Shown here piece after piece: positions 1 through 64,000 of a stretch of DNA of 64,000 nucleotides (its first letter is position 1; each line of letters begins with the position of its first letter). The notes beneath the pieces are model-generated. The model was not told where the DNA came from, ran no database searches, and saw only the letters and a list, made by a program, of their open reading frames with translations. The translations under genes were made by a program, and so were the position numbers. This DNA is from CAVQYV01 sp963718295 [NCBI: uncultured Methylomirabilota bacterium] (lineage in GTDB: Bacteria > Methylomirabilota > Methylomirabilia > CAVQYV01), in NCBI GenBank assembly GCA_963718295.1, contig CAVQYV010000003.1, forward strand, positions 186,001 to 250,000, given 5' to 3'.

Positions 1-1879
1 ACAGGACGTTGAAGACCTCGCTGTGGGCCTTCTCGATCTCATCCAGTAGAATCACCGAGAAGGGATGCCGCCTCACCTTCTCCGTCAAATGGCTGGCATC
101 CTCATATCCCACGTAGCCCGGAGGGGCTCCTGTCAAGCGAGAAACCGAGAACTTCTCCATGTATTCGGACATATCGATCCGGATCAAGGCGTCTTCGCTT
201 CCAAAGAGGAATTCCGCCAAGGCCTTGGCCAACTCGGTCTTTCCCACCCCAGTGGGACCCAAGAAAATGAAGGAGCCCACCGGTCGCCGTGGGTTCTTGA
301 GGCCCGCCCTGGATCTGCGAATGGCCCGTGATACCGCTTCAACCGCCTCGTCTTGACCCACCACCCTGCTATGGAGTTCACCTTCCATGCGAAGGAGTTT
401 CTCCGACTCCTCTTCTTCGATCTGAAAGAGGGGAATGCCGGTCCACCGCGACACCACATAGGCGATGTCTTCATCGCTAACCACGATCTTCTCTTTCGAC
501 CGCGATTCCTTCCATCGCAGCTTCTTCTCCTCCAGTTCCGCCTTTGCCCTCCTCTCCAAATCGCGAATCCGCGCTGCCACTTCAAAGGCCTGGGTCCGGA
601 TGGCCTCCTCCTTCTGTAATCGCAGCCTCTCCACCTCTGTCTCCAATTCCTGCAGCGGGGGGGGCAGGGTGAGGCTCTTCAACCGCGCCCTCGAAGAAGC
701 CTCATCGATGACATCGATGGCCTTATCCGGCAGGAATCGATCCGCGATGTACCGCTGGGAGAGCCGAGCGGCGGCGGCAATGGCCTCGTCGGTAATGGTG
801 GCCGAATGGTGGGCCTCGTATCGCTCCCGGATCTCTCGCAGGATTTTGATGGTCTCGTCGACCGAAGGGGCCTCCACCAAGATCGCCTGGAATCTCCGCT
901 CCAAGGAACGGTCTTTCTCGATATAGCGCCGGAATTCATCCGCCGTGGTGGCCCCGATCACCTGAATTTCTCCCCGGGCCAGGGCAGGCTTGAGCATATT
1001 GGAGGCGTCGATGGCGCCCTCTGCCGCCCCTGCACCCACCAGAGTATGCAGCTCATCGATGAAAATGATGACATTCCCCGCTTGTTGGACCTCCTTCAGG
1101 ACGGCCTTCAGTCGTTCCTCAAACTGACCACGATATTTGGTGCCCGCCACCAGGGCCGCCAGGTCCAACATCACCACGCGCCTATTGAGCAAGGTCTCGG
1201 GAACATTGCTCCGCACGATCCTCTGGGATAGGCCCTCCACGATGGCAGTCTTGCCCACACCCGCCTCCCCGATCAGGACAGGATTATTCTTGGTCCTCCG
1301 GGAGAGGATCTGAATGACCCGCTCGATCTCCATGTCCCTGCCGACGACGGGATCCAGTTTCTCCTGGCGGGCCAGGCCCGTCAGATCCCGTCCAAACTCA
1401 TCCAGGGTGGGGGTACGAGACTGGGCCGTATGGCGTGAGCCCTTCTCTCCCAATAATTCCAGAGCCAAAGATCTGGCCGTGGCGTCGGTCACCCCATTTT
1501 CTTGCAGTGCCTCGGACGCGATCCCTTCACCCTCCTTGATCAGACCCAGGAGCAGGTGCTCGGTGCCAATGTAGTTATGCCCTAAAGACCTCGCCTCGAG
1601 GATGGCCAATTCCAATACCTTTTTCCCTTGGGCCGAAAAAGGAATCTCCCCCGCAGGGATTTCCTTGCATCCGATAGCGCATTCTTTCTCCACCTCCGCC
1701 TTCAGCAAAGGCATATTGAGGCCCATCTTCTTCAGGATGGCTACAGCGAGGCCGTCTCCCTCGCGTATCAAACCCAATAGGAGGTGTTCCGGGCCCACAT
1801 AGCTATGCCCCAATCGAATCGCCTCTTCGCGGGCGAAGATGATTACCTTTCGTGCCCTTTCCGTAAATCGCTCAAACAT
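1..1879 (-). CDS. clpC: ATP-dependent Clp protease ATP-binding subunit ClpC (partial, C-terminus beyond window)
   Basis: AAA+ unfoldase that feeds substrates to ClpP in the cytoplasm. The start [13 protein letters not shown] is typical of ClpC. Two Clp N repeats (each with a [10 protein letters not shown] or [10 protein letters not shown] core) fill about residues 1-150. They are followed by a first AAA module with Walker A GEAGVGKT and Walker B VIIFIDE, a coiled middle domain with a UVR-like stretch, and a second module with Walker A GPTGVGKT. The visible part ends just after the second Walker B ([11 protein letters not shown]), so the last sensor region and ClpP-binding loop lie outside the window. 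An SD-like AGAGGT precedes the ATG. Family assignment is firm; ClpC rather than ClpB because the middle domain is short. Confidence 0.95.
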
Positions 1880-1910
1880 GGATATTACCTCTTGGTTGGA
1901 TCCTGCTTCA

Positions 1911-1940
1911 TATATACAAAATACCTGGGGATTTCGTCAA
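1911..1940 (-). promoter_or_regulatory. sigma70-type promoter of clpC
   Basis: On the minus strand TTGACG and TATATA are separated by 18 bases, about 30 bases before the clpC start codon. The hexamers match the housekeeping consensus well. It lies in the gap between lolD and clpC, so clpC probably has its own transcript. Confidence 0.6.
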
Positions 1941-2003
1941 GCCCTAAACGCACCGACAAGGGATGAGAAAGACCACTCTTTAACCTGACTGCTCCATTGG
2001 CCA

Positions 2004-2683
2004 TCATTTGCTGTGAGCAACACAGCCATTCGCCATTTTGATCGTCCGATCAGTAGCCGAGGCAAGCTTCTCGTTGTGGGTCACCATAACGATCGTTAAC
2101 TTCCTCTCTTGATTCAGACGACGCAGGAGCTCGAAGATGTTTTTGCTGCTTTCTCCATCCAGGTTGCCAGTGGGCTCATCGGCCAAAATCACCGCGGGAG
2201 AGGTCACCAAGGCCCGGGCGACGGCTACCCTTTGTTGTTCTCCCCCGGAGAGCTCCCCGGCCTATGATGCAGTCGGGGCAGCAGATTGAGCTCCTCCAGA
2301 ATGGATATAGCTTCCCTTTGCGCCTCCTCCCTGCCCATGCGGCCGATGAGGGCGGGGATCATGGTATTTTCCAAGGCGTTCAATTCCGGAAGAAGGTGAT
2401 GGAACTGGAAGATGAATCCAATCTTGCGATTGCGGAAGAGAGCCAATTCTTCATCGGAGAACTGGGAGAGGGAGGAGCCCTCGAAGATGATCTCCCCCGA
2501 GGTCGGCCGATCCAACGCTCCCAACAGATAGAGCAAGGTGCTCTTACCCACCCCGGAGGGGCCCACGATGGAGACGAATTCCCCCCTCTCGATCTTCAGA
2601 TCGATGCCTTTCAGGACCGGGATCACCTCCCCGCCCAGGCGGAAAGACTTTTTCAAATCCCTCGTGGCAACCAATTCATTCAT
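2004..2683 (-). CDS. lolD: Lipoprotein-releasing ABC transporter ATPase LolD (single-base frameshift)
   Basis: ATPase that powers release of outer-membrane lipoproteins from the inner membrane with LolC/E. Residues 1-150 contain Walker [10 protein letters not shown] and the Q-loop region [17 protein letters not shown]. The frame then breaks at the cccc run at 2255-2258, exactly at the ABC signature. Adding one C restores [17 protein letters not shown] and joins Walker B VILADEP and the switch histidine MVTHNE. The repaired protein is 226 residues, the usual LolD length. The start [10 protein letters not shown] overlaps the end of the upstream permease gene. A one-base deletion in a homopolymer suggests a sequence error more than decay, because Lol is normally essential, but the sequence as given encodes two fragments. 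Confidence 0.9.
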
Positions 2684-3917
2684 AGCGGATGGCCACCACC
2701 GGATCAAGCTTGGCCGCCTGGCGAGAGGGGTAGAGGGTGGCCAGGAAACTGATGGCCAAAGCGGAGAGGGACACGATGACGAAATCGAAGGGCTTCATCA
2801 GGACAGGGAGAGAGTCGATATAGTATACATCCCCTGGAAGCTTGATGAACTTATAGGTATCCAGAGCCCAGCAGGCCCCGTATCCCAAGAGACAGCCCAG
2901 AATGGTCCCCACCAGCCCAATCAACATTCCCTGGATCATGAAAATGGACATGATGCTCCGCGAAGTCGCCCCCATCGACTTCAGGATTCCGATCTCCCGC
3001 CCCTTCTCCATCACCATCATGATCAAGGTGATGATGATATTAAAGGCCGCTACCAACACGATGAGGACCAAGATGATGAACATGGTAATCCTCTCCAGTT
3101 TCAGGGCCGAAAAGAGGTTTCGATTCATCTCCATCCAATCCCTGGTCCAGTAGGCAAATCCTAACTTCTTCTGGATCTCGGCGCCGACCTTCCTTGCCGA
3201 ATAGATGTCGTCGAGTCTCACTTCGATTCCGCTCACCGCCGATCCCATTCGAAAAAAATCCTGGGCCGCGGGGATGGAAATGTAGGCCAGGCTCGAATCG
3301 TACTCATACATCCCGGCTTCAAAGATCCCCACCACCCGAAATTTCTTCACCTTGGGCATGATACCCATGGGGGTCGCGATTCCCCCCAGAGGCGATACCA
3401 CATTGACCGATTCCCCCAAGGAGACGCCCAGATGGCGCGAAAGCTCCCGGCCCAGAACGATCCCATTTCCCGGGGCACCCTGGGGGGTGAGATCGGAGAG
3501 GCTTCCCTGCTTCAGATTCTTCGCCAAATCGGTCACCTTCGCTTCCACCCCGGGGTCGATCCCGCGAAGCACAACTCCCGAGACCCGGTTCTCGGAGGTC
3601 AGCATCACCTGGTTGAGGGTGAAGGTCGATGCCTCCACCACATGGGGCACCTCCCTGATTTGGGCCAGGACCTGATCCGAATTATCCAGTCCTTTCTCTC
3701 CTAACCTGAGGACGATGAGGTGGGCGTTGGTGCCCAAGATCTTATTGCGCAGGTCGTTCTCGAAGCCGCTCATCACCGATAGGACGATGATCAGGGCCAT
3801 TACCCCCAGGGTTACCCCACACATGGACATCAGGGTAATGAGGGACACAAAGACCTGTTTTCGTTTGCTCTTGAGATACCGCAGGGCCAGGAAGAGCTCA
3901 TAGGGAAGACTCATCAT
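2676..3917 (-). CDS. lolC: Lipoprotein-releasing ABC transporter permease (LolC/LolE family)
   Basis: Inner-membrane permease of the Lol system, 413 residues. It has the four-helix MacB/LolC layout: an N-terminal helix (SLITLMSMCGVTLGVMALIIVLSVMSGFE region, about residues 23-50), a large periplasmic domain to about residue 265, then three C-terminal helices with the FtsX-type sequence EIGILKSMGATSRSIMSIFM and the ending [17 protein letters not shown]. It overlaps lysS by 4 bases (ATGA) and lolD by 8, so the three are co-transcribed. Only one permease is present here, so the complex may be a LolF-type homodimer, or the partner lies elsewhere. Confidence 0.9.
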   Translation of the reverse strand: MMSLPYELFLALRYLKSKRKQVFVSLITLMSMCGVTLGVMALIIVLSVMSGFENDLRNKILGTNAHLIVLRLGEKGLDNSDQVLAQIREVPHVVEASTFTLNQVMLTSENRVSGVVLRGIDPGVEAKVTDLAKNLKQGSLSDLTPQGAPGNGIVLGRELSRHLGVSLGESVNVVSPLGGIATPMGIMPKVKKFRVVGIFEAGMYEYDSSLAYISIPAAQDFFRMGSAVSGIEVRLDDIYSARKVGAEIQKKLGFAYWTRDWMEMNRNLFSALKLERITMFIILVLIVLVAAFNIIITLIMMVMEKGREIGILKSMGATSRSIMSIFMIQGMLIGLVGTILGCLLGYGACWALDTYKFIKLPGDVYYIDSLPVLMKPFDFVIVSLSALAISFLATLYPSRQAAKLDPVVAIRYE

Positions 3918-5392
3918 TCCCTCCCGGGGCGCATGTGGGGAAAGAGGATGACATCCCGAATGGAGGCCGAACCGGTGAAGATCATCACCAGCCGGTCGAT
4001 CCCGATCCCCTCCCCGGCGCAGGGAGGCATCCCGTATTCCAGTGCCCGGAGGAAATCCTCATCGACCGCATGCGCCTCCTCATTCCCCATTTCCCGCTGA
4101 GCCGCCTGTTCCTCAAAGCGTCTTCTCTGCTCGATGGGATCGTTGAGTTCCGAGTAGGCATTGGCCACCTCCAGTCCCCCGATATAGAGCTCGAAGCGCT
4201 CCACGTAAGGAGAACCATCCCGTTTCTTCTTGGCGAGGGGAGACAGCTCCAGGGGGTAGTCCATGATAAAGGTGGGCTGAATCAATTTACCCTCCACCCG
4301 GGCCTCGAATAACTCTCCCAGGATCTTTCCCCATCCCCAGCCCTTCTGGGTGGGCAAATTCATCCGATCTGCAGTCGCGCAGATGGCCTCTGGCGTCTCC
4401 AGATCCTCCGGGGCCAATCCCCCCCACTCAGTCAATGCCTGAAGCAGAGTCAGCCGCGGCCAGGGAGGTCGGAAACTGATCCTCTCCCCTCTGAATTCGA
4501 TCTCCATTTCCCCCGGGATCTGGCCCGCAATCTGGCCCAGGAGTTCTTCGGTCAGATCCATCAGTTCCAGATAGTCTGAATAGGCCTGATAGAACTCCAA
4601 CATGGTGAACTCCGGATTGTGCTGGGTGGAGATCCCTTCGTTTCGGAAATTGCGATTGATCTCATAGACTCGATCTAATCCTCCCACCACCAATCGCTTG
4701 AGATAGAGCTCGGGGGCGATACGGAGGTAGAGGTTCATATCCAGGGCGTGATGATGGGTCACAAAGGGGCGGGCGGAGGCGCCCCCTGCCAGGGGCTGCA
4801 TCATAGGAGTCTCCACCTCCAGAAAGCCGCGAGCATCGAAGAAGTGACGAATGGCACGGATTATCTGGCTGCGCAGCCTGAAGGTCCTCCCCACCTCGGG
4901 ATTGGCGAGGAGATCCAGATATCGCTGGCGATAACGCATCTCCACATCCGTGAGCCCGTGCCATTTCTCCGGAAGCGGTCGAATGGATTTCGCCAAGAGG
5001 CATAGCTCCTTCACCCACACGCTCAATTCCCCTGTCCTGGTTCGAAATACCCGACCTTGCAGCCCAATGATATCGCCGATGTCCAGCGTCTTGAGGAGGG
5101 AGTAGGCCTTCTCTCCCAATTCCTCCTCCCGTAGATACAGCTGAATGCGCCCACTTCGATCCTGAAGGTGCGCAAAGGAGGCCTTGCCATGCCTCCGGAG
5201 GGACATGACCCTTCCCGCCAGACTGACTGAATTCTGCGGGAATTCCTCCTCTCTCAGATCTTTAAATCCAAAAATGAGATCCTGGGCAAGGTCCCTCGCC
5301 CCAAAGCGACCCCCATAGGGTTCAATGCCTTCCCCTCGTAGCTCCTCCAACTTCCTATGTCTTTGCTGAATCAGCTCATTCAGCTCTTCCAC
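3914..5392 (-). CDS. lysS: Lysyl-tRNA synthetase, class II
   Basis: Charges tRNA-Lys. An N-terminal OB-fold (about residues 50-150, VSLAGRVMSLRRHGKASFAHLQD) precedes the class II core with motif 2 RNFRNEGISTQHNPEFTMLE and motif 3 GEGIGIDRLVMIFTG near the C-terminus; 492 residues with the start used here. I start at GTG 5392 (VEELNELIQQR). AGGGGGG lies 6 bases upstream, and the in-frame ATG at 5443 falls inside the -35 box of a perfect promoter, so it cannot be in the transcript from that promoter. It heads the lysS-lolC-lolD operon. Confidence 0.95.
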   Translation of the reverse strand: MEELNELIQQRHRKLEELRGEGIEPYGGRFGARDLAQDLIFGFKDLREEEFPQNSVSLAGRVMSLRRHGKASFAHLQDRSGRIQLYLREEELGEKAYSLLKTLDIGDIIGLQGRVFRTRTGELSVWVKELCLLAKSIRPLPEKWHGLTDVEMRYRQRYLDLLANPEVGRTFRLRSQIIRAIRHFFDARGFLEVETPMMQPLAGGASARPFVTHHHALDMNLYLRIAPELYLKRLVVGGLDRVYEINRNFRNEGISTQHNPEFTMLEFYQAYSDYLELMDLTEELLGQIAGQIPGEMEIEFRGERISFRPPWPRLTLLQALTEWGGLAPEDLETPEAICATADRMNLPTQKGWGWGKILGELFEARVEGKLIQPTFIMDYPLELSPLAKKKRDGSPYVERFELYIGGLEVANAYSELNDPIEQRRRFEEQAAQREMGNEEAHAVDEDFLRALEYGMPPCAGEGIGIDRLVMIFTGSASIRDVILFPHMRPGRE

Positions 5393-5414
5393 ATTATTCC
5401 CCCCTGGGGAAAGG

Positions 5415-5443
5415 ATTATAGGAACTGAGCCTTGACCTGTCAA
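5415..5443 (-). promoter_or_regulatory. Consensus sigma70 promoter of lysS-lolC-lolD
   Basis: The minus strand reads TTGACA, 17 bases, TATAAT: a perfect match in both hexamers and spacing. Transcription should begin near 5408, leaving a leader of about 16 bases with the SD before GTG 5392. The -35 box is part of an 8-bp inverted repeat (5428-5435 with 5440-5447), which could be an operator. Confidence 0.85.
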
Positions 5444-5604
5444 GGCTGGTCACAACACGAGCTCAAGGATGCCGCCCCCCCCATGCGTCTGTCGATCGGA
5501 GGAAAATCTATCCTCCAAGTTCGTCTCTTGGGGTCGTACTGGCACCTATCTATTGAAGTGCAGGAATTGGACCCCCCACAGGTACTTCCAATCGGGGCAT
5601 GGAT

Positions 5605-6715
5605 TCACTGGCCGGGAGGGGTTCGAGAGTAACGGAGATAGGATTCGATGAAGGGATCGATCTCCCCGTCCAAGGTCGCCTCCACATTGCCCGTTTCGAA
5701 TCCGGTACGATGATCTTTCACCAGCTGATAGGGGGCCAGCACGTAGGAGCGGATCTGGCTTCCCCAGCCGATATCCTTCTTCTCTCCCTCCAGTTCGGCC
5801 ATTTTCGCCTGCTGCTCCCGCCGATAATATTCATAGAGACGGGCCCGGAGAACCTTCATGGCCATGGCCTTGTTCTTGTGCTGGGAGCGCTCATTCTGAC
5901 AGCTCACCACCATCCCGGTGGGAAGGTGGGTGATGCGCACCGCTGAATCGGTCACATTGACATGCTGGCCGCCGGCGCTGCTGGATCGGAAGGTATCGAT
6001 TCGGAGATCATTCTCATTGATCTGGACTTCGATATGATCATCGATCTCCGGAAATACAAATACTGAGGCAAAGGAGGTGTGCCTCCGCTTGTTGAAGTCG
6101 AAGGGAGAGATCCGCACCAGACGATGTACTCCGCTCTCGGGTTTCAGATAACCGTAGGCGTAGGGGCCGGCGATGGTTACGGTGGCGCTCTTGATCCCCG
6201 CTTCCTCCCCGGGTTGAATGTCGATCACCTGGGCCTTGAATTTCCGATCCTCGGCCCATCGCAGATACATGCGGAGAAGCATCTGGGCCCAGTCCTGGGA
6301 CTCGGTGCCCCCCGCTCCGGGATTGATCGAGAGAATCGCATTGCCCTTATCATGCTCTCCTCCCAGAAAAACCCGGAGCTCCCACGTGGATACCTCCTGA
6401 TCCAGGTCGGACAAAGCATCTTCAACTTCTTTCAAAGTCGTTGGATCCTCATCCCCCGTAGCCAGATCCAGCCAGATCGCCTGTTCTTCGAATTCTCTGG
6501 CCAGCTCCTCGAGACCCCGGACCTCCTCCTGCAATTCGCTCCGCTCCCTCAGCAGAAGCTGGGCCTTGTCCGGGTCTGACCAAAGATCGGGCCGAGCCAG
6601 ACTCTCCTCTAACTCAGCTAACCTGTGCTTCTTCTTATCGAAGTCAAAGGTATCCCCTTAGGCCTTGAACCTTTGCTTCCAGGTCTGCAAGTCTCTTCTG
6701 CAATTCCGCGATCAT
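5605..6715 (-). CDS. prfB: Peptide chain release factor 2 (programmed +1 frameshift)
   Basis: Release factor that reads UGA and UAA. The first frame MIAELQKRLADLEAKVQG... runs to CTT TGA at codons 24-25; a +1 shift at CTT continues as DFDKKKHRLAELEES and then the long body. The body carries the GGQ loop (SSAGGQHVNVTDSAVRITHLPTG) and the usual C-terminus. Repaired length is 369 residues, normal for RF2. The gene itself ends with TGA, as expected for autoregulation by RF2 level. It starts 4 bases after the lnt stop codon, in the uppS-cdsA-lnt-prfB series. Confidence 0.96.
6643..6658 (-). promoter_or_regulatory. prfB +1 recoding site
   Basis: The minus strand reads AGGGGATACCTTTGAC: an SD-like AGGGGA, a 3-base spacer, the slippery CTT, the in-frame UGA and a following C. 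This is the arrangement known from many prfB genes. Low RF2 lets the ribosome slip forward and make more RF2. Confidence 0.95.
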
Positions 6716-6719
6716 GACT

Positions 6720-8285
6720 TTATCTCCTTCTGGACCTTCCGGCCTTCAATCCCAGACTTGCCCCCCTCAAATAGAACGGGCCGGGAATAAATATCAGGGA
6801 AACCAACACGCAAGACCAAGCAAGGACATCTCCCATTCGGGCATAAGGCGTGATCCGGGGGGAAAGGGAGATGTCAGCCGTAAACCGATCCTCGCTGAAG
6901 AGACGGGAGGCCCTTACAATTTCTCCATAGGGAGAGATGACTCCGGAGATGCCCGTATTGGCAGCCCTCACCAAGTAGCAGCCGTTTTCCACCGCCCTCA
7001 CCACCGCCATGGAAAGGTGCTGATAAGGCGCTGCCGTCTCTCCGAACCAGGCATCGTTGGTGAGATTGACCAGGAAATCTGCCCCCCTCCTTCGATATTC
7101 CCTTGCGATCTCGGGAAAGATGGTCTCAAAGCAGATGGTGACGCCGAATCTGCCCTTTGGGACCTTAAGGATCTTCACCTCCTGACCTGCACTGAAATCT
7201 CCCACCCCCACTACCAGCTTGTCGACGAAGGGGAGGAACCTCCGCAGGGGCACGTATTCTCCAAAGGGGACCAGATGCATCTTATCATATTTTTCCACAA
7301 GACCCTTCTCCGGGGAGAGGAGGAAGGCACTATTGTAATAGCGAACGCTCTTCCCCTCCGCCGCGTAGTCGGGGCTTCCCACCAGAAGGTAGCAGCCGAT
7401 CTGGCGCGCCAGAGACTCCAACTCCTCCCTCCACCGGGGCTCTGTTCGAAGGTAGAATGCAAGTGCGGTCTCCGGCCAGATGATCATTTCGGGTCGAGCA
7501 CGGGCAGCCCCCAGGGTCAGCCTCTTGTGGACATCGAGGCTCGCCCGCTGAAAGGCAGGGTTCCACTTCAGGCTCTGATCGATATTCCCTTGAACCAAGC
7601 CCACCCTCATCGCCTCCCCTCCTAGAGGGCGATGGAGACGGAAGCTGCCATAGCCTAATGCCAGCACCACCGCAATCCCGACGCAGGAAAGGATTTTGAG
7701 CTTCAAAAGTGATCGAGGGGAATGTAAGAAGGCGAAGGCAAAGCCGGAATTGACCAATAGAACCAGAAAGGAAAGGCCATAGATGCCTCCCAAAGAAGCC
7801 AGTTGCAGGAAGTAGGCGTTCCGATACTGGGAATACCCCACCAGGTTCCAGGGAAACCCAGAGAGCAAGAAGTTGCGAAGGTACTCCAGGGAAACCCAAA
7901 GGGAGGGGAGCCAAAGGACCCCCCAGCCCCTGGACAGCAATTGGAAGCGGCAGCAGACCCAAGAAAAGACCCCAAAGTAGCAGGAGAGATAAAAGGAGAG
8001 GGCGATCAGGACCATCAGGCTCAGTGCCCGGGAAAGACCTCCGTAGAACGTCATGGCATGGGTAACCCAATAGAGGGAGCCGAGGTAGAAGCTCAGCCCG
8101 GCGATCAAACCATATAGGAAACCCCTCTTGGGGGGCGACTGCTCGAGTATCACCAGGAGGGGGACGAAGCTGATCCATGCCAGGGCTTCCAGGTCGGCTT
8201 TCGGGAAAGCGAGCCAGAGCAAGACCCCGCTGAGGAGAGATAGGAAGAAGGGAATGACTTTGGCTGGCCGAGTCATATCAGCCAA
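6720..8285 (-). CDS. lnt: Apolipoprotein N-acyltransferase
   Basis: Adds the third acyl chain to lipoproteins at the inner membrane. The 521 residues begin with about six hydrophobic segments (to residue 195), followed by a nitrilase-like domain. The catalytic triad is visible as Glu in IIWPETALAFY, Lys in EKYDKMHLVPFGEYVPL and Cys in VTICFETIFPEI. One more C-terminal membrane helix (DVLAWSCVLVSLIFIPG) follows. It overlaps cdsA by 8 bases. Function links to the nearby lolC/lolD genes, since Lol transport favours triacylated lipoproteins. Confidence 0.95.
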   Translation of the reverse strand: MADMTRPAKVIPFFLSLLSGVLLWLAFPKADLEALAWISFVPLLVILEQSPPKRGFLYGLIAGLSFYLGSLYWVTHAMTFYGGLSRALSLMVLIALSFYLSCYFGVFSWVCCRFQLLSRGWGVLWLPSLWVSLEYLRNFLLSGFPWNLVGYSQYRNAYFLQLASLGGIYGLSFLVLLVNSGFAFAFLHSPRSLLKLKILSCVGIAVVLALGYGSFRLHRPLGGEAMRVGLVQGNIDQSLKWNPAFQRASLDVHKRLTLGAARARPEMIIWPETALAFYLRTEPRWREELESLARQIGCYLLVGSPDYAAEGKSVRYYNSAFLLSPEKGLVEKYDKMHLVPFGEYVPLRRFLPFVDKLVVGVGDFSAGQEVKILKVPKGRFGVTICFETIFPEIAREYRRRGADFLVNLTNDAWFGETAAPYQHLSMAVVRAVENGCYLVRAANTGISGVISPYGEIVRASRLFSEDRFTADISLSPRITPYARMGDVLAWSCVLVSLIFIPGPFYLRGASLGLKAGRSRRR

Positions 8286-9087
8286 GGCAATGGGTCACAT
8301 AAAAGTAGAGAAAGGGACCCGTAAACAGAAGGCTATCCACCCGATCCAGCAAGCCACCATGTCCGGGAATCAGCGAGCCTGAGTCTTTGACGGCAATCGC
8401 CCGTTTCAGCAGGGATTCGGAGAGGTCTCCCAATTGCCCGGTGATGCCCAAAAGAACCCCCAGGGAGAGCGCGTGGAAAGCCCCCAGCTTGGGGAAAAAC
8501 CACCACTTGGCCAGAAAGGAAGCCGCTATACTGGTGACCAGACCGGCAATGCTTCCTTCGACCGATTTCCCGGGGCTCAGGCTCGGGCAGAGCTTACGCC
8601 GACCCAAATTGATCCCAAAGTAGAAGGCCCCAGCATCTGCCGCCCAGGTGACTACGAATAGGTAGAAAATGTAGGTGGCCCCCTCGGGCATCCTGCGCAG
8701 CAGGGGGAGGAAACTCATCAGAAGGGAGAAGTAGAGCACACCCAAAAGGGTCAACCCCGCGGCCTGGATTCTCAAACGGTATTCTGTGGAGCCGGAGAGG
8801 AGGGAAACCATGGAGGAGATGAAAAGCAAGGACAAAAATAACAGCAGGTTATCGGAGCTGGGATGAGCATAATAGATAAAGAAGGCGAAGGCCCCTCCCG
8901 CTACATAACCCAGGACCTTTAAGGGGCGGATCCCACTCCTCTCCAGGAGGGCGAAGAATTCATGAAGCCCAACGAGGATGGCCAAGGAAAGAATCAGAAA
9001 AAAGAGGTGAGGGGATCCGAATTTGACCAGGAGGAAAAAGAGGGGAATGAAGACGATCGTGCTCAATATTCTCTTAACATGCATCAT
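8278..9087 (-). CDS. cdsA: Phosphatidate cytidylyltransferase
   Basis: Makes CDP-diacylglycerol from phosphatidate and CTP in the inner membrane. The 269-residue protein has about seven membrane segments. It carries the CDS signature: WAADAGAFYFGINLGRRKL, then LSPGKSVEG, and the C-terminal GDLSESLLKRAIAVKDSG followed by IPGHGGLLDRVDSL. The start overlaps the end of uppS by 14 bases, the common uppS-cdsA pairing. Confidence 0.95.
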   Translation of the reverse strand: MMHVKRILSTIVFIPLFFLLVKFGSPHLFFLILSLAILVGLHEFFALLERSGIRPLKVLGYVAGGAFAFFIYYAHPSSDNLLLFLSLLFISSMVSLLSGSTEYRLRIQAAGLTLLGVLYFSLLMSFLPLLRRMPEGATYIFYLFVVTWAADAGAFYFGINLGRRKLCPSLSPGKSVEGSIAGLVTSIAASFLAKWWFFPKLGAFHALSLGVLLGITGQLGDLSESLLKRAIAVKDSGSLIPGHGGLLDRVDSLLFTGPFLYFYVTHCLG

Positions 9088-9976
9088 CGCCCCCTTTCCG
9101 GGAGTCAGGGACGAGGGGATTGGGGGTCCTCCGTAGATGCCTGCCGGCCCCGGCCTCCCTGGGTTGCTCGCTGATCATTCCGAAGCGACGTTCCCTCTGC
9201 CGGTAGGAGGTAATCGCCTCCCAAAGATCTCCCGGTTTGAAATCGGGCCAAAAGGTGGATGTTGTCCAGAATTCCGCGTAGGCGAGTTGATAGAGGAGGA
9301 AATTGCTGACTCGCATTTCGCCCCCGGTACGAACGAGGAGATCCGGATCGGGTAAATCGGCAGTATAGAGAAAATGGGAGAAGGTCTGCTCATTCAGATC
9401 CTCCCCCGTCATTTTCCCGCTCTGGACCTCGGCCAGTATGGCCTTGACGGCATCCACAATCTCGGAGCGGCCCCCATAATTCAAGGCGAGATTGAGGATC
9501 AATCCCCGGCTCGTCCGGGTTTCCTCCACTGCCTGCCTCAACTGTCTTTGGGTGGAGCAGGGAAGGCCCTCCATCCTCCCGATGACGCGCAATTGGATAT
9601 CCTTTTCCATCAACTCATGGATCTCTCGTTGAATGAATTCCTCTAACAGCCGCATCAGGGCCGTGGTCTCCGTTTTGGGCCTCTTCCAATTCTCGACCGA
9701 GAAGGTGTACAGGGTGAGCACCCGGACCCCCCACTCGTGACAGGCCCGTACGATCTCTCGGGCCGCGTCTACCCCAGCCCGGTGTCCGGCGATGCGCGGA
9801 AATCCCCTCTGCCGGGCCCATCTCCCGTTCCCATCCATGATGATGGCGATATGGCTGGGCAAGAGTCCCTTCCCCTCATCTCTTTGAGGATCCCTGGGGT
9901 TTTCCTTTCCCCTCACATCCCTACGAATTCTCATCTCTTTGAAAACGGCAGGACCTCCTGATTCCGTCGTCTCCAT
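9074..9976 (-). CDS. uppS: Isoprenyl (undecaprenyl) diphosphate synthase
   Basis: Cis-prenyltransferase that makes the C55 lipid carrier for wall and O-antigen synthesis. The substrate motif HIAIIMDGNGRWA sits at about residues 42-54, followed by GHRAGVDAAREIV, LYTFSVENWKRP, LNYGGRSEIVDAV and RTGGEMRVSNFLLYQLAYAE, all diagnostic. The protein is 300 residues. The first 40 or so are an extra charged stretch, so a later start is possible. The last 30 residues (QPREAGAGRHLRRTP...) are also beyond the family core. Confidence 0.93.
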   Translation of the reverse strand: METTESGGPAVFKEMRIRRDVRGKENPRDPQRDEGKGLLPSHIAIIMDGNGRWARQRGFPRIAGHRAGVDAAREIVRACHEWGVRVLTLYTFSVENWKRPKTETTALMRLLEEFIQREIHELMEKDIQLRVIGRMEGLPCSTQRQLRQAVEETRTSRGLILNLALNYGGRSEIVDAVKAILAEVQSGKMTGEDLNEQTFSHFLYTADLPDPDLLVRTGGEMRVSNFLLYQLAYAEFWTTSTFWPDFKPGDLWEAITSYRQRERRFGMISEQPREAGAGRHLRRTPNPLVPDSRKGGDDAC

Positions 9977-10361
9977 GTTGCTAAAGGGAACCTTCGAATT
10001 CCTATCCCTTTAAGGACCTTCGGGAGCAGCGATTTCCCTCATGACAGGTTCTCTCAACAGATCTGCACCGCTCAAGATCGGACCCATTCGGGATGTTCGA
10101 ATATCGGCTGACGGAGGGTGATCCAGCGATCCATTTCTTCCCCTCGTAAGACCTGACCGGAGCCTCCCCTCGGAAGCAGGCCCCTGGCGGGCCCGGGGGA
10201 GCAATACCGTGGATATCTCCTTTGCCTGTGGGGAAGTCCCGAGTTGGGGGCAGGGAGCTTCCCCTCGAGGCGGCCTGGAGGGATGGATGCCGTTGGATGT
10301 GAGGAGAAGAAAATCCGGCGTGGAAGAGAAGGGGAAGAAGAGGAAGGAAGCCCAAACCCCC
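9977..10361. other. 385-bp gap between frr and uppS without a recognised gene
   Basis: A minus-strand frame is open from 10355 to 10002 (117 codons), but its composition (Pro, Ser, Arg and Gly rich, no family resemblance) looks like chance. I see no clear promoter or terminator. The spacing suggests that uppS-cdsA-lnt-prfB is transcribed separately from rpsB-tsf-pyrH-frr, or that the gap is a long leader. Confidence 0.4.
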
Positions 10362-12313
<1,952 letters not shown>

Positions 12314-12603
12314 CTATTACTTCTCCTTGTCTTGAGCCTCGAATGGATTGGTAAACCACCCCACAAATCCTTGATCTTGTAGGGCCCCGGTCTCCGCGGG
12401 CAGGGCATTAGATCCTACCCTTGGCAAGGGGGGGTGTTATTCCCCTTGACCCCCCACCATAAGGTTCCCCGTGCTTGTGCACGGGGCATAGGTTTTACTA
12501 AAGCTTTCCGTCTCAGAGCGCCTCTCGTGGAGACCGCTCCAGTCGATCATCTATGAAGCTCCCCGCCGTTGCAGGTTTGGCGTGCGGGGCAGGTGCCGGT
12601 CAA
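12314..12603. other. 290-bp rpsB-tsf intergenic region
   Basis: No gene seen. It holds a perfect 8-bp hairpin at 12467-12486 inside a short repeat described separately. No T-run follows the hairpin, so it is not a standard terminator. The spacing is unusually long for rpsB-tsf. Confidence 0.4.
12460..12491. repeat. Hairpin repeat shared with 17131-17162
   Basis: TAAGG..CCCCGTGC, loop TTGT, GCACGGGG. A related sequence with a similar stem lies at 17131-17162 beside a decayed IS200-type transposase. Such stem-loops are typical ends of IS200/IS605 elements or REP-like sequences; here it is a lone copy. Confidence 0.45.
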
Positions 12604-13416
12604 TCACTGAAGCGACTCATCGGTCTGGCTCTGGGGCGAAGTTGGGGCCCCTTCCGCCACGGGCACCTCAACCTGATCTTTACGCTCATCTTGATCCGCG
12701 CTTTTCCCTTCCTCGATCATCTCCCCTTCGCTCCGAGCTCCCCGCCCTTCGTTGATCGCATCGGCAACTTTGGATGAGATGAGACGAATCGAACGAATCG
12801 CATCGTCATTCCCGGGGATGGGGTAATCGATCTCGTCGGGATCGCAGTTGGTATCCACGATCGCAACCACGGGGATGCCCAACCGTCGGGCCTCCTGCAC
12901 CGCAATCCTCTCCTTTCGGGTATCCACCACAAAGATGGACGAGGGCAAGGCCGGCATATCCTTGATCCCGGAAAGGGAAAATTCCAGCTTGGCCATTTCC
13001 CTCTCCAGCTTCAGCACCTCTTTCTTGGTGAGCTTCTCGAAGGTCCCATCCTCTCTCATGGCCTCCAGCTGATGGAGGTAATCGATCCTCTTGCGAATGG
13101 TGAAGAAATTGGTGAGCATTCCGCCCATCCACCGTCGATTCACAAAGGATGCCCCGCAACGCCTTGCTTCTTCGGAAATGCTGTCCGCCGCCTGCTTCTT
13201 CGTCCCCACGAAAAGTACGTTCCCACCCGAGGCGGCCACCTGGCGAACGAATTCATAGGCCTGCTGAAAGCGATTCAGCGTCTTTTGCAGGTCGATGATA
13301 TAGATCCCATTTCTCTCTCCAAAGAGATACTTCTTCATCTTTGGATTCCATCTCTTGGTTTGGTGGCCAAAATGAACACCTGCTTCCAACAGTTCCTTCA
13401 TGGTAAGAATTGCCAC
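12604..13416 (-). CDS. rpsB: 30S ribosomal protein S2
   Basis: The core [28 protein letters not shown] at the N-terminus and [32 protein letters not shown] further on are diagnostic. The start is GTG at 13416 ([10 protein letters not shown]), matching the usual MA..TM layout, with AAAGGAGG 8 bases upstream. The C-terminus after about residue 230 is an acidic, low-complexity tail ([16 protein letters not shown]), common in this family. First gene of the rpsB-tsf-pyrH-frr group. Confidence 0.97.
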
Positions 13417-13606
13417 TTCCTGACCCTCCTTTGGAATCGGGTTATTCCGCCGCCCCCCTCTTTTCCCTCAGGGCCTCACAAGAAGGCAGGCACCCCCTTT
13501 GGAATCGGAAGGCGTGTGAACTCTAAACTCTGTGAATTGTACTGCAGATCGAATTTTCCCGTAAGAAAGCCTCCCCAACCCTATTGGGTGAAAGGCCTCG
13601 CTGGCC

Positions 13607-14815
13607 TCAGCTTCGGTAGGAGGCATTGATCTTCACATAGTCATAGGTGAGATCCGTCGTCCATACCTCGGCCTGAGATCTTCCCTGATGCAAATGAATG
13701 AGAAGGTCAATCTCCCGCTTTTTGAGGATCTCCTTCACTCCCTGGTCCCGATCCCTCCCCAGGCCAACGCCCTTTTTGACAATTTGCGTCGGACCCAAGA
13801 AGAGATCGATCTGCTCCGGAATAATCTGCACCCCGGAAGATCCAATTGCGGAGAGAATCCGCCCCCAATTGCAGTCCTGCCCGAAAAAGGCCGTCTTCAC
13901 CAGGTTTGAATTGGCAACCGCGAAGGCAGCCACCTCTGCCTCCTTTTCGCTCCTGCCTCCCTTTACTTGGATGCGTATGAATTTGGTGGCCCCTTCCCCG
14001 TCCCTGACAATCATCTTCGCCAAGGCGGAAGCCACCTGATCCATGCCTTCCTGAAATACCTGGTAATCTCGGCTGGCCGGCCGGATCCGGGGAGCTCCTG
14101 AAAATCCATTGGCAAACGCCAGGACCATGTCATTGGTGGAAGTATCGCCATCGACGCTGATTCGATTGAATGATCGGGCGACCGCCCTCTTCAGGGTCCG
14201 GGCCAGAAGGGCGGGGGAAATATTGGCATCGGACGACAAAAACGCGAGCATGGTACCCATGCGCGGATAGATCATTCCTGATCCTTTGGCCATTCCCCCG
14301 ATATTCACCTTGGTACCTTCGACCGTGAACGAGACCCCGGCCTCCTTGGGAAAGGTGTCGGTGGTCATGATGGCCCTGGCTGCCCTCTCACTTTGACCGA
14401 CCCCTCCCAGGCCGGAGACCGCCAGGGAGATCCCCTGGGCGACCTTCTCCATGGGAAGAGGTTCTCCGATGACTCCGGTCGAAGCGACGAAGACCTGCTC
14501 TTCCGGCCGGCCCAGTAGCTGGGAGGCAATCCGCGCCATCTTTCTTGCATCGTTCATGCCTCTCCGTCCGGTGCAGGCATTGGCGTTGCCACTATTGGCC
14601 ACCAAGGCCGAGAACTTGCCCCTCAGCACCCTCTCCCGGCAAAGAAGGACGGGTGCCGCCTTTACCCGATTGCGGGTGAAGACTCCCGCGATGGCCGCCT
14701 CCGTCTCGGATACGACGAGAGCGAGGTCTAAAAGCCCGGCCTTCTTGATGCCACAAGAAACCCCCGTCGCAAAGAACCCCCTGGAGGCGGTAATCCCTCC
14801 CTCGATCTCCCTCAA
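13607..14815 (-). CDS. argJ: Bifunctional ornithine acetyltransferase / N-acetylglutamate synthase ArgJ
   Basis: Transfers acetyl from acetylornithine to glutamate in the cyclic arginine pathway. The precursor self-cleaves before a Thr; here the site reads KGSGMIYPRMGTMLAF, with Gly in place of the usual Ala before the Thr. Other signatures are NSGNANACTG, TTDTFPKEA, SVDGDTSTND and FGQDCNWGRI. I prefer TTG 14815 (LREIEGGITASRGF), which has GGAGAGG 5 bases upstream and gives the family N-terminus. An ATG at 14890 would add 25 residues that overlap the argC end. Confidence 0.93.
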   Translation of the reverse strand: MREIEGGITASRGFFATGVSCGIKKAGLLDLALVVSETEAAIAGVFTRNRVKAAPVLLCRERVLRGKFSALVANSGNANACTGRRGMNDARKMARIASQLLGRPEEQVFVASTGVIGEPLPMEKVAQGISLAVSGLGGVGQSERAARAIMTTDTFPKEAGVSFTVEGTKVNIGGMAKGSGMIYPRMGTMLAFLSSDANISPALLARTLKRAVARSFNRISVDGDTSTNDMVLAFANGFSGAPRIRPASRDYQVFQEGMDQVASALAKMIVRDGEGATKFIRIQVKGGRSEKEAEVAAFAVANSNLVKTAFFGQDCNWGRILSAIGSSGVQIIPEQIDLFLGPTQIVKKGVGLGRDRDQGVKEILKKREIDLLIHLHQGRSQAEVWTTDLTYDYVKINASYRS

Positions 14816-14840
14816 GCTCGCCTCTCCATAAACCCAGATC

Positions 14841-15887
14841 TCATGGAAACAGCCCTGCCTGCCACAGACCTTTGGTTTCTTCGAAGCCACCCTGAATATT
14901 CATACATTGAATGGCCTGACCGGATGCGCCTTTCACCAGATTATCGATGGCGGAGAGCACGATCAGCCGTCCGGTGCGGGGGTCGAATCGAAGCCCGATA
15001 TCACAGAAGTTGGACCCATACACATGTTTGGTGTCAGGCAGCCTTCCCTGGGGCAGGATTCGGATGAAGGGAGCTTCTCGATAGAAATCCCGATAAACCT
15101 CCAGAGCCTCCTTATCAGGCAGGGGGCGGTGAGGCCTCACGTAGATTGTACTGAGGATGCCTCGAGTCATGGGAATCAAAGTAGGAGTAAAGGAAACCGT
15201 AAGGGGTCGGCCGGCCAAACGTGATAACTCCTGTTCGATCTCCGGGGTGTGGCGATGGACGCCCACCGAATAGGCCCTTACCCCTTCGTTGCATTCCGCA
15301 AAATGGATGCTCAACTCCAGGCGACGGCCGGCCCCCGAGGTGCCGGATTTGGAGTCGATGATGATCTCCTCGGGCCGAATCAACCCCTCCCTGAGAAGAG
15401 GGGCCAAGCCCAAAATCGCCCCCGTGGGATAACAGCCGGGATTTGCCACCAGACTGGTTCCCCGGATCTTTTCCTTATTCAGCTCGGGCAGGCCATAGAC
15501 CGCCTGGCTCAGATGGGAGGGGCTGATATGGGGAACTCCGTACCACTTCTCATAGGTTGCAGGATCTTGCAGGCGGAAATCGGCCGATAGGTCGATGACC
15601 TTCTTGCCCAATTCGACCAGGGGAATCGCCGTCTCCATGGCCATCTTGTGGGGGAGGCCCAAAAAGAAGAGATCGGCCAGAGGAGCTATCTTCTCCACAT
15701 CCAACGAAAGACAAGTCAGATCGACAAGATTCCTCAAGGAGGGATAGGCCTCTCCCAATGAGTGGCCCGAATAGGTCTTGGAGGTGACACAGCAGATCTC
15801 GGTCCCGCCATGGTTCAAGAGAAATCGCAATAGCTCGCCCCCGGTGTAGCCGGTTGCCCCGATAATTCCCACCCGCAATTTCTTCAT
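14841..15887 (-). CDS. argC: N-acetyl-gamma-glutamyl-phosphate reductase
   Basis: NADPH-dependent third step of arginine synthesis. MKKLRVGIIGATGYTGGELLRFL is the Rossmann start. The active-site cysteine lies in LVANPGCYPTGAILGLAPLL, and the general base histidine region in SIHFAECNEGVRAYSVGVHRHTPEIEQEL. The 348-residue length is normal. The frame is open to 15944 but the start at 15887 fits the family. The end overlaps or abuts argJ, so argCJ is an operon. Confidence 0.95.
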   Translation of the reverse strand: MKKLRVGIIGATGYTGGELLRFLLNHGGTEICCVTSKTYSGHSLGEAYPSLRNLVDLTCLSLDVEKIAPLADLFFLGLPHKMAMETAIPLVELGKKVIDLSADFRLQDPATYEKWYGVPHISPSHLSQAVYGLPELNKEKIRGTSLVANPGCYPTGAILGLAPLLREGLIRPEEIIIDSKSGTSGAGRRLELSIHFAECNEGVRAYSVGVHRHTPEIEQELSRLAGRPLTVSFTPTLIPMTRGILSTIYVRPHRPLPDKEALEVYRDFYREAPFIRILPQGRLPDTKHVYGSNFCDIGLRFDPRTGRLIVLSAIDNLVKGASGQAIQCMNIQGGFEETKGLWQAGLFP

Positions 15888-15905
15888 TGTCCTATGCCTC
15901 TGAGC

Positions 15906-15934
15906 AAAAAAAAGGAAGGCCACTCGGGCCTCCC
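15906..15934 (-). terminator. Rho-independent terminator after rpsI
   Basis: The minus strand reads GGGAGGCC, loop CGAGT, GGCCTTCC and then eight T. It lies 23 bases past the rpsI stop and ends the rplM-rpsI transcript before argC. Confidence 0.85.
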
Positions 15935-15956
15935 TTCTTCGCATGCTGATTTTCGA

Positions 15957-16355
15957 TTATCGCTTCGAGAACTGGAACCGGGCCCGAGCCCCTTTTTGTC
16001 CATACTTTTTTCTTTCCTTGACCCTCGGGTCGCGCGTCAGAAATCCGGCCTTTCTCAATTGTCCCTTCAGCGCTTGATCCATACTGAGAAGAGCCCGAGA
16101 GATGCCCAGGCGTATTGCCCCTGCTTGGCCTGAGGCTCCACCCCCGCTCACATTGGCCCAAACATCGTATTGAGCCTCCTGGCTCAGGAGCTTGAAGGGA
16201 GTAGAGATTACGATCCTATGGGTGGGGCGGCTGAAATAATCCTCCACCGACCTCTTATTGATCAAGACCTTTCCTTCTCCGGGCTTCAACCAGACCCGGG
16301 CTACCGCGCTTTTTCGCCTTCCGGTTCCATAGAACTTCTTTGTCTCGAGCGCCAT
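15957..16355 (-). CDS. rpsI: 30S ribosomal protein S9
   Basis: 132 residues. [26 protein letters not shown] near the start, [22 protein letters not shown] in the middle and the basic tail ending in KR ([15 protein letters not shown]) are the S9 landmarks. AAGGAGG precedes the ATG by 4 bases. It follows rplM by 9 bases. Confidence 0.98.
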
Positions 16356-16364
16356 ATCTCCTCC

Positions 16365-16802
16365 TTACCGATCCAAGACTTCGATGGCTTCGGGTTGTTG
16401 CGACTGGTGAGGGTGATCTTCTCCTCCATAGACTTTGAGCTTGCGGAAGATCGCATCCCCCAGCTTATTCTTGGGCAGCATGCCCTTGATGGCATGCTCT
16501 ACAACTCTTTCCGGGTGCCGAGAAAGCAGCTTCTCCGCAGAAATCGACTTCAGACCCCCCGGATAACCCGAGTGCCGGTAATAGGTCTTTTGCGTGAGTT
16601 TGCTTCCGGTGAGTCGAACCTTCGCTGCATTGATCACGATCACATGGTCGCCCACATCCAGGTGGGGAGTAAAAATCGGCTTACCCTTGCCTCTCAGGAT
16701 ATTGGCGACCTTGGATGCCAATCTCCCCAGAACCTTACCCTGCGCGTTAACCAAGTACCATCTTCTCGAGATCTGTCTTTCACTGATAGAGATAGTCTTC
16801 AT
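16365..16802 (-). CDS. rplM: 50S ribosomal protein L13
   Basis: 145 residues with [59 protein letters not shown] and [22 protein letters not shown], the conserved L13 order. The C-terminus is a little extended ([15 protein letters not shown]), as often seen. First gene of rplM-rpsI. Confidence 0.98.
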
Positions 16803-16872
16803 GAAGCTGCCCGTCCCTTCACTATGAATCTATTGCATTTTCTCAGGTCGTTTGCCTGCAAATTGACTTTTG

Positions 16873-16902
16873 AACTTACCCCACTCGGGCTCCCTCTGTC
16901 AA
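16873..16902 (-). promoter_or_regulatory. Possible promoter of rplM-rpsI
   Basis: The minus strand has a perfect TTGACA, then 18 bases, then TAAGTT, which is a weak -10. It lies about 70 bases before the rplM start. The strong -35 makes it plausible. Confidence 0.45.
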
Positions 16903-17164
16903 GCAAAATTCTCCCCGGGGAAATCTCCTTGCTCCGAACCCCCCCCCATGACTCCAGATCTCAATCCTCTTCCCTCCTCTAATCTCAACCTCCCAGTTGA
17001 GACTCCTCCCCAACAGGCCTCCTGAGTCACATGCCCCCTGCAGAGCGGGTAGATTGATGAGCGGGGCTGCCCCAAAGGCAATGGATCACATTACTGAAAC
17101 ACCTCGCCAAAGCGCGTCTTTGTATCCAAGTAAGGAACCCTGTGCTTTCGCACGGCGTATCCAG
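16903..17164. other. Gene-free stretch between rplM promoter and IS200 remnant
   Basis: No gene seen. The stretch contains C-rich tracts on the plus strand and, at its end, the hairpin repeat 17131-17162. Confidence 0.4.
17131..17162. repeat. Hairpin repeat beside IS200 remnant
   Basis: TAAGGAACCCTGTGC, loop TTTC, GCACGG with one wobble pair. It resembles the element at 12460-12491 base for base over most of its length. Its place just past the 3' end of the decayed transposase suggests the right end of the old element. Confidence 0.5.
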
Positions 17165-17517
17165 GGTGTCTTTCATGTAAAACCGTTCTCTCGATCGATC
17201 CCTCTCCTCCTGGGCGCGGATGTATTGGCTGACTTGATCCCACTCAAACCCAACGGTGGATACCGCATCTCCCTTTGCCCAAAGGTGCCCTTGGTAAAAT
17301 GGCGCTCCCTGCTACAACCTTCTTCCGCCAAGGCAATTACACTTTTCTCCTTTTCAGAAAGCCAATCTCCGAGACAAGGCATGGAAAATGGCTCCCGCGG
17401 ATTGCCGAGGTTTCCAAAGCAAGGCTTTTCGCCGCTTTTGGGCGATAGACACAACACGATATTTACAATCCCATTGAAAATGGGATAAACTCCAATAGCC
17501 TTGATTGACCCATGCCA
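17165..17517 (-). pseudogene. Decayed IS200/IS605-family TnpA transposase
   Basis: Read from the ATG at 17517, the minus strand gives YWSLSHFQWDCKYRVV and KRRKALLWK, the known N-terminal layout of Y1 transposases. A TGA and a TAG follow. Further on, HLWAKGDAVSTVGFEWD and VSQYIRAQEERDRSRE match the C-terminal part that holds the catalytic Tyr helix. The central segment with the HUH motif is missing, so an internal deletion plus stops have killed it. It is inserted between rplM and the DUF169 gene. Confidence 0.75.
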
Positions 17518-17741
17518 TAGCATCCTCCTTTGTGTTTTCCCCTTCTCATCAAGCCACCAAAGGATGTTATGCCTCAACGGTTGAACCTTTTCAAGTCCCA
17601 CTGGTAGAATCATTGGTTTACTTAAAGGCTCTAATCACGGTGCCCCCACGATACCTTCGTAAAAGGTAAGGCCCTATAGTTCGAAAGCAGGATCAAACCG
17701 GGTGAAACCCAAAGAAAGAAAAGACAGGAGGTTGAGCACAA

Positions 17742-18530
17742 ATGGCAGATCTTGGAGTGTACAGAGAATATGGTGAAGAGCTGGAGCGGCGCTTGCGACT
17801 CAAAACCTTTCCCTTGGCATTCAAGCTGTTGAAAAGAGAGGAAGAGATCCCCGAAGGTGCGAAAAGACCGTTGAAGGACTGGGGCTACCACCTGTCCCTG
17901 TGCCAGACTCTCCAGATATCCCGTAGGGAAGGAAGGGTCATGGCCATGCTCTTGGAGGACCATTGGTGTTTCGAGCCGGTTGTGGGTTATGGGCTGGGAG
18001 AACCGCCGGAGCATTTCTTGGAGGGGCATAATCGCTATCCGAGGGACGTTGCAACTTTGGAGGCCGGCAGGCACTATGCAGAGCAATTTCCTCGTCTGGA
18101 AACCGGCAAATACATCGGGACTGTTTCTGGGCCACTCCGAACAGTCAATTTCGAACCCGATTTCGTCATGATCTATTGTGATTCAGCTCAACTATGCCTT
18201 CTGATGTTGGGCAGGGAGTATAAGGACGGATATAACCTGATGTGCGCGCTCTCCAGCCATGCGGCCTGCGTGTATGGCGTCATCCCCGTTGCCCAAACCG
18301 GCGAGTGCTATGTGGCTGTGCCCTGCCGAGGGGATCACTATCGGGCCATGGCGGGAGACGAAGAACTGATTTTTACGGCGCCGAGGGAGAAATTGGATGG
18401 CTTGCTGGAAGGGCTTCGGCACGTGGAAAAGACGGGTTCCAAGCTTCCTCAGGGATATGCGGTCCAGCCGGAGTATGCCTTGCCCGAGAGTTACAGGAAG
18501 ATCGGGCAGATGATGGGATACATCAAATGA
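17742..18530 (+). CDS. DUF169 family protein
   Basis: 262 residues, cytosolic, no membrane segment. The sequence (RLRLKTFPLAFKLLKREEEIPEGAKRP at the start, HLSLCQTLQISRREG, PDFVMIYCDSAQLCLLMLG, SSHAACVYGVIPVAQTGECYVAVPC) follows the DUF169 family, which has no established function. Several conserved cysteines hint at metal or redox chemistry, which is inference. AGGAGGT lies about 10 bases before the ATG. It is followed at 89 bases by the redox selenoprotein candidate, so the two may be co-transcribed. Confidence 0.85.
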   Translation: MADLGVYREYGEELERRLRLKTFPLAFKLLKREEEIPEGAKRPLKDWGYHLSLCQTLQISRREGRVMAMLLEDHWCFEPVVGYGLGEPPEHFLEGHNRYPRDVATLEAGRHYAEQFPRLETGKYIGTVSGPLRTVNFEPDFVMIYCDSAQLCLLMLGREYKDGYNLMCALSSHAACVYGVIPVAQTGECYVAVPCRGDHYRAMAGDEELIFTAPREKLDGLLEGLRHVEKTGSKLPQGYAVQPEYALPESYRKIGQMMGYIK

Positions 18531-18619
18531 GACCGGATCGTCCCTATCCATCATGCGTCTTTGGTGGGAGCTCAGCCAAAGGATAGAGGTACATGCAATT
18601 CATTGAGGAGAGCAGACCC

Positions 18620-19123
18620 ATGAGCAATCGAGACAGGCTGTTAGATGAGATTTTTGAGCTGGCCCTTCAAAATGATAGGGATTATTTCGGCTGAACCCAA
18701 GCCGTTCTTGCATCTCTGCAAGAAAAATTGGGTGTAGGAAGCAAAGAAGTGCTTAGGGCTGGAAGTGCTCTGGCCGGAGGTGTAGCCAGAAGAGGGGAGA
18801 CCTGCGGCGCCCTCACGGGCGCCCTTATGGCGGTTTCTTGCCTGATCGGACGGGAGCGGCTGGAAGACCGGAAACAATATGGAAAGGCATTGGAAGTGGC
18901 CGATCAGGTCTATGAGGAGTTTAGAGAGAAAATCGGCCACACCCTTTGCTGCGAGATCCATAAGATCCGCTATGGAAAGGTCTATCGCCTACATATCAAA
19001 GAAGAAAGAGAGGCCTTCCATGAAATGGGAGGGCACGGCGAGAAAGGATGCCCCGAGGTATGCGGGGTTGCCGCCAGGATCGCCGCTAATGTTATCCTGG
19101 AGCTTGGGCACAAACCTGCCTAA
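18620..19123 (+). CDS. C_GCAxxG_C_C family redox protein, probable selenoprotein (in-frame UGA)
   Basis: From ATG 18620 (GAGGAG 9 bases upstream) the frame reads MSNRDRLLDEIFELALQNDR then DYFG, UGA, TQAVLASLQEKLGVGS and on to 19123, 167 residues in all. In this family the first conserved Cys sits in a (C/S)-x-Q-A-V context at that very place, so UGA (18692-18694, codon 25) replaces it. The rest is intact: GETCGALTGALMA, LCCEIHK and GCPEVCGVAARIA. A two-part stem-loop directly follows the UGA. The family is thought to be redox-active with four conserved Cys. Selenocysteine insertion is inference; a nonsense mutation is the alternative, but the intact flanks and hairpin argue against it. Confidence 0.8.
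18692..18733 (+). promoter_or_regulatory. SECIS-like stem-loop at the in-frame UGA
   Basis: Right after UGA: ACCCAA pairs with TTGGGT (18695-18700 with 18728-18733) around an internal loop GCCG/AAA. Inside it TTCTTGCA pairs with TGCAAGAA (18705-18712 with 18717-18724) around loop TCTC. The apical loop starts 18 bases past the UGA, within the spacing known for bacterial SECIS. The loop lacks the G seen in the E. coli fdhF type, which is a mild point against. Confidence 0.7.
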
Positions 19124-19131
19124 TTGAATCA

Positions 19132-19157
19132 ACGACCAGTATAGAAGCTGGCTGGTT
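19132..19157 (+). terminator. Possible terminator after the redox protein gene
   Basis: ACCAG and CTGGT flank a short loop and are followed by TTTT, 9 bases past the stop codon. The stem is short, so confidence is modest. Confidence 0.4.
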
Positions 19158-19162
19158 TTTGC

Positions 19163-19939
19163 TCATGCCGCATTTCTTTCATAGATGATCCTCAGTCCCT
19201 CCAGGGTCAACAAGGGATCGACATGATCTATGAGGGGTGAATTTCCCACGATCAGATGGGCAAGCCCTCCCGTCGCGACCACCACCGGATCCCGGTCCAT
19301 CTCCGATCTGATTCGGGTAAGCATCCCCTCCACCAAACTCAGATAGCCGAAATATAGCCCGGATTGCATGCTTTCCACGGTACTCTTGCCGATCGCCGAT
19401 CTGGGTCGGGCAATATCGATGCGAGGCAGCTTGGCAGCCCGCTGAAAGAGGGCCTCCGCGGAGATCTGGATACCGGGGGCAATGGCCCCCCCCAGATATT
19501 CTCCCCGCTCGGAGATGACATCGAAGGTAGTGGCGGTGCCAAAGTCCACCACCACGGCTGGCTTTCCATATTTCTCAATTGCCGCCACCGCATTCACGAT
19601 TCGATCAGCACCCACTTCCTTTGGGTTCTCATAGAGGATCGGCATCCCGGTCTTGATGCCCGGCTCCACCCGAAGCACCTTGATCCGGAAGCCATTTTCC
19701 ACCATCTCCTCAAGTGTGGCCTGCAACGGCGGCACTACCGAGGAAATCACCGCGGCATTCACCTGGGAGCTCTCAATCCGGTGGAGCGCGAAGAGCTCCT
19801 GGATGAGGATTCCGTATTCGTCGGATGTCCCCTCTCGACGGGTCGAAAGGCGCCAATGATGCAAGAGGTCTTTGCCCGAAAAGAGGCCCAATACGATATT
19901 GGTGTTTCCTACATCCAGAGCCAACAGCAAATCAAGCAC
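19163..19939 (-). CDS. coaX: Type III pantothenate kinase
   Basis: First step of coenzyme A synthesis. LLLALDVGNTNIVLGLF is the phosphate loop of the ASKHA fold. EVGADRIVNAVAAIEKYG and VVVDFGTATTFDVISERGEYLGGAIAPGI give the pantothenate site, and VVATGGLAHLI the adenosine site. The 258-residue length is normal. It overlaps birA by 8 bases, and valS-birA-coaX forms one operon. Confidence 0.95.
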   Translation of the reverse strand: MLDLLLALDVGNTNIVLGLFSGKDLLHHWRLSTRREGTSDEYGILIQELFALHRIESSQVNAAVISSVVPPLQATLEEMVENGFRIKVLRVEPGIKTGMPILYENPKEVGADRIVNAVAAIEKYGKPAVVVDFGTATTFDVISERGEYLGGAIAPGIQISAEALFQRAAKLPRIDIARPRSAIGKSTVESMQSGLYFGYLSLVEGMLTRIRSEMDRDPVVVATGGLAHLIVGNSPLIDHVDPLLTLEGLRIIYERNAA

Positions 19940-20612
19940 TCCTCATCGTTTGTCTCAGATTCAGAAGGGCCCATCCTTTATCTGGCCCCTCGCAGACTTC
20001 CTCCAGCCGGAGCAAGAGGGGAGACATATCTCTCAGCCTTACAATCCGATACCACCAATCGAGGCGATTGTACAGGCTATCCGCCAGGGCTTCCCGATCC
20101 CAAGACCTCCCTGACTCCAGGAAAAGCGAGGTTGCCCTCCCCCTCAATGAAGGCGAGAAGTCCTTCTCCTCCTGATTTACGTTGATGCCGATACCCATCA
20201 CCAGATATCGAATCTCTCTTTCCGTCCCCCTCACTTCACACAGAATCCCGCCCATCTTCTTGCCCCCGAGATACAGATCATTCGGCCACCGAACGAAGGC
20301 CTGGAGGCCACAGATCCCTCGAATCACCTCCGCGGATGCCACCGCTCCCATCAGGGTAAAAATCGGGGCGTCAGGGGCGGGATTGGGAGGCCGAAGGATC
20401 ACCGAGGTCCAGAGCCCGCCGGAGGGGGACTCCCAATTTCTTCCTTGCTTCCCTCTCCCCTGGGTCTGCCTTTCCGCGGTTACCACCCATCCCTCAGGAA
20501 AACCCTCCTCTGCCATCTGGATGGCAAGATCGTTGGTCGATGACGACTCCTCCACCTGGAGGATATGGGAGCCAATGACTCCGGATTCACCCGGTTCCAC
20601 TGGGCCCCTCAT
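19932..20612 (-). CDS. birA: Biotin--[acetyl-CoA-carboxylase] ligase, no DNA-binding domain
   Basis: 226 residues. The start matches the catalytic domain directly: SSSTNDLAIQMAEEG, then the biotinyl-AMP loop in RQTQGRGKQGRNWESPSGGLW, then VRWPNDLYLGGKKMGGILCE with the catalytic Lys. The N-terminal helix-turn-helix of bifunctional BirA is absent, so it should not act as a repressor. It overlaps valS by 4 bases and coaX by 8. Confidence 0.95.
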   Translation of the reverse strand: MRGPVEPGESGVIGSHILQVEESSSTNDLAIQMAEEGFPEGWVVTAERQTQGRGKQGRNWESPSGGLWTSVILRPPNPAPDAPIFTLMGAVASAEVIRGICGLQAFVRWPNDLYLGGKKMGGILCEVRGTEREIRYLVMGIGINVNQEEKDFSPSLRGRATSLFLESGRSWDREALADSLYNRLDWWYRIVRLRDMSPLLLRLEEVCEGPDKGWALLNLRQTMRSA

Positions 20613-23260
20613 TCCAGGAAACGAAGCATCTCGACATGTCGCTGCAGCTTGGACTTTGAATCGATCAGCTGTTGATGGATGGCCCTCTCTTTCGATACGA
20701 CCTCTTCTGGCGCTCGATTCAGAAAGTCGGTGCTGGCCAATTTCCTGGATGCCCTTTCTAACTCCTTATCCAACTTCCTCAGTTCCTGATCCAGACGGGC
20801 GCGCTCCTCCTCCACCTTGATCAATCCTTTCAGCGGGACAAAAACCTCCACTCCCTTCACCACTGCCGTGGCCGAGGCCTCCGGCTTTTCGAGGTGAGGG
20901 GAAATCTCGATCCGACTCGCACGGCCCAGGCTTTGGAGATAGTCAATGCCCATTCTGAAGAGGGATAGCTGAGACTCATCCTCCGTCTTCAGGTAAAGCT
21001 CGATCTCCTTTGACTGGGAGATGTTCATTTCCGACCGGATGTTCCGCACCGCCCGAATGATCTCCATCAGCCTCTCCATGGTCTCCTTCGCCTCCAAGTC
21101 GCCGGCCCCTATCTCCCCCTTTGGCCACGGCGCCAACATGATCGTCGTTCCCTGATGGGGCACGATTTGCCAGATCTCTTCCGTCACAAAAGGCATGAAG
21201 GGATGGAGCAGCCGCAGAAAAACCTCCAATATCCGCAATAGCAGGTACTTGCCCGTCAGGATTCCTCCGGCGTCGGTCCCCGCCTGGATTCGGGCTTTCA
21301 CGATCTCCAGATACCAGTCGCAGAATTCGTGCCAGAGGAATTGGTAGAGGCACTGGGCTGCCTCGTTGAATCGGTAATCCTCGAGGCTCTCATGCACCGA
21401 AGCGATGAGCTCGTTCGCGCGGGTAACGATCCAGCGATCTGCCAGATCCATCTTCAAGTCCGACTGAGGGATCAGTGAAGGATCGATCCCTTCGGTGCTC
21501 ATGAGCACGAATCGGGCCGCATTCCAGAGCTTGTTGCAGAAGTGGCGGTAGCCTTCTATCCTTTCCTCAGAGAGCCGGATATCACGGCCCTGGGCCGCTA
21601 ATGCAGCCAGGGTGAAGCGGAAGGCGTCCGCTCCATACTTCTCGATCACGATCAAAGGGTCGATGACGTTTCCCTTGGACTTGCTCATCTTCTGCCCCTC
21701 GGCATCGCGCACCAAGGCATGAATGAAGACGTCGCGGAAGGGAACATCCCCCATAAAGCGGAGGCCCATCACGATCATCCGTGCCACCCAAAAGAAAAGG
21801 ATGTCAAAACCCGTTACCAGCACCGAGGTAGGGTAGAAACGCCTCAGCACATGTGTCTGACGAGGCCAGCCCATGGTGGAAAATGGCCAAAGGGCCGAAC
21901 TGAACCACGTATCCAGGACGTCGGTCTCCTGTTCCAAATGACTGCCCTGACACCGCGAACACTGCGTGATCTCTTGGCGGGAGACGATCACCTCCCCGCA
22001 ATCCCGGCAATACCACACCGGGATGCGATGCCCCCACCAGATCTGGCGGGAGATGCACCAGTCTCGGATATTCTCCATCCACTCGTAATAGGTCTTCTCC
22101 CAGTGTGAAGGGATGATTCGAATCCTGCCTTCCGCGACCGCAGCGATGGCCGGTTCCGCCAGAGGCTTCATCCGCACGAACCATTGCCGGGACAGCATCG
22201 GCTCGATCATGGCCCCGCAACGATAACAGTGGCCGACTGAATGGGCGTAATCCTCCATCTTTTGTAGATAACCTTGCTTCTCCAAATCCTCCAGAAGACG
22301 CTCTCGGCAGGCCGAACGGCTCAAGCCCCGATACTTTCCGGCCTCCTGGGTCATGGTCCCATCTTCCCCAATGACTTTGAGTGTCGGGAGTCGATGGCGC
22401 AGTCCGATCTCGAAGTCATTGAGATCATGGGCTGGGGTCACCTTCACCGCTCCCGTCCCGAATTCCATAGCGACGTAACTATCGGCGATGATGGGGATCT
22501 TCCTGCCGGCCGCAGGAAGAGTGAGCACACATCCCACGTATTCAGAGTACCGATGATCTTTGGGATTCACTGCCACCGCCGTATCTCCCAGCATCGTCTC
22601 CGGCCGAGTGGTCGCTACCACAATCCCCGCCCCTCCCGAGGCGAGGGGGTAATGGATATGATACAGCTTGCCCATGACTGCCCGGTGGTCTACCTCCAGA
22701 TCAGAGAGGGCCGTCCGGCAATGGGGGCACCAGTTGATGATGTAATCTCCTCGATAGACGAGTCCTGCTTCGTAGAGCTGGCAGAATACCTCCCTCACCG
22801 CCTGCGAAAGGCCTTCATCCAGAGTGAACCGTTCCCGTTCCCAATCGCATGAGGCCCCCAATTTCCGCAATTGGGCCAGGATCATCCTCCCCGATTCCTC
22901 GCGCCACTTCCAGATGAGACGGAGGAATTCCTCCCGTCCGATCTGCTCCCGGCTCAACCCCTCCTTTTGAAGCTGCCTTTCCACCACATTCTGGGTCGCG
23001 ATGCCGGCATGATCGGTCCCCGGCATCCACAACGTATTGAATCCTTGCATCCTTTTCCACCGAATGAGCACATCCTGCAGGGTATTGTTCAGAGCATGGC
23101 CCATGTGCAGGGACCCGGTGATATTGGGGGGAGGGATGACGATCGAGTAGGACTCTCCTGCTGCCTTCTCGTCGGCGTGGAAATAGCCTGCCTTCTCCCA
23201 GAAGTGGTACCATTTGTCTTCAATCTGCATATGATCATATTCCCTCAGGGGCAGGGCCAT
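20609..23260 (-). CDS. valS: Valyl-tRNA synthetase
   Basis: Class I enzyme of 883 residues. PPPNITGSLHMGHALNNTLQD carries the HIGH motif (as HMGH). The CP1 editing domain with TTRPETMLGDTAVAVNP follows, then KMSKSKGNVIDPL. A C-terminal coiled coil (EEERARLDQELRKLDKELERASRK) ends the protein, as usual for ValS. It heads the valS-birA-coaX operon; GGAG lies 10 bases before the ATG. Confidence 0.97.
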   Translation of the reverse strand: MALPLREYDHMQIEDKWYHFWEKAGYFHADEKAAGESYSIVIPPPNITGSLHMGHALNNTLQDVLIRWKRMQGFNTLWMPGTDHAGIATQNVVERQLQKEGLSREQIGREEFLRLIWKWREESGRMILAQLRKLGASCDWERERFTLDEGLSQAVREVFCQLYEAGLVYRGDYIINWCPHCRTALSDLEVDHRAVMGKLYHIHYPLASGGAGIVVATTRPETMLGDTAVAVNPKDHRYSEYVGCVLTLPAAGRKIPIIADSYVAMEFGTGAVKVTPAHDLNDFEIGLRHRLPTLKVIGEDGTMTQEAGKYRGLSRSACRERLLEDLEKQGYLQKMEDYAHSVGHCYRCGAMIEPMLSRQWFVRMKPLAEPAIAAVAEGRIRIIPSHWEKTYYEWMENIRDWCISRQIWWGHRIPVWYCRDCGEVIVSRQEITQCSRCQGSHLEQETDVLDTWFSSALWPFSTMGWPRQTHVLRRFYPTSVLVTGFDILFFWVARMIVMGLRFMGDVPFRDVFIHALVRDAEGQKMSKSKGNVIDPLIVIEKYGADAFRFTLAALAAQGRDIRLSEERIEGYRHFCNKLWNAARFVLMSTEGIDPSLIPQSDLKMDLADRWIVTRANELIASVHESLEDYRFNEAAQCLYQFLWHEFCDWYLEIVKARIQAGTDAGGILTGKYLLLRILEVFLRLLHPFMPFVTEEIWQIVPHQGTTIMLAPWPKGEIGAGDLEAKETMERLMEIIRAVRNIRSEMNISQSKEIELYLKTEDESQLSLFRMGIDYLQSLGRASRIEISPHLEKPEASATAVVKGVEVFVPLKGLIKVEEERARLDQELRKLDKELERASRKLASTDFLNRAPEEVVSKERAIHQQLIDSKSKLQRHVEMLRFLE

Positions 23261-23290
23261 GCTTCTTGCTCTCCTATGCGTCCACGGACA

Positions 23291-23332
23291 ATAAAAATGG
23301 GGATCGAGAGGATCTGTCGCCTCTCAATCCCC
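23291..23332 (-). terminator. Rho-independent terminator of the CheW/response-regulator operon
   Basis: The minus strand has a 13-bp stem GGGGATTGAGAGG with CCTCTCGATCCCC around an 8-base loop, followed by ATTTTTATT. It lies 18 bases past the stop of the response regulator gene and just before valS. Confidence 0.9.
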
Positions 23333-23350
23333 AAGGTAAATGCGGTCTGC

Positions 23351-24748
23351 TCAGGGAGTCTTCTCTCCCTCCGCGACCGCTTTGATCTTTTCGATCTCCT
23401 TGGTGATCAAGACTTCGGCCAAATCGGGAACCACTTCCCAGATAATCCTTTCCAGCCTGGGAATGAGGCGATCCGCCACCTCCTTCACGATACGATCAGC
23501 TATCGCCTCCATCTGTCCTTCAGAGAGAGCCGGTGGCATGGTCAAGGCATCTGCCACGCGGGACTCCACCACCCCCTTCGCCCCCGATATCTCCTCCTCG
23601 GCCAAGGCGGCTGCGGCTCCCGTCTCTTCGCCAAGTGCCGGTTCCTCCTGGCTCAAGGACACAGGAATCTCCTCTAACTCCTCGCTCATCGGCTCGCTAA
23701 CCGCTATTCCGAGGTTGTCGAAGGAGATGACCTCTTCTTCTAACCCTTCCTTCACTTCCCAAATGGCCGGCTCTTCCATTGGGGATTCAGCCATCGCTTC
23801 ACTGAGAAAGTCCTCCCCGGATATCTCCCCGGGAGCCTCGGGGGGACTCTCGACCATGACCCCCTGCGAATACAGCTCAAAGAAAGCCTCCGCGCTGTCC
23901 TCGGAAACAACCGCCGCCGCTGGCTCCTCTCCTGGCGAGAGAGGGCCCAATGGCGGGGCCTCGCCACTGCTCAGATCCAACATCTGCCAGAGTTCTTCCT
24001 CTGAGACCCCTATCTCGGAAACCCCTATTTCCGGCCTTTCCTCTACGATTTCTTCCTTCACTTTTTCTTCCCCAATGGGAGGAGCCGTCTCCGCTTCCGG
24101 GGCTTCATGCCACTCCGCCGCGGGAAGGATCCCTTTCTCCAGGCTCGGGGGGGGCATTTCCGGTGCCGTGAGCTCCGCAGCCGCCTGAGCCGCCGACCGG
24201 GGAGTGGGGACCGTCTGTCCTGCGCTCGGAGGAATGGGTGGCGCCACTTCCAGAGGAATCACCAGAGGAGGTTTCTCAACCCTGGGCGGTGGCTCCATCC
24301 TGGGAGGCTCGATCTTAGGCGGCTCCACTGGGGGCGTTTCCATTTTCGCCTCGATCTTCTCCGGAGCCAGCTTGGCGGTCCGAGTGAAGAGATGCTGCTT
24401 CACCTTCGCAATGAGCTGCTTCGATTCAAAGGGCTTGGTCACGAAATCGTTGGCTCCCGCCCGCAGGCCCCGCTCCTGGTCGAAGGCCTCGAAGGCTGCG
24501 ACCAGAAGGATAATCGGGACCTCCTTGAACTGGGGATCCCTGCGCAGAGATTCACACACTTCCAGGCCGTTCTTTTCCGGCATGAAGACATCCAACAGGA
24601 TGAGATCCGGCCTATTCTCCTTCGCCTTCGCGATCGCTTCGACCCCGTTAAGCGCCCTGACGATCTGAAAGTCCTCTTTGCTAAAGGTTAACTCCACCAC
24701 CTTTTGGATGGTGACGCTATCATCGGCAACCAAAATTCGAGGACTCAT
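23351..24748 (-). CDS. Response regulator with long Pro/Glu-rich linker and helical C-terminal segment
   Basis: 465 residues from ATG 24748, which has AAAGGAGG 5 bases upstream. Residues 1-125 are a receiver domain: ILVADDSVTIQKVVE with the acidic pair, phospho-acceptor Asp in LILLDVFMPEKNG and Lys in FVTKPFE. Residues of about 130-400 are disordered, rich in Pro, Glu and Ala. The last 60 residues form an amphipathic helix series (DRIVKEVADRLIPRLERI, then VVPDLAEVLITKEIEKIK) that resembles the C-terminus of PopZ/DUF2497 proteins. There is no output enzyme. It sits after two cheW genes, so a role in a chemosensory or motility pathway is likely. The receiver is certain, the rest inferred. Confidence 0.85.
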   Translation of the reverse strand: MSPRILVADDSVTIQKVVELTFSKEDFQIVRALNGVEAIAKAKENRPDLILLDVFMPEKNGLEVCESLRRDPQFKEVPIILLVAAFEAFDQERGLRAGANDFVTKPFESKQLIAKVKQHLFTRTAKLAPEKIEAKMETPPVEPPKIEPPRMEPPPRVEKPPLVIPLEVAPPIPPSAGQTVPTPRSAAQAAAELTAPEMPPPSLEKGILPAAEWHEAPEAETAPPIGEEKVKEEIVEERPEIGVSEIGVSEEELWQMLDLSSGEAPPLGPLSPGEEPAAAVVSEDSAEAFFELYSQGVMVESPPEAPGEISGEDFLSEAMAESPMEEPAIWEVKEGLEEEVISFDNLGIAVSEPMSEELEEIPVSLSQEEPALGEETGAAAALAEEEISGAKGVVESRVADALTMPPALSEGQMEAIADRIVKEVADRLIPRLERIIWEVVPDLAEVLITKEIEKIKAVAEGEKTP

Positions 24749-24804
24749 GATGGCCTCCTTTAATGCCAAACGTGTCCATCCTCCGGATGGTTGTAAAGAA
24801 GCCT

Positions 24805-25281
24805 CTACTGGCTCGTCGCAATCGGGAAGTCCTCCCCCGAGAGACCGCTGAGGCTATCAACATTGATCCACAGAAGGGGCTTTCCATTGAAATTGAATAC
24901 CCCCTTCAGATATTCCGACCTCACCCCCTGGACCTTGGGGGGAGGTTCGGTAACCTCTTCCAGATTCTGGGAAAGAATTCGCGTCACCGAATCCACTGAA
25001 AGGCCGCAGTGGCCGTCCCCCAACCTTACGATCAGTATCACCGGATTCGCGGTGACTTCAGACTCCTCCAACCCCAGCCACTTCCGCAGGCTGATCAGAG
25101 GGATATAATGGTTTCGGAATTCGATGACTCCCTCCGCGTGGAGAGGCTTCCTGGGGGGAATCGCCGGCTTCTCATAGTCGATGATCTGGACTACCAGGCC
25201 CAAATCAATCGCGAAGAAGCTCTGACCTGAAGTGAAAACCAACAGCTCGTGGCCGACCAAATCTGATAGCCCTGGGCTCAT
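24805..25281 (-). CDS. CheW-like chemotaxis adaptor
   Basis: 158 residues, a single CheW domain. LLVFTSGQSFFAIDLGLVVQIIDY at the start, HAEGVIEFRNHYIPLISLRKWLG in the middle and the C-terminal VFNFNGKPLLWINVDSL follow the CheW fold. It overlaps the upstream cheW gene by 4 bases. No CheA or receptor gene is nearby in the window. Confidence 0.85.
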   Translation of the reverse strand: MSPGLSDLVGHELLVFTSGQSFFAIDLGLVVQIIDYEKPAIPPRKPLHAEGVIEFRNHYIPLISLRKWLGLEESEVTANPVILIVRLGDGHCGLSVDSVTRILSQNLEEVTEPPPKVQGVRSEYLKGVFNFNGKPLLWINVDSLSGLSGEDFPIATSQ

Positions 25282-25775
25282 GGATGATCTTCAACTCTTT
25301 CCAAGAAGTGCCGGATCTCTGCCAATTGGAAGAGCCTATCCTCGTTCAGGCAGAAGACGGGCTTGTCCTCCACCTTGCATATCCCCCGAATATGCCTGGG
25401 GTCCAATGATGTCGCCATAGGCGGGAACGGCCTCAGATCAGATTCAGCAATATTCCAGACTCCCCTCACCTCGTCTACCAGGAGTCCGATTGATTCCCCT
25501 CCCAGCCGCAAGACCAGGACGGATTCAGGACCCTCAGGGATGCCTGGATACTCGAAGAAATCGGAGAGCTTTAATACCGGGATCCTCTTTCCTCTGAAAT
25601 CCAGTTCTGTACAAAAAGCAAAATCGGAAGTTGGAAGCGGCCGCATGCCCTCCGGGCTTACGATTTCCTGCAGCATCTCGATGCGGATGGCAAAGCCCTC
25701 TTGTCCCACCGAGAACAGCAGACATATGGGCCCGTCCTTGCCAGCTCCCTTGCTTCTTTGCGCTTCGGTCCTCAT
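25278..25775 (-). CDS. CheW-like chemotaxis adaptor
   Basis: Start MRTEAQRSKGAG at 25775 with GGAGG 5 bases upstream; 165 residues. The CheW landmarks are ICLLFSVGQEGFAIRIEMLQEIV, ELDFRGKRIPVLKLSDFF, IGLLVDEVRGVWNI and RGICKVEDKPVFCLNEDRL. First gene of the cheW-cheW-response regulator operon, which begins at a consensus promoter and ends at a strong terminator. Two adjacent, diverged CheW proteins may link different receptors to one kinase. Confidence 0.88.
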   Translation of the reverse strand: MRTEAQRSKGAGKDGPICLLFSVGQEGFAIRIEMLQEIVSPEGMRPLPTSDFAFCTELDFRGKRIPVLKLSDFFEYPGIPEGPESVLVLRLGGESIGLLVDEVRGVWNIAESDLRPFPPMATSLDPRHIRGICKVEDKPVFCLNEDRLFQLAEIRHFLERVEDHP

Positions 25776-25824
25776 GACCCCTCCGTCCTTCGGAGTGAGT
25801 ATGTCCTGTGGAGACAATCGAAAA

Positions 25825-25854
25825 ATTATAGTCACTTCGAATCATCCATGTCAA
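25825..25854 (-). promoter_or_regulatory. Consensus promoter of the cheW operon
   Basis: The minus strand reads TTGACA, 18 bases, TATAAT, with transcription expected near 25818, about 43 bases before the first cheW start. Both hexamers are perfect, so strong constitutive expression is expected unless repressed. Confidence 0.8.
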
Positions 25855-26078
25855 GCCAATTTCGCCTCTTTTGTCTCTTTCGGTATTCTCAAAAAGTGAT
25901 TGACAATCGAAGCCCATCTATGTAACTCTCCTTCGAGCCTCAACCCGGTCGCCTTCTCCGCACCATCAGATCGTAGCCAGAGCGAGCGGTTGGGTGCTGC
26001 CGAAAGCTTCAGCGGAGGGACACCACGGCTGCGATCGTATGGATTCTCGATTCATCTGTACTCAGAAGGGGATAAGGA

Positions 26079-26990
26079 ATGGATATCATCTACTTGAACG
26101 GGAATTTCGTGCCCAAACCCGAAGCCAAGATCTCCGTCATGACCAATTCCCTCCACTATGGTACGGCGGTTTTCGAGGGAATCCGGGCCTATTGGAATGG
26201 ATCGAAGAAGCAGCTCTTCGTCTTCAAGATGCTGGAGCACTATCAACGGTTCCTGCGTAACACCCCTCTCCTCCGACTCCAGGTCACTCAAACCCCTGAA
26301 GAACTCTGCGATATCACCTTGGACCTTTTGCGAAGGAACCATCCGGAAGAAGATGTCTATGTCCGCCCCTTGGCCTATTTCTCAACCGAGACGGTGGGAG
26401 TGAGGCTCCATGGAATGGAAACGGGATTGACCATCTTTTCCATACCCTTTGGACCTTACATAGATGTCTCCAGGGGGGTTCGGGTTGGAGTCTCCTCCTG
26501 GCGCCGCATCGATGACAACTCCATTCCTGCACGATGCAAGATCTCCGGAGGATATGTCAACTCCGCTGTAGCCAAGAGCGAGGCCCTCGACCATGGCTAT
26601 GACGAGGCGATCTTCCTCACCAAGGACGGATTCGTCTCCGAAGGAAGCGCGGAGAATATCTTCTTGATCCGAGGCGGGAAGTTGATCACCCCTACCCTGG
26701 CGGAAGACATCTTGGAGGGAATCACTCGCTCCGCCCTTATCGAACTCTGCCGCACCGAGCTGAATCTGGAAGTGACGGAGAGGCAGATCGGCAGAAGCGA
26801 GCTTTACCTGGCAGAGGAGATCTTCCTCTGCGGCACTGGGGCCCAGGTCTCGCCCGTCATCGAGGTGGATGGGCGCCCCGTTGGATCGGGGGAGATCGGT
26901 CGCATTACCGCCGAGATCCAGAAGCTCTACTTCGAAGTGGTAAAGGGCAATTCCCGTAAGTACCTGAAATGGTGTGTCCCGGTCTATTAG
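26079..26990 (+). CDS. ilvE: Branched-chain amino acid aminotransferase
   Basis: Fold-type IV PLP enzyme, 303 residues, last step of Val, Leu and Ile synthesis. NSLHYGTAVFEGIRAYW at the start and YVRPLAYFSTETVGVRL give the substrate side. The PLP lysine lies in ISGGYVNSAVAKSEALDHGYDEAIFL, and EGSAENIFLIRGGKLITPT and LCGTGAQVSPVIEVDGR follow. GAAGGGG precedes the ATG. It stands alone on the plus strand, divergent from the cheW operon. Confidence 0.94.
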   Translation: MDIIYLNGNFVPKPEAKISVMTNSLHYGTAVFEGIRAYWNGSKKQLFVFKMLEHYQRFLRNTPLLRLQVTQTPEELCDITLDLLRRNHPEEDVYVRPLAYFSTETVGVRLHGMETGLTIFSIPFGPYIDVSRGVRVGVSSWRRIDDNSIPARCKISGGYVNSAVAKSEALDHGYDEAIFLTKDGFVSEGSAENIFLIRGGKLITPTLAEDILEGITRSALIELCRTELNLEVTERQIGRSELYLAEEIFLCGTGAQVSPVIEVDGRPVGSGEIGRITAEIQKLYFEVVKGNSRKYLKWCVPVY

Positions 26991-27165
26991 GCGATCGGCC
27001 GATCTGGAACCTTCGCAAGCCCTTCCTCGTACGCCCTTTCCGATTACCCCTATCCTTCGGCATCCTCGCCCACAATCTCCCGGGGTCCCGAGATGTTCAT
27101 CCATACGTCTCTTCATTCCGTAGCTTTTATCCAAAGCCCTCCCCTCCATTCCATTAGGAGTCAAG

Positions 27166-28296
27166 TTGCGAGTATGGGGAAATGAATATGATCGAATGGA
27201 ATTCGCTGGCGCCTTCGGCGACCTGGGTACCCTGATTCCTTTTGTTGTGGGCTACATCACCCTCAACAAGATGGATCCCCTGGGGATCCTGGTGGCCTTT
27301 GGGGTTTTCAAGATCTTTGTGGGGCTCTATTTTCGAACTCCCATCCCCATCCAACCCATGAAGGCAATCGGAGGAATGGCGATCTCCCACGCAGGGACGA
27401 TCACCCATGGGATGATATGGGGATCGGGCATCTTTACGGGACTTTTCTGGCTTTTGATGGGAGTCACCGGGGCGATCACCTGGATCGAAAAGATTACCGC
27501 CAAGCCTGTGGTCCGGGGCATCATGCTGGGACTCGGTTTGAGTTTCATGGCCCAAGGCCTGGGCATGATGAAGAATCAACCCTTCATTGCCATTGGGGCA
27601 GTTGTCCTCGCTCTCCTTCTCTTCGATAACGTGCGCCTTCCCGCCATGTTGGCTATCCTCGGATATGGGATCGCCATCGCCCTTCTTCAAAGGCCGGATC
27701 TGATTCAACAACTCTCCCATCTCTCCCTTCGTTTCCGATGGCCGGAGATCGCCCTGGGGCGAATGACCTGGAAGGAACTCCTTTCTGGCTTCGTCGTCTT
27801 GGGACTTCCCCAGGCCCCCCTCACCCTGGGAAACGCCATCATCGGCACGGTGGCCGAAAACAACGCCCACTTCCCCGATCGCAAGGTGACCGCGAAGACC
27901 ATCAGCATCGACCACGGCGTCATGAACCTTATCAGTGTCTCCTTGGGAGGGGTCCCCCTGTGCCACGGGGCAGGGGGCATGGCAGGCCACATTCGATTCG
28001 GTGCCCGAACCGGAGGGGCCTTGGTGATCCTGGGCGTGATTGTACTGTTTATCGGCCTCTTCCTGAGCGATTCCGTGGTGCTCCTTTTTCAGGTCATACC
28101 TCCTTCGATCTTAGGGGTGATCCTCTTCTTCGCGGGAGTGGAGCTCGCCCTCGTCATCCGGGATCTCAAACTGGATAAACAGAACCTCTTCGTTCTGGTG
28201 GCAACGGCAGGAGTCGCCATGTGGAACATGGGTGCGGCTTACTTGACCGGACTGCTTCTTCACTATGGGCTGCAAAGACGTTGGATCAAGATATAG
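27166..28296 (+). CDS. Mot1-type molybdate/sulfate transporter
   Basis: 376 residues with 10 or more hydrophobic segments and no signal peptide. The landmarks of the MOT1 (sulfate/molybdate transporter) family are present: FGDLGTLIPFVVGY near the start, PIPIQPMKAIGGMA, the GLPQAPLTLGNAI segment and PLCHGAGGMAGHIRFGARTGG. The start is TTG 27166, with AGGAG 5 bases upstream; the next ATG is 10 codons in and lies close to the first motif. A molybdate role would fit the modA gene at the right edge of the window, but sulfate is possible. Followed by a long gap before rex. Confidence 0.88.
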   Translation: MRVWGNEYDRMEFAGAFGDLGTLIPFVVGYITLNKMDPLGILVAFGVFKIFVGLYFRTPIPIQPMKAIGGMAISHAGTITHGMIWGSGIFTGLFWLLMGVTGAITWIEKITAKPVVRGIMLGLGLSFMAQGLGMMKNQPFIAIGAVVLALLLFDNVRLPAMLAILGYGIAIALLQRPDLIQQLSHLSLRFRWPEIALGRMTWKELLSGFVVLGLPQAPLTLGNAIIGTVAENNAHFPDRKVTAKTISIDHGVMNLISVSLGGVPLCHGAGGMAGHIRFGARTGGALVILGVIVLFIGLFLSDSVVLLFQVIPPSILGVILFFAGVELALVIRDLKLDKQNLFVLVATAGVAMWNMGAAYLTGLLLHYGLQRRWIKI

Positions 28297-28722
28297 CCTT
28301 TATTCTGGCAGAATCATAGAGGACAATTCCGACCTGGTGGAAGGATATTGGAGTTCTGTTCCACGAGGGGCTAACGAGCTGGTTCGAAAGCGATACTGTC
28401 CATACCCATCGTGCCGTTCTTTGCGGAGCCGGCCTCGGAAACATGGACCTATTGCACCCTCCCAAAACTTCAGTATGGAATTCATGAATTGGAGCAGTAA
28501 GGCTGCCATCCTCGATTGTGATGTGCTCAAGTCCGCGAAACGCCGACTTGGGATTCCAAAGTTTGGCTAATAGGCCTCGTAAGATGACATCGGGTAGATG
28601 CCCCCCCCCGCTTTCCTCGAAGCTAATTCCCTCGTTGCCGGGACAAATGTGACTGTGAATGGCAGGTGCGATTTGAGAGCTGAGAATGCCATAGCAGCAC
28701 TCCAAAAAAGTGCTTGCGTTTT
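28297..28722. other. Gap upstream of the rex operators without a recognised gene
   Basis: An open minus-strand frame (28705 to 28286, 139 codons) shows no family resemblance and I do not accept it. No terminator for the transporter gene is clear. The composition is mixed and the boundary with the GC-richer hydrogenase island lies near here. Confidence 0.35.
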
Positions 28723-28741
28723 ATGTGAATTATGTCACAAT
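28723..28741 (+). promoter_or_regulatory. Operator-like palindrome 1 upstream of rex
   Basis: ATGTGA-N6-TCACAAT. The shape TTGTGA-N6-TCACAA is known for Rex operators, and TGTGA-N6-TCACA also for CRP/FNR. It overlaps the spacer and -10 of a possible promoter (TTGCGT, 16 bases, CACAAT), fitting a repressor. Confidence 0.65.
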
Positions 28742-28878
28742 GTGCATTAGATCACATACTAATAGTAACCCTTTTCCCAAACCCTAACCGCGCAGCCACG
28801 CCAAGCTCCCCTCCAATTAGAGGGCACGGCCTGTAGCGGATGATCTGATATAAGAATGAAGAAAGTTGTTGCTTTTAT

Positions 28879-28897
28879 CTGTGAAATGTATCACAAT
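28879..28897 (+). promoter_or_regulatory. Operator-like palindrome 2 upstream of rex
   Basis: CTGTGA-N6-TCACAAT, 29 bases before the rex start. The flanking bases (TTGCTTTTAT before, ATGTC after) repeat those of palindrome 1, so the two are a duplicated promoter-operator unit. A possible promoter is TTGCTT, 17 bases, CACAAT. NADH-responsive autoregulation by Rex is the simplest reading. Confidence 0.65.
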
Positions 28898-28925
28898 GTC
28901 TATTGTGTCACGGAGTAAGTAATCT

Positions 28926-29561
28926 ATGAAATTAGTTCCGCATCGAACAGTCGGGAGATTGAGCCTTTACTGTCGCATCTTGAGAGATCTGGGTGCCGAG
29001 AGCGGGAGCCATATCTATTCCCATGCCCTGGCCGCCAAGGCAGGAGTCACCGCCGCACAGGTGCGGCGCGACCTCATGGTCACCGGATACACCGGCACGC
29101 CGGTTCACGGCTACGAGATTCAGAAGCTGCGGCGACACATCGAGGACTTCCTCTTTCCCGCCACCGAGCAAAGGGCCGCTCTGGCCGGAGTCGGGAACAT
29201 GGGGCGCGCCATCCTCACCTTCTTTGCGGGCCGCCGGCCAACGCTGAAAATCACCGCCTCCTTCGAGAAAGATCCCGAGAAATACGACCGCATCATTGGC
29301 GGGTGCCCCTGCTTTTCCATCGAAAGAGCGGAGAGCGTCATTCGTGACATGGGGATCACCGTGGGTATCATCGCCGTTCCCACGGAGGAAGCCCAGTATG
29401 TCGCCAGCGTGTTCGTCTCCGCCGGCATCCGTGGGATTCTGAACTTCGCCCGTACGCCACTGCAGGTGCCCCCCGAGGTCTACGTCGAATACATCGACTT
29501 GGCCATGGCCATGGACAAGGTAGTCTACTTCGCGCGGCAGCTGGGCCGTTCCGAAGCATAA
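28926..29561 (+). CDS. rex: Redox-sensing transcriptional repressor Rex
   Basis: 211 residues. A winged-helix N-terminus (TVGRLSLYCRILRDL, AGVTAAQVRRDLM) is followed by a Rossmann domain with ALAGVGNMGRAIL that binds NAD(H), then GIIAVPTEEAQYVA and GIRGILNFARTPLQVP. A C-terminal helix (YIDLAMAMDKVVYFARQL) swaps between subunits. Rex leaves its operators when NADH is high. Placed first in the hydrogenase operon, it should induce H2 formation when reductant accumulates. It is separated from the next gene by 23 bases. Confidence 0.95.
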   Translation: MKLVPHRTVGRLSLYCRILRDLGAESGSHIYSHALAAKAGVTAAQVRRDLMVTGYTGTPVHGYEIQKLRRHIEDFLFPATEQRAALAGVGNMGRAILTFFAGRRPTLKITASFEKDPEKYDRIIGGCPCFSIERAESVIRDMGITVGIIAVPTEEAQYVASVFVSAGIRGILNFARTPLQVPPEVYVEYIDLAMAMDKVVYFARQLGRSEA

Positions 29562-29584
29562 TTGCCAGAAGAGGAGAGTCGATC

Positions 29585-30058
29585 ATGAGTAATGGCGTGG
29601 AGTCCGTTCTGAAGAAGCACCCGCGAGCTGGCCGCGACGCGCTGATTCCCATCCTGCAGGAGGTCCAGGAGGAACAGGGTTATCTTTCGCGTGACGCGGT
29701 GGCCGATATCAGCCGACATCTCAACCTTCCCGCCACCAAGCTCTACGGTGTTGCGACCTTTTACAACCAGTTCCGCTTCCACCCCAAGGGGAAGTACCAC
29801 TTCATGGTGTGCCGGGGCACGGCCTGTCACGTGAAGGGATCGAGCAGGGCGCTCGAAATGGCTCAGAAGATCCTTCGGCTGAAGCCGGGACAGACCTCCC
29901 GGGATCGCCTGTTCAGCCTCGAAGTCGTCGCCTGCATGGGAGCCTGCGGCCTATCCCCGGTGGTCAACGTGAACGGGGAGTTCTATGCGAAGGTTACCCC
30001 TCAGAAACTCGCCAAGATCATCCGCGAATGTAAGGAGAAGGAGAATCCAAGTGTTTAG
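29585..30058 (+). CDS. hydC: NuoE-like [2Fe-2S] subunit of NAD(P)-linked [FeFe]-hydrogenase (HydC type)
   Basis: 157 residues, thioredoxin-like ferredoxin fold. An N-terminal helical part with LQEVQEEQGYLSRDAV leads to YGVATFYNQFRF. The four cluster ligands lie in CRGTACHVKG (two) and VACMGACGLSPVV (two). GAGGAG lies 8 bases before the ATG. The downstream fusion subunit begins within its last codons (8-base overlap), so the two are translationally coupled. In trimeric hydrogenases this subunit passes electrons between the NuoF-like and catalytic subunits. Confidence 0.93.
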   Translation: MSNGVESVLKKHPRAGRDALIPILQEVQEEQGYLSRDAVADISRHLNLPATKLYGVATFYNQFRFHPKGKYHFMVCRGTACHVKGSSRALEMAQKILRLKPGQTSRDRLFSLEVVACMGACGLSPVVNVNGEFYAKVTPQKLAKIIRECKEKENPSV

Positions 30059-33000
30059 CCAATCCAGAACATCCGAGATGAACGCCGCCGGCAGGTGCTG
30101 GGTCGGTTTCAGCGGGCCCTCCGATGACCTATTGGCCGAGCTGGCGACCGGTCCGTTCGCCAGTATACGGGCTGCCGGCCCGGAGGCATTGGGCTCCTTT
30201 CTCGCCGGTCTGCGCCGGGAAACCGTGACCGGGCCCGCCATCTTTATCGGGGCCGGCACCTGCGGAATGGGCGCCGGAGCGGGTAAGACCTTGGTCGCAA
30301 TCCGCGAATTCCTGGACCGCAACCAAATCGAGGCCGATATCATCGAGGTGGGCTGCAACGGGATGTGCTCCGACGAGCCGATCATGGATATCCAGCTTCC
30401 GGGGAAGGCCCGGCTGAGTTTCGGCAATGTAACGTCAGAAAACGCTCCTCGCCTCCTGGACGATGTGCTCCGGCACGAGAGCGTCCCGGCAGACTGGGTG
30501 CTGGGCCAGTATCGGAGCCCATCCGCACTCCCGTGGGAGGATGTCCCCTTTCTGGACGAGCACCCATTTCTGTCGCGGCAGGTCCGCGTCGTCCTCGCTT
30601 CGAGCGGCATTATCGATCCGGGAAGCATCGCGGAGTACATTGCCCGCGGGGGTTACTCGGCGGCGGCGAAGGCACTTCGCAGACTGACGCCCGAGGAGGT
30701 ATGCAACCTGGTTGAGGCCAGCGGCCTGCGGGGGCGCGGCGGAGGCGGATTCCCGACCGGCAAGAAATGGAAATTCGCGCAAGCCGCCGAAGCCGATCAG
30801 AAATACCTCATCTGCAATGCCGACGAGGGTGACCCGGGCGCGTTCATGGATCGCGCTGTGTGCGAGAGCGATCCGCACCGCCTGCTGGAAGGAATGCTGA
30901 TCGCGGCCTACGCTATCGGCGCGACCAAGGCCTACATCTACATCCGCGCCGAGTATCCGTTGGCGATCAGACGGCTGACCGAAGCCATTCAGCAGGCACG
31001 CGAATACGGCCTGATCGGTCACAACATCCTCAACAGCGGTGTCAACCTGGAGGTACATCTCAAAATGGGCGCCGGCGCTTTCGTCTGCGGCGAGGAGACT
31101 GCGCTGATCCATTCCATCGAAGGCAAGCGGGGCATGCCTCGGCCCCGGCCTCCATTCCCGGCGGTCACGGGCCTGTTCGGCAAGCCGACCGTCATCAACA
31201 ACGTCGAAACCCTCGCCAACCTTCCTCTCATCCTCGACCGCGGTGCAAAGTGGTATTCCGCGATGGGAACGCAGGGGAGCAAGGGGACAAAGGTCTTCGC
31301 CCTCTCCGGCATGGTGCGCCGGACGGGGCTGGTGGAAATCCCCATGGGAACAAGCCTCCGGGAGGTGGTCTTCGACATCGGCGGAGGCGTCCCCAACAAC
31401 AAGCACTGCAAGGCCGTGCAGATCGGCGGTCCCTCCGGCGGCTGCGTGCCTGAGGCCGCACTTGGACATCGCTACCGATTACGAGGCCCTGAAAAAGTTC
31501 GGCACCATCATGGGCTCGGGCGGACTGGTGGTCGTGGATGAATCTACCTGCATGGTGGATTTCGCCAAGTATTTCATGGAGTTCATCCAGAGCGAGAGTT
31601 GCGGGAAGTGCATTCCCTGCCGGGAAGGCACACGCCGCATGCTCGAGATCCTCGAGGCAATCACCCGTCCCAGGCACAAGGAGGAGGATCTGGACGCCCT
31701 TCTGCGCGTCCAAGGGATCATGCATCTCAAGAGATTGGGCGAGATCATCAAGGCGACGAGCCTGTGCGGTCTCGGCCAGACGGCAGCCAACCCCGTGCTG
31801 AGCACGCTGGAATGGTTCCGGGACGAGTACGAAGCCCACCTCTTCGAACGCCGATGCCCCGCGGGCTCCTGTAAGGAGTTGGTGGGTGCCCCCTGCCAGA
31901 ATGGCTGTCCGGCGGGAACCGAGGTTTGGCGTTACGTGGCGCACATCGCCCGCGGCGATTACGCGGAGGCGTACCGCGTGATCCGGGAGGCGAATCCCTT
32001 CCCTTCCGCATGTGCTCGTGTCTGCGACCATCCCTGCGAGACGTCATGCCGCGCGGGCGCAACGGGAGGCGAGCCCATTGCCATCCGGATCCTGAAGAGG
32101 TTCGTGGTGGACCGCATGGATCCGGCCGAAGGCCAGCCCGCACCGCTCCGCCGTCCGGACGGGGCCCGGATCGCCGTGATCGGGGCCGGTCCCGCCGGTT
32201 TGACCGCCGCCAATGCGCTCTCCCTGTTGGGCCACCACGTCACCCTTTTCGAGCGCGAGGATCGGTCTGGCGGAATGCTCACCGGCGCCATCCCCGAATA
32301 CCGCCTTCCGCGGGAAGTCCTCAACAAGGAGATCGCAGCGCTCTTGAACGACCACATCCAGGTGCTCTATGGGCAGGCCTTGGGCCGAGACTTTACGATC
32401 GATCAGCTCCTCCGTGACGGCTACCGGGCAGTGTTCATCGCCACCGGCTGCCATCGAAGCAAGAGGCTGGGGCTGCCGGGCGAGGAGGTTGCCGGGATTC
32501 TGCCGGGAATCCAGTTCCTGAAGGCGTACAACCTCCAGGACCAGGCGCTGGCACGCGGGCGCGTCGGAATCATCGGCGGTGGGAACTCGGCCATGGACGC
32601 GGCCCGCGCCGCGATTCGCCAAGTTGGCGTGGAAAGCGTCACCGTGTACTACCGTCGCACGCGACAAGAAATGCCCGCTTACGCCCATGAAATCGCGACC
32701 GCGCTGGAAGAAGGAGTGGTGATCGAGGAGCTGGTGGCGCCGGTGGCCGTTCACAGTCAGGATGGGCACCTGACCGGGATGCGCCTTATCCGGAACCGGC
32801 TCGGAGATCGGGACGCCTCGGGCCGCCAGAAACCCGAACCGATCGAGGGATCTGATTTCGACGTGAACCTGGACACGCTGATCGTAGCGATCAGCGAGGA
32901 TCCCGACACTGAGGGGTTCGACGGCATCGGCCGCACCTCATGGGGTACGATTTCCGTCAACCCCGAGTCCCTGACCACGAGCCGACCGGGGGTATTCGCC

Positions 33001-33339
33001 GGCGGCGATGTGGTCAGCGGCCCCAACACCGTGATCAATGCCATTGCCGCGGGCAAGCAGGCGGCCGTGATGATCGATCGCTATGTCACCGGCAAGGTGA
33101 TGAAAGTCCTTCCCAAGGTGAAGCTTCCCTCGGTCTACGTAGAGGCGATCCCATCGGAAGAGGAGGAAAGCGGAGAGGCCGTCCGGATCGAGCCGCCCAT
33201 GATCCCGATAGCAGAGCGCAGAGGGTGCTTTGCCGAGGTGGAGTTGTGTCCCTCCGAGGAGGCCGCGCTGGCCGAGGCGCGGCGTTGCCTGCGCTGTGAC
33301 CTGGACTTCACGCAGCCACTCGTTTCTTCCCGGAGTTGA
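30051..33339 (+). CDS. hydB: NuoF-like hydrogenase subunit fused to GltD-like flavoprotein (single-base frameshift)
   Basis: Starts at GTG 30051 with AAGGAG 7 bases upstream. Residues of about 20-130 are a [2Fe-2S] domain ([21 protein letters not shown]). The NuoF core has the NADH and FMN loops [16 protein letters not shown] and [14 protein letters not shown] and the [4Fe-4S] set [11 protein letters not shown]. From about residue 600 a GltD/NfnB-like part begins, with CQNGCP and [13 protein letters not shown] cluster ligands, FAD site [16 protein letters not shown](P) site [13 protein letters not shown] and [11 protein letters not shown]. The frame breaks near 31452-31461: removing one base from GGCCGCAC gives [18 protein letters not shown]. 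Repaired length is about 1095 residues. It should carry NADH and perhaps NADPH chemistry for the hydrogenase. Confidence 0.9.
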
Positions 33340-33508
33340 AAATACGCCGCGAGCCCATTCCCCGCAGCGAGCTGCGAGGTAAGTGAGCGAAAATGGATGA
33401 AAAAGAATTCCTTGCATTTGAAGATACCCCGCAGCTCTGGTGCAAGGATCTTCAATCGGTTACGGGTGCTGACCACCGGGTCGGCGCCCGCCACGCATGG
33501 AGGTGATT
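33340..33508. other. Short gap before hydA
   Basis: No gene seen. The strong SD GGAGGTGATT just before hydA lies at its end. Confidence 0.4.
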
Positions 33509-35227
33509 ATGATCGAGATGATGGTGGATGGACGGGCAATAAAAGCCAGGGAGGGGGAAACCATCCTTTCCGCGCTTCGACGAGAAGGGATCCACGTGCC
33601 GACCCTGTGCCACATGGAAGGGCTCGCGCCGAGCGGCGCGTGCCGGATATGCGTCGTAGAGCTCGAAGGATCGCCCAACTTCCTGCCGGCCTGCTCCTTC
33701 CCTGTCGCCACGGGGATGAAGATCCTGACCCGTTCGCCCAAGGTGCTGGAAGCACGCCGTACGATCGTCGAGCTGCTATTGGGCAACCATCCGGACGACT
33801 GCCTCTACTGCGCGCGGAGCGCTAAATGCGATCTCCAGAAGCTCTCGCAGACCCTGGGTATCCGGCAACGCCTGTACCACAGCAAGAGGATTACCCGGGA
33901 AAAGGACGTCTCAGGTCCTTCGATCATTCGCGACCCGGAGAAGTGCATCCTCTGCGGCCGCTGTGTGCGCGTCTGCGAGGAGATCCAAGGGGTGGGGGCG
34001 ATCGATTTCGTGGGCCGAGGCTGCAAGGCATTCGTCGGAACCGCCTTCGACCAGGGACTGAACCTCTCGAGCTGCATCAACTGCGGGCAGTGCATTCTGG
34101 TCTGCCCAACCGGCGCCCTGACGGAGCGGCCATACCTCGATGAAGTCATTGCCGCGCTCTCGGACCCGGAGAAGTTCCTGGTGGTGCAGCACGCACCGGC
34201 GGTGTCGGTCAGCCTGGCAGAGGAGTTTGGGATCGAGGCCGGGCAGGACGTGGATGGCAAGATGGTAGCTGCGCTCCGCCGGCTGGGATTCGATCGGGTG
34301 TTCGACACCTCATTCACTGCCGACCTGACCATCATGGAAGAGGCATCCGAGCTGGCCGAGCGGATTCGAACCGGAGGCGCCCTCCCCATGATGACCAGCT
34401 GCTCTCCGGGCTGGATCAAGTACGTCGAACAGTTCTATCCCGATTTCATACCCAACCTGTCAACCTGTAAGAGTCCCCAGCAGATGATGGGCGCGATCTT
34501 GAAGAGCTTCTTTGCCAGCCGGGAAGGGATCGACCCGTCCCGGATCGTCAGCGTGTCGATCATGCCCTGCACCGCTAAGAAATTCGAGTCAAGCCGACCG
34601 GAGATGGCTCCGGGTTATGTGCCGGACGTGGATTACGTTCTCACGACCCGCGAATTCGGAGAGCTCCTGCGCATGTTCGGAATTGATCTTCCGGCGATGG
34701 CGCCAGAAGCTGCCGATACCCCCTTTGGCGAGCGGTCTTCGGCGGGAAAGCTCTTCGGCGCCAGCGGTGGCGTCATGGAGGCTGCGGTCCGCACCGCTCA
34801 CTACCTTCTGACGGGCCAGGAAATGCCCCACCTGGATATCCAGCCACTGCGCGGCATGAAAGGATCCAAGGAAATCCGCACCCAAATCGGCGGGTTGGAA
34901 ATCGGCGCCGCGGTCGTCAGCGGCCTGGGGAATGCGCGGAAACTGCTGGACCAGGTCCGCGCCGGCCGCAATGATCTCCAGTTTATCGAGGTCATGACCT
35001 GCCCCGGCGGATGCATCAACGGGGGAGGACAGCCGATCGGCGCCGACCTGGACGCTGTCCGTGCTCGCATGCAGGCCCTGTATAAGATCGACCAGCAGGA
35101 AGAGGTGCGCGTCAGTCACAAGAACCCCTGGGTGGTAAGGTTATATGACGAATTCCTCGGCAAACCGCTGGACTCCAAGAGCCACGAACTGCTACACACC
35201 CACTACACACCCAGAGAGGTCCTATAG
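33509..35227 (+). CDS. hydA: [FeFe]-hydrogenase catalytic subunit
   Basis: 572 residues from ATG 33509, which follows GGAGGTGATT, a near-perfect SD. An N-terminal [2Fe-2S] ferredoxin domain (LCHMEGLAPSGACRICVVE) leads to the His-type cluster region HPDDCLYC and then two [4Fe-4S] sets (CILCGRCVRVC, CINCGQCILVC). The H-cluster motifs are all complete: TSCSPGW at about residue 297, MPCTAKKFE at about 352 and MTCPGGCINGGGQP at about 495. The small-subunit-like tail PWVVRLYDEFLGKPLDSKSHELLHTHY closes it. This is the layout of trimeric NAD-linked group A enzymes, active in the cytoplasm. Confidence 0.97.
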   Translation: MIEMMVDGRAIKAREGETILSALRREGIHVPTLCHMEGLAPSGACRICVVELEGSPNFLPACSFPVATGMKILTRSPKVLEARRTIVELLLGNHPDDCLYCARSAKCDLQKLSQTLGIRQRLYHSKRITREKDVSGPSIIRDPEKCILCGRCVRVCEEIQGVGAIDFVGRGCKAFVGTAFDQGLNLSSCINCGQCILVCPTGALTERPYLDEVIAALSDPEKFLVVQHAPAVSVSLAEEFGIEAGQDVDGKMVAALRRLGFDRVFDTSFTADLTIMEEASELAERIRTGGALPMMTSCSPGWIKYVEQFYPDFIPNLSTCKSPQQMMGAILKSFFASREGIDPSRIVSVSIMPCTAKKFESSRPEMAPGYVPDVDYVLTTREFGELLRMFGIDLPAMAPEAADTPFGERSSAGKLFGASGGVMEAAVRTAHYLLTGQEMPHLDIQPLRGMKGSKEIRTQIGGLEIGAAVVSGLGNARKLLDQVRAGRNDLQFIEVMTCPGGCINGGGQPIGADLDAVRARMQALYKIDQQEEVRVSHKNPWVVRLYDEFLGKPLDSKSHELLHTHYTPREVL

Positions 35228-35326
35228 CGTCGGCCCCGGTGGCAAAACGCGGCAGGTTTTCGGGACGCCGTTTGCCGGCCGGCCCTCAACAGGCCACCGT
35301 CGCACCCAGGGCCAAAGGAAATGGAA

Positions 35327-35743
35327 ATGAAAAAGACAATACTCGTGGTAGATGACGACTCGGACATTCTCGATCAGGTGACGGCGATTCTATCGAACGC
35401 CGGCTACGAGGTCGTATCCGCTGAAGGTCAGGCTTCGGCCGAGGAAGCACTGCTCAAAATGAAGCCCGATATGGCCATCGTGGACTTGATGATGGAAGAA
35501 AAGGACTCCGGATTCGTACTGAGCTACCAGATCAAGAAGCTCTATCCCGGAACGCCGGTCATCCTGCTGACTGCCGTCACGGGCGCGACCGGCCTTTCCT
35601 TCGCCGGCCAATCGGAGGAAGCGCGGTCCTGGACCAAGGTCGACCGGATGCTGGACAAGCCCATCCGCTCGGAGCAGTTGAAGGCGGAGGTCCAGCGCCT
35701 GCTCGGCGAGAGTGAAGAACCAGCCGCACACGGGCACCGATAG
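35327..35743 (+). CDS. Single-domain response regulator
   Basis: 138 residues. The receiver has TILVVDDDSDILDQV at the start, the phospho-acceptor Asp in DMAIVDLMMEEKDSG, Thr in ILLTAVTG and Lys in MLDKPI. The ATG at 35327 has AAAGGA 7 bases upstream; an ATG at 35321 is too close to it. There is no output domain. It lies between hydA and the sensor kinase, so it is probably phosphorylated by that kinase. It shares the long insertion before the Lys with the two later receivers. Confidence 0.9.
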   Translation: MKKTILVVDDDSDILDQVTAILSNAGYEVVSAEGQASAEEALLKMKPDMAIVDLMMEEKDSGFVLSYQIKKLYPGTPVILLTAVTGATGLSFAGQSEEARSWTKVDRMLDKPIRSEQLKAEVQRLLGESEEPAAHGHR

Positions 35744-35763
35744 AGGGACCGCGGGGGGCGAAC

Positions 35764-37761
35764 ATGCAACCAGTCTGCTTCGTACAAACCATAAAGGAAC
35801 GCTGCCGGGTCTGCTACACGTGCGTGCGCGAGTGCCCGGCCAAAGCAATCGGGATCTCGGAAGGACAGGCCAGGATCATTTCCGAGCGCTGCATCGGTTG
35901 CGGCAACTGTGTGCGCGTCTGCAGCCAGGGTGCCAAACAGGTCCTCGACGGAACGCAGGAAGTAGCGAGCCTGCTCCAGGGGGAAGGCAAGGTTGCCGCC
36001 CTGCTGGCGCCTAGCTTCCCGGCCGAGTTCGAGGAGTTCGAGTACGAAAAGGTGGTTGGTCTTCTTCGGGCGCTGGGTTTTGACTACGTCCACGAGGTAG
36101 GATTTGCCGCTGACCTTGTGGCAAGCCGGTACCGCCAACTGCTGACCTCCGACCGGAGCAGTCGCTTCATCGCCACGACCTGTCCCGCCCTCGTGGGTTA
36201 CGTGGAACGCTACTACCCAGAGCTGGTGCCTCTCCTGGCACCGATCGCCTCACCCATGGTGGCCGCCGTTCGAATCATCCATCACCTGTACGGGCCGGAC
36301 GTGCGCACGGTGTTCATCGGGCCTTGCATCGCCAAGAAGGCCGAGGCGGCGGGCGATGAATTAGAGGGGCAGATCGGCGCGGTATTGACCTTTGCGGAAC
36401 TGCGCCACATGCTGGCGGAATCCGGCATCCGGCCGGAGACAGTGGAGCCCAGCGACTTCGATCCCCCGTGGACCGGTCCGGGAGGGCTCTTCCCGATCAG
36501 CCGGGGTCTGCTCCAGGCTGCCGAAATCGAAGAAGACCTGATGGACAGCGAGGTCGTGGCCACGGACGGCCGCACCAATTTTGTCGAGGCGATCCAGGCC
36601 GTCGCCTCCAATAGCCTGGACATGCGCCTGCTCGAAGTCCTCTGCTGCAACGGCTGCATCATGGGAGCGGGGATGACCACAAGCAGTCCGCTCTTCCGGC
36701 GCCGCAGCCTCGTCGGACGCTACGTACGGAAGCTCTGGACCAACTCCCGCATGGACCATTGGAGGAAGGAAGTCGCGCGGTTCTCCGAAGTGGATCTGGC
36801 GCGCCAGTTCCGGACCTATGACCAGCGCTTCCCCCAGCCGTCCCGCGAGGAGGTATCGACCATTCTGGCGCGGATCGGAAAGCTAAAGCCCGAGGACGAG
36901 CTGAACTGCGGGGCGTGCGGCTACGATTCCTGCATCCAGCACGCAGTCGCGATTCACCATCGGCTGGCGGAAACGGAAATGTGCCTGCCCTATACCATCG
37001 AGAAGCTGCACAAGACGGTGAAGGAGCTTGCCGTATCCAACGACCAGCTGATCAGCACCCAGGAAGCCCTCATGCACTCGGAGCGGCTCGCGAGCATGGG
37101 CCAGCTGGCCGCCGGCGTGGCCCATGAGGTCAATAACCCCCTCGGCGTCGTCCTGATGTACGCCCACATGCTCCTTGAACAGACGGACAAGTATCCAAAC
37201 CTGCGCGAAGACCTCAGCATGATCGCGGAACAGGCCGACCGCTGCAAGAGGATCGTGGTCCGACTGCTGCATTTCGCCAGACAGAACAAGGTGATCCTGC
37301 GCACGGTCGACATCTGCAAGCTAATCCAGCGGGCTGCCAGGGCCTACCCCTTCCCTCAGGAGATCCAGTTGCAGATGGCGCCCAAGATCGCGCTTCCGAG
37401 AGTCGATCTGGACCCGGACCAGATCAACCAGGTCCTGACGAATCTTTTCAGCAATGCTTGCGATGCAATGGCGGACGGTGGTATCCTCACCATCGGCATC
37501 GACGGCAACGATAGCAGGGTCTGGTTTTCGGTCACTGACACCGGAAGCGGAATACCCAGGGAGAACCTGAGCAAGATCTTCGAACCGTTCTTCACGACCA
37601 AGCAGATCGGCAAAGGAACCGGGCTGGGCCTCGCCGTCACGTATGGCATCGTCAAAATGCACCGGGGGGACATCGAGGTAACCTCCAACAGTGATCCGCT
37701 TGCAGGCCCGACGGGTACCACTTTCACGGTCAGGCTCCCGCGGAAGGGCCCTGAGGAATAA
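35764..37761 (+). CDS. H-cluster-domain histidine kinase, probable H2 sensor
   Basis: 665 residues. Two [4Fe-4S] sets come first (CRVCYTCVRECP, CIGCGNCVRVC). A hydrogenase large-subunit-like domain follows, with all four H-cluster cysteines kept but in changed motifs: TTCPALVGY, GPCIAKKAE and VLCCNGCIMGAG. A [4Fe-4S] set NCGACGYDSC (about 381-390) and a helical linker lead to a kinase core: His in AAGVAHEVNNPLG (about residue 454), N-box NLFSNACDAM, and DTGSGIP and GTGLGLAV. The loss of TSC.P.W and of the GGGQP end is typical of sensory rather than catalytic domains. No membrane helix, so it reads cytosolic H2 or redox state. Partner receivers flank it. Confidence 0.92.
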   Translation: MQPVCFVQTIKERCRVCYTCVRECPAKAIGISEGQARIISERCIGCGNCVRVCSQGAKQVLDGTQEVASLLQGEGKVAALLAPSFPAEFEEFEYEKVVGLLRALGFDYVHEVGFAADLVASRYRQLLTSDRSSRFIATTCPALVGYVERYYPELVPLLAPIASPMVAAVRIIHHLYGPDVRTVFIGPCIAKKAEAAGDELEGQIGAVLTFAELRHMLAESGIRPETVEPSDFDPPWTGPGGLFPISRGLLQAAEIEEDLMDSEVVATDGRTNFVEAIQAVASNSLDMRLLEVLCCNGCIMGAGMTTSSPLFRRRSLVGRYVRKLWTNSRMDHWRKEVARFSEVDLARQFRTYDQRFPQPSREEVSTILARIGKLKPEDELNCGACGYDSCIQHAVAIHHRLAETEMCLPYTIEKLHKTVKELAVSNDQLISTQEALMHSERLASMGQLAAGVAHEVNNPLGVVLMYAHMLLEQTDKYPNLREDLSMIAEQADRCKRIVVRLLHFARQNKVILRTVDICKLIQRAARAYPFPQEIQLQMAPKIALPRVDLDPDQINQVLTNLFSNACDAMADGGILTIGIDGNDSRVWFSVTDTGSGIPRENLSKIFEPFFTTKQIGKGTGLGLAVTYGIVKMHRGDIEVTSNSDPLAGPTGTTFTVRLPRKGPEE

Positions 37762-38211
37762 ACATAATGATGCAGGCTGTAGCCGGCAGCCGAAGCCAAT
37801 CCTTCGACTTCGAAAAGGAGAATGCCATGGCAAACATATTGCTGGTGGACGACGACGAGGACCTGATCGAAATGAACAAAACCACGCTGACGCAGCGCGG
37901 TCATACGGTGCGGGTCGCCTATTCCGCAGCGGAGGCCCTGCAGCTCTTCCAGGCCAATCGGCCCGACGCGGCGGTGGTGGACGTCATGATGGAGAAAGTA
38001 TCAGCCGGGTTCGATCTCGCCCGTCACCTGCACGCCCAGATGCCCGAGCTGCCGATGATCATTCTGACCGGAATCCGGAAGGAAATGCAGTTCCTCGCCG
38101 AGCCCGACGAAACATGGCTGCCGGTCACCAAGGTCCTGGAGAAGCCCGTGAATCCGCGCGTGCTTGCCGACGAGGTAGAGAAGCTGCTCGCAGCAAAGAA
38201 ACATACCGCAG
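37716..38211 (+). repeat. Tandem duplication, copy 1 (610-bp period)
   Basis: The kinase 3' end, the gap and the receiver gene recur 610 bases later (38326-38817). From about 37745 to 37990 the copies are almost identical, including silent sites; after that they diverge and differ by a small indel. Confidence 0.9.
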
Positions 38212-38234
38212 GGGGCGGAGCGAGCACTTCGTAA
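37827..38234 (+). CDS. Single-domain response regulator (duplicate 1)
   Basis: 135 residues from ATG 37827, with AAAAGGAG 7 bases upstream. ANILLVDDDEDLIEMNKTTL, the Asp in AAVVDVMMEKVSAGFD and the Lys in KVLEKPVNPR are the receiver residues. The stretch between Thr (ILTGIRKEM) and Lys carries an insertion FLAEPDETWLPVT, also seen in the other small receivers here. The C-terminal tail HTAGGGASTS is unlike its twin and runs into the scar of the duplication. Confidence 0.9.
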   Translation: MANILLVDDDEDLIEMNKTTLTQRGHTVRVAYSAAEALQLFQANRPDAAVVDVMMEKVSAGFDLARHLHAQMPELPMIILTGIRKEMQFLAEPDETWLPVTKVLEKPVNPRVLADEVEKLLAAKKHTAGGGASTS

Positions 38235-38325
38235 CTTCGGGGTGCGCTTTCCCGACATCCATGGAAAGGTTCGCTTCGCAATCAACGGCGGGCCAAGCCC
38301 AAGTGAGCTGCGAACGCTCTCCGAA
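38235..38325 (+). pseudogene. Duplication scar: fragment of the receiver-kinase 5' end
   Basis: Between the two receivers, GTAACTTCGGGGTGCGCTTT and the next 40 bases resemble 38928-38985, the start of the receiver-kinase gene (FSLHLPDINGEVRFAIS). Directly after it the kinase tail TTFTVRLSRKGPEE reappears. The duplicated unit thus spanned a kinase 3' end, a receiver and the next gene's 5' end. Confidence 0.75.
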
Positions 38326-38817
38326 TACCACTTTCACGGTCAGGCTATCTCGGAAGGGCCCTGAGGAATAAACATAATGATGCAGGCTGTAGCCGGCAGC
38401 CGAAGCCAATCCTTCGACTTCGAAAAGGAGAATGCCATGGCAAACATATTGCTGGTGGACGACGACGAGGACCTGATCGAAATGAACAAAACCACGCTGA
38501 CGCAGCGCGGTCATACGGTGCGGGTCGCCTATTCCGCAGCGGAGGCCCTGCAGCTCTTCCAGGCCAATCGGCCCGACGCGGCGGTGGTCGACGTCATGAT
38601 GGAAATACAGTCAGCCGGCTTCGATCTGGCCCGTCACCTGCACGCCCAGATGCCGGAGCTCCCAATGATCATCCTCACGGGCATCCGGAAGGAAATGCGG
38701 CTTCCCTTCAAGTACGAGCCCGACGAGACATGGCTGCCGGTCACCAAGGTCCTGGAGAAGCCCGTGAATCCGCGCGTGCTTGCTGACGAGGTAGAGAAGC
38801 TGCTCACAGCAAAGAAG
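38326..38817 (+). repeat. Tandem duplication, copy 2
   Basis: See copy 1 at 37716. This copy keeps the short kinase 3' tail, now non-functional, ahead of the second receiver. Confidence 0.9.
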
Positions 38818-38820
38818 TAG
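38437..38820 (+). CDS. Single-domain response regulator (duplicate 2)
   Basis: 127 residues, ATG with the same AAAAGGAG leader as duplicate 1. The N-terminal half is identical to its twin. The loop after the Thr reads MRLPFKYEPDETWLPVT, three residues longer, and the C-terminus ends cleanly at LLTAKK. The differences fall in the face that usually meets the kinase or target, so the two may have split roles; that is inference. Confidence 0.9.
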   Translation: MANILLVDDDEDLIEMNKTTLTQRGHTVRVAYSAAEALQLFQANRPDAAVVDVMMEIQSAGFDLARHLHAQMPELPMIILTGIRKEMRLPFKYEPDETWLPVTKVLEKPVNPRVLADEVEKLLTAKK

Positions 38821-38856
38821 GGCGTCGAGGCAGTTTTTCTCAAGGGGGATGAAGAA

Positions 38857-40011
38857 GTGGAGACCTTGAACATACTGGTGGTGGATGACGAGCACGGCAT
38901 GCGGCAGGGGGCGGAGCGTGTACTGCGCAACTTCAGCCTGCACCTTCCCGACATCAACGGGGAGGTCCGCTTCGCAATCAGCGCCGTGGCCACCGGCTCG
39001 GAACTGGAGAAGAGGCTCGCGACAGAAAAGCCGCCGGACATCCTGCTGCTCGACCACAAGCTGCCGGATACGACAGGACTGGAGATTTTGGATCGCCTCG
39101 GCTCGCGCGCTCTTGATCTCCTGGTGATCATGATCACCGCCTACGCCTCGCTGGAGACGGCCGTGGCTGCAACCCGGCGCGGGGCGTACGACTTCCTGGC
39201 GAAGCCTTTCACGCCTGAGGAGTTGCGCGGTGCGGTGCGGAAGGCCGCCCGGCATCTCATCCTGCAGCGCCAGGCGCGCAGGCTGGCCGAAGAGAAGCGT
39301 AAGGTCCGCTTCCAGTTCATCTCCGTGCTCGCCCACGAGATGAAGGCCCCGATCTCAGCGATCGAGGGGTATCTCCAGATGATCCGGGAGCGTGCTCTCG
39401 GAGAGAGTTGGGAGACCTACGATCGCATGGTGGACCGCTCTTTGCTCCGCATCGACGGCATGCGCAAGCTGATCGCCGACCTTCTCGACCTCACCGCCAT
39501 CGAATCCGGCCAGAGGAAGCGCAATCTGACCATGGTGGACCTGGCGGAGGCAGCTAACCAGGCCGTGGAGAACGTCAAGGCCGAGGCGCAGCAGCGAGAT
39601 ATCCAAATCGAGCTGGACGTGCTCCCCGGCCTCAGCCTGGAAGCGGACCGGACCGAGATCGACATGATCTTCAACAACCTGGTATCTAATGCCGTAAAAT
39701 ACAATCGCGACCAAGGTAAAATTCGGGTTTCGGCAAGCCGCGCGGGGGATGTCATCCGAATCGAGGTGGAAGACACGGGCATCGGCATGACGCCGGAGGA
39801 AGCCGGCCGTCTGTTCAACGACTTCGCGCGGGTGAAGAACGAAAAGACGCGCCATATCTTGGGCAGTGGGCTGGGCCTGTCCACAGTGAAGAAGCTCGCG
39901 AGCCTGTACGGAGGCGAAGTGAGCCTCACCAGCCGGACGGACGTGGGCAGCACGTTTGCTGTCACGCTGGCAGGCCCCACCGGGCAGCCGGCAATCCACG
40001 ACACCCTCTGA
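38857..40011 (+). CDS. Receiver-histidine kinase hybrid (receiver at the N-terminus)
   Basis: 384 residues from GTG 38857. A receiver (residues 1-125) has NILVVDDEHGMRQGAERVL, the Asp in ILLLDHKLPDTTG, Thr in MITAYAS and Lys in FLAKPFTPEEL. A coiled linker leads to a kinase core with the His in SVLAHEMKAPISAIEGYL, N-box NNLVSNAVKYN, DTGIGM and GSGLGLSTVKKLA. There is no sensor or membrane part, so the receiver itself is probably the input, fed by the H-cluster kinase upstream. It would act as a relay in the hydrogenase control circuit. Confidence 0.92.
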   Translation: METLNILVVDDEHGMRQGAERVLRNFSLHLPDINGEVRFAISAVATGSELEKRLATEKPPDILLLDHKLPDTTGLEILDRLGSRALDLLVIMITAYASLETAVAATRRGAYDFLAKPFTPEELRGAVRKAARHLILQRQARRLAEEKRKVRFQFISVLAHEMKAPISAIEGYLQMIRERALGESWETYDRMVDRSLLRIDGMRKLIADLLDLTAIESGQRKRNLTMVDLAEAANQAVENVKAEAQQRDIQIELDVLPGLSLEADRTEIDMIFNNLVSNAVKYNRDQGKIRVSASRAGDVIRIEVEDTGIGMTPEEAGRLFNDFARVKNEKTRHILGSGLGLSTVKKLASLYGGEVSLTSRTDVGSTFAVTLAGPTGQPAIHDTL

Positions 40012-40017
40012 GGGGCC

Positions 40018-41124
40018 ATGAACCGGAGCGAGATACAATCCTGGCTGCTGGAAACCAGGCCCGAGCGCCTGGAGGAACTCTGGCGCCTCGCCGACGCGAC
40101 GCGCTTGGAGAATGTCGGGGCGGAGGTCCACCTTCGCGGACTGATCGAGATCTCCAACTTTTGCGTGCGTCAATGCGGATACTGCGGCCTGAGGGCAGGC
40201 CACCGGGACCTTACCCGGTACCGAATGTCGGAGGCGGAGATCATGGGGTGTGTCCGCCAGGCCGTAGACTATGGCTATGGCACCGTGGTGCTGCAATCGG
40301 GCGAGGATCACGGTATCAAGGGCGCATGGATGGCCGACCTCGTTCGCCGGATCAAGGTCGAAACGCCGTTGGCGGTGACGCTGAGCCTCGGCGAACGTTC
40401 TGACAGCGATCTGGTTGCATGGCGCGAGGCTGGGGCGGATCGATACCTGCTGAGGTTTGAAACATCAGACCCGCAGCTCTATGAGAAGATCCACCCTTCG
40501 TTGCCGGGCAAGCCTTCGGACCGGATCGCCATTCTCCGCCGCCTGGCAGAGCTCGGCTATGAGGTGGGCAGCGGGGTGATGATCGGGATCCCGGGGCAGA
40601 CCTATGAAAGCCTCGCCCAAGACATCTCATGGTTTGAAAGGCTCGATCTGGATATGATCGGGGTGGGTCCTTTCATCCCCCATCCCCGAACCCCGCTGGG
40701 AGAGGCTGCGACGAACCTCGACGCACCGCCGGATCAACAGGTTCCCAATTCCGAGCTGATGACCTACAAGGTCGTGTCCCTGGCAAGGTTGGTCTGTCCG
40801 AGGGCGAATATCCCCAGCACGACGGCCCTGGCGACTTTGAACCGGGCGGAAGGCCGGGAGTTTGGCCTCTTGCGGGGGGCGAATGTGGTCATGCCCAACC
40901 TGACTCCACCTCAGTACCGGGCGAGCTACGAGATTTACCCGGCGAAGGCCTGCATTTTCGAGACGGCCGCCGACTGCGATGTCTGTATGAAGCGCCGGAT
41001 CATCTCCATAGGAAGAGTGATAGGCACCGGGCGGGGAGATTCTCACAATCTCAGCCGGCGCCTGAGCAATACCGAGCGGAAACGGGAGGATGCGCCGTGT
41101 GCGCCTTGCCAGCACTCGAGATGA
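40018..41124 (+). CDS. hydE: [FeFe]-hydrogenase maturase HydE (radical SAM)
   Basis: 368 residues. The radical SAM cluster ligands lie in ISNFCVRQCGYCGLRAGH, a CxxxCxxC set. LRFETSDPQLYEKIHPSLPGK, GVMIGIPGQTYESLA and VGPFIPHPRTPLG follow HydE. HydE acts in building the azadithiolate-bearing diiron part of the H-cluster from the HydG product. It begins 6 bases after the hybrid kinase stop and overlaps hydG by 28 bases. Confidence 0.95.
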   Translation: MNRSEIQSWLLETRPERLEELWRLADATRLENVGAEVHLRGLIEISNFCVRQCGYCGLRAGHRDLTRYRMSEAEIMGCVRQAVDYGYGTVVLQSGEDHGIKGAWMADLVRRIKVETPLAVTLSLGERSDSDLVAWREAGADRYLLRFETSDPQLYEKIHPSLPGKPSDRIAILRRLAELGYEVGSGVMIGIPGQTYESLAQDISWFERLDLDMIGVGPFIPHPRTPLGEAATNLDAPPDQQVPNSELMTYKVVSLARLVCPRANIPSTTALATLNRAEGREFGLLRGANVVMPNLTPPQYRASYEIYPAKACIFETAADCDVCMKRRIISIGRVIGTGRGDSHNLSRRLSNTERKREDAPCAPCQHSR

Positions 41125-42522
41125 GTCGAGAGGCGACTGACTTCATAGACGATGAGTATCTGACGGAGTTGATGGCGACCTGCCGGCCCGACGCTGCCCG
41201 CGTTCGCGAGATCATCGCCAAGAGCCTGGCGAAAGAGGCGCTCAGCGTGGAGGAAACGGCCGCGCTCCTGACCATCCAAGAGCCGGAGGTGGTGGAGGAG
41301 GCTTTTGAGGCCGCCCGCCAGCTCAAGCGAGACGTCTATGGAAACCGGATCGTCCTTTTCGCTCCGCTCTACATCGGAAACCACTGCCTCAACGACTGTG
41401 CCTATTGCGGCTTCCGGTGCTCGAACTTGGAGGCTGTCCGCCGCACACTCTCGGAGGTGGAAATTCGCGAATCAGGTGGAGGCTCTGGAGAAAAAGGGCC
41501 ACAAGCGACTCATCCTCGTCTTCGGCGAGCATCCGGATTACGACGCCCATTTCATTGCCCGCTGTGCCCGGATCGTGTACCAGACCAAGGTTGGCCGGGG
41601 TGAGATCCGACGGGTCAACATCAATGCCGCCCCCCTGGATCATGAAGGCTATCGGGTGGTGAAGGAAGCGGGAATTGGCACCTATCAGATCTTCCAGGAA
41701 ACCTATCACCACCAGACCTACTCCCGGATGCATCCACCCCATACGCGCAAGGGGAATTACCTCTGGCGCCTGGACGGTCTGAGCCGTGCCCTGGAGGCCG
41801 GCTGCGACGATGTGGGGATCGGCGTGCTGTTCGGGCTTTCCGACTGGCGCTTCGAGGTCTTGGGGTTGGTGGCCCACGCCATCCACCTGCGCTCTCGCTA
41901 TGGCGTGGGCCCGCACACGATTAGCTTCCCCCGTCTGCGACCGGCCTGCGGCGCAAACCTCACCGGGTCAGTGACGGTCAGCGACGATGAATTCAGGCGC
42001 GTGATTGCAACCCTGCGCCTCGCTGTGCCCTACACCGGGCTCATTCTCACGGCGCGCGAAAACGCACAGCTGCGCCGCGAGCTCATGGGATTCGGCGTGT
42101 CCCAGATCGATGCGGGCAGCCGCATCGAGATCGGAGGATATACCGAGGCCGGCGACGCACAGGTCATGGAGCGCGAGCAGTTCGAGCTGGGGGACATCCG
42201 GCCGCTGGATGTGGTCATGCGGGAGCTCATGCAGGACGGATATCTGCCGAGCTTTTGCACCGCATGTTACCGGCTGGGACGGACCGGGGAGCACTTCATG
42301 GAATTTGCCATCCCCGGCTTCATCAAGCGCTTCTGCACGCCAAACGCCATGACCACTCTCATGGAATACCTCGTGGATTACACATCCCCGGAAACACGCC
42401 GCATCGGCCAGGACCTGATTGCGAAGGAGTTGACGGCCATCGAGGACGGGCCTCTGAAGGCGAAGCTGATCGAGAGGCTTGCGCAGATCGAGGCCACCGA
42501 GAAGCGGGACCTCTATTTCTAA
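41097..42522 (+). CDS. hydG: [FeFe]-hydrogenase maturase HydG (single-base frameshift)
   Basis: Radical SAM tyrosine lyase that makes CO and cyanide as an Fe(CO)2CN synthon. GTG 41097 has GGGAGGA 8 bases upstream. The first frame holds APLYIGNHCLNDCAYCGFRCSN, the SAM cluster, then ends in nonsense after about 41470. The other frame resumes with QVEALEKKGHKRLILVFGEHP and runs to the C-terminal cluster ligands in SFCTACYRLGRTGEHFM. Removing one base near 41469-41476 (ATTCGCGAATCAGG) rejoins EVEIR-NQVEAL. Repaired length is 474 residues, normal for HydG. As given, the gene is broken between the two halves of the barrel. Confidence 0.92.
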
Positions 42523-42534
42523 CCCACCGATTCA

Positions 42535-43947
42535 ATGAAATCCTATCGCATAGAACACGATCTCCTGGGAACCCGCCGAGTACCGGCGGATGCCCTGCAC
42601 GGCATCTACACCGAACGGGCCCTCGAGAATTTTCCCCTGGCCCGCCGGCCGGTCCACCCTGCCCTCATCCATGGGTACGGCGCCGTGAAGCTGGCCTGTG
42701 CGAGAGTGAACCATGAGCTGGGCTCCTGGGATGATTCCAAGGCTCAGGCCATCGAGACGGCGTGCCGGGAGATGATGGAAGGCCTCCTGGACGCCCACAT
42801 CGTCGTGGATGCGCTCCAGGGCGGGGCCGGGACCTCCACCAACATGAACGTCAACGAGGTCCTGGCGAACCGGGCCCTGCAGCTCCTCGGAAGACCTCTG
42901 GGCGACTACGATGCCGTCTCTCCCCTCTCGGATCTCAACCTCCACCAATCGACCAACGATACCTATCCAACCGCGCTGAAAGTGGCGGCCATCGGCATGC
43001 TGCGCCTCCTGGAGCACGAGGTGGTCGCCTTGCTGGAGGCCTTTCAGGCCAAGGAGAAGGAGTTCGCCCATGTGGTCAAGGTGGGTCGCACCGAACTGCA
43101 GGATGCCGTCCTGATGACCCTGGGGCGAGAGATGGGGGCTTACGCCGAGGCCTTCGCCCGGGACCGCTGGCGCATCTACAAGTGCGAGGAACGCCTGCGA
43201 GTCGTCAACCTGGGCGGCACAGCGATCGGCACCGGCCTCTCCGCCCCCAGGCAGTACATCTTCCGCGTCGTGGAGCGCCTGCGCGAAATCACCGGCCAGG
43301 GGTTGGCGCGGGCAGAAAACCTGGTGGAGTGCACCCAGAACAATGACGTTTTTGTCGAGGTCAGCGGCATTCTCAAAGCCTGCGCGACGAACCTGTTCAA
43401 GGTCTCGACCGACCTGCGCCTGCTATCTTCCGGACCGGACGCGGGATTCGGCGAGATCCGCCTGCCGGCTCGCCAGGCCGGCTCCTCCATCATGCCCGGC
43501 AAGGTCAACCCGGTGATTCCCGAGGCGGTCTCCCAGGCGGCAATGGCCGTGATGGCCCATGACCAGGCCATTGCTCAGGCGTGTGCCATGGGCAACCTGG
43601 AGCTGAATGCCTTCCTGCCCTTGGTGGCGGATGCCCTCCTGGACAGCCTGGACCTGTTGCGCGGCTCCTGCCGGATCCTGCACGAGCACTGTGTGGTCGG
43701 AATCGAGGCCGACGAGGCGCGCTGTCGAGCTCAGGTGGAGGGAGCGACCGCCACCCTGACCGCGCTCGTGGAGCCCCTGGGCTACGAAAGAGCACAGGAG
43801 GTTGCCGTCCAGGCCCGGGCGGAAGGAAAAAGCATCCGCGAGATCGTGCTGCAACAGGGGCTCCTCTCTTCTGAAGATTTCGACCGACTCACCTCGCCCG
43901 AGAGCGTCTCCCGGCTCGGCTCCCCCTCGCCCGAGGCCCAATCGTGA
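42535..43947 (+). CDS. aspA: Aspartate ammonia-lyase
   Basis: 470 residues of the aspartase/fumarase superfamily. GGAGTSTNMNVNEVLANRAL, DLNLHQSTNDTYPTALKVA and the catalytic loop AGSSIMPGKVNPVIPEAV are intact. The start IEHDLLGTRRVPADALHGI is that of AspA rather than fumarase. It sits between hydG and hydF with a 4-base overlap with hydF. Aspartase genes are known companions of HydEFG operons; ammonia for the bridging amine of the H-cluster is the proposed link, which is inference here. Confidence 0.93.
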   Translation: MKSYRIEHDLLGTRRVPADALHGIYTERALENFPLARRPVHPALIHGYGAVKLACARVNHELGSWDDSKAQAIETACREMMEGLLDAHIVVDALQGGAGTSTNMNVNEVLANRALQLLGRPLGDYDAVSPLSDLNLHQSTNDTYPTALKVAAIGMLRLLEHEVVALLEAFQAKEKEFAHVVKVGRTELQDAVLMTLGREMGAYAEAFARDRWRIYKCEERLRVVNLGGTAIGTGLSAPRQYIFRVVERLREITGQGLARAENLVECTQNNDVFVEVSGILKACATNLFKVSTDLRLLSSGPDAGFGEIRLPARQAGSSIMPGKVNPVIPEAVSQAAMAVMAHDQAIAQACAMGNLELNAFLPLVADALLDSLDLLRGSCRILHEHCVVGIEADEARCRAQVEGATATLTALVEPLGYERAQEVAVQARAEGKSIREIVLQQGLLSSEDFDRLTSPESVSRLGSPSPEAQS

Positions 43948-45158
43948 AGGGCACACCGAAAGGGATGCGGCTGCACATCGGCCTTTTCGGCCGACGAAAC
44001 GTGGGGAAGTCCTCCCTCCTCAATGCCCTGACCCGCCAGCAGGTCTCCATCGTCTCGGACGTGCCGGGCACGACCACGGATCCGGTGGAAAAACCGATGG
44101 AGCTGCTGCCGCTCGGACCCATCCTCTTCATCGACACCGCTGGCCTGGATGACGTCGGCTCCCTGGGCCAGATGCGGGCTGAGCGAACGCGAAGCGTCTT
44201 CGCCCGGACCGACCTCGGTATTCTCGTCGCCGAAGGAGACCAATGGGGAGAGTTCGAAGAGACCATCCTCGCCGGGCTGAGGGAGCGCGAGACGCCTGTG
44301 GTAGTGGTATTCAATAAGAGCGATCTGGCACTGCCCCGCGAGGAGGTCCTGGCCACCCTCCGCGCCCGCACAGTGCCTTACGTCCAGACAGTGGCCAGCC
44401 AGGGCCGGGGCATGCTGGAGCTGCGGGAGGCCCTCATCCGTTCGGCCCCGGAGGATTTCATCGACCAGCCGTCGATCCTGGGCGATCTGGTCCCGCCCGG
44501 CGAGCTGGTGGTGCTGGTCGTGCCCATCGACCTCGAAGCCCCGCGGGGGCGGTTGATCCTCCCCCAGGTTCAGTCGATCCGGGACGTCCTGGACCACGAC
44601 TCCTACTGCCTGGTGGTGAAGGAACGCGAGCTGCGGGCTGCGCTCGATCGGCTCCAGCGTCCGCCGGCGCTGGTGGTAACCGACTCGCAGGCCTTTCTCA
44701 AGGTCACCGCCGACACGCCGCTGGAGGTGCCGATGACCACCTTCTCCATCCTCTTCGCGCGGCTGAAGGGGGATTTGAACGAGTTCGTGCTCGGGGCGAG
44801 GTCGGTGGACCGCCTGCGGCCCGGGGACAGGATCTTGGTGCTGGAGGCATGCACCCACCATCCCATCGGAGAGGACATAGGCCGGGTCAAGATCCCGCGC
44901 TGGCTGCGCCAATACACGGGGGTGGATCTGGAGTTCGAGCACCAGCAGGGGCACGATTTCCCGGCGGATCTGACTCCCTACCAGTTGGTAATCCACTGCG
45001 GGTCCTGCATGCTGAACCGGCGCGAGGTCATTTCCCGTATCCTGCGCTGCCGCGAGGCGGGGGTGCCCATCACCAACTACGGCGTCGTCATCACCTATTC
45101 CCTCGGCGTGCTCGATCGCGCCCTCTCCCCCTTCCCTGCCTTCCGGAAAGACCGCTGA
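43944..45158 (+). CDS. hydF: [FeFe]-hydrogenase maturation GTPase HydF
   Basis: 404 residues from GTG 43944, coupled to aspA. An N-terminal GTPase has GLFGRRNVGKSSLLNAL, DVPGTTTDPV, IDTAGLDD and VFNKSDL. A dimerisation domain and a C-terminal [4Fe-4S] domain follow, with EACTHHPI and VIHCGSCMLNRREV, the HydF cluster ligands. HydF is the scaffold on which the diiron subcluster is finished and passed to HydA. Last gene of the hydrogenase island. Confidence 0.95.
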   Translation: MKGTPKGMRLHIGLFGRRNVGKSSLLNALTRQQVSIVSDVPGTTTDPVEKPMELLPLGPILFIDTAGLDDVGSLGQMRAERTRSVFARTDLGILVAEGDQWGEFEETILAGLRERETPVVVVFNKSDLALPREEVLATLRARTVPYVQTVASQGRGMLELREALIRSAPEDFIDQPSILGDLVPPGELVVLVVPIDLEAPRGRLILPQVQSIRDVLDHDSYCLVVKERELRAALDRLQRPPALVVTDSQAFLKVTADTPLEVPMTTFSILFARLKGDLNEFVLGARSVDRLRPGDRILVLEACTHHPIGEDIGRVKIPRWLRQYTGVDLEFEHQQGHDFPADLTPYQLVIHCGSCMLNRREVISRILRCREAGVPITNYGVVITYSLGVLDRALSPFPAFRKDR

Positions 45159-45604
45159 AGCCAAAATCCAGAAGGTACCGGACCCCTCCCCCGCCACCTA
45201 TGACCCGGCCCCAGTGGGGGGATCTCGCCCTCTCCAGCCCGGCCAATCCGCTCCCATGCCAGCATGGACGATTACCTGTTTCTCTTGACAAGCGGAACAC
45301 GCGATGTCCCCCTCGACATCCTACTTTCCGGTTCTGCAATTCCAGCCCTTGACGGACACCAAAAGGAAATGCGATAGGACAGGCCTGGCCCTTCGCGCTT
45401 TTCCCTGCCTGGGACCTTCTATCCGTCTGCGCGCCGAAGAAGCCCAGGCCTCCAAAGAGACCGCCATTGAAAGTGGTTTTCCCCCGCTGACAACCGTGGG
45501 AGGAAAAGAGGTTGACAATGGACAAACGCAGGTGTAAATAGCGAATCAGCTTGACCCTCTGCGACCAGGCGCGGTTCTCTCCGAGCTCGCTGAATTGAGT
45601 CATG
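45159..45604. other. Gene-free region between hydF and the IS200 element
   Basis: I see no credible gene. An open minus-strand frame (45615 to 45091) covers the end of hydF in antisense and has no family resemblance. No clear terminator for the hydrogenase operon was found. Confidence 0.4.
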
Positions 45605-46215
45605 ACCTCCGGCAAAGCCGGAGGCTTGATAATGTGAACCGCTCAAAGCGGTTGATTCATGGGCCACCTGAAGGTGGCTATCCCTCAAACATGCTCAGTT
45701 GATCGAGGCGACGATCTTCCTGCTCCTGTCGCCAGATATACTCCCGGATCGTCTTCTCATCCGTTCCCACGGTCGACACGAACTACCCGCGGGCCCAAAA
45801 ATGCTTGCCCGTAAAGTTCTTCTTCCGATCCATGTAAGTTCTGGCTATATGAATGGCGCTTTTGCCCTTCAGACATCCGACCACCTGAGCAACCGCATAC
45901 TTGCGTGGAATCGAGATCAGCATGTGGATGTGATCGGGCAAAAGATGCCCTTCGATCACCTGGCGCTCCTTCTGCATGGCGAGGTCTCGGAATGTTGGTC
46001 CCAAATACCCTTGCAGCTCCCCATGCAGGGCCTTTCTTCGATACTTCGGGATCCACACCCCATGATACTTGCATTCCCACTTCGTATGGCTTACACTCTG
46101 GACGTCCATAACTTCTTGCCTCCTGTGCTGTGAACTTTGAGCGTTTCACGGCCAGGAGGCTTTCTCATACTTTCGGAATTGTCAAACTCCGCGGGTCCCC
46201 CGGCAGAGCCGGGGG
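45605..46215 (-). mobile_element. IS200/IS605-family insertion element
   Basis: One Y1 transposase gene on the minus strand between hairpin-rich ends. Beyond its 3' end lie three perfect hairpins: CCTCCGGCAAAGCCGGAGG (45605-45623), AACCGCTCAAAGCGGTT (45639-45655) and GCCACCTGAAGGTGGC (45663-45678). Beyond its 5' end lies CCCCCGGCAGAGCCGGGGG (46197-46215). Such subterminal hairpins and the lack of inverted terminal repeats are typical. The exact ends are not certain. It has landed beside an IS1634-like remnant. Confidence 0.75.
45678..46109 (-). pseudogene. tnpA: IS200/IS605 TnpA transposase with premature amber stop
   Basis: From ATG 46109 the frame gives TKWECKYHGVWIPKYRRKALHG and the HUH motif in GHLLPDHIHMLISIPRKYAV, then GCLKGKSAIHIART and KHFWARG. 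A TAG at 45785-45783 replaces the usual Tyr of the next motif (ARGYFVSTVG). In the same frame FVSTVGTDEKTIREYIWRQ and the end QLSMFEG continue cleanly to 45678. The catalytic Tyr (in REYIWRQ) therefore lies after the stop, so the 108-residue product should be inactive. Only one base need have changed. Confidence 0.85.
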
Positions 46216-46238
46216 TTACCTAGAGGAATTTGCCATCA

Positions 46239-46498
46239 CCGGGATGACACCTCCCTCGGGCATATCGTAGCCTCGTTTCTGGCCCTGCGGCTGGACGTAG
46301 ACCTGCAGCGGCAATTGGAGGAGAATGGAATGGAGGCTTCCTGGCCCCACCTGATGCACGACCTCCGGCAGGTACAGGTGGTGACGGTGGGCCTGGAAGG
46401 GCGCTGTTTCCGCATCTGCAGCGACCTGAGCCCCGTGGCGGCTCAGGCCTTCGAAGCCATCGGGCTGCGCCCCCCTCCCCGCATGGTGGAGCTGTAGT
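46239..46498 (+). pseudogene. C-terminal remnant of an IS1634-like (IS4 superfamily) transposase
   Basis: The plus frame reads DDTSLGHIVASFLALRLDVDLQRQLEENG, then SWPHLMHDLRQVQVVTV and the end FEAIGLRPPPRMVEL. This is the known C-terminal layout of large DDE transposases of the IS1634 group. Everything upstream, including the catalytic residues, is absent. The IS200 element adjoins it directly. Confidence 0.7.
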
Positions 46499-46673
46499 GC
46501 CACAAATCGAAGTCCAAATCTATTTCTGTCTATTTTCCAATAGTTTACAGAAAGGGGCTGTTTAATTTGAGTCTGACACCATCGGCCGTCATTGATATTT
46601 TCCGCCAAGCCCTGCGGGGCACCTTGCATGTTGAAGGTGGCGCCGAGCCATTGCCACCTCCGGAGACCACGGC

Positions 46674-47616
46674 ATGATCACCCTCGAAGATGTGCAGCAA
46701 GCGGCAGAGCGCATCGCTCCCTATGTTCGACGGACACCGCTGGTGGCCGCCCGCTGTCTGAAGGATAATCCGTTTCCGGACGGAGAGCTGCTCCTCAAGC
46801 TCGAGTGTCTTCAGGTAACCGGCTCGTTCAAGGCGCGCGGCGCTGCGAACAAGCTCGTGTCCCTCTCCGATGCAAAGGTCCGGCGGGGAATCGTGACGGC
46901 CTCCGGAGGGAACCATGGCCTTGCCGTCGCCTACGCCGGCTGGCTAGGTAAGACCCGGACTACGGTGTTCCTGCCGGACAATGCTTCGCCGGAAAAGGTG
47001 AAAAAGCTCCAACACTGGGGGGCCACGGTGCGGTTCGAGGGCCACCAGTGGCACGAAGCCAATCGGGCGGCCCTGGCCATGGCGGAGCAGGAGGGAATCA
47101 CCTATTTCCATCCGTTTGCCGACCCCCTGGTCATCGCCGGGCAAGGGACGACGGCCCTGGAAATCCTGGAGCAGGCCCCGGAGGTGGAGGAGATCCTGGT
47201 GGCCATTGGTGGGGGTGGATTGATCAGCGGGATCAGCTTGGCGGCGAAAGCCCTTCGCCCCTCGATTCGCATCATAGGCATCGAGCCGACGGGCTCGCCG
47301 ACGTTGTACGAGAGCCTCAAGGCCGGGCGGGTGGTCGCATTGCCGGAAATCACCACCAGAGTCCCAACCATGGCATGCCGCCAGACCGAGCCCATCAACT
47401 TCGAGATCGTGCAGCGATACGTGGACGAGATTATGCTCGTCACCGATGAGGACATGGCTGATGCGGCCCGCTGGCTGTGGTTCGAGATGGGGCTGGCCGA
47501 CGGATTTGAGCGGCGCGGCAACCATCGCCGCCCTGCGCAGCGGCAAGGTACGCCCCAAGAAAGGCAACAAGGTGTGCGCCCTGGTCTGCGGCGCCGGTCC
47601 GGACGGGATCGCCTGA
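46674..47616 (+). CDS. Threonine/serine dehydratase, PLP-dependent (single-base frameshift)
   Basis: Fold-type II PLP enzyme that deaminates threonine or serine. The PLP lysine lies in VTGSFKARGAANKL, then TASGGNHGLAVAYAG, the phosphate-binding AIGGGGLISGISLAAKA and GIEPTGSPTLYESLKAG. The frame breaks near 47500-47510. One base fewer gives LSGAATIAALRSGKV and the end CALVCGAGPDGIA, with a stop at 47614-47616. Repaired length is 313 residues, without the ACT domain of biosynthetic IlvA, so a catabolic type or serine racemase-like enzyme is likely. Confidence 0.85.
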
Positions 47617-47650
47617 CGGAGGTGTGAGGCCCAAACATGGGGGGATGTCA

Positions 47651-47700
47651 ATTGGTTCCAAAACAACTCAAGATTCTCATTGGAAAGTTGCTTTAGAACC
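47651..47700. repeat. Nested inverted repeat between the dehydratase and the MNT gene
   Basis: TTGGTTC pairs with GAACCAA, and inside it CAACT pairs with AGTTG, with matched 5-base internal loops. No T-run follows, so a terminator is doubtful. Confidence 0.4.
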
Positions 47701-47830
47701 AACGCCCTTGGGGAGGTCTAAGTTGGCAGGATGCTCGACAATTGAATTGACAAGTCCTGTTCCAAAGGGTAAATAGCATGATCAAAGGGAGGCGTTTTGC
47801 TTTGCCGGATGAAAGGAGGGGGAGGCGATT

Positions 47831-48133
47831 GTGATTATGCATGGCCTTGATTTCTCCATGCACGAAATCGAGGAGTTCTGCCATCGTTACCAGGTGCGGG
47901 AGCTTGCAATCTTCGGGTCGGCTCTCCGCAAAGATTTCAATGCAGCCAGCGATGTGGATCTGCTGGTGGAGTTCGAGCCCGAGGCACAGGCCGGCTTCAT
48001 GACGCTGTCCCGCATGCAGAGAGAGCTCTCAGCGATCATGCAGCGGAAAGTGGATCTGGTGCCCAAGGGTGGCTTGAAGCCGATCATCCGTCAAGCCGTC
48101 CTCTCCACTGCCCGGGTTCTCTATGCGGCGTGA
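47831..48133 (+). CDS. MNT-type nucleotidyltransferase (antitoxin of MNT-HEPN pair)
   Basis: 100 residues, minimal nucleotidyltransferase fold. The motif ELAIFGSALRKDF with NAASDVDLLVEF gives the G-S pair and the D-x-D metal ligands. The start is GTG 47831 or ATG 47837 with a GGGGGAGG upstream. It overlaps the HEPN gene by 11 bases. In known pairs the MNT protein modifies a Tyr of the HEPN RNase by adenylylation. It seems intact, while its partner is not. Confidence 0.9.
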   Translation: MIMHGLDFSMHEIEEFCHRYQVRELAIFGSALRKDFNAASDVDLLVEFEPEAQAGFMTLSRMQRELSAIMQRKVDLVPKGGLKPIIRQAVLSTARVLYAA

Positions 48134-48479
48134 GAAACTGTATTTGACCGATATTGTAGAAGCCGCCGAGTCGATTCATAGGTTTCTCACTGGTGTCAAG
48201 CGGGAGACTTTTCTTCAGGACGACCTTTTGCGAAGCGCCGTGCTTCAGAAGCTGACCATCATTGGTGAGGCAGTGGCCCGCCTCCCCATGGAGTTCCGCG
48301 ATCGCCATCCCGAGATCCAGTGGGATGATATCATTGGCTTTCGCAACATAGCGGTTCATGCCTACTTCGCTGTGGACGGGTGGAGGGGACGTGGGACGGG
48401 TCGAGGGGACGGGGGTGGAGGGGACGTTGTTCAATACCTTCACTTTCCTCCCGTCAAGATAGAGGGGACGTCAAGATAG
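48123..48479 (+). pseudogene. HEPN-domain toxin, C-terminus replaced by repeat DNA
   Basis: The first 87 residues are a HEPN domain: YLTDIVEAAESIHRFLTG, then LQKLTIIGEAVARLP and the RNase motif FRNIAVHAYFAVD (R-x4-H-x-Y). After DGW the frame runs into GGGGACG repeats and reads RGRGTGRGDGGGG to the stop at 48479. About 25 residues of the last helix are lost. The catalytic motif is kept, so some activity is possible, but I read it as a truncation. Confidence 0.8.
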
Positions 48480-48665
48480 AGGGGACGTTGTTCAATATCA
48501 TCATTTCTCTCCCTTGCTCTCTTCCTTTCGGATGGCCACTGCATTCCCATAGCGCAGAAGGTTTCTCAAGATGTAGTTTGAAAATATTGAACAACGTCCC
48601 CTTTACTCGTCCCCAGTCCCTTATCTTTACTCGCCGTCCCCTCTTAACTCCCGTCCCCTTTACTC
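48380..48665. repeat. Cluster of GGGGACG / GGGGACGTTGTTCAAT repeats
   Basis: GGGGACGTTGTTCAATA occurs directly at 48420-48436 and 48482-48498 and inverted near 48582-48600. Shorter GAGGGGACG and CCGTCCCCTTTACTCGTC units fill the rest. Direct and inverted copies around a non-repeat core look like a REP/BIME cluster. It lies exactly where the HEPN gene and the ADH copy are both cut. Confidence 0.75.
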
Positions 48666-48669
48666 GTCT

Positions 48670-49098
48670 GATCGAAAGAGAGGCGTCGGGTAGCGCATAG
48701 ACGATGTGCTGCGGTACGGACACGTATTCGGCAAAGGCCCCGTGGCGGCGATATTCTTCGATGGAGACGCCGAGCACCCTACGGTTGTCGCATAGATTGG
48801 GCCTGCCTTGCCGGCAAAAGTAGCAGTGGCCGCAATAGATCGTGGAATCGAAGGTCACACGATCGCCCTCTCGAAAACGCTCGACTCCCGAGCCCACCTC
48901 AACAACGACTCCTGCTGCTTCATGCCCCATCACCAGAGGAGGGATGCGGCGTCCCGTGCTGCCATCGATTCCGTGGACGTCGCTTCCGCAGATGCCGCAC
49001 GCCTTCACCCGGACCAGGATTTCGTCCGCCTGGATTGTGGGCTTGGGCGTGTCCACCACTTCCAGCTCCATATACTGCTTGAGCAACAATGCTTTCAT
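48670..49098 (-). pseudogene. 5' fragment of a zinc alcohol dehydrogenase (partial copy of 62276-63307)
   Basis: The first 140 or so residues match the intact enzyme at 62276-63307 almost fully: RVKACGICGSDVHGIDGSTG, VMGHEAAGVV, and YCGHCYFCRQGRPNLCDN with the structural zinc cysteines. After YALPDA a one-base shift gives LSFDQT and then the repeat cluster begins. The Rossmann NAD domain is missing, so it cannot work. The upstream DNA including the promoter is also similar to that of the intact copy. Confidence 0.9.
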
Positions 49099-49181
49099 AT
49101 GACTATCCCTCCTGATCTTCGCCTCTCATGATATGATAGAAAGCTCCGAATTCTATCCTCTATGCCTGCCTATTATATTAT

Positions 49182-49210
49182 CATATAGCCATATACTCGC
49201 AAAAACGCAA
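49182..49210 (-). promoter_or_regulatory. Promoter of the truncated ADH copy
   Basis: The minus strand reads TTGCGT, 17 bases, TATATG. The same hexamers and spacing precede the intact ADH gene (63523-63551), which supports that they work. Confidence 0.55.
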
Positions 49211-49278
49211 GGGGCCCATGCGGGTCACCCATTTAAAGGCACCTGTCAAGAGAAAAGACTTATCCTTCACAGGAAATG

Positions 49279-49302
49279 GTTCCTCTTGCAGGGACCTGAC
49301 CC
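49279..49302 (-). repeat. Dispersed GGGGTCAGGTC repeat (short copy)
   Basis: The minus strand reads GGGGGTCAGGTCCCTGC. It shares its first part with the repeats at 52111, 61211, 63561 and 55127. Confidence 0.55.
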
Positions 49303-49342
49303 CCTTCAGGGAAACCGATGAGACGGTTCAACGAACAAGTAC

Positions 49343-50014
49343 CTAGACATCGAAGACATAGGCCATGAAAAGAGGCCAGGTGAAGCCAAAGCCCAGGGCC
49401 CAACTCCATTCTTCCAACGGAACCCCCCAGATCACCCCCGATAGCGCCGGGAGATTCCAGAGGTCCAGCAAGTTGGGCCAGATCAGCTGGTACCCATTGA
49501 AGATCAGGCCATAGGCCAGGGCAAACAGGGCGGCGCCGACCAGACTGGTCAGCCACTTCCCGGCTTGCCGCATCAGGAGAAAAAATCCCAGGGCATAGAT
49601 GCTCCCGTAGATACTCCAGATCAGGCCAATACCGATGAGGTTTAAAGCTATATAGGCTGAGATTCCCAGGATGATTCCGCTGAGATAACGAACCAGAGAC
49701 GGTTTGAAGGGGACAGGCGGCTGGAAGTCCTTCCGCCGGCAGGCCGCCGCCACCCACCAGGCCAGACCTCCCATGGAAAAAGCGAAAATGAGGTCTTCCA
49801 CTCCAACACTAAGGCCAAAGATTTTGGGCGGATGCCAATAGAGCCGGAATAACAAGCCGAGGGCCGCGCTGGGAGCGCAGATTAGAGCACTGAGGAGCAT
49901 GGGACGCCGCTGGGCCGGCCATAGGATGTAGGCTAACAGGAACAGGGTTGCCCAGCAGACACAGGTGGCGAAATACATATAGGTATGGAAAAACAGGCTC
50001 AAGGTCTGGAACAT
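49343..50014 (-). CDS. Seven-helix membrane protein, possible lycopene cyclase-domain protein
   Basis: 223 residues, almost entirely hydrophobic with about seven segments. Two similar halves carry SVGVEDLIFAFSMGG and WGVPLEEWSWALGFGFTWP, like the paired acidic motifs of bacterial and archaeal lycopene cyclase domains. The start ATG lies right at the end of a polyprenyl synthase fragment, which would fit an isoprenoid role. I recognise the pattern but not a close family, so the name is tentative; an unassigned membrane protein is the alternative. Confidence 0.5.
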   Translation of the reverse strand: MFQTLSLFFHTYMYFATCVCWATLFLLAYILWPAQRRPMLLSALICAPSAALGLLFRLYWHPPKIFGLSVGVEDLIFAFSMGGLAWWVAAACRRKDFQPPVPFKPSLVRYLSGIILGISAYIALNLIGIGLIWSIYGSIYALGFFLLMRQAGKWLTSLVGAALFALAYGLIFNGYQLIWPNLLDLWNLPALSGVIWGVPLEEWSWALGFGFTWPLFMAYVFDV

Positions 50015-50024
50015 GAGCTTGCCT

Positions 50025-50228
50025 GATTCGGATGCGGTCCTGGATATCGTCGACGATCAGGGAGCCGGAATGCACCATCTCCGAGATGATAGCCCCCAAC
50101 ATTTCGTAAGGCCCGGAATCCACGCCCAGGGCTTCCAACAGCAAAATGCTGAAAATCGCCCGCCAGTGCTTACCCCTCCATCCCATCAGGTCCCAGGCCG
50201 GCTTGGAGATCATCTCCGTGTAGGCGGG
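50025..50228 (-). pseudogene. Internal fragment of a polyprenyl diphosphate synthase
   Basis: The minus frame reads YTEMISKPAWDLMGWRGKHW, RAIFSILLLEALGVDSGPYE and AIISEMVHSGSLIVDDIQD. The last is the first Asp-rich region of trans-prenyltransferases, and R.KHWRAIF stands where GGKR.RP is usual. Both the N-terminal part and everything past DDIQDRIRIRQAH are missing. The next gene starts at once, so a deletion has joined them. Confidence 0.7.
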
Positions 50229-50288
50229 GGGGTAAGTGAATTGAGGGAGAAGAGGGAGAAATATCCAGGTTCATCGGCGGTCTGGGTT

Positions 50289-51407
50289 TTACTCATATTT
50301 GAGGGCCTCCACCGTCCGGAGCCGGGTGGCGCGCCTGGCCGGATAGAAGCTCCCCACCACCCCCACCGCTACCGCGGCCAGGAAGACCTCCAAAAGAAAG
50401 CCGGGAGAAACGGCCGGGTCAATAATCCCCTGGAGTTGCTTCAGAGAGGCCAGCCATCTTAGGCCTAGTAATCCAACTCCCAGACCCAGGGCGCTGCCCA
50501 GGGCCGCCAGGAGCAAGCCCTCCAGCATTACCAGGACCAGAATCCGGGCCTTGCTCCAGCCCAGGGCACACAGAATCCCTACCTCCCGGGTGCGTTCCGT
50601 CACCGACATGAGCATGGTATTGAGGATGAAGAACAGACCCATGAGCAGGGATATAATAGAAATGCCCCAGTTCATCTTGCGGAGTAAGCCGATTATTTGG
50701 TTGTTGTCCACCGCTTCCCTGGTCTCCAGAAAGGTTAAATTCGGGTAGAGTTCCTGGAGCCGGACCTGGAGCTTCTCCACTTCCCCGACATCGTCAGGGC
50801 GGGAAAGGCGAAGATTGATCAGGGTGACCTTGCCTTCCTTGCCCATTTCTTTCTGCATCAGGGGCAGGGGAATCACCAGGATGCTCTCATTGAGGACGCT
50901 GGACTGTTGGGAAATCCCCAAGATCTTCACCTTGGAACCCAGGAAAGTGAAGCTGTCTCCCAGTTGCAGTTGCAGCCGTTCCGCGAGCTTCTGTCCCATG
51001 ATGGCCCCCGTGGGATCATGGGGGCCGGGTAGCCGTCCCTGGCCCAAGTGCAAGGTCTCCCACAGAAAGCTGTTGAGCGACCAACCGCTCACCAGAATCA
51101 CCCCGGGTTCCAACCTTACCAGGTCCGCCAGCTCGGGAGCGGCGGCTTTCACCCCTGGAACCCGGGCGATTTCCTCTACCAGCCTCTGGTCGATGGTGCT
51201 GGTCATGATGTCCACCGCGCTCTTGCGCAGGCAGATCGTATGGATGCCCCTTTCGGCCATGCTTTGGGCCCAGGTGCGCTCCACGCCCCGGGCCATGCCC
51301 ACCAGGGCGACGAGGGTGCCCACGGCCACTGTGACCCCCAAGGCAGTGAGGCCGGAGCGCACCAGACGCCGGCGCAGGTTTCGGAAAGGAATGCTCAGGA
51401 AAAACAA
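50289..51407 (-). CDS. MacB/FtsX-type ABC transporter permease
   Basis: 372 residues with the four-helix MacB layout: an N-terminal helix (RSGLTALGVTVAVGTLVALVG), a periplasmic domain to about residue 245, and three C-terminal helices with ERTREVGILCALGWSKARIL and the end FYPARRATRLRTVEALKYE. It overlaps its ATPase gene by 13 bases. Systems of this type move lipoproteins, peptides or hydrophobic compounds rather than taking up solutes; the substrate is unknown here. Confidence 0.9.
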   Translation of the reverse strand: MFFLSIPFRNLRRRLVRSGLTALGVTVAVGTLVALVGMARGVERTWAQSMAERGIHTICLRKSAVDIMTSTIDQRLVEEIARVPGVKAAAPELADLVRLEPGVILVSGWSLNSFLWETLHLGQGRLPGPHDPTGAIMGQKLAERLQLQLGDSFTFLGSKVKILGISQQSSVLNESILVIPLPLMQKEMGKEGKVTLINLRLSRPDDVGEVEKLQVRLQELYPNLTFLETREAVDNNQIIGLLRKMNWGISIISLLMGLFFILNTMLMSVTERTREVGILCALGWSKARILVLVMLEGLLLAALGSALGLGVGLLGLRWLASLKQLQGIIDPAVSPGFLLEVFLAAVAVGVVGSFYPARRATRLRTVEALKYE

Positions 51408-52093
51408 CCGGCCATTGCCTCCGCTTGGGTTTCCTCGGTGATCCGGCCATCCTTCAGTCTGACCCAGCGGCTGCCGTGTTGAGCCACCAGAGGATTATGG
51501 GTCACTAATACCACAGTCATTCCATCCTGGGTGTAAATCTCTTGTAATAGCTCGACCACTTGCCGGGAGCTTTGGGAATCGAGATTGCCCGTGGGTTCGT
51601 CCGCCAGGATGAGGGCGGGAGAATTGGCCAGGCTGCGGGCAATGGCCACCCGTTGGCGTTCGCCCCCGGAGAGGTTGCCAGGCCGGTGGCCGATGCAATG
51701 GGCAAGGCCTACCCGGGCCAACAGTTCCCGGGCTCGCTGTTCTCGGGTCTTGCGGCCATAGACCCCGAACATGGGAATCTGCACATTCTCCAGGGCGGTG
51801 AGGGTGGGCAGCAGGTTAAAGGACTGGAAGACAAAGCCGATACGCCGGGACCGAAGGCGGGTCCAGGACGCGGCGGATGATGGGCGCAACCCCTGGAACA
51901 GCACCTCGCCTGAGGAAGGCAGGTCCAGACCGCACATTAGGTTGAGCAGGGTGCTCTTGCCGCTGCCACTGGGCCCCACGATGGTCAACCACTCCCCCGG
52001 CTCCACTTGGAGATCTATCTCCCTCAGGGCCCGCACCCTTCCAGCGTCAAAATCCCGGGATACTTGGTCCATCTCTATTAGGACGGTGGCCAT
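51395..52093 (-). CDS. ABC transporter ATPase (MacB/LolD type)
   Basis: 232 residues. Walker [12 protein letters not shown], the Q-loop [17 protein letters not shown], signature [15 protein letters not shown], Walker [12 protein letters not shown] and the His in LVTHN are all intact. The D-loop extension TGNLDSQSS is typical of the LolD/MacB class. It pairs with the permease just downstream, which has no fused ATPase. Confidence 0.93.
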
Positions 52094-52110
52094 AATTCAT
52101 AACCCGAGGT

Positions 52111-52160
52111 GGGGGTCAGGTCTTGCTTTATCATGTTCGAATAAATGCGATGTGTCCCCA
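52111..52160 (+). repeat. Dispersed 50-bp repeat (copy A)
   Basis: GGGGGTCAGGTCTTG, a variable middle, TTCGAATAAATG and GATGTGTCCC. It matches 61211-61260 at about nine bases in ten or slightly fewer. It lies between the ABC ATPase gene and the ribonuclease gene. Confidence 0.75.
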
Positions 52161-52175
52161 TTCTCACGCCCATTC

Positions 52176-53651
52176 TCACGCAACCCTCTTGAAATCGATA
52201 AATCCCCGCTCCACGTCCGTGTGAATCAGCTGGACGCGAATCCTGTGGCCCACGTCAATGTCTTCGAAACCCTGTACCAGCTTCCCTTCCACAGGAGGAT
52301 GAAGAAGACGGACCCACGTGCCTTTGGAGGATGCGCCCGTGACGATGCCCTCGAACCGTTCCCGGATCCTTGACTGGAGCAGCATGGCTGCCGCGGATTT
52401 CTCGACCTGCCTTTCGACCTTCTTGACCACATCCTCCTCTTCGGTACAGTGTTTAGCGAGCACCTCCAGGTCATCGAATCCATAGGGAACGGGATGGCTC
52501 GCCAGCGCGGCCTTCAGCAACCGCTGCGTGATGAGATCCGGGTATCGGCGGTTAGGAGCTGTGGAATGGGTATAATCCCGGACCGCAAGGCCAAAATGGC
52601 CTTCTGAAATCTCTCCTGGAAGCTCGACCCTGTATTCGCCCGCCCCCATCAGCTTGATGATACTGAGCGATAAGTCGGGAAAGCGGAGGGGATCAATCGC
52701 TTTGGCTTTCACCAGGAATCGCTCCAGTTCCCTTGAGTCTGGCTCCGGGGGCAGACGGAGGCCCAAATCTGCGGCAAGCTCCATGATCCGATCCCAACGT
52801 TTGGGCGTGTGGACTACACGCCGCAGCGAAGGGAACCCTTTGGAAGATAGATAACGGGCGGTTACCCCATTTGCCGCTATCATGAAGTCCTCAATGATGT
52901 CTTTGGCCCTGTTCTTTCCTTCCACCGCGAGATCCCTAAGCTCATCTGCATCAAACTCCGGGCGGGTCTCTATGGTTTCGAGATTGAGGGCCCCGTGCAG
53001 GTGCCGGAAATTCTTCATGCTTTGAGCGACCCGGTCCTGTGTGCGAAGGTTCTCGCCGAGACCCTCCACTGCGCCTATTTCTTCGGGCATCGGCCCGTCG
53101 CCCTCCAACCACGCGGCCACGCGGTTGTAAGCAAGCTTGGCATGGTTGCGAACGGTGGCTCCGTAGATATCTGAACTCTGAAGCGAGCCATCCTCGGCGA
53201 TCACCATCTCCACCACGATAGCAAGGCGGTCCGTCCCGTGGTTGAGAGAGGTCAAATCCGTGGAGAGCTTCTCCGGCAGCATGGGGAATATCGCGGCCGC
53301 AGTATAGACCGAGGTGGTGTTTTGCCGCGCATGATCATCGATGGCCGAACCTTTCCTAACGATGGCATCCACATCCGAAACGGCCACAAGGATCTTCGCT
53401 ACGTCTCCCGATGTGGGCTGTGCCACGGTGAGCTGATCCAGATCGAGAGAATCATCGTTATCGATGGAGCACCAGAGAAGGTTCCTCAGATCCCGGGTCG
53501 GCTCTTCAGTGCTGGCTGCGGGCGCAAGGATCTTATCCAGTTCAGCAAGTGCCTGCGGGGAAAAATCGGGAAGCAGCCCCCGCTCCATCATCGCCCGGCG
53601 GGCGATCCGTTGCAGGATCGCACGGCCTTGTTTTGTATTCGCATCCATCAT
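52176..53651 (-). CDS. RNB-domain 3'-5' exoribonuclease (RNase II/R family, short form)
   Basis: 491 residues. The RNB catalytic Asp cluster lies in WCSIDNDDSLDLDQLTVA. Also seen are SDVDAIVRKGSAIDDHA, PEKLSTDLTSLNHGTDRLA and RDYTHSTAPNRRYPDLITQRLL, the RNA-binding loop of the family. The last 60 residues (IVTGASSKGTWVRLLHPPVEGKL) resemble an S1-type domain. The two N-terminal cold-shock domains of RNase R and RNase II are lacking. It starts at the very end of the MFS gene (53653), so the two may be co-transcribed by chance of position. Confidence 0.92.
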   Translation of the reverse strand: MMDANTKQGRAILQRIARRAMMERGLLPDFSPQALAELDKILAPAASTEEPTRDLRNLLWCSIDNDDSLDLDQLTVAQPTSGDVAKILVAVSDVDAIVRKGSAIDDHARQNTTSVYTAAAIFPMLPEKLSTDLTSLNHGTDRLAIVVEMVIAEDGSLQSSDIYGATVRNHAKLAYNRVAAWLEGDGPMPEEIGAVEGLGENLRTQDRVAQSMKNFRHLHGALNLETIETRPEFDADELRDLAVEGKNRAKDIIEDFMIAANGVTARYLSSKGFPSLRRVVHTPKRWDRIMELAADLGLRLPPEPDSRELERFLVKAKAIDPLRFPDLSLSIIKLMGAGEYRVELPGEISEGHFGLAVRDYTHSTAPNRRYPDLITQRLLKAALASHPVPYGFDDLEVLAKHCTEEEDVVKKVERQVEKSAAAMLLQSRIRERFEGIVTGASSKGTWVRLLHPPVEGKLVQGFEDIDVGHRIRVQLIHTDVERGFIDFKRVA

Positions 53652-53652
53652 A

Positions 53653-54951
53653 CTACTCGGAATTCCCCTCTTCAGGAACGAGGGGTCGACTGGCGTCGAT
53701 CACCAGATAGAGCAGCGCGCTGATCAGAAGTCCGATAGCCATGGTGAAGATGGCAATGTTCCACTGTTTGCGCCCCGCGAAATAGCCGATGACGGTGAGG
53801 GCAATCGCCCCGCCAATCTGGGCCGCGGTGTTCATGAAGCCGGTAACGGTCCCGGAAAAACGTTTGCCGATATCCAGGCAAATAGCGAAGCAGTTCGGGA
53901 CCATGAAGTCGGCAGCAGCAAACCCCAAGGCCAGGGAAACGACGGCGTACATGGGATCCCATGATGCGAACGAGAGAAGGACGAAGAGCACGCTGCTGCT
54001 GAGGGCAAGGAGGCCAACTGTTCGCCGTCCCCACCTGAGGCCCATGCGACGCACGAGCGCGTCACTGGTCCATCCGCCGAACAAGTCCGCGAAGGCCGCG
54101 AGAAGAAAGGGCAACGCGGCATAGGGGGCAAAGTTCTGGATTCCGCGGACCTCCACCAGGTAAGAAGGCAGCCAGAAGAAGTAAAAGTTCACCCCGTAGC
54201 CGAAGGCAAAATACATGAGCGTTACCGCCCACAGATTCACGCTGGTCAGCAGGACCTTCCACGGAACGGCGACGCGCTCTACCGGAGGAGCCGCGCCCTT
54301 GCGAATGATTTCCCGCTCGGAAGCGCTCACACCCCGCTTCTGCTCGGGATAGTCGCGAAACCACAAATACCAGGCGACTGCCCAGACCACGCCGACTGCT
54401 GCGAAGATGTAAAATACGTTCCGCCAGCCCACTTGCCGCTGCAGCGGGACCACGATCAAGGGAGCAATCGCACCCCCCAGCCGGCTGGCCATAAAGAAAA
54501 CGCCCTGCGCCCGTCCGCGCTCTGCGAACGGAAACCAGTGAGCGATGGCGCAGGAGCTGTTGGGGAAGGCTCCGGCCTCGCCCGCACCGAACAAAAAGCG
54601 GACGATCCAGAGGCTACGGAAGCTGCCGACCGTTCCGGTGAGGGCAGTGAAGGCGGACCACCATATCACGATGCGCGTGAGCACCCCGCGGGGGCCAAAA
54701 CGGTCTCCCATCCACCCGCTGGGAACTTCGAAGATGCCGTAGGCCAGGGCAAAGGCGCTGAAAATCTGCCCCATCTGCAGCGCGGTCAAGCCCAAATCAC
54801 GCCGAATCAAAGGGGCGGCGGCACCGATGCAAACGCGGTCCAGATAAGTGATCATCGAGAGCAGAAACAGCATACCCGCCACCCGGTATCGCACATGGGT
54901 GGGTCGGGGTCCCTTGGGATCTTGGATTGTCGGGAGAGTCTCGGCAGTCAT
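53653..54951 (-). CDS. MFS transporter, ACS (anion:cation symporter) family type
   Basis: 432 residues from ATG 54951, with GAGAGGAG about 10 bases upstream. Twelve hydrophobic segments are seen. MITYLDRVCIGAAAPLIRRDLGL at helix 1, GWMGDRFGPRGVL after helix 2, FGAGEAGAFPNSSCAIAHWFP in helix 4 and the C-half GGWTSDALVRRMGLRWGRR are typical of the ACS group that moves sugar acids and related anions. The substrate cannot be told from sequence. Confidence 0.88.
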   Translation of the reverse strand: MTAETLPTIQDPKGPRPTHVRYRVAGMLFLLSMITYLDRVCIGAAAPLIRRDLGLTALQMGQIFSAFALAYGIFEVPSGWMGDRFGPRGVLTRIVIWWSAFTALTGTVGSFRSLWIVRFLFGAGEAGAFPNSSCAIAHWFPFAERGRAQGVFFMASRLGGAIAPLIVVPLQRQVGWRNVFYIFAAVGVVWAVAWYLWFRDYPEQKRGVSASEREIIRKGAAPPVERVAVPWKVLLTSVNLWAVTLMYFAFGYGVNFYFFWLPSYLVEVRGIQNFAPYAALPFLLAAFADLFGGWTSDALVRRMGLRWGRRTVGLLALSSSVLFVLLSFASWDPMYAVVSLALGFAAADFMVPNCFAICLDIGKRFSGTVTGFMNTAAQIGGAIALTVIGYFAGRKQWNIAIFTMAIGLLISALLYLVIDASRPLVPEEGNSE

Positions 54952-55380
54952 GGGGAGGCGGCTCCTCTCAGATATGGTTGTATGGGATGAAGCCTGAGGC
55001 AATCCTTCGGGTGCTTACTCTTGTCAGGTTCGTTTGTCAATCTTTTTCTTGACTCACCTGCATTCCCGGCTCGGGGTCATCCCCGGCCGGGATGTCTGGA
55101 ATCCAAAAGAAGGGAATTTGGAGCTTGACTTGGTTAAACCAGACTTGACCCCCGGGACAGGATTGACAGGTTCCACGGTCGGGTGATAACCTCTCTTCCC
55201 TTATTGAACAACTTGAACATTTTGCTTGCCTTGATCTCAATTGACGGAGAGGAGGGGGATTTCATCGAATCGGCGCCCTCTCCACAACCTTTAACCATTT
55301 TCTTGGCTATTGGCGCCGGAGGAGATGGTGAAATGACCGGTGGTGGGCATTGGAGAAATCACTTTACACACGGGGGGGCT
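54952..55380. other. Intergenic region between divergent MFS and DUF485-actP genes
   Basis: About 430 bases holding the inverted repeat copy at 55127-55158. A plus-strand frame is open from 55183 into the DUF485 gene, but its first 66 codons have no family resemblance. No convincing promoter was found. Confidence 0.4.
55127..55158 (-). repeat. Dispersed GGGGTCAGGTC-type repeat (inverted copy)
   Basis: The minus strand reads GGGGGTCAAGTCTGGTTTAA, close to the copy at 63561-63585, which has GGGGTCAGGTCTGGTTTAAC. Confidence 0.65.
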
Positions 55381-55680
55381 ATGGGAAAGAGTGCGCACGA
55401 CATTGTGAATTCCCAGCGATTCAGGTCTTTGGTACGAAAGAGGTGGTCAGTCAGTATTGTTCTAACGGCGCTCCTGTTTCTCTTGTACTACGGGTATATT
55501 CTGGTGATCGCCTACGGCAAGCCGTTCCTGGCGCTGAAGGTGGGAACACATGCAACCCTGGGGATCGTCTTCGGAGCGCTGACCATTGTGGGCGCCTGGC
55601 TGTTGACGGTTATTTACGTGGTGTGGGCCAACGTCAGTTATGATCGCGAAGTGGACTCCATCAAGAAAGATCTCATATAG
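55381..55680 (+). CDS. DUF485 membrane protein (YjcH-like)
   Basis: 99 residues from ATG 55381. The start SAHDIVNSQRFRSLVRKRW leads into two membrane helices (VSIVLTALLFLLYYGYILVIAY and GIVFGALTIVGAWLLTVIYV), and the end NVSYDREVDSIKKDLI is charged. This is the DUF485 layout, a small partner encoded just before ActP in many bacteria. The actP gene starts 8 bases after its stop. Confidence 0.9.
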   Translation: MGKSAHDIVNSQRFRSLVRKRWSVSIVLTALLFLLYYGYILVIAYGKPFLALKVGTHATLGIVFGALTIVGAWLLTVIYVVWANVSYDREVDSIKKDLI

Positions 55681-55688
55681 GAGCGCAC

Positions 55689-57227
55689 ATGCAGACCACA
55701 TTAGGCCAGGCAAATCTAATATCGATTCTGTTTTTTGCAGTTTTCGTTAGCTTCACCCTATTGATAACCTATTGGGCAGCCAAGCGAACGAAGAGTACGA
55801 GGGAATATTATGCCGCCGGCAGAAGCATCACCGGCTTTCAGAATGGATTGGCGCTAGCGGGAGACTATATGTCGGCCGCATCCTTTTTAGGAATCGCGGG
55901 AATGGTCTCTCTGAGAGGCTATGATGGCATGATATACGCGGCAGGATGGTTGGTGGGCTGGCCTGCCCTCATGTTCCTCATTGCCGAGCCGCTTCGCAAT
56001 CTCGGCAAATATACCTTTGCTGATGTCGTTGCTTTTCGATTGAAACAGAAGCCCATTCGAATCGCAGCGGCGATTGGCGGCATTCTTGTCCTGCTCGCTT
56101 ATGCCATTGCCCAGATGGTCGGTGCGGGTAATCTGATTAAACTGATGTTTGGCATCCCTTATGAGGGGGCCGAGATCATCGTTGGCATGGTAATGCTGAT
56201 CTACGTTCTCTTCGGTGGGATGCTGGCGACCACTTGGGTGCAAATCATCAAGGCCTGTCTGTTGCTTGGTGGAGTAACCATCCTGACGTTTTTGGGCATG
56301 TCACGGTTTGATTTCAGCCTCGCAACGCTCTACGGTGAGGTCGAAAGGATGTACTCCGCCAGCATGCTAAATCCGGGCGGTCTCATCACCAATCCCCTCG
56401 ACGCGATTTCCCTGGGCATGGCGTTGATGCTGGGCCTATTAGGATTACCGCATATCCTGATGCGGTTTTACACTGTGCCCGATGCAAAAGAGGCGAGGAA
56501 ATCGGTGCTATACGCCACCACATTCATTGGATATTTCTATCTTATCATCCCCATCGTGGGATTCAGCGCGGCGGTCCTGGTTGGAAAACAGGCCATTCTC
56601 GGTATCGACAAGGGGGGGAACATGGCCGCCCTCCTGGCAGCGGAACTGCTTGGGGGGACGCCCTTCATGGGGTTCATCGCCGCTGTCGCCTTCGCTACCA
56701 TTTTAGCGGTGGTGGCTGGGTTGACCCTGGCGGCCGCTTCCGCCCTCGCCCATGACCTTTTTTTCAGCGTCTTACGCAGTGGCCGGGCTAGTGAGGCCGA
56801 ACAGGTCAAGGTCGCCAAACTGGCTACCGTCATTTTCGGACTGGCTGCCATTTCTCTCGGCATTGCATTCAAAGGGCAGAACGTAGCGTTCATGGTCGGT
56901 CTTGCCTTTGCCATCGCATGCAGCGGCAACTTTCCCGCACTGCTCCTCTCCATCTCCTGGCGGAGATTCACTACCGCGGGCGCGGTCTGCTCTATCATTA
57001 TCGGTTCCATTTCGGCAACGGCGATGATCATTCTCAGCCCCACCGTCTGGGTGGATGTTTTCAAACATTCGTCGGCCATCTTCCCCCTCAGGAACCCGGC
57101 GATCGTTTCAATGCCGTTGGCATTCGTTACGGCGATTCTTTGCTCGCTGCTGTTTCGGGATAGAGGAGCTGAGCAGAGGTTTGAGGAGGAGAAACTTCGA
57201 ACCTATCTCGGGGTCGGGGCGGAGTAG
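55689..57227 (+). CDS. actP: Cation/acetate symporter ActP (sodium:solute symporter family)
   Basis: 512 residues with about 13 hydrophobic segments. YWAAKRTKSTREYYAAGRSITGFQNGLALAGDYMSAASFLGIAG is the typical N-terminus. GLPHILMRFYTVPDAKEARKSV, the sodium-binding helix FIAAVAFATILAVVAGLTLAAASALAHDL and FMVGLAFAIACSGNFPALLLSI match ActP. It should take up acetate or other short monocarboxylates. It forms an operon with DUF485, and the large PHP-PAS-DUF294 gene follows after 225 bases. Confidence 0.92.
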   Translation: MQTTLGQANLISILFFAVFVSFTLLITYWAAKRTKSTREYYAAGRSITGFQNGLALAGDYMSAASFLGIAGMVSLRGYDGMIYAAGWLVGWPALMFLIAEPLRNLGKYTFADVVAFRLKQKPIRIAAAIGGILVLLAYAIAQMVGAGNLIKLMFGIPYEGAEIIVGMVMLIYVLFGGMLATTWVQIIKACLLLGGVTILTFLGMSRFDFSLATLYGEVERMYSASMLNPGGLITNPLDAISLGMALMLGLLGLPHILMRFYTVPDAKEARKSVLYATTFIGYFYLIIPIVGFSAAVLVGKQAILGIDKGGNMAALLAAELLGGTPFMGFIAAVAFATILAVVAGLTLAAASALAHDLFFSVLRSGRASEAEQVKVAKLATVIFGLAAISLGIAFKGQNVAFMVGLAFAIACSGNFPALLLSISWRRFTTAGAVCSIIIGSISATAMIILSPTVWVDVFKHSSAIFPLRNPAIVSMPLAFVTAILCSLLFRDRGAEQRFEEEKLRTYLGVGAE

Positions 57228-57452
57228 GGCTGACTAAGCCGCTGATGAGACATGTCGGAGTGAGATGTGGATCAGCCTCCTGCGCGAAGCCCTGACCGCT
57301 CCGTCCTGGTCCTAACGGTTTTCCTCCAGTTCCAGTCGCTTGACGATTATGTCTTGTCGCCATTTCGGTGAGATCTGATAGATCGCCAGAGGGAAGCTCC
57401 CTCTATCTGCTGGAGGGGAGACGAACATCCCTTCAGCGACCATGCAGACACT

Positions 57453-60400
57453 ATGAGGGAATTTGCTGGACACATCATGAATCAGTCGATACGGGTCAAC
57501 TTACACTGCCATTCGAATCTCAGTGATGGATATTTGTCCCCAGAGGCCGTCGCCGAGCAACTGGCTGCCGCGGAGGTTCGCTGCGCGGCACTGACTGACC
57601 ACGATACAACCGCAGGATTAGCCCGCTTCAAAAATACCCTCACGCGGTTTGGAATCGGCTACATCAGCGGTATCGAAATCTCGGCCTGCTCAGAGGGAAG
57701 GGATGTCCATCTCCTCGCCTACGGCTTTGATCCCGAGAATTCAGCCTTGCAGCACCTCCTGCAGTCCATCAAAGCCCAGAGTGAGCCTATGACCCTTGTC
57801 GACTCATTGAAGGGTTCCTGGTCGCGTATTCGGGGAAAGGAAACGAACGAGGAGGCAAACCATGCACCCCTCAGCGCTTTACCCCCGGCAGCGGACGTGA
57901 TTTCGATCGTTCATCAGGCGGGAGGACGGGTGTTTCTCGCACACCCACTCACCGTGAGTGTGGACCCGGCTGAGCTCGAGAGCGTCATTGTGGAGCTCAA
58001 GTCCCATGGCATTGACGGCATCGAGGTCTTGTACAGCACCTACCCGGCTGTATCCAAGCAGCTACTGGCCGACATGGCCTGGAAGCACAACCTATTGGTC
58101 AGTGCTGGCACCGATTTTCACGGTCCAACAACGCCGGGGCTCTCGCTGCCAGCGACTCAGATGCCAACGGGCCAGTGGAAGGCCTTCCGAAAAGCGGTCA
58201 TCTCACCGCACCGGACCGTATCGGACCGGTCGGCGGAAATCATGAACGGAGCGGCAAAATCCGGAAGACCGGATCGCCATTGGCGGGCCTTCTTTGCCCA
58301 CATCGTCTTGCCCACCGTGCTGGCGATTTGCCTTTTCGTGACCGCGGTATTCGCGCTGGTCGTTCCGGCCATGCAGAGCACACTCCTGGATCGAAAGCGG
58401 GAGATGATCCAAGAGCTGACCCGGTCAGCATGGAGTATACTTGCTGAATACGAAAAGGAGGTAGCCGCGGGGATTCTGTCAAAGAAGGAGGCGCAAAGGC
58501 TCGCGGTGTTGCGCATTGAACACCTGCGATACGGGAAAGAGGGAAAGGACTACTTTTGGATCACCGACATGCACCCGCGCATGGTTATGCATCCCTATCG
58601 CCCAGACCTCAACGGCAAGGATCTCACAAATTACACCGACCCCAGAGGGAATCGGATCTTTGTGGAGTTCGTCAATGTCGCCAAGGGCTCATCGGGCGGA
58701 TATGTCGATTATGTCTGGCAGTGGAAAGACCAGCCGGAGCGCCTGGCTCCAAAGGAATCGTATGTCAAAGCGTTCGAACCGTGGGGCTGGGTTATTGGCA
58801 CGGGCATGTACATTCAGGATGTGCGAGAGGAAATCGGAAATTTGCTCCAGCGGTTGCTGTGGATCTTCGTGGTTATCATCATCATGCTCGCCCTGCTGCT
58901 CTTATATAGTGTCCGTCAAAGCATGAAGATCGAGCAACAGCGCAGCCGAAATGAGGAGGCGCTGCACGAATCGCACGAAAAGTATCGAGCGCTGGTCGAG
59001 GTAGGCACGGAAGGCGTTGTCATGGTCTTGGACGGCAGGTGTACTTACCTCAATCATGCGATGCTGGATATGCTTGGATACCATGAAGAGGAATCTCTTC
59101 TGCTGGATCTGGAGGATTTGTTCCCCCATGACCGAGAGGCCCCCCGAGCGGGTGGAGACCATATCTCGGCGCTCATCAGTGGGCAACCGGTCCCAGCGCA
59201 GTTTGAAACGTGCCTTCGCACAAAGGACGGTGAGATGGTGGATGTCGTCCTGGCTGCAACCAAGATCGAGTTTGCCGGCAAAAGCGGCGTGATCCTGATC
59301 GCCAAGGACGTGAGCCGTTACAAGGAAATCGAAGAAGAACTGCTGGGTGTGCGTCACAGACATCGGGCGTTAACAGATCAAATCAACATAGGGGTTTTCC
59401 GGATTGCCCTTGGGCGCCGGCTGATTTTTGCCGAGGCCAACTCGGTTGCACGGAAGCTTTTCGGGCTTGATGACACCACCGATCTCTCCACCACCGACTT
59501 CCTGGATGTTTTTCTCGATCCGAAGATTGGCGAGGATCTCCTCCGTGACATGGAGACCCAGGGGTCGGTAACGGCCCGGATTGTCCAGCTGAAGCGCAAG
59601 AAGGGAGACGCGCCTGTCGTATCGTTGTCTTTGGTGGCGGTCAGGGATGACGGTGCTCCCGCGCACTGGGACGGCATAGTGCAGGACGTCACCCTACAGA
59701 GGAAACTGGAACTGCAGCGGGAAACACTCATTGCGGAGCTGCAGACTTCATTGATGTTTCTGAATGATCCTATCAAGGACGCCCTGTATCATCCACCAAC
59801 CTGCGGTCCGGAACAGCCGATCGGCAGGGCCGCAGAGCAGATGACCCGCCAGGGGAGTACTGCGCTCTTTGTGACTTCGGCGTCGGGCGCCGTCATCGGA
59901 ATCGTCACGGATCAGGATTTCCGGGCACGGGTAAGCGCAAAGAATCTGAGCTACAACGATCCCATTTTTGAAATCATGAGTTCCCCGGTTGTGTCCATTC
60001 CGGACACGGCACTCGTGTACGAAGCTATCCTACTTATGCAGGAGAAGGGCAAGCGTCATCTTGCGGTGAAGGACGCCCAAGGCAACATTACGGGGTTAGT
60101 TTCCAACGTTGAACTGCTCCACTTCGATCGCTACTCCTCGGCAGTGATGACCCGAGAGATCTCTCGTGCTTCGACGGCTGAGGAGATCGGAGCAATACAC
60201 GAAAGGCTGCCGCGTCTGGTGACGGCCCTCGTCGATTCCGGCGCCAAACCCAAGAACGTGACCCGCGTGATTACAGCAACATTGGATTCAACCATTATCA
60301 GGCTGATTGAACTCGCCGTAGAGCGGATGGGTCAGCCGCCGACGGCATTCGCGTTTATCGCCCTTGGCAGCGAAGGCCGAGAGGAGAAGACCCTGGTCGG

Positions 60401-61184
60401 CGACCAGGACAATGCAATCATCTATTCCGACGTGGGCGCAGAAGCTGATCAGCAATCCTCTACCTACTTCCTGCGCCTGGGCAAGGAGGTCTGCGAGGGG
60501 CTCATGCAGGTAGGGTATCCGAGGTGCAAGGGAGACGTTATGGCCCAATCTCCTCGATGGTGCCAGCCGATTTCGATATGGAAGGAGTACTTTTCGCAGT
60601 GGATTGCAGCCTCTACCCCGCAGGACTTTCTGGAGATCAACATGTTCTTTGATTTTCGCATGGTCTATGGCACAGGGGAACTACTGAGCGAATTGCGGGA
60701 GCATATCGACAAGCGGCTGAGGACGAGTGTCCCCTTCTTCGTCAATTATGCGCAGAATGCGCTGCTGTATAAACCGCCCCTCGGCTTTTTTGGAGGAATT
60801 GTCGCAGAATCAGTGGGAGGCCACCCCAAGACCTTCAATGTAAAGGATGCAGTGCGGCCGATCGTCGGCTTCGCTCGACTTTACGCGCTGCAGAACGGTG
60901 TACGTGACACCCACACGGTGGATCGCCTGCAGCGGCTTGTGGAAAAAGGGGCAATCAAACGGGGAATCTACGAGGAAGCTGTCAGCGCCTACAATTACCT
61001 GATGCAGCTGCGTCTAAAGCATCAAATCATGAGGGTTAGCAACTACGAGGAGCCGACGAACGATATTGACCCAAAGGCTTTGACTCAAATTGAAACAACG
61101 ATGTTAAAGGAATCCTTTCATCAAATAGCGAATATCCAAAAGCAAATTCAAAGCGACTTCATTGTAAGCGGAGCGGTCATGTAA
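57453..61184 (+). CDS. PHP-Cache-PAS-PAS-CBS-DUF294 multidomain signalling protein
   Basis: 1243 residues. About 12-230: PHP phosphoesterase with all metal ligands (H18, H20, D49-H50-D51, E75, H164, D221, H223), with an inserted linker near 110-150. About 280-305: a membrane helix. 310-455: an extracytoplasmic Cache domain (KDYFWITDMHPRMVMHPYRPDL, WGWVIGTGMYIQDV). 468-488: a second helix. 510-770: two PAS domains. 775-905: a CBS pair (DQDFRARV, MSSPVVSIPD). About 930-1080: DUF294 nucleotidyltransferase with ALGSEGREEKTLVGDQDN, of the GlnD type. The rest is DUF294_C. The CBS-DUF294 part is known near actP genes and may control uptake; adding PHP and Cache is unusual. ATG 57477 is an alternative start. 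Confidence 0.88.
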   Translation: MREFAGHIMNQSIRVNLHCHSNLSDGYLSPEAVAEQLAAAEVRCAALTDHDTTAGLARFKNTLTRFGIGYISGIEISACSEGRDVHLLAYGFDPENSALQHLLQSIKAQSEPMTLVDSLKGSWSRIRGKETNEEANHAPLSALPPAADVISIVHQAGGRVFLAHPLTVSVDPAELESVIVELKSHGIDGIEVLYSTYPAVSKQLLADMAWKHNLLVSAGTDFHGPTTPGLSLPATQMPTGQWKAFRKAVISPHRTVSDRSAEIMNGAAKSGRPDRHWRAFFAHIVLPTVLAICLFVTAVFALVVPAMQSTLLDRKREMIQELTRSAWSILAEYEKEVAAGILSKKEAQRLAVLRIEHLRYGKEGKDYFWITDMHPRMVMHPYRPDLNGKDLTNYTDPRGNRIFVEFVNVAKGSSGGYVDYVWQWKDQPERLAPKESYVKAFEPWGWVIGTGMYIQDVREEIGNLLQRLLWIFVVIIIMLALLLLYSVRQSMKIEQQRSRNEEALHESHEKYRALVEVGTEGVVMVLDGRCTYLNHAMLDMLGYHEEESLLLDLEDLFPHDREAPRAGGDHISALISGQPVPAQFETCLRTKDGEMVDVVLAATKIEFAGKSGVILIAKDVSRYKEIEEELLGVRHRHRALTDQINIGVFRIALGRRLIFAEANSVARKLFGLDDTTDLSTTDFLDVFLDPKIGEDLLRDMETQGSVTARIVQLKRKKGDAPVVSLSLVAVRDDGAPAHWDGIVQDVTLQRKLELQRETLIAELQTSLMFLNDPIKDALYHPPTCGPEQPIGRAAEQMTRQGSTALFVTSASGAVIGIVTDQDFRARVSAKNLSYNDPIFEIMSSPVVSIPDTALVYEAILLMQEKGKRHLAVKDAQGNITGLVSNVELLHFDRYSSAVMTREISRASTAEEIGAIHERLPRLVTALVDSGAKPKNVTRVITATLDSTIIRLIELAVERMGQPPTAFAFIALGSEGREEKTLVGDQDNAIIYSDVGAEADQQSSTYFLRLGKEVCEGLMQVGYPRCKGDVMAQSPRWCQPISIWKEYFSQWIAASTPQDFLEINMFFDFRMVYGTGELLSELREHIDKRLRTSVPFFVNYAQNALLYKPPLGFFGGIVAESVGGHPKTFNVKDAVRPIVGFARLYALQNGVRDTHTVDRLQRLVEKGAIKRGIYEEAVSAYNYLMQLRLKHQIMRVSNYEEPTNDIDPKALTQIETTMLKESFHQIANIQKQIQSDFIVSGAVM

Positions 61185-61210
61185 GCAAGAGCCGGCCGGG
61201 GGTCACAGGC

Positions 61211-61260
61211 CGGGGGTCAGGTCTTGTTTTGCCGCATTCGAATAAATGGGATGTGTCCCT
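61211..61260 (+). repeat. Dispersed 50-bp repeat (copy B)
   Basis: GGGGGTCAGGTCTTG, TTCGAATAAATG and GATGTGTCCC, as at 52111-52160. A partial GGGGGTCA copy lies just before it at about 61198. It cuts the gene fragment on its right. Confidence 0.75.
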
Positions 61261-61262
61261 GT

Positions 61263-61347
61263 TTTCTCTGTTTATGGCGGCGCCACAGAAGTCCCGAAGG
61301 TCGTTGGGCATCACGCGCTTCTGGGTCATCGACATCGTGTCTTCCAT
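61263..61347 (-). pseudogene. 5' fragment of a possible Ldh-family (YlbC/malate-lactate type) dehydrogenase
   Basis: ATG 61347 follows AGGGAGG and reads MTQKRVMPNDLRDFCGAAIN before running into the repeat. The pattern R-V-x-x-x-x-L-R-D-F-C matches the first helix of Ldh-family oxidoreductases. Only about 28 codons remain, so the name is tentative. Confidence 0.4.
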
Positions 61348-61453
61348 TCCATGTCCTCCCTCTGGTTTTCTCGCGATCGTGGGGGCCGCAGTCTGCGAGG
61401 CGTCCTTCCGCCTAACGTCTTCTGAGTTAATCCCATATCGCTCGATCAAGGCG

Positions 61454-62266
61454 TCAGGTTGAGCCCAGGCCTTGATTCTTCGAGATGACAGTGGCCCTCG
61501 TGGATCCGGTGGAGATCCCGCCGTCGACGAGCAACGTATGGCCGGTGATGTAGGCGCTGGCATCCGAGGCCAGGAAAACGATAGCTCCGTCCAGATCCTT
61601 GGGGTGTCCGACGCGCTTCAAAGGAATTCGGTCGATGATGTAATCGACCCATTCCTGGTTCTCATAGAGGACCTTCGTCTGCTCGGTCTTGAACCATCCT
61701 GGCGCCAGGCAGTTGACGGTGATGCCGTAAGGACCCCAGTCATCGGCCAAGCTCATGGTCATTTGCTTAACGCCGCCGCGACTGGCGCAATAGGGGGTGA
61801 TGTTCGCGTAGCCGAAGATAGTCGTTACGGAGCCGATGTTGATGATTCGCCCGTAACGTCGCGGAATCATCCTCTTGGCCACTGCCTGAGCGACGAAAAA
61901 GGCGCCCCGCAGGTTGGTATCCACTACCAGGCTCCAATCCTCCCAGGTCACATCCACGGCCGGTTTGCGGACATTGCAGCCGGCATTGTTCACCAGGATA
62001 TCGATCTTGCCGTAGTGGTGATGGGCAGCTTCCGCCATGCGCTGAATGCTGTCCTGGGCGCGGACATCCAATTCGAGGGGCAGCGCCTTCCGCCCCAGGC
62101 CTTCCACCTCCTTTTGGAACTCCATGAGGGAATCGAGCTTCCGACTGGTGATCACCAGGTCCGCTCCGGCCTGGGCTAAGGCGCGAGCGAAGCACTGGCC
62201 CAGTCCCCGGCTGGCCCCGGTGACAATCGCGACTCTTCCGGTGAGGTCGAATAATGATGGGTTCAT
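61454..62266 (-). CDS. SDR-family oxidoreductase
   Basis: 270 residues. The NAD(P) motif VTGASRGLGQCFARAL and the NNAG motif (ILVNNAGCNVRKP) are present, as is the catalytic Ser in NIGSVTTIFG and Tyr in ITPYCASRGGVKQ. The Lys of Y-x3-K is Arg here. The C-terminal VNCLAPGWFKTEQTK and GHTLLVDGGI fit gluconate 5-dehydrogenase and 3-oxoacyl reductase relatives. It begins 10 bases after the ADH gene ends, so the two likely work in one sugar-acid or polyol pathway; the substrate is unknown. Confidence 0.9.
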   Translation of the reverse strand: MNPSLFDLTGRVAIVTGASRGLGQCFARALAQAGADLVITSRKLDSLMEFQKEVEGLGRKALPLELDVRAQDSIQRMAEAAHHHYGKIDILVNNAGCNVRKPAVDVTWEDWSLVVDTNLRGAFFVAQAVAKRMIPRRYGRIINIGSVTTIFGYANITPYCASRGGVKQMTMSLADDWGPYGITVNCLAPGWFKTEQTKVLYENQEWVDYIIDRIPLKRVGHPKDLDGAIVFLASDASAYITGHTLLVDGGISTGSTRATVISKNQGLGST

Positions 62267-62275
62267 GTCCTCTCC

Positions 62276-63307
62276 TTACGGTTGCAGGATCACTTTCATC
62301 AAGTTCGGTTCTTGGCGGTACAAGCGGTCAAACCACCCGACGCCCTCGGTAAGAGGGACCCTGGCACTGATGAACGGCTCCACCTGAATGGCCCCCCGGG
62401 CCAAGAGATCGATGCAAGCCGGATACTCGCCCGAGGACGCACAAGAGCCCAACACTCTGATCTCCCGTGCCACTACCGATTGAAGGGCCAGCTCCACCTT
62501 GGGAGAAAAGTTGCCCACCAGGATGAGCGCCCCTCCCTTGCGAACGCTGGCAAGGGCGGTACTCAGCGGGTCGGTGGCTCCCACCACTTCCAGGCCGATG
62601 TCGGCGCCCCGGCCGCCCGTCCGTTCGCGAATATAGGATGGCACATCGCAGCTCTTGGGATTCAGCCCTTCCTCCGCACCCAGTTGCAAGGCCAGCTTCA
62701 GCTTTGCATCGTCGATATCCACGGCAAAAACCCGCATGCACCCCGCCAGGCGCAAGGACTGAATGACCAGGAGTCCAATCATCCCGCTGCCGACGACGAC
62801 AGCTGTGCTGTCCAGTACAATCGGCGTCAGGCCTACGGCGTGGACAGCTATGGATAGAGATTCGATCAGGGCGGCGTGGTCGAAAGAAAGGGCATCTGGG
62901 AGCTTATAGACGATATGTTGCGGTACGGCCACGTATTCGGCAAAGGCCCCGTGGCGGCGATATTCTTCGATGGAGACGCCGAGCACCGTACGGTTGTCGC
63001 ATAGATTGGGCCGGCCTTGCCGGCAAAAAAAGCAGTGGCCGCAATAGATCGTGGAATCGAAGGTCACCCGATCGCCCTCCCGAAGGTGCTTGACCTCCGA
63101 GCCGACTTCGGCCACCACTCCCGCTGCCTCATGCCCCATCACCAAAGGAGGGATGCGGCGTCCCGTGCTTCCATCGATTCCATGGACGTCGCTTCCGCAG
63201 ATGCCGCAGGCCTTCACCCGAACCAGGACTTCGTCCGCCTGGATTGTAGGCTTGGGCATATCCACTACCTCCAACTCCATATACTTCCTGAGCAACAATG
63301 CTTTCAT
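62276..63307 (-). CDS. Zinc-dependent alcohol/polyol dehydrogenase (MDR family)
   Basis: 343 residues from ATG 63307, with AGGAGG 9 bases upstream. The catalytic zinc site lies in CGICGSDVHGIDG and GHEAAGVVAEVGSEV, and the structural zinc in YCGHCFFCRQGRPNLCDN. The Rossmann motif is VVVGSGMIGLLVIQSLRLAG. Threonine and sorbitol dehydrogenase-like enzymes are the nearest relatives by pattern. It is followed by the SDR gene. A truncated near-copy lies at 48670-49098. Confidence 0.92.
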   Translation of the reverse strand: MKALLLRKYMELEVVDMPKPTIQADEVLVRVKACGICGSDVHGIDGSTGRRIPPLVMGHEAAGVVAEVGSEVKHLREGDRVTFDSTIYCGHCFFCRQGRPNLCDNRTVLGVSIEEYRRHGAFAEYVAVPQHIVYKLPDALSFDHAALIESLSIAVHAVGLTPIVLDSTAVVVGSGMIGLLVIQSLRLAGCMRVFAVDIDDAKLKLALQLGAEEGLNPKSCDVPSYIRERTGGRGADIGLEVVGATDPLSTALASVRKGGALILVGNFSPKVELALQSVVAREIRVLGSCASSGEYPACIDLLARGAIQVEPFISARVPLTEGVGWFDRLYRQEPNLMKVILQP

Positions 63308-63522
63308 GCGACCATCCCTCCTGATCTTTTTCCTTCGTAAGATGACGGAAAAATCTGATTTCACCTGCACGCACATCCGACGCTACTACCATCCTATGCT
63401 ACTATGCTATGCTATGGGCACTGTGGGCAATTCATTTCTCTCGGTTCGCGGTTGCCATCATTGCTTTCTTGTTTGCTCTCTCTTTCGCACAGAGAAAAGG
63501 ATTCCCCATCTCGCCTGGCTAT

Positions 63523-63551
63523 CATATAGCGAGGTTCTGCCAAAAACGCAA
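63523..63551 (-). promoter_or_regulatory. Promoter of the ADH-SDR genes
   Basis: The minus strand reads TTGCGT, 17 bases, TATATG, the same as before the truncated ADH copy. The leader would be about 200 bases. Confidence 0.55.
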
Positions 63552-63560
63552 GGGGGAGAC

Positions 63561-63585
63561 GTGGGGTCAGGTCTGGTTTAACCCA
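63561..63585 (+). repeat. Dispersed GGGGTCAGGTC repeat (copy C)
   Basis: GTGGGGTCAGGTCTGG then TTTAACCCA. Related to copies at 52111 and 61211 and, inverted, 55127. Confidence 0.65.
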
Positions 63586-63765
63586 GTCAAGCCCCACAGG
63601 AACATCAAAACCCTCTTGTCCTCGGGGCTTCTGATGAGTATAATGCTCAGCCAATGGGGAATCCCATCTCGCCAATGGAGGCTTAAGGACTATGGTAAAA
63701 CATTGAAGAGACACAGAGCAATGAACAGAACAACACCCCACGACTCAAATTGGAGGAGATTTATT

Positions 63766-64000
63766 GTGAAGAGCAGTTCATTCAGAAAAGACCGTTGGCG
63801 GATCGGTACAGCTCTGATGGTGGTCAGCCTTTTGCTAACGGCTGTCCAGGTTAATGGACGGGATGCCACTGCGCCGGACGTGACGGTGTATGCCGCCGCA
63901 AGCCTCCAGAACGCGCTCACGGAAATTGGCAGGAAGTACGAGGAAGCAAACCCCAAAACCAAGGTGCTCTTCAGTTTCGATTCCTCCGGAGCATTGGCCA
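63766..64000 (+). CDS. modA: Molybdate ABC transporter substrate-binding protein ModA (partial, C-terminus beyond window)
   Basis: Periplasmic oxyanion-binding protein. The start is GTG 63766 with GGAGGAG 7 bases upstream. A signal peptide (basic RKDRWRIGT, then ALMVVSLLLTAVQVNG) leads to the mature start DVTVYAAASLQNALTEIGRKY and SFDSSGALA, the ModA pattern for the first oxyanion-binding loop. The rest, and probably modB and modC, lie beyond the window. An in-frame ATG at 63721 lacks a good SD. Confidence 0.85.
   Translation, partial: MKSSSFRKDRWRIGTALMVVSLLLTAVQVNGRDATAPDVTVYAAASLQNALTEIGRKYEEANPKTKVLFSFDSSGALA

What the first reader, a model, noticed from the sequence alone, without database searches (positions are those of the whole stretch)
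18620..19123. C_GCAxxG_C_C redox protein with UGA at the first conserved cysteine: probable selenoprotein
The frame is open on both sides of TGA 18692-18694, and the TGA stands where the family has its first conserved Cys (YFG-U-TQAVL). A stem-loop of two perfect helices begins on the very next base, with the loop 18 bases from the UGA. A start codon with a good SD lies 24 codons upstream. Standard gene callers would start the gene at an internal codon and lose the reactive residue.
Basis: partly seen in the sequence, partly recalled or inferred. Interest (0 to 1): 0.85.

Follow-up and report, generated by a model that had tools for sequence, protein, structure and literature searches.

The report
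Selenocysteine form of C_GCAxxG_C_C redox protein
A small bacterial redox protein carries selenocysteine, read from an internal stop codon, at the first of its four conserved cysteines; it is a new member of an already listed selenoprotein family, and its nearest known structure, an iron-carrying cytochrome, suggests a metal-binding role that can be tested.

Summary
Observation confirmed. Frame 18620-19123 (+) is one PF09719 protein interrupted only by TGA 18692-18694, at the family's first conserved Cys. The seven closest relatives found (six genomes, 52-72% identity) all have TGA at this codon. Among family rows fetched, 43 have TGA and 30 Cys there, none another residue. The nine codons after the UGA are the gene's most synonymously conserved stretch and form a hairpin. 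All six genomes have selA and selB, five a clear tRNA-Sec. The window's own genome is not held, so its sel genes are untested.

Against: the window's hairpin loop, UCUC, lacks the guanosine that the bacterial SECIS model requires and all seven relatives keep.

The family is already listed as selenoprotein (TIGR01909; PMC9312934; PMC13188914): a new member of a known kind. Newer leads: the predicted fold's one outstanding PDB match is split-Soret cytochrome c, 'a novel iron centre' (1h21, Z 14.0), whose relatives' four invariant non-haem Cys align one to one with Sec25/C62/C110/C144; and three split-Soret relatives carry UGA at that first Cys, for which the held literature gave no report. Sec may thus ligate an iron(-sulfur) centre: inferred, not shown.

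The parts
18605..18610 (+). Shine-Dalgarno-like GAGGAG
   Evidence: sequence, nine bases before ATG; purine-rich stretches also lie before the starts of the relatives, by eye
18620..19123 (+). CDS of a 167-aa C_GCAxxG_C_C family selenoprotein, UGA read as Sec at codon 25
18692..18694 (+). Sec UGA codon (U25)
18695..18733 (+). SECIS-like region; its lower helix 18695-18700/18728-18733 is perfect in the window but only 54% of cells pair across 8 copies
18705..18724 (+). apical hairpin, 8 bp, paired in 8 of 8 copies; loop 18713-18716 UCUC has no G in positions 1-2
18803..18805 (+). codon of conserved Cys62 (the GCAxxG Cys)
   Evidence: invariant in the 32 rows of alignment A1
18947..18949 (+). 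codon of conserved Cys110
   Evidence: invariant in the 32 rows of alignment A1
19049..19051 (+). codon of conserved Cys144
   Evidence: invariant in the 32 rows of alignment A1
17742..18530 (+). upstream neighbour, DUF169 protein (PF02596, 2.9e-39), ends in TGA; no DUF169 among the 7 neighbour proteins of relatives that were scanned, so probably not a functional partner

Best explanation
The gene encodes a 167-residue, all-helical C_GCAxxG_C_C protein in which UGA at codon 25 is decoded as selenocysteine by SelB and tRNA-Sec, directed by the hairpin just downstream. Sec25, Cys62, Cys110 and Cys144 are the conserved set and probably form one site. Shown: family, frame, UGA/Cys alternation, synonymous conservation of the hairpin, sel machinery in relatives, predicted fold. 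Inferred: Sec insertion in this organism, and the role of the site. The best guess for the role is an electron-transfer or redox site that binds an iron(-sulfur) centre as in split-Soret cytochrome c, with Sec replacing one Cys ligand (about 0.45); a plain selenol/thiol redox site is about as likely.
For: TGA at the same codon in 7 of 7 closest relatives. Of 46 TGA-bearing family matches examined (all 45 listed in the capped table and one), 43 have TGA at this column; the other 3 have Cys there and TGA elsewhere; 30 Cys rows in all, no other residue. Codons 26-34 are the most synonymously conserved of 151 nine-codon windows: 151 of 208 same-residue pairs use the same codon (0.73) against 1088 of 2613 (0.42) for the gene. 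39 of 43 UGA copies (window not included) meet all four constraints of the published bacterial SECIS model, 4 of 30 Cys copies do, Fisher p 1.2e-11, ignoring kinship. selB and selA over cut-off in 20 of 20 family-bearing genomes, against 2 and 1 of 14 control genomes; tRNA-Sec at 69 bits or more in 17 of 20. The window lies in an all-Sec clade of 8 (SH-aLRT 94), next to an all-Cys clade of 21. Model pLDDT 96.2; one PDB chain stands out: 1h21, Z 14.0, 140 residues, 3.2 A, next Z 4.0. hhalign to 16 split-Soret proteins: probability 92, E 6.5e-7, four Cys matched one to one.
Against: The window's apical loop UCUC has no G in its first two positions; no suboptimal fold within 5 kcal/mol gives one, while 7 of 7 relatives keep it. 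The window's own sel genes cannot be checked. In the 7 relatives, 14 to 103 of 300 codon shuffles fold as well. No compensatory pair changes in the apical hairpin: 5 of 8 pairs never vary, 3 vary on one side, and the shuffle control is not exceeded (201 of 500 at least as high on percentage paired). The tRNA-Sec cut-off is lax: 5 of 14 control genomes pass it, and G314 passes only at 47.0 bits; G183, which has a close relative, has none above it. Relatives in genomes without sel genes were not looked for. For the iron centre: no Foldseek match at E <= 0.001, 1h21 is at 0.014; the tool notes that mostly helical models without a clear match reached a typical best Z of 14 against 48,161 chains. 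No paper passage that I read measured iron or Sec in a C_GCAxxG_C_C protein.
Confidence: 0.85

Rival explanations
1. The gene is a true selenoprotein by descent, but this copy no longer inserts Sec efficiently: the loop G has changed to U, so UGA now mostly terminates and the gene is decaying.
For: UCUC loop only in the window; 7 of 7 relatives have G in loop position 1 or 2; no alternative fold with G within 5 kcal/mol.
Against: The other 142 codons are intact, with 72% identity to the closest relatives and all four Cys sites kept; the hairpin is very stable (-20.9 kcal/mol); the 2026 review says that putative SECIS elements of a subset of genes fall outside the model (PMC13188914, passages read).
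Confidence: 0.08
2. The TGA is a sequencing or assembly error of a Cys codon (TGC/TGT), or the copy is a pseudogene.
For: Other genes in the window look split between frames (e.g. 41097-41603 and 41305-42522, by eye), so the record may hold errors.
Against: TGA at the same codon in 7 of 7 relatives from 6 genomes, with conserved synonymous sites after it.
Confidence: 0.02
3. Translation starts inside (TTG 18728), giving a 131-aa protein without the first Cys; the upstream frame is chance.
For: This is what ORF listing returns.
Against: The upstream 24 codons are conserved in residues across 8 copies, with starts 24-25 codons upstream; C/U25 is invariant in A1.
Confidence: 0.02
4. Sec is inserted, but the site is a plain selenol/thiol redox centre (selenenyl-sulfide with Cys62, 110 or 144), not a metal site.
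For: Most prokaryotic selenoprotein families are thought to take part in redox reactions (PMC9312934, start of abstract).
Against: The predicted fold and the four-Cys layout match split-Soret cytochrome c, titled as carrying a novel iron centre; the +3 Cys is not conserved, the four others are.
Confidence: 0.45

Closest known systems
C-GCAxxG-C-C family (seleno)protein (TIGR01909 / PF09719)
   Same: Scores above both cut-offs (60.2 vs 47.4; 78.6 vs 27 bits); same Cys/Sec alternation at the first Cys; listed as selenoprotein forms 1 and 2 in PMC13188914 (passages) and as one family in PMC9312934 (passage).
   Different: Belongs to an 8-member all-Sec clade beside an all-Cys clade; has a further Cys at 148, shared by its 7 closest relatives; its SECIS loop lacks the usual G. 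The Sec position of the published forms was not given in the passages that I saw.
Split-Soret cytochrome c (1h21; NF047622)
   Same: Same predicted fold (Z 14.0, 140 residues) and four conserved Cys in the same order; three relatives even have UGA at the first of these.
   Different: No CxxCH haem motif in the window protein; 14.2 bits vs cut-off 400; 19% identity to 1h21.
DVU_1555 family C-GCAxxG-C-C protein (NF045669) and HUGP/GUXX-star fusion selenoprotein (NF045501)
   Same: Share the domain (42.5 and 33.6 bits).
   Different: Far below their cut-offs (103 and 325).

Membership tests
PF09719 / TIGR01909 C_GCAxxG_C_C | profile score above the curated cut-off | tested here: met
   78.6 vs 27 bits; 60.2 vs 47.4 bits
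PF09719 / TIGR01909 C_GCAxxG_C_C | four conserved Cys (first may be Sec) | tested here: met
   columns 25, 62, 110, 144 invariant in 32 of 32 rows chosen for A1, counting U as C; the rows fetched later were checked at column 25 only
Bacterial selenoprotein | in-frame UGA aligned with Cys or Sec in homologues | tested here: met
   43 UGA and 30 Cys rows, no other residue
Bacterial selenoprotein | selA, selB, selC, selD in the same genome | not testable with these tools
   no genome held; genomes of the closest relatives: selA 6/6, selB 6/6, tRNA-Sec 5/6; selD not searched there
Bacterial selenoprotein | Sec detected in the protein | not testable with these tools
   needs mass spectrometry
bSECIS consensus model (PMC13188914, Fig. 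2 legend) | 3-9 nt loop, 4-16 bp upper stem | tested here: met
   4 nt, 8 bp
bSECIS consensus model (PMC13188914, Fig. 2 legend) | G in one of the first two loop positions | tested here: not met
   loop UCUC, no alternative within 5 kcal/mol; met in 7 of 7 closest relatives
bSECIS consensus model (PMC13188914, Fig. 2 legend) | 16-37 nt between UGA and loop | tested here: met
   18 nt
bSECIS consensus model (PMC13188914, Fig. 2 legend) | free energy at or below -7.5 kcal/mol | tested here: met
   -20.9, -18.3 for the 48 nt after the UGA
Split-Soret cytochrome c | profile score above NF047622 cut-off | tested here: not met
   14.2 vs 400 bits
Split-Soret cytochrome c | CxxCH haem-binding motifs | tested here: not met
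   none in the translation
Split-Soret cytochrome c | fold and four non-haem Cys | tested here: met
   with the caveats given there (Foldseek E 0.014; helical models can score high Z)
DVU_1555 family (NF045669) | score above cut-off | tested here: not met
   42.5 vs 103
HUGP/GUXX-star fusion selenoprotein (NF045501) | score above cut-off | tested here: not met
   33.6 vs 325

The most novel reading that the evidence does not exclude
C_GCAxxG_C_C proteins and split-Soret cytochromes share one four-Cys iron(-sulfur) site, and in both families one and the same ligand position alternates between Cys and Sec. The window protein would then be an electron carrier with a naturally Sec-ligated iron-sulfur centre, and UGA-bearing split-Soret relatives (L185, L186, L212) would be an unlisted family of Sec-containing haem proteins.
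Probability: 0.3. Interest if true: 0.75.

Novelty: new member of a known kind. Interest (0 to 1): 0.5.

Why it matters
It settles that this gene, cut short by ordinary ORF calling, is by descent a selenoprotein of a widespread but little characterised family: among the matches fetched, nearly all from one phylum, 43 distinct copies carry UGA at the same column. The fold match gives that family a testable biochemical idea, an iron(-sulfur) site with selenium as ligand. The single copy with a loop that breaks the SECIS rule is a natural test of how strict SelB recognition is.

Tried and rejected
Direct pattern search for relatives of P0001 gave no relative in genome contigs or viral contigs. 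Plasmid search gave 3 distant matches; the Ilyobacter one is a Cys form, the other two were not translated. Sequence search of the PDB with P0001 alone: no match at E <= 1; with the family profile: 1h21 at E 0.032 only, with two likely chance matches. Gene neighbourhood: of 7 neighbour proteins scanned from 6 of the 7 relatives' loci, no family is shared by all; L115 and L117 (L117 by eye only) share a URO-D and a GntR gene. Other UGA-interrupted genes in the window: 52 mechanical candidates, the finding among them; I judged none of the other 51 convincing, by eye only. Pair covariation: too little variation to support or refute. More close relatives in the class of G214 (8 genomes) and order of G388 (17 genomes): no new genome. 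A model of the UGA-bearing split-Soret relative L185 reached pLDDT 77.4 and was not searched. Geometry of the four Cys in the model could not be measured: no coordinates are laid in the Python box. Papers: the hyphenated name C-GCAxxG-C-C is in 3 held papers; split-Soret with selenocysteine in 0; the 2007 Olavius paper is not held.

Full report
WHAT IS THERE. The + strand frame from ATG 18620 to TAA 19121-19123 is open except for TGA 18692-18694, codon 25. Read with that codon as a residue it gives 167 aa that match PF09719 (5.3e-22) and TIGR01909, which NCBI already names 'C-GCAxxG-C-C family (seleno)protein'. Ordinary ORF listing returns only TTG 18728-19123 in this frame.

IS THE TGA A CODON? 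A search of 395 genomes of one phylum found 142 with a family match at 1e-6. The seven closest matches (six genomes; 52-72% identity) all carry one TGA, and it is at the same codon in all seven, with an open frame and a start 24 or 25 codons upstream. I then fetched every TGA-bearing match listed (45), one more, and part of the TGA-free ones. Of these 46, 43 have TGA at the column of residue 25; L143, L164 and L168 have Cys there and TGA elsewhere (in L143 and L168 at or after the end of the domain, in L164 inside it). In all, 74 distinct rows: 43 TGA, 30 Cys, 1 fragment without the column. The table was cut ('more matches are not listed'), and the Cys rows are only those fetched, so the ratio is not a frequency.

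THE HAIRPIN. In eight copies the codons after the UGA are unusually fixed: GTT CTT in 8 of 8, GCA in 7 of 8. Among 151 nine-codon windows, codons 26-34 rank first (151 of 208 same-residue pairs have the same codon, 0.73; whole gene 1088 of 2613, 0.42). This stretch holds most of the apical hairpin, which is paired in 8 of 8 copies. The window's fold beats codon shuffles (3 of 300 as stable); those of the seven relatives do so weakly or not at all (14, 16, 32, 39, 55, 93 and 103 of 300). Against the four constraints given in PMC13188914 (passages read), 39 of 43 UGA copies pass all and 4 of 30 Cys copies do; mean folding z is -1.93 and -0.36. These tests treat related rows as independent.

THE ODD LOOP. 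The window itself is not among the 43 and fails one constraint: its loop is UCUC, where relatives have GCUC, GCCC, GCUU or AGUU, and no fold within 5 kcal/mol brings a G into the loop's start. It may be a sequencing error, a SelB with other needs, or the start of decay. I take it as lowering, not overturning, the claim of efficient Sec insertion here.

MACHINERY. No genome is held for the window. In 20 genomes that carry family members, selB and selA pass cut-off in 20 of 20; among the tool's 14 control genomes they do so in 2 and 1. tRNA-Sec passes in 18 of 20, but 5 of 14 controls pass too; 17 of the 20 score 69 bits or more, G314 just 47.0, G183 and G076 fall below. Of the six genomes with the closest relatives only G183 lacks a clear one. 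UGA ends 18 of 32 genes that I chose by eye in the window, so the code is standard.

HISTORY. A quick tree of 74 rows (the window and 73 others) puts the window in an all-Sec clade of 8 (SH-aLRT 94) beside an all-Cys clade of 21. On this tree Sec and Cys change places 6 times (shuffled labels: 23.6 on average); the well-supported branches alone force only 3, and the program warns of long branches that meet elsewhere in the tree. 19 of 30 Cys copies have a second Cys three residues on (CxxC); 0 of 43 Sec copies do.

FOLD AND ROLE. AlphaFold2 gives a confident all-helical model (pLDDT 96.2, pTM 0.91). Foldseek finds no PDB match at E <= 0.001; [quoted passage not shown]). VIA-align gives it Z 14.0 over 140 residues at 3.2 A, the next chain 4.0. 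The tool notes that mostly helical models without a clear match reach a typical best Z of 14 against a far larger set, so the gap to the next chain and the profile comparison matter more: hhalign of the family with 16 split-Soret proteins gives probability 92, E 6.5e-7 and sets all four conserved Cys against the four invariant non-haem Cys. From memory, the 2003 paper reported an EPR-visible iron-sulfur centre in that cytochrome; I saw only its title. One proteomics paper lists a Desulfovibrio member as putative FeS cluster-binding (PMC8322314, one passage), and one member is acetone-induced in Desulfococcus biacutus (PMC4103992, passages). So the site may bind iron, with Sec as one ligand; a plain selenol/thiol site is not excluded.

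SEC IN SPLIT-SORET RELATIVES. Searching split-Soret proteins turned up three with UGA at the first conserved Cys: L185 (G161) and L186 (G149), aligned in A2, and L212 (G384), placed by eye. They are the only TGA-bearing matches in the table (49 of 395 genomes matched). The hairpins are unimpressive: L185 has loop GGUC 20 nt after the UGA, z -0.8; L186 shares the GGGGGTCCTCAGCC stretch, its best fold has loop GGGG at 17 nt, z -1.4; L212 has a weak hairpin with loop GGUUGA. All three genomes have selB over cut-off; tRNA-Sec is clear (71 and 72 bits) in G161 and G149, not tested in G384. The word 'split' does not occur in the held text of the 2026 inventory and no held paper has both split-Soret and selenocysteine.

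VERDICT. A real selenoprotein gene by descent, correctly read by the first stage, new member of a known family. The surprising part lies beside it: a shared Sec/Cys position in two families with one fold, one of them known for an iron centre.

Noticed in passing
L185 (TGA at 628), L186 (TGA at 589), L212 (TGA at 645): Three split-Soret cytochrome c relatives with UGA at the first conserved non-haem Cys: candidate Sec-containing haem proteins, for which the held literature gave no report.
   Followed up: partly
G064:C36, G246:C262, G149:C1: A second tRNA-Sec hit lies within about 100 bases of a second selB hit in three genomes (G064 25300-25389 by 23373-25256; G246 8304-8391 by 7138-8205; G149 1453893-1453980 by 1451941-1453836): possible duplicate selB-selC modules.
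   Followed up: no
L112 (G030), complement of 1507-1932: A Cys copy that branches with three UGA copies keeps a strong hairpin after the Cys codon (z -3.4, loop AUUU without G): looks like a relic SECIS after Sec-to-Cys change.
   Followed up: partly
L164: Family copy with Cys at column 25 and a TGA 17 residues after it, inside the domain: another Sec position, an error or a broken gene.
   Followed up: no
L134 1438-1950: In Ilyobacter polytropus a Cys-form C-GCAxxG-C-C gene stands directly upstream of selA.
   Followed up: no
window 41097-42522; 29985-33339; 46674-47627; 48454-49098: Several genes look split between frames or cut short (radical-SAM hydrogenase-maturation-like, NADH-hydrogenase-like, threonine-dehydratase-like, alcohol-dehydrogenase-like; names are my reading, from no search): real decay or sequence errors.
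   Followed up: no
window about 37700-38650: Two minus-strand frames (TGA at 38001 and at 38611) run into nearly the same 40 residues, so a stretch of about 600 bases around the response-regulator-like gene seems duplicated.
   Followed up: no
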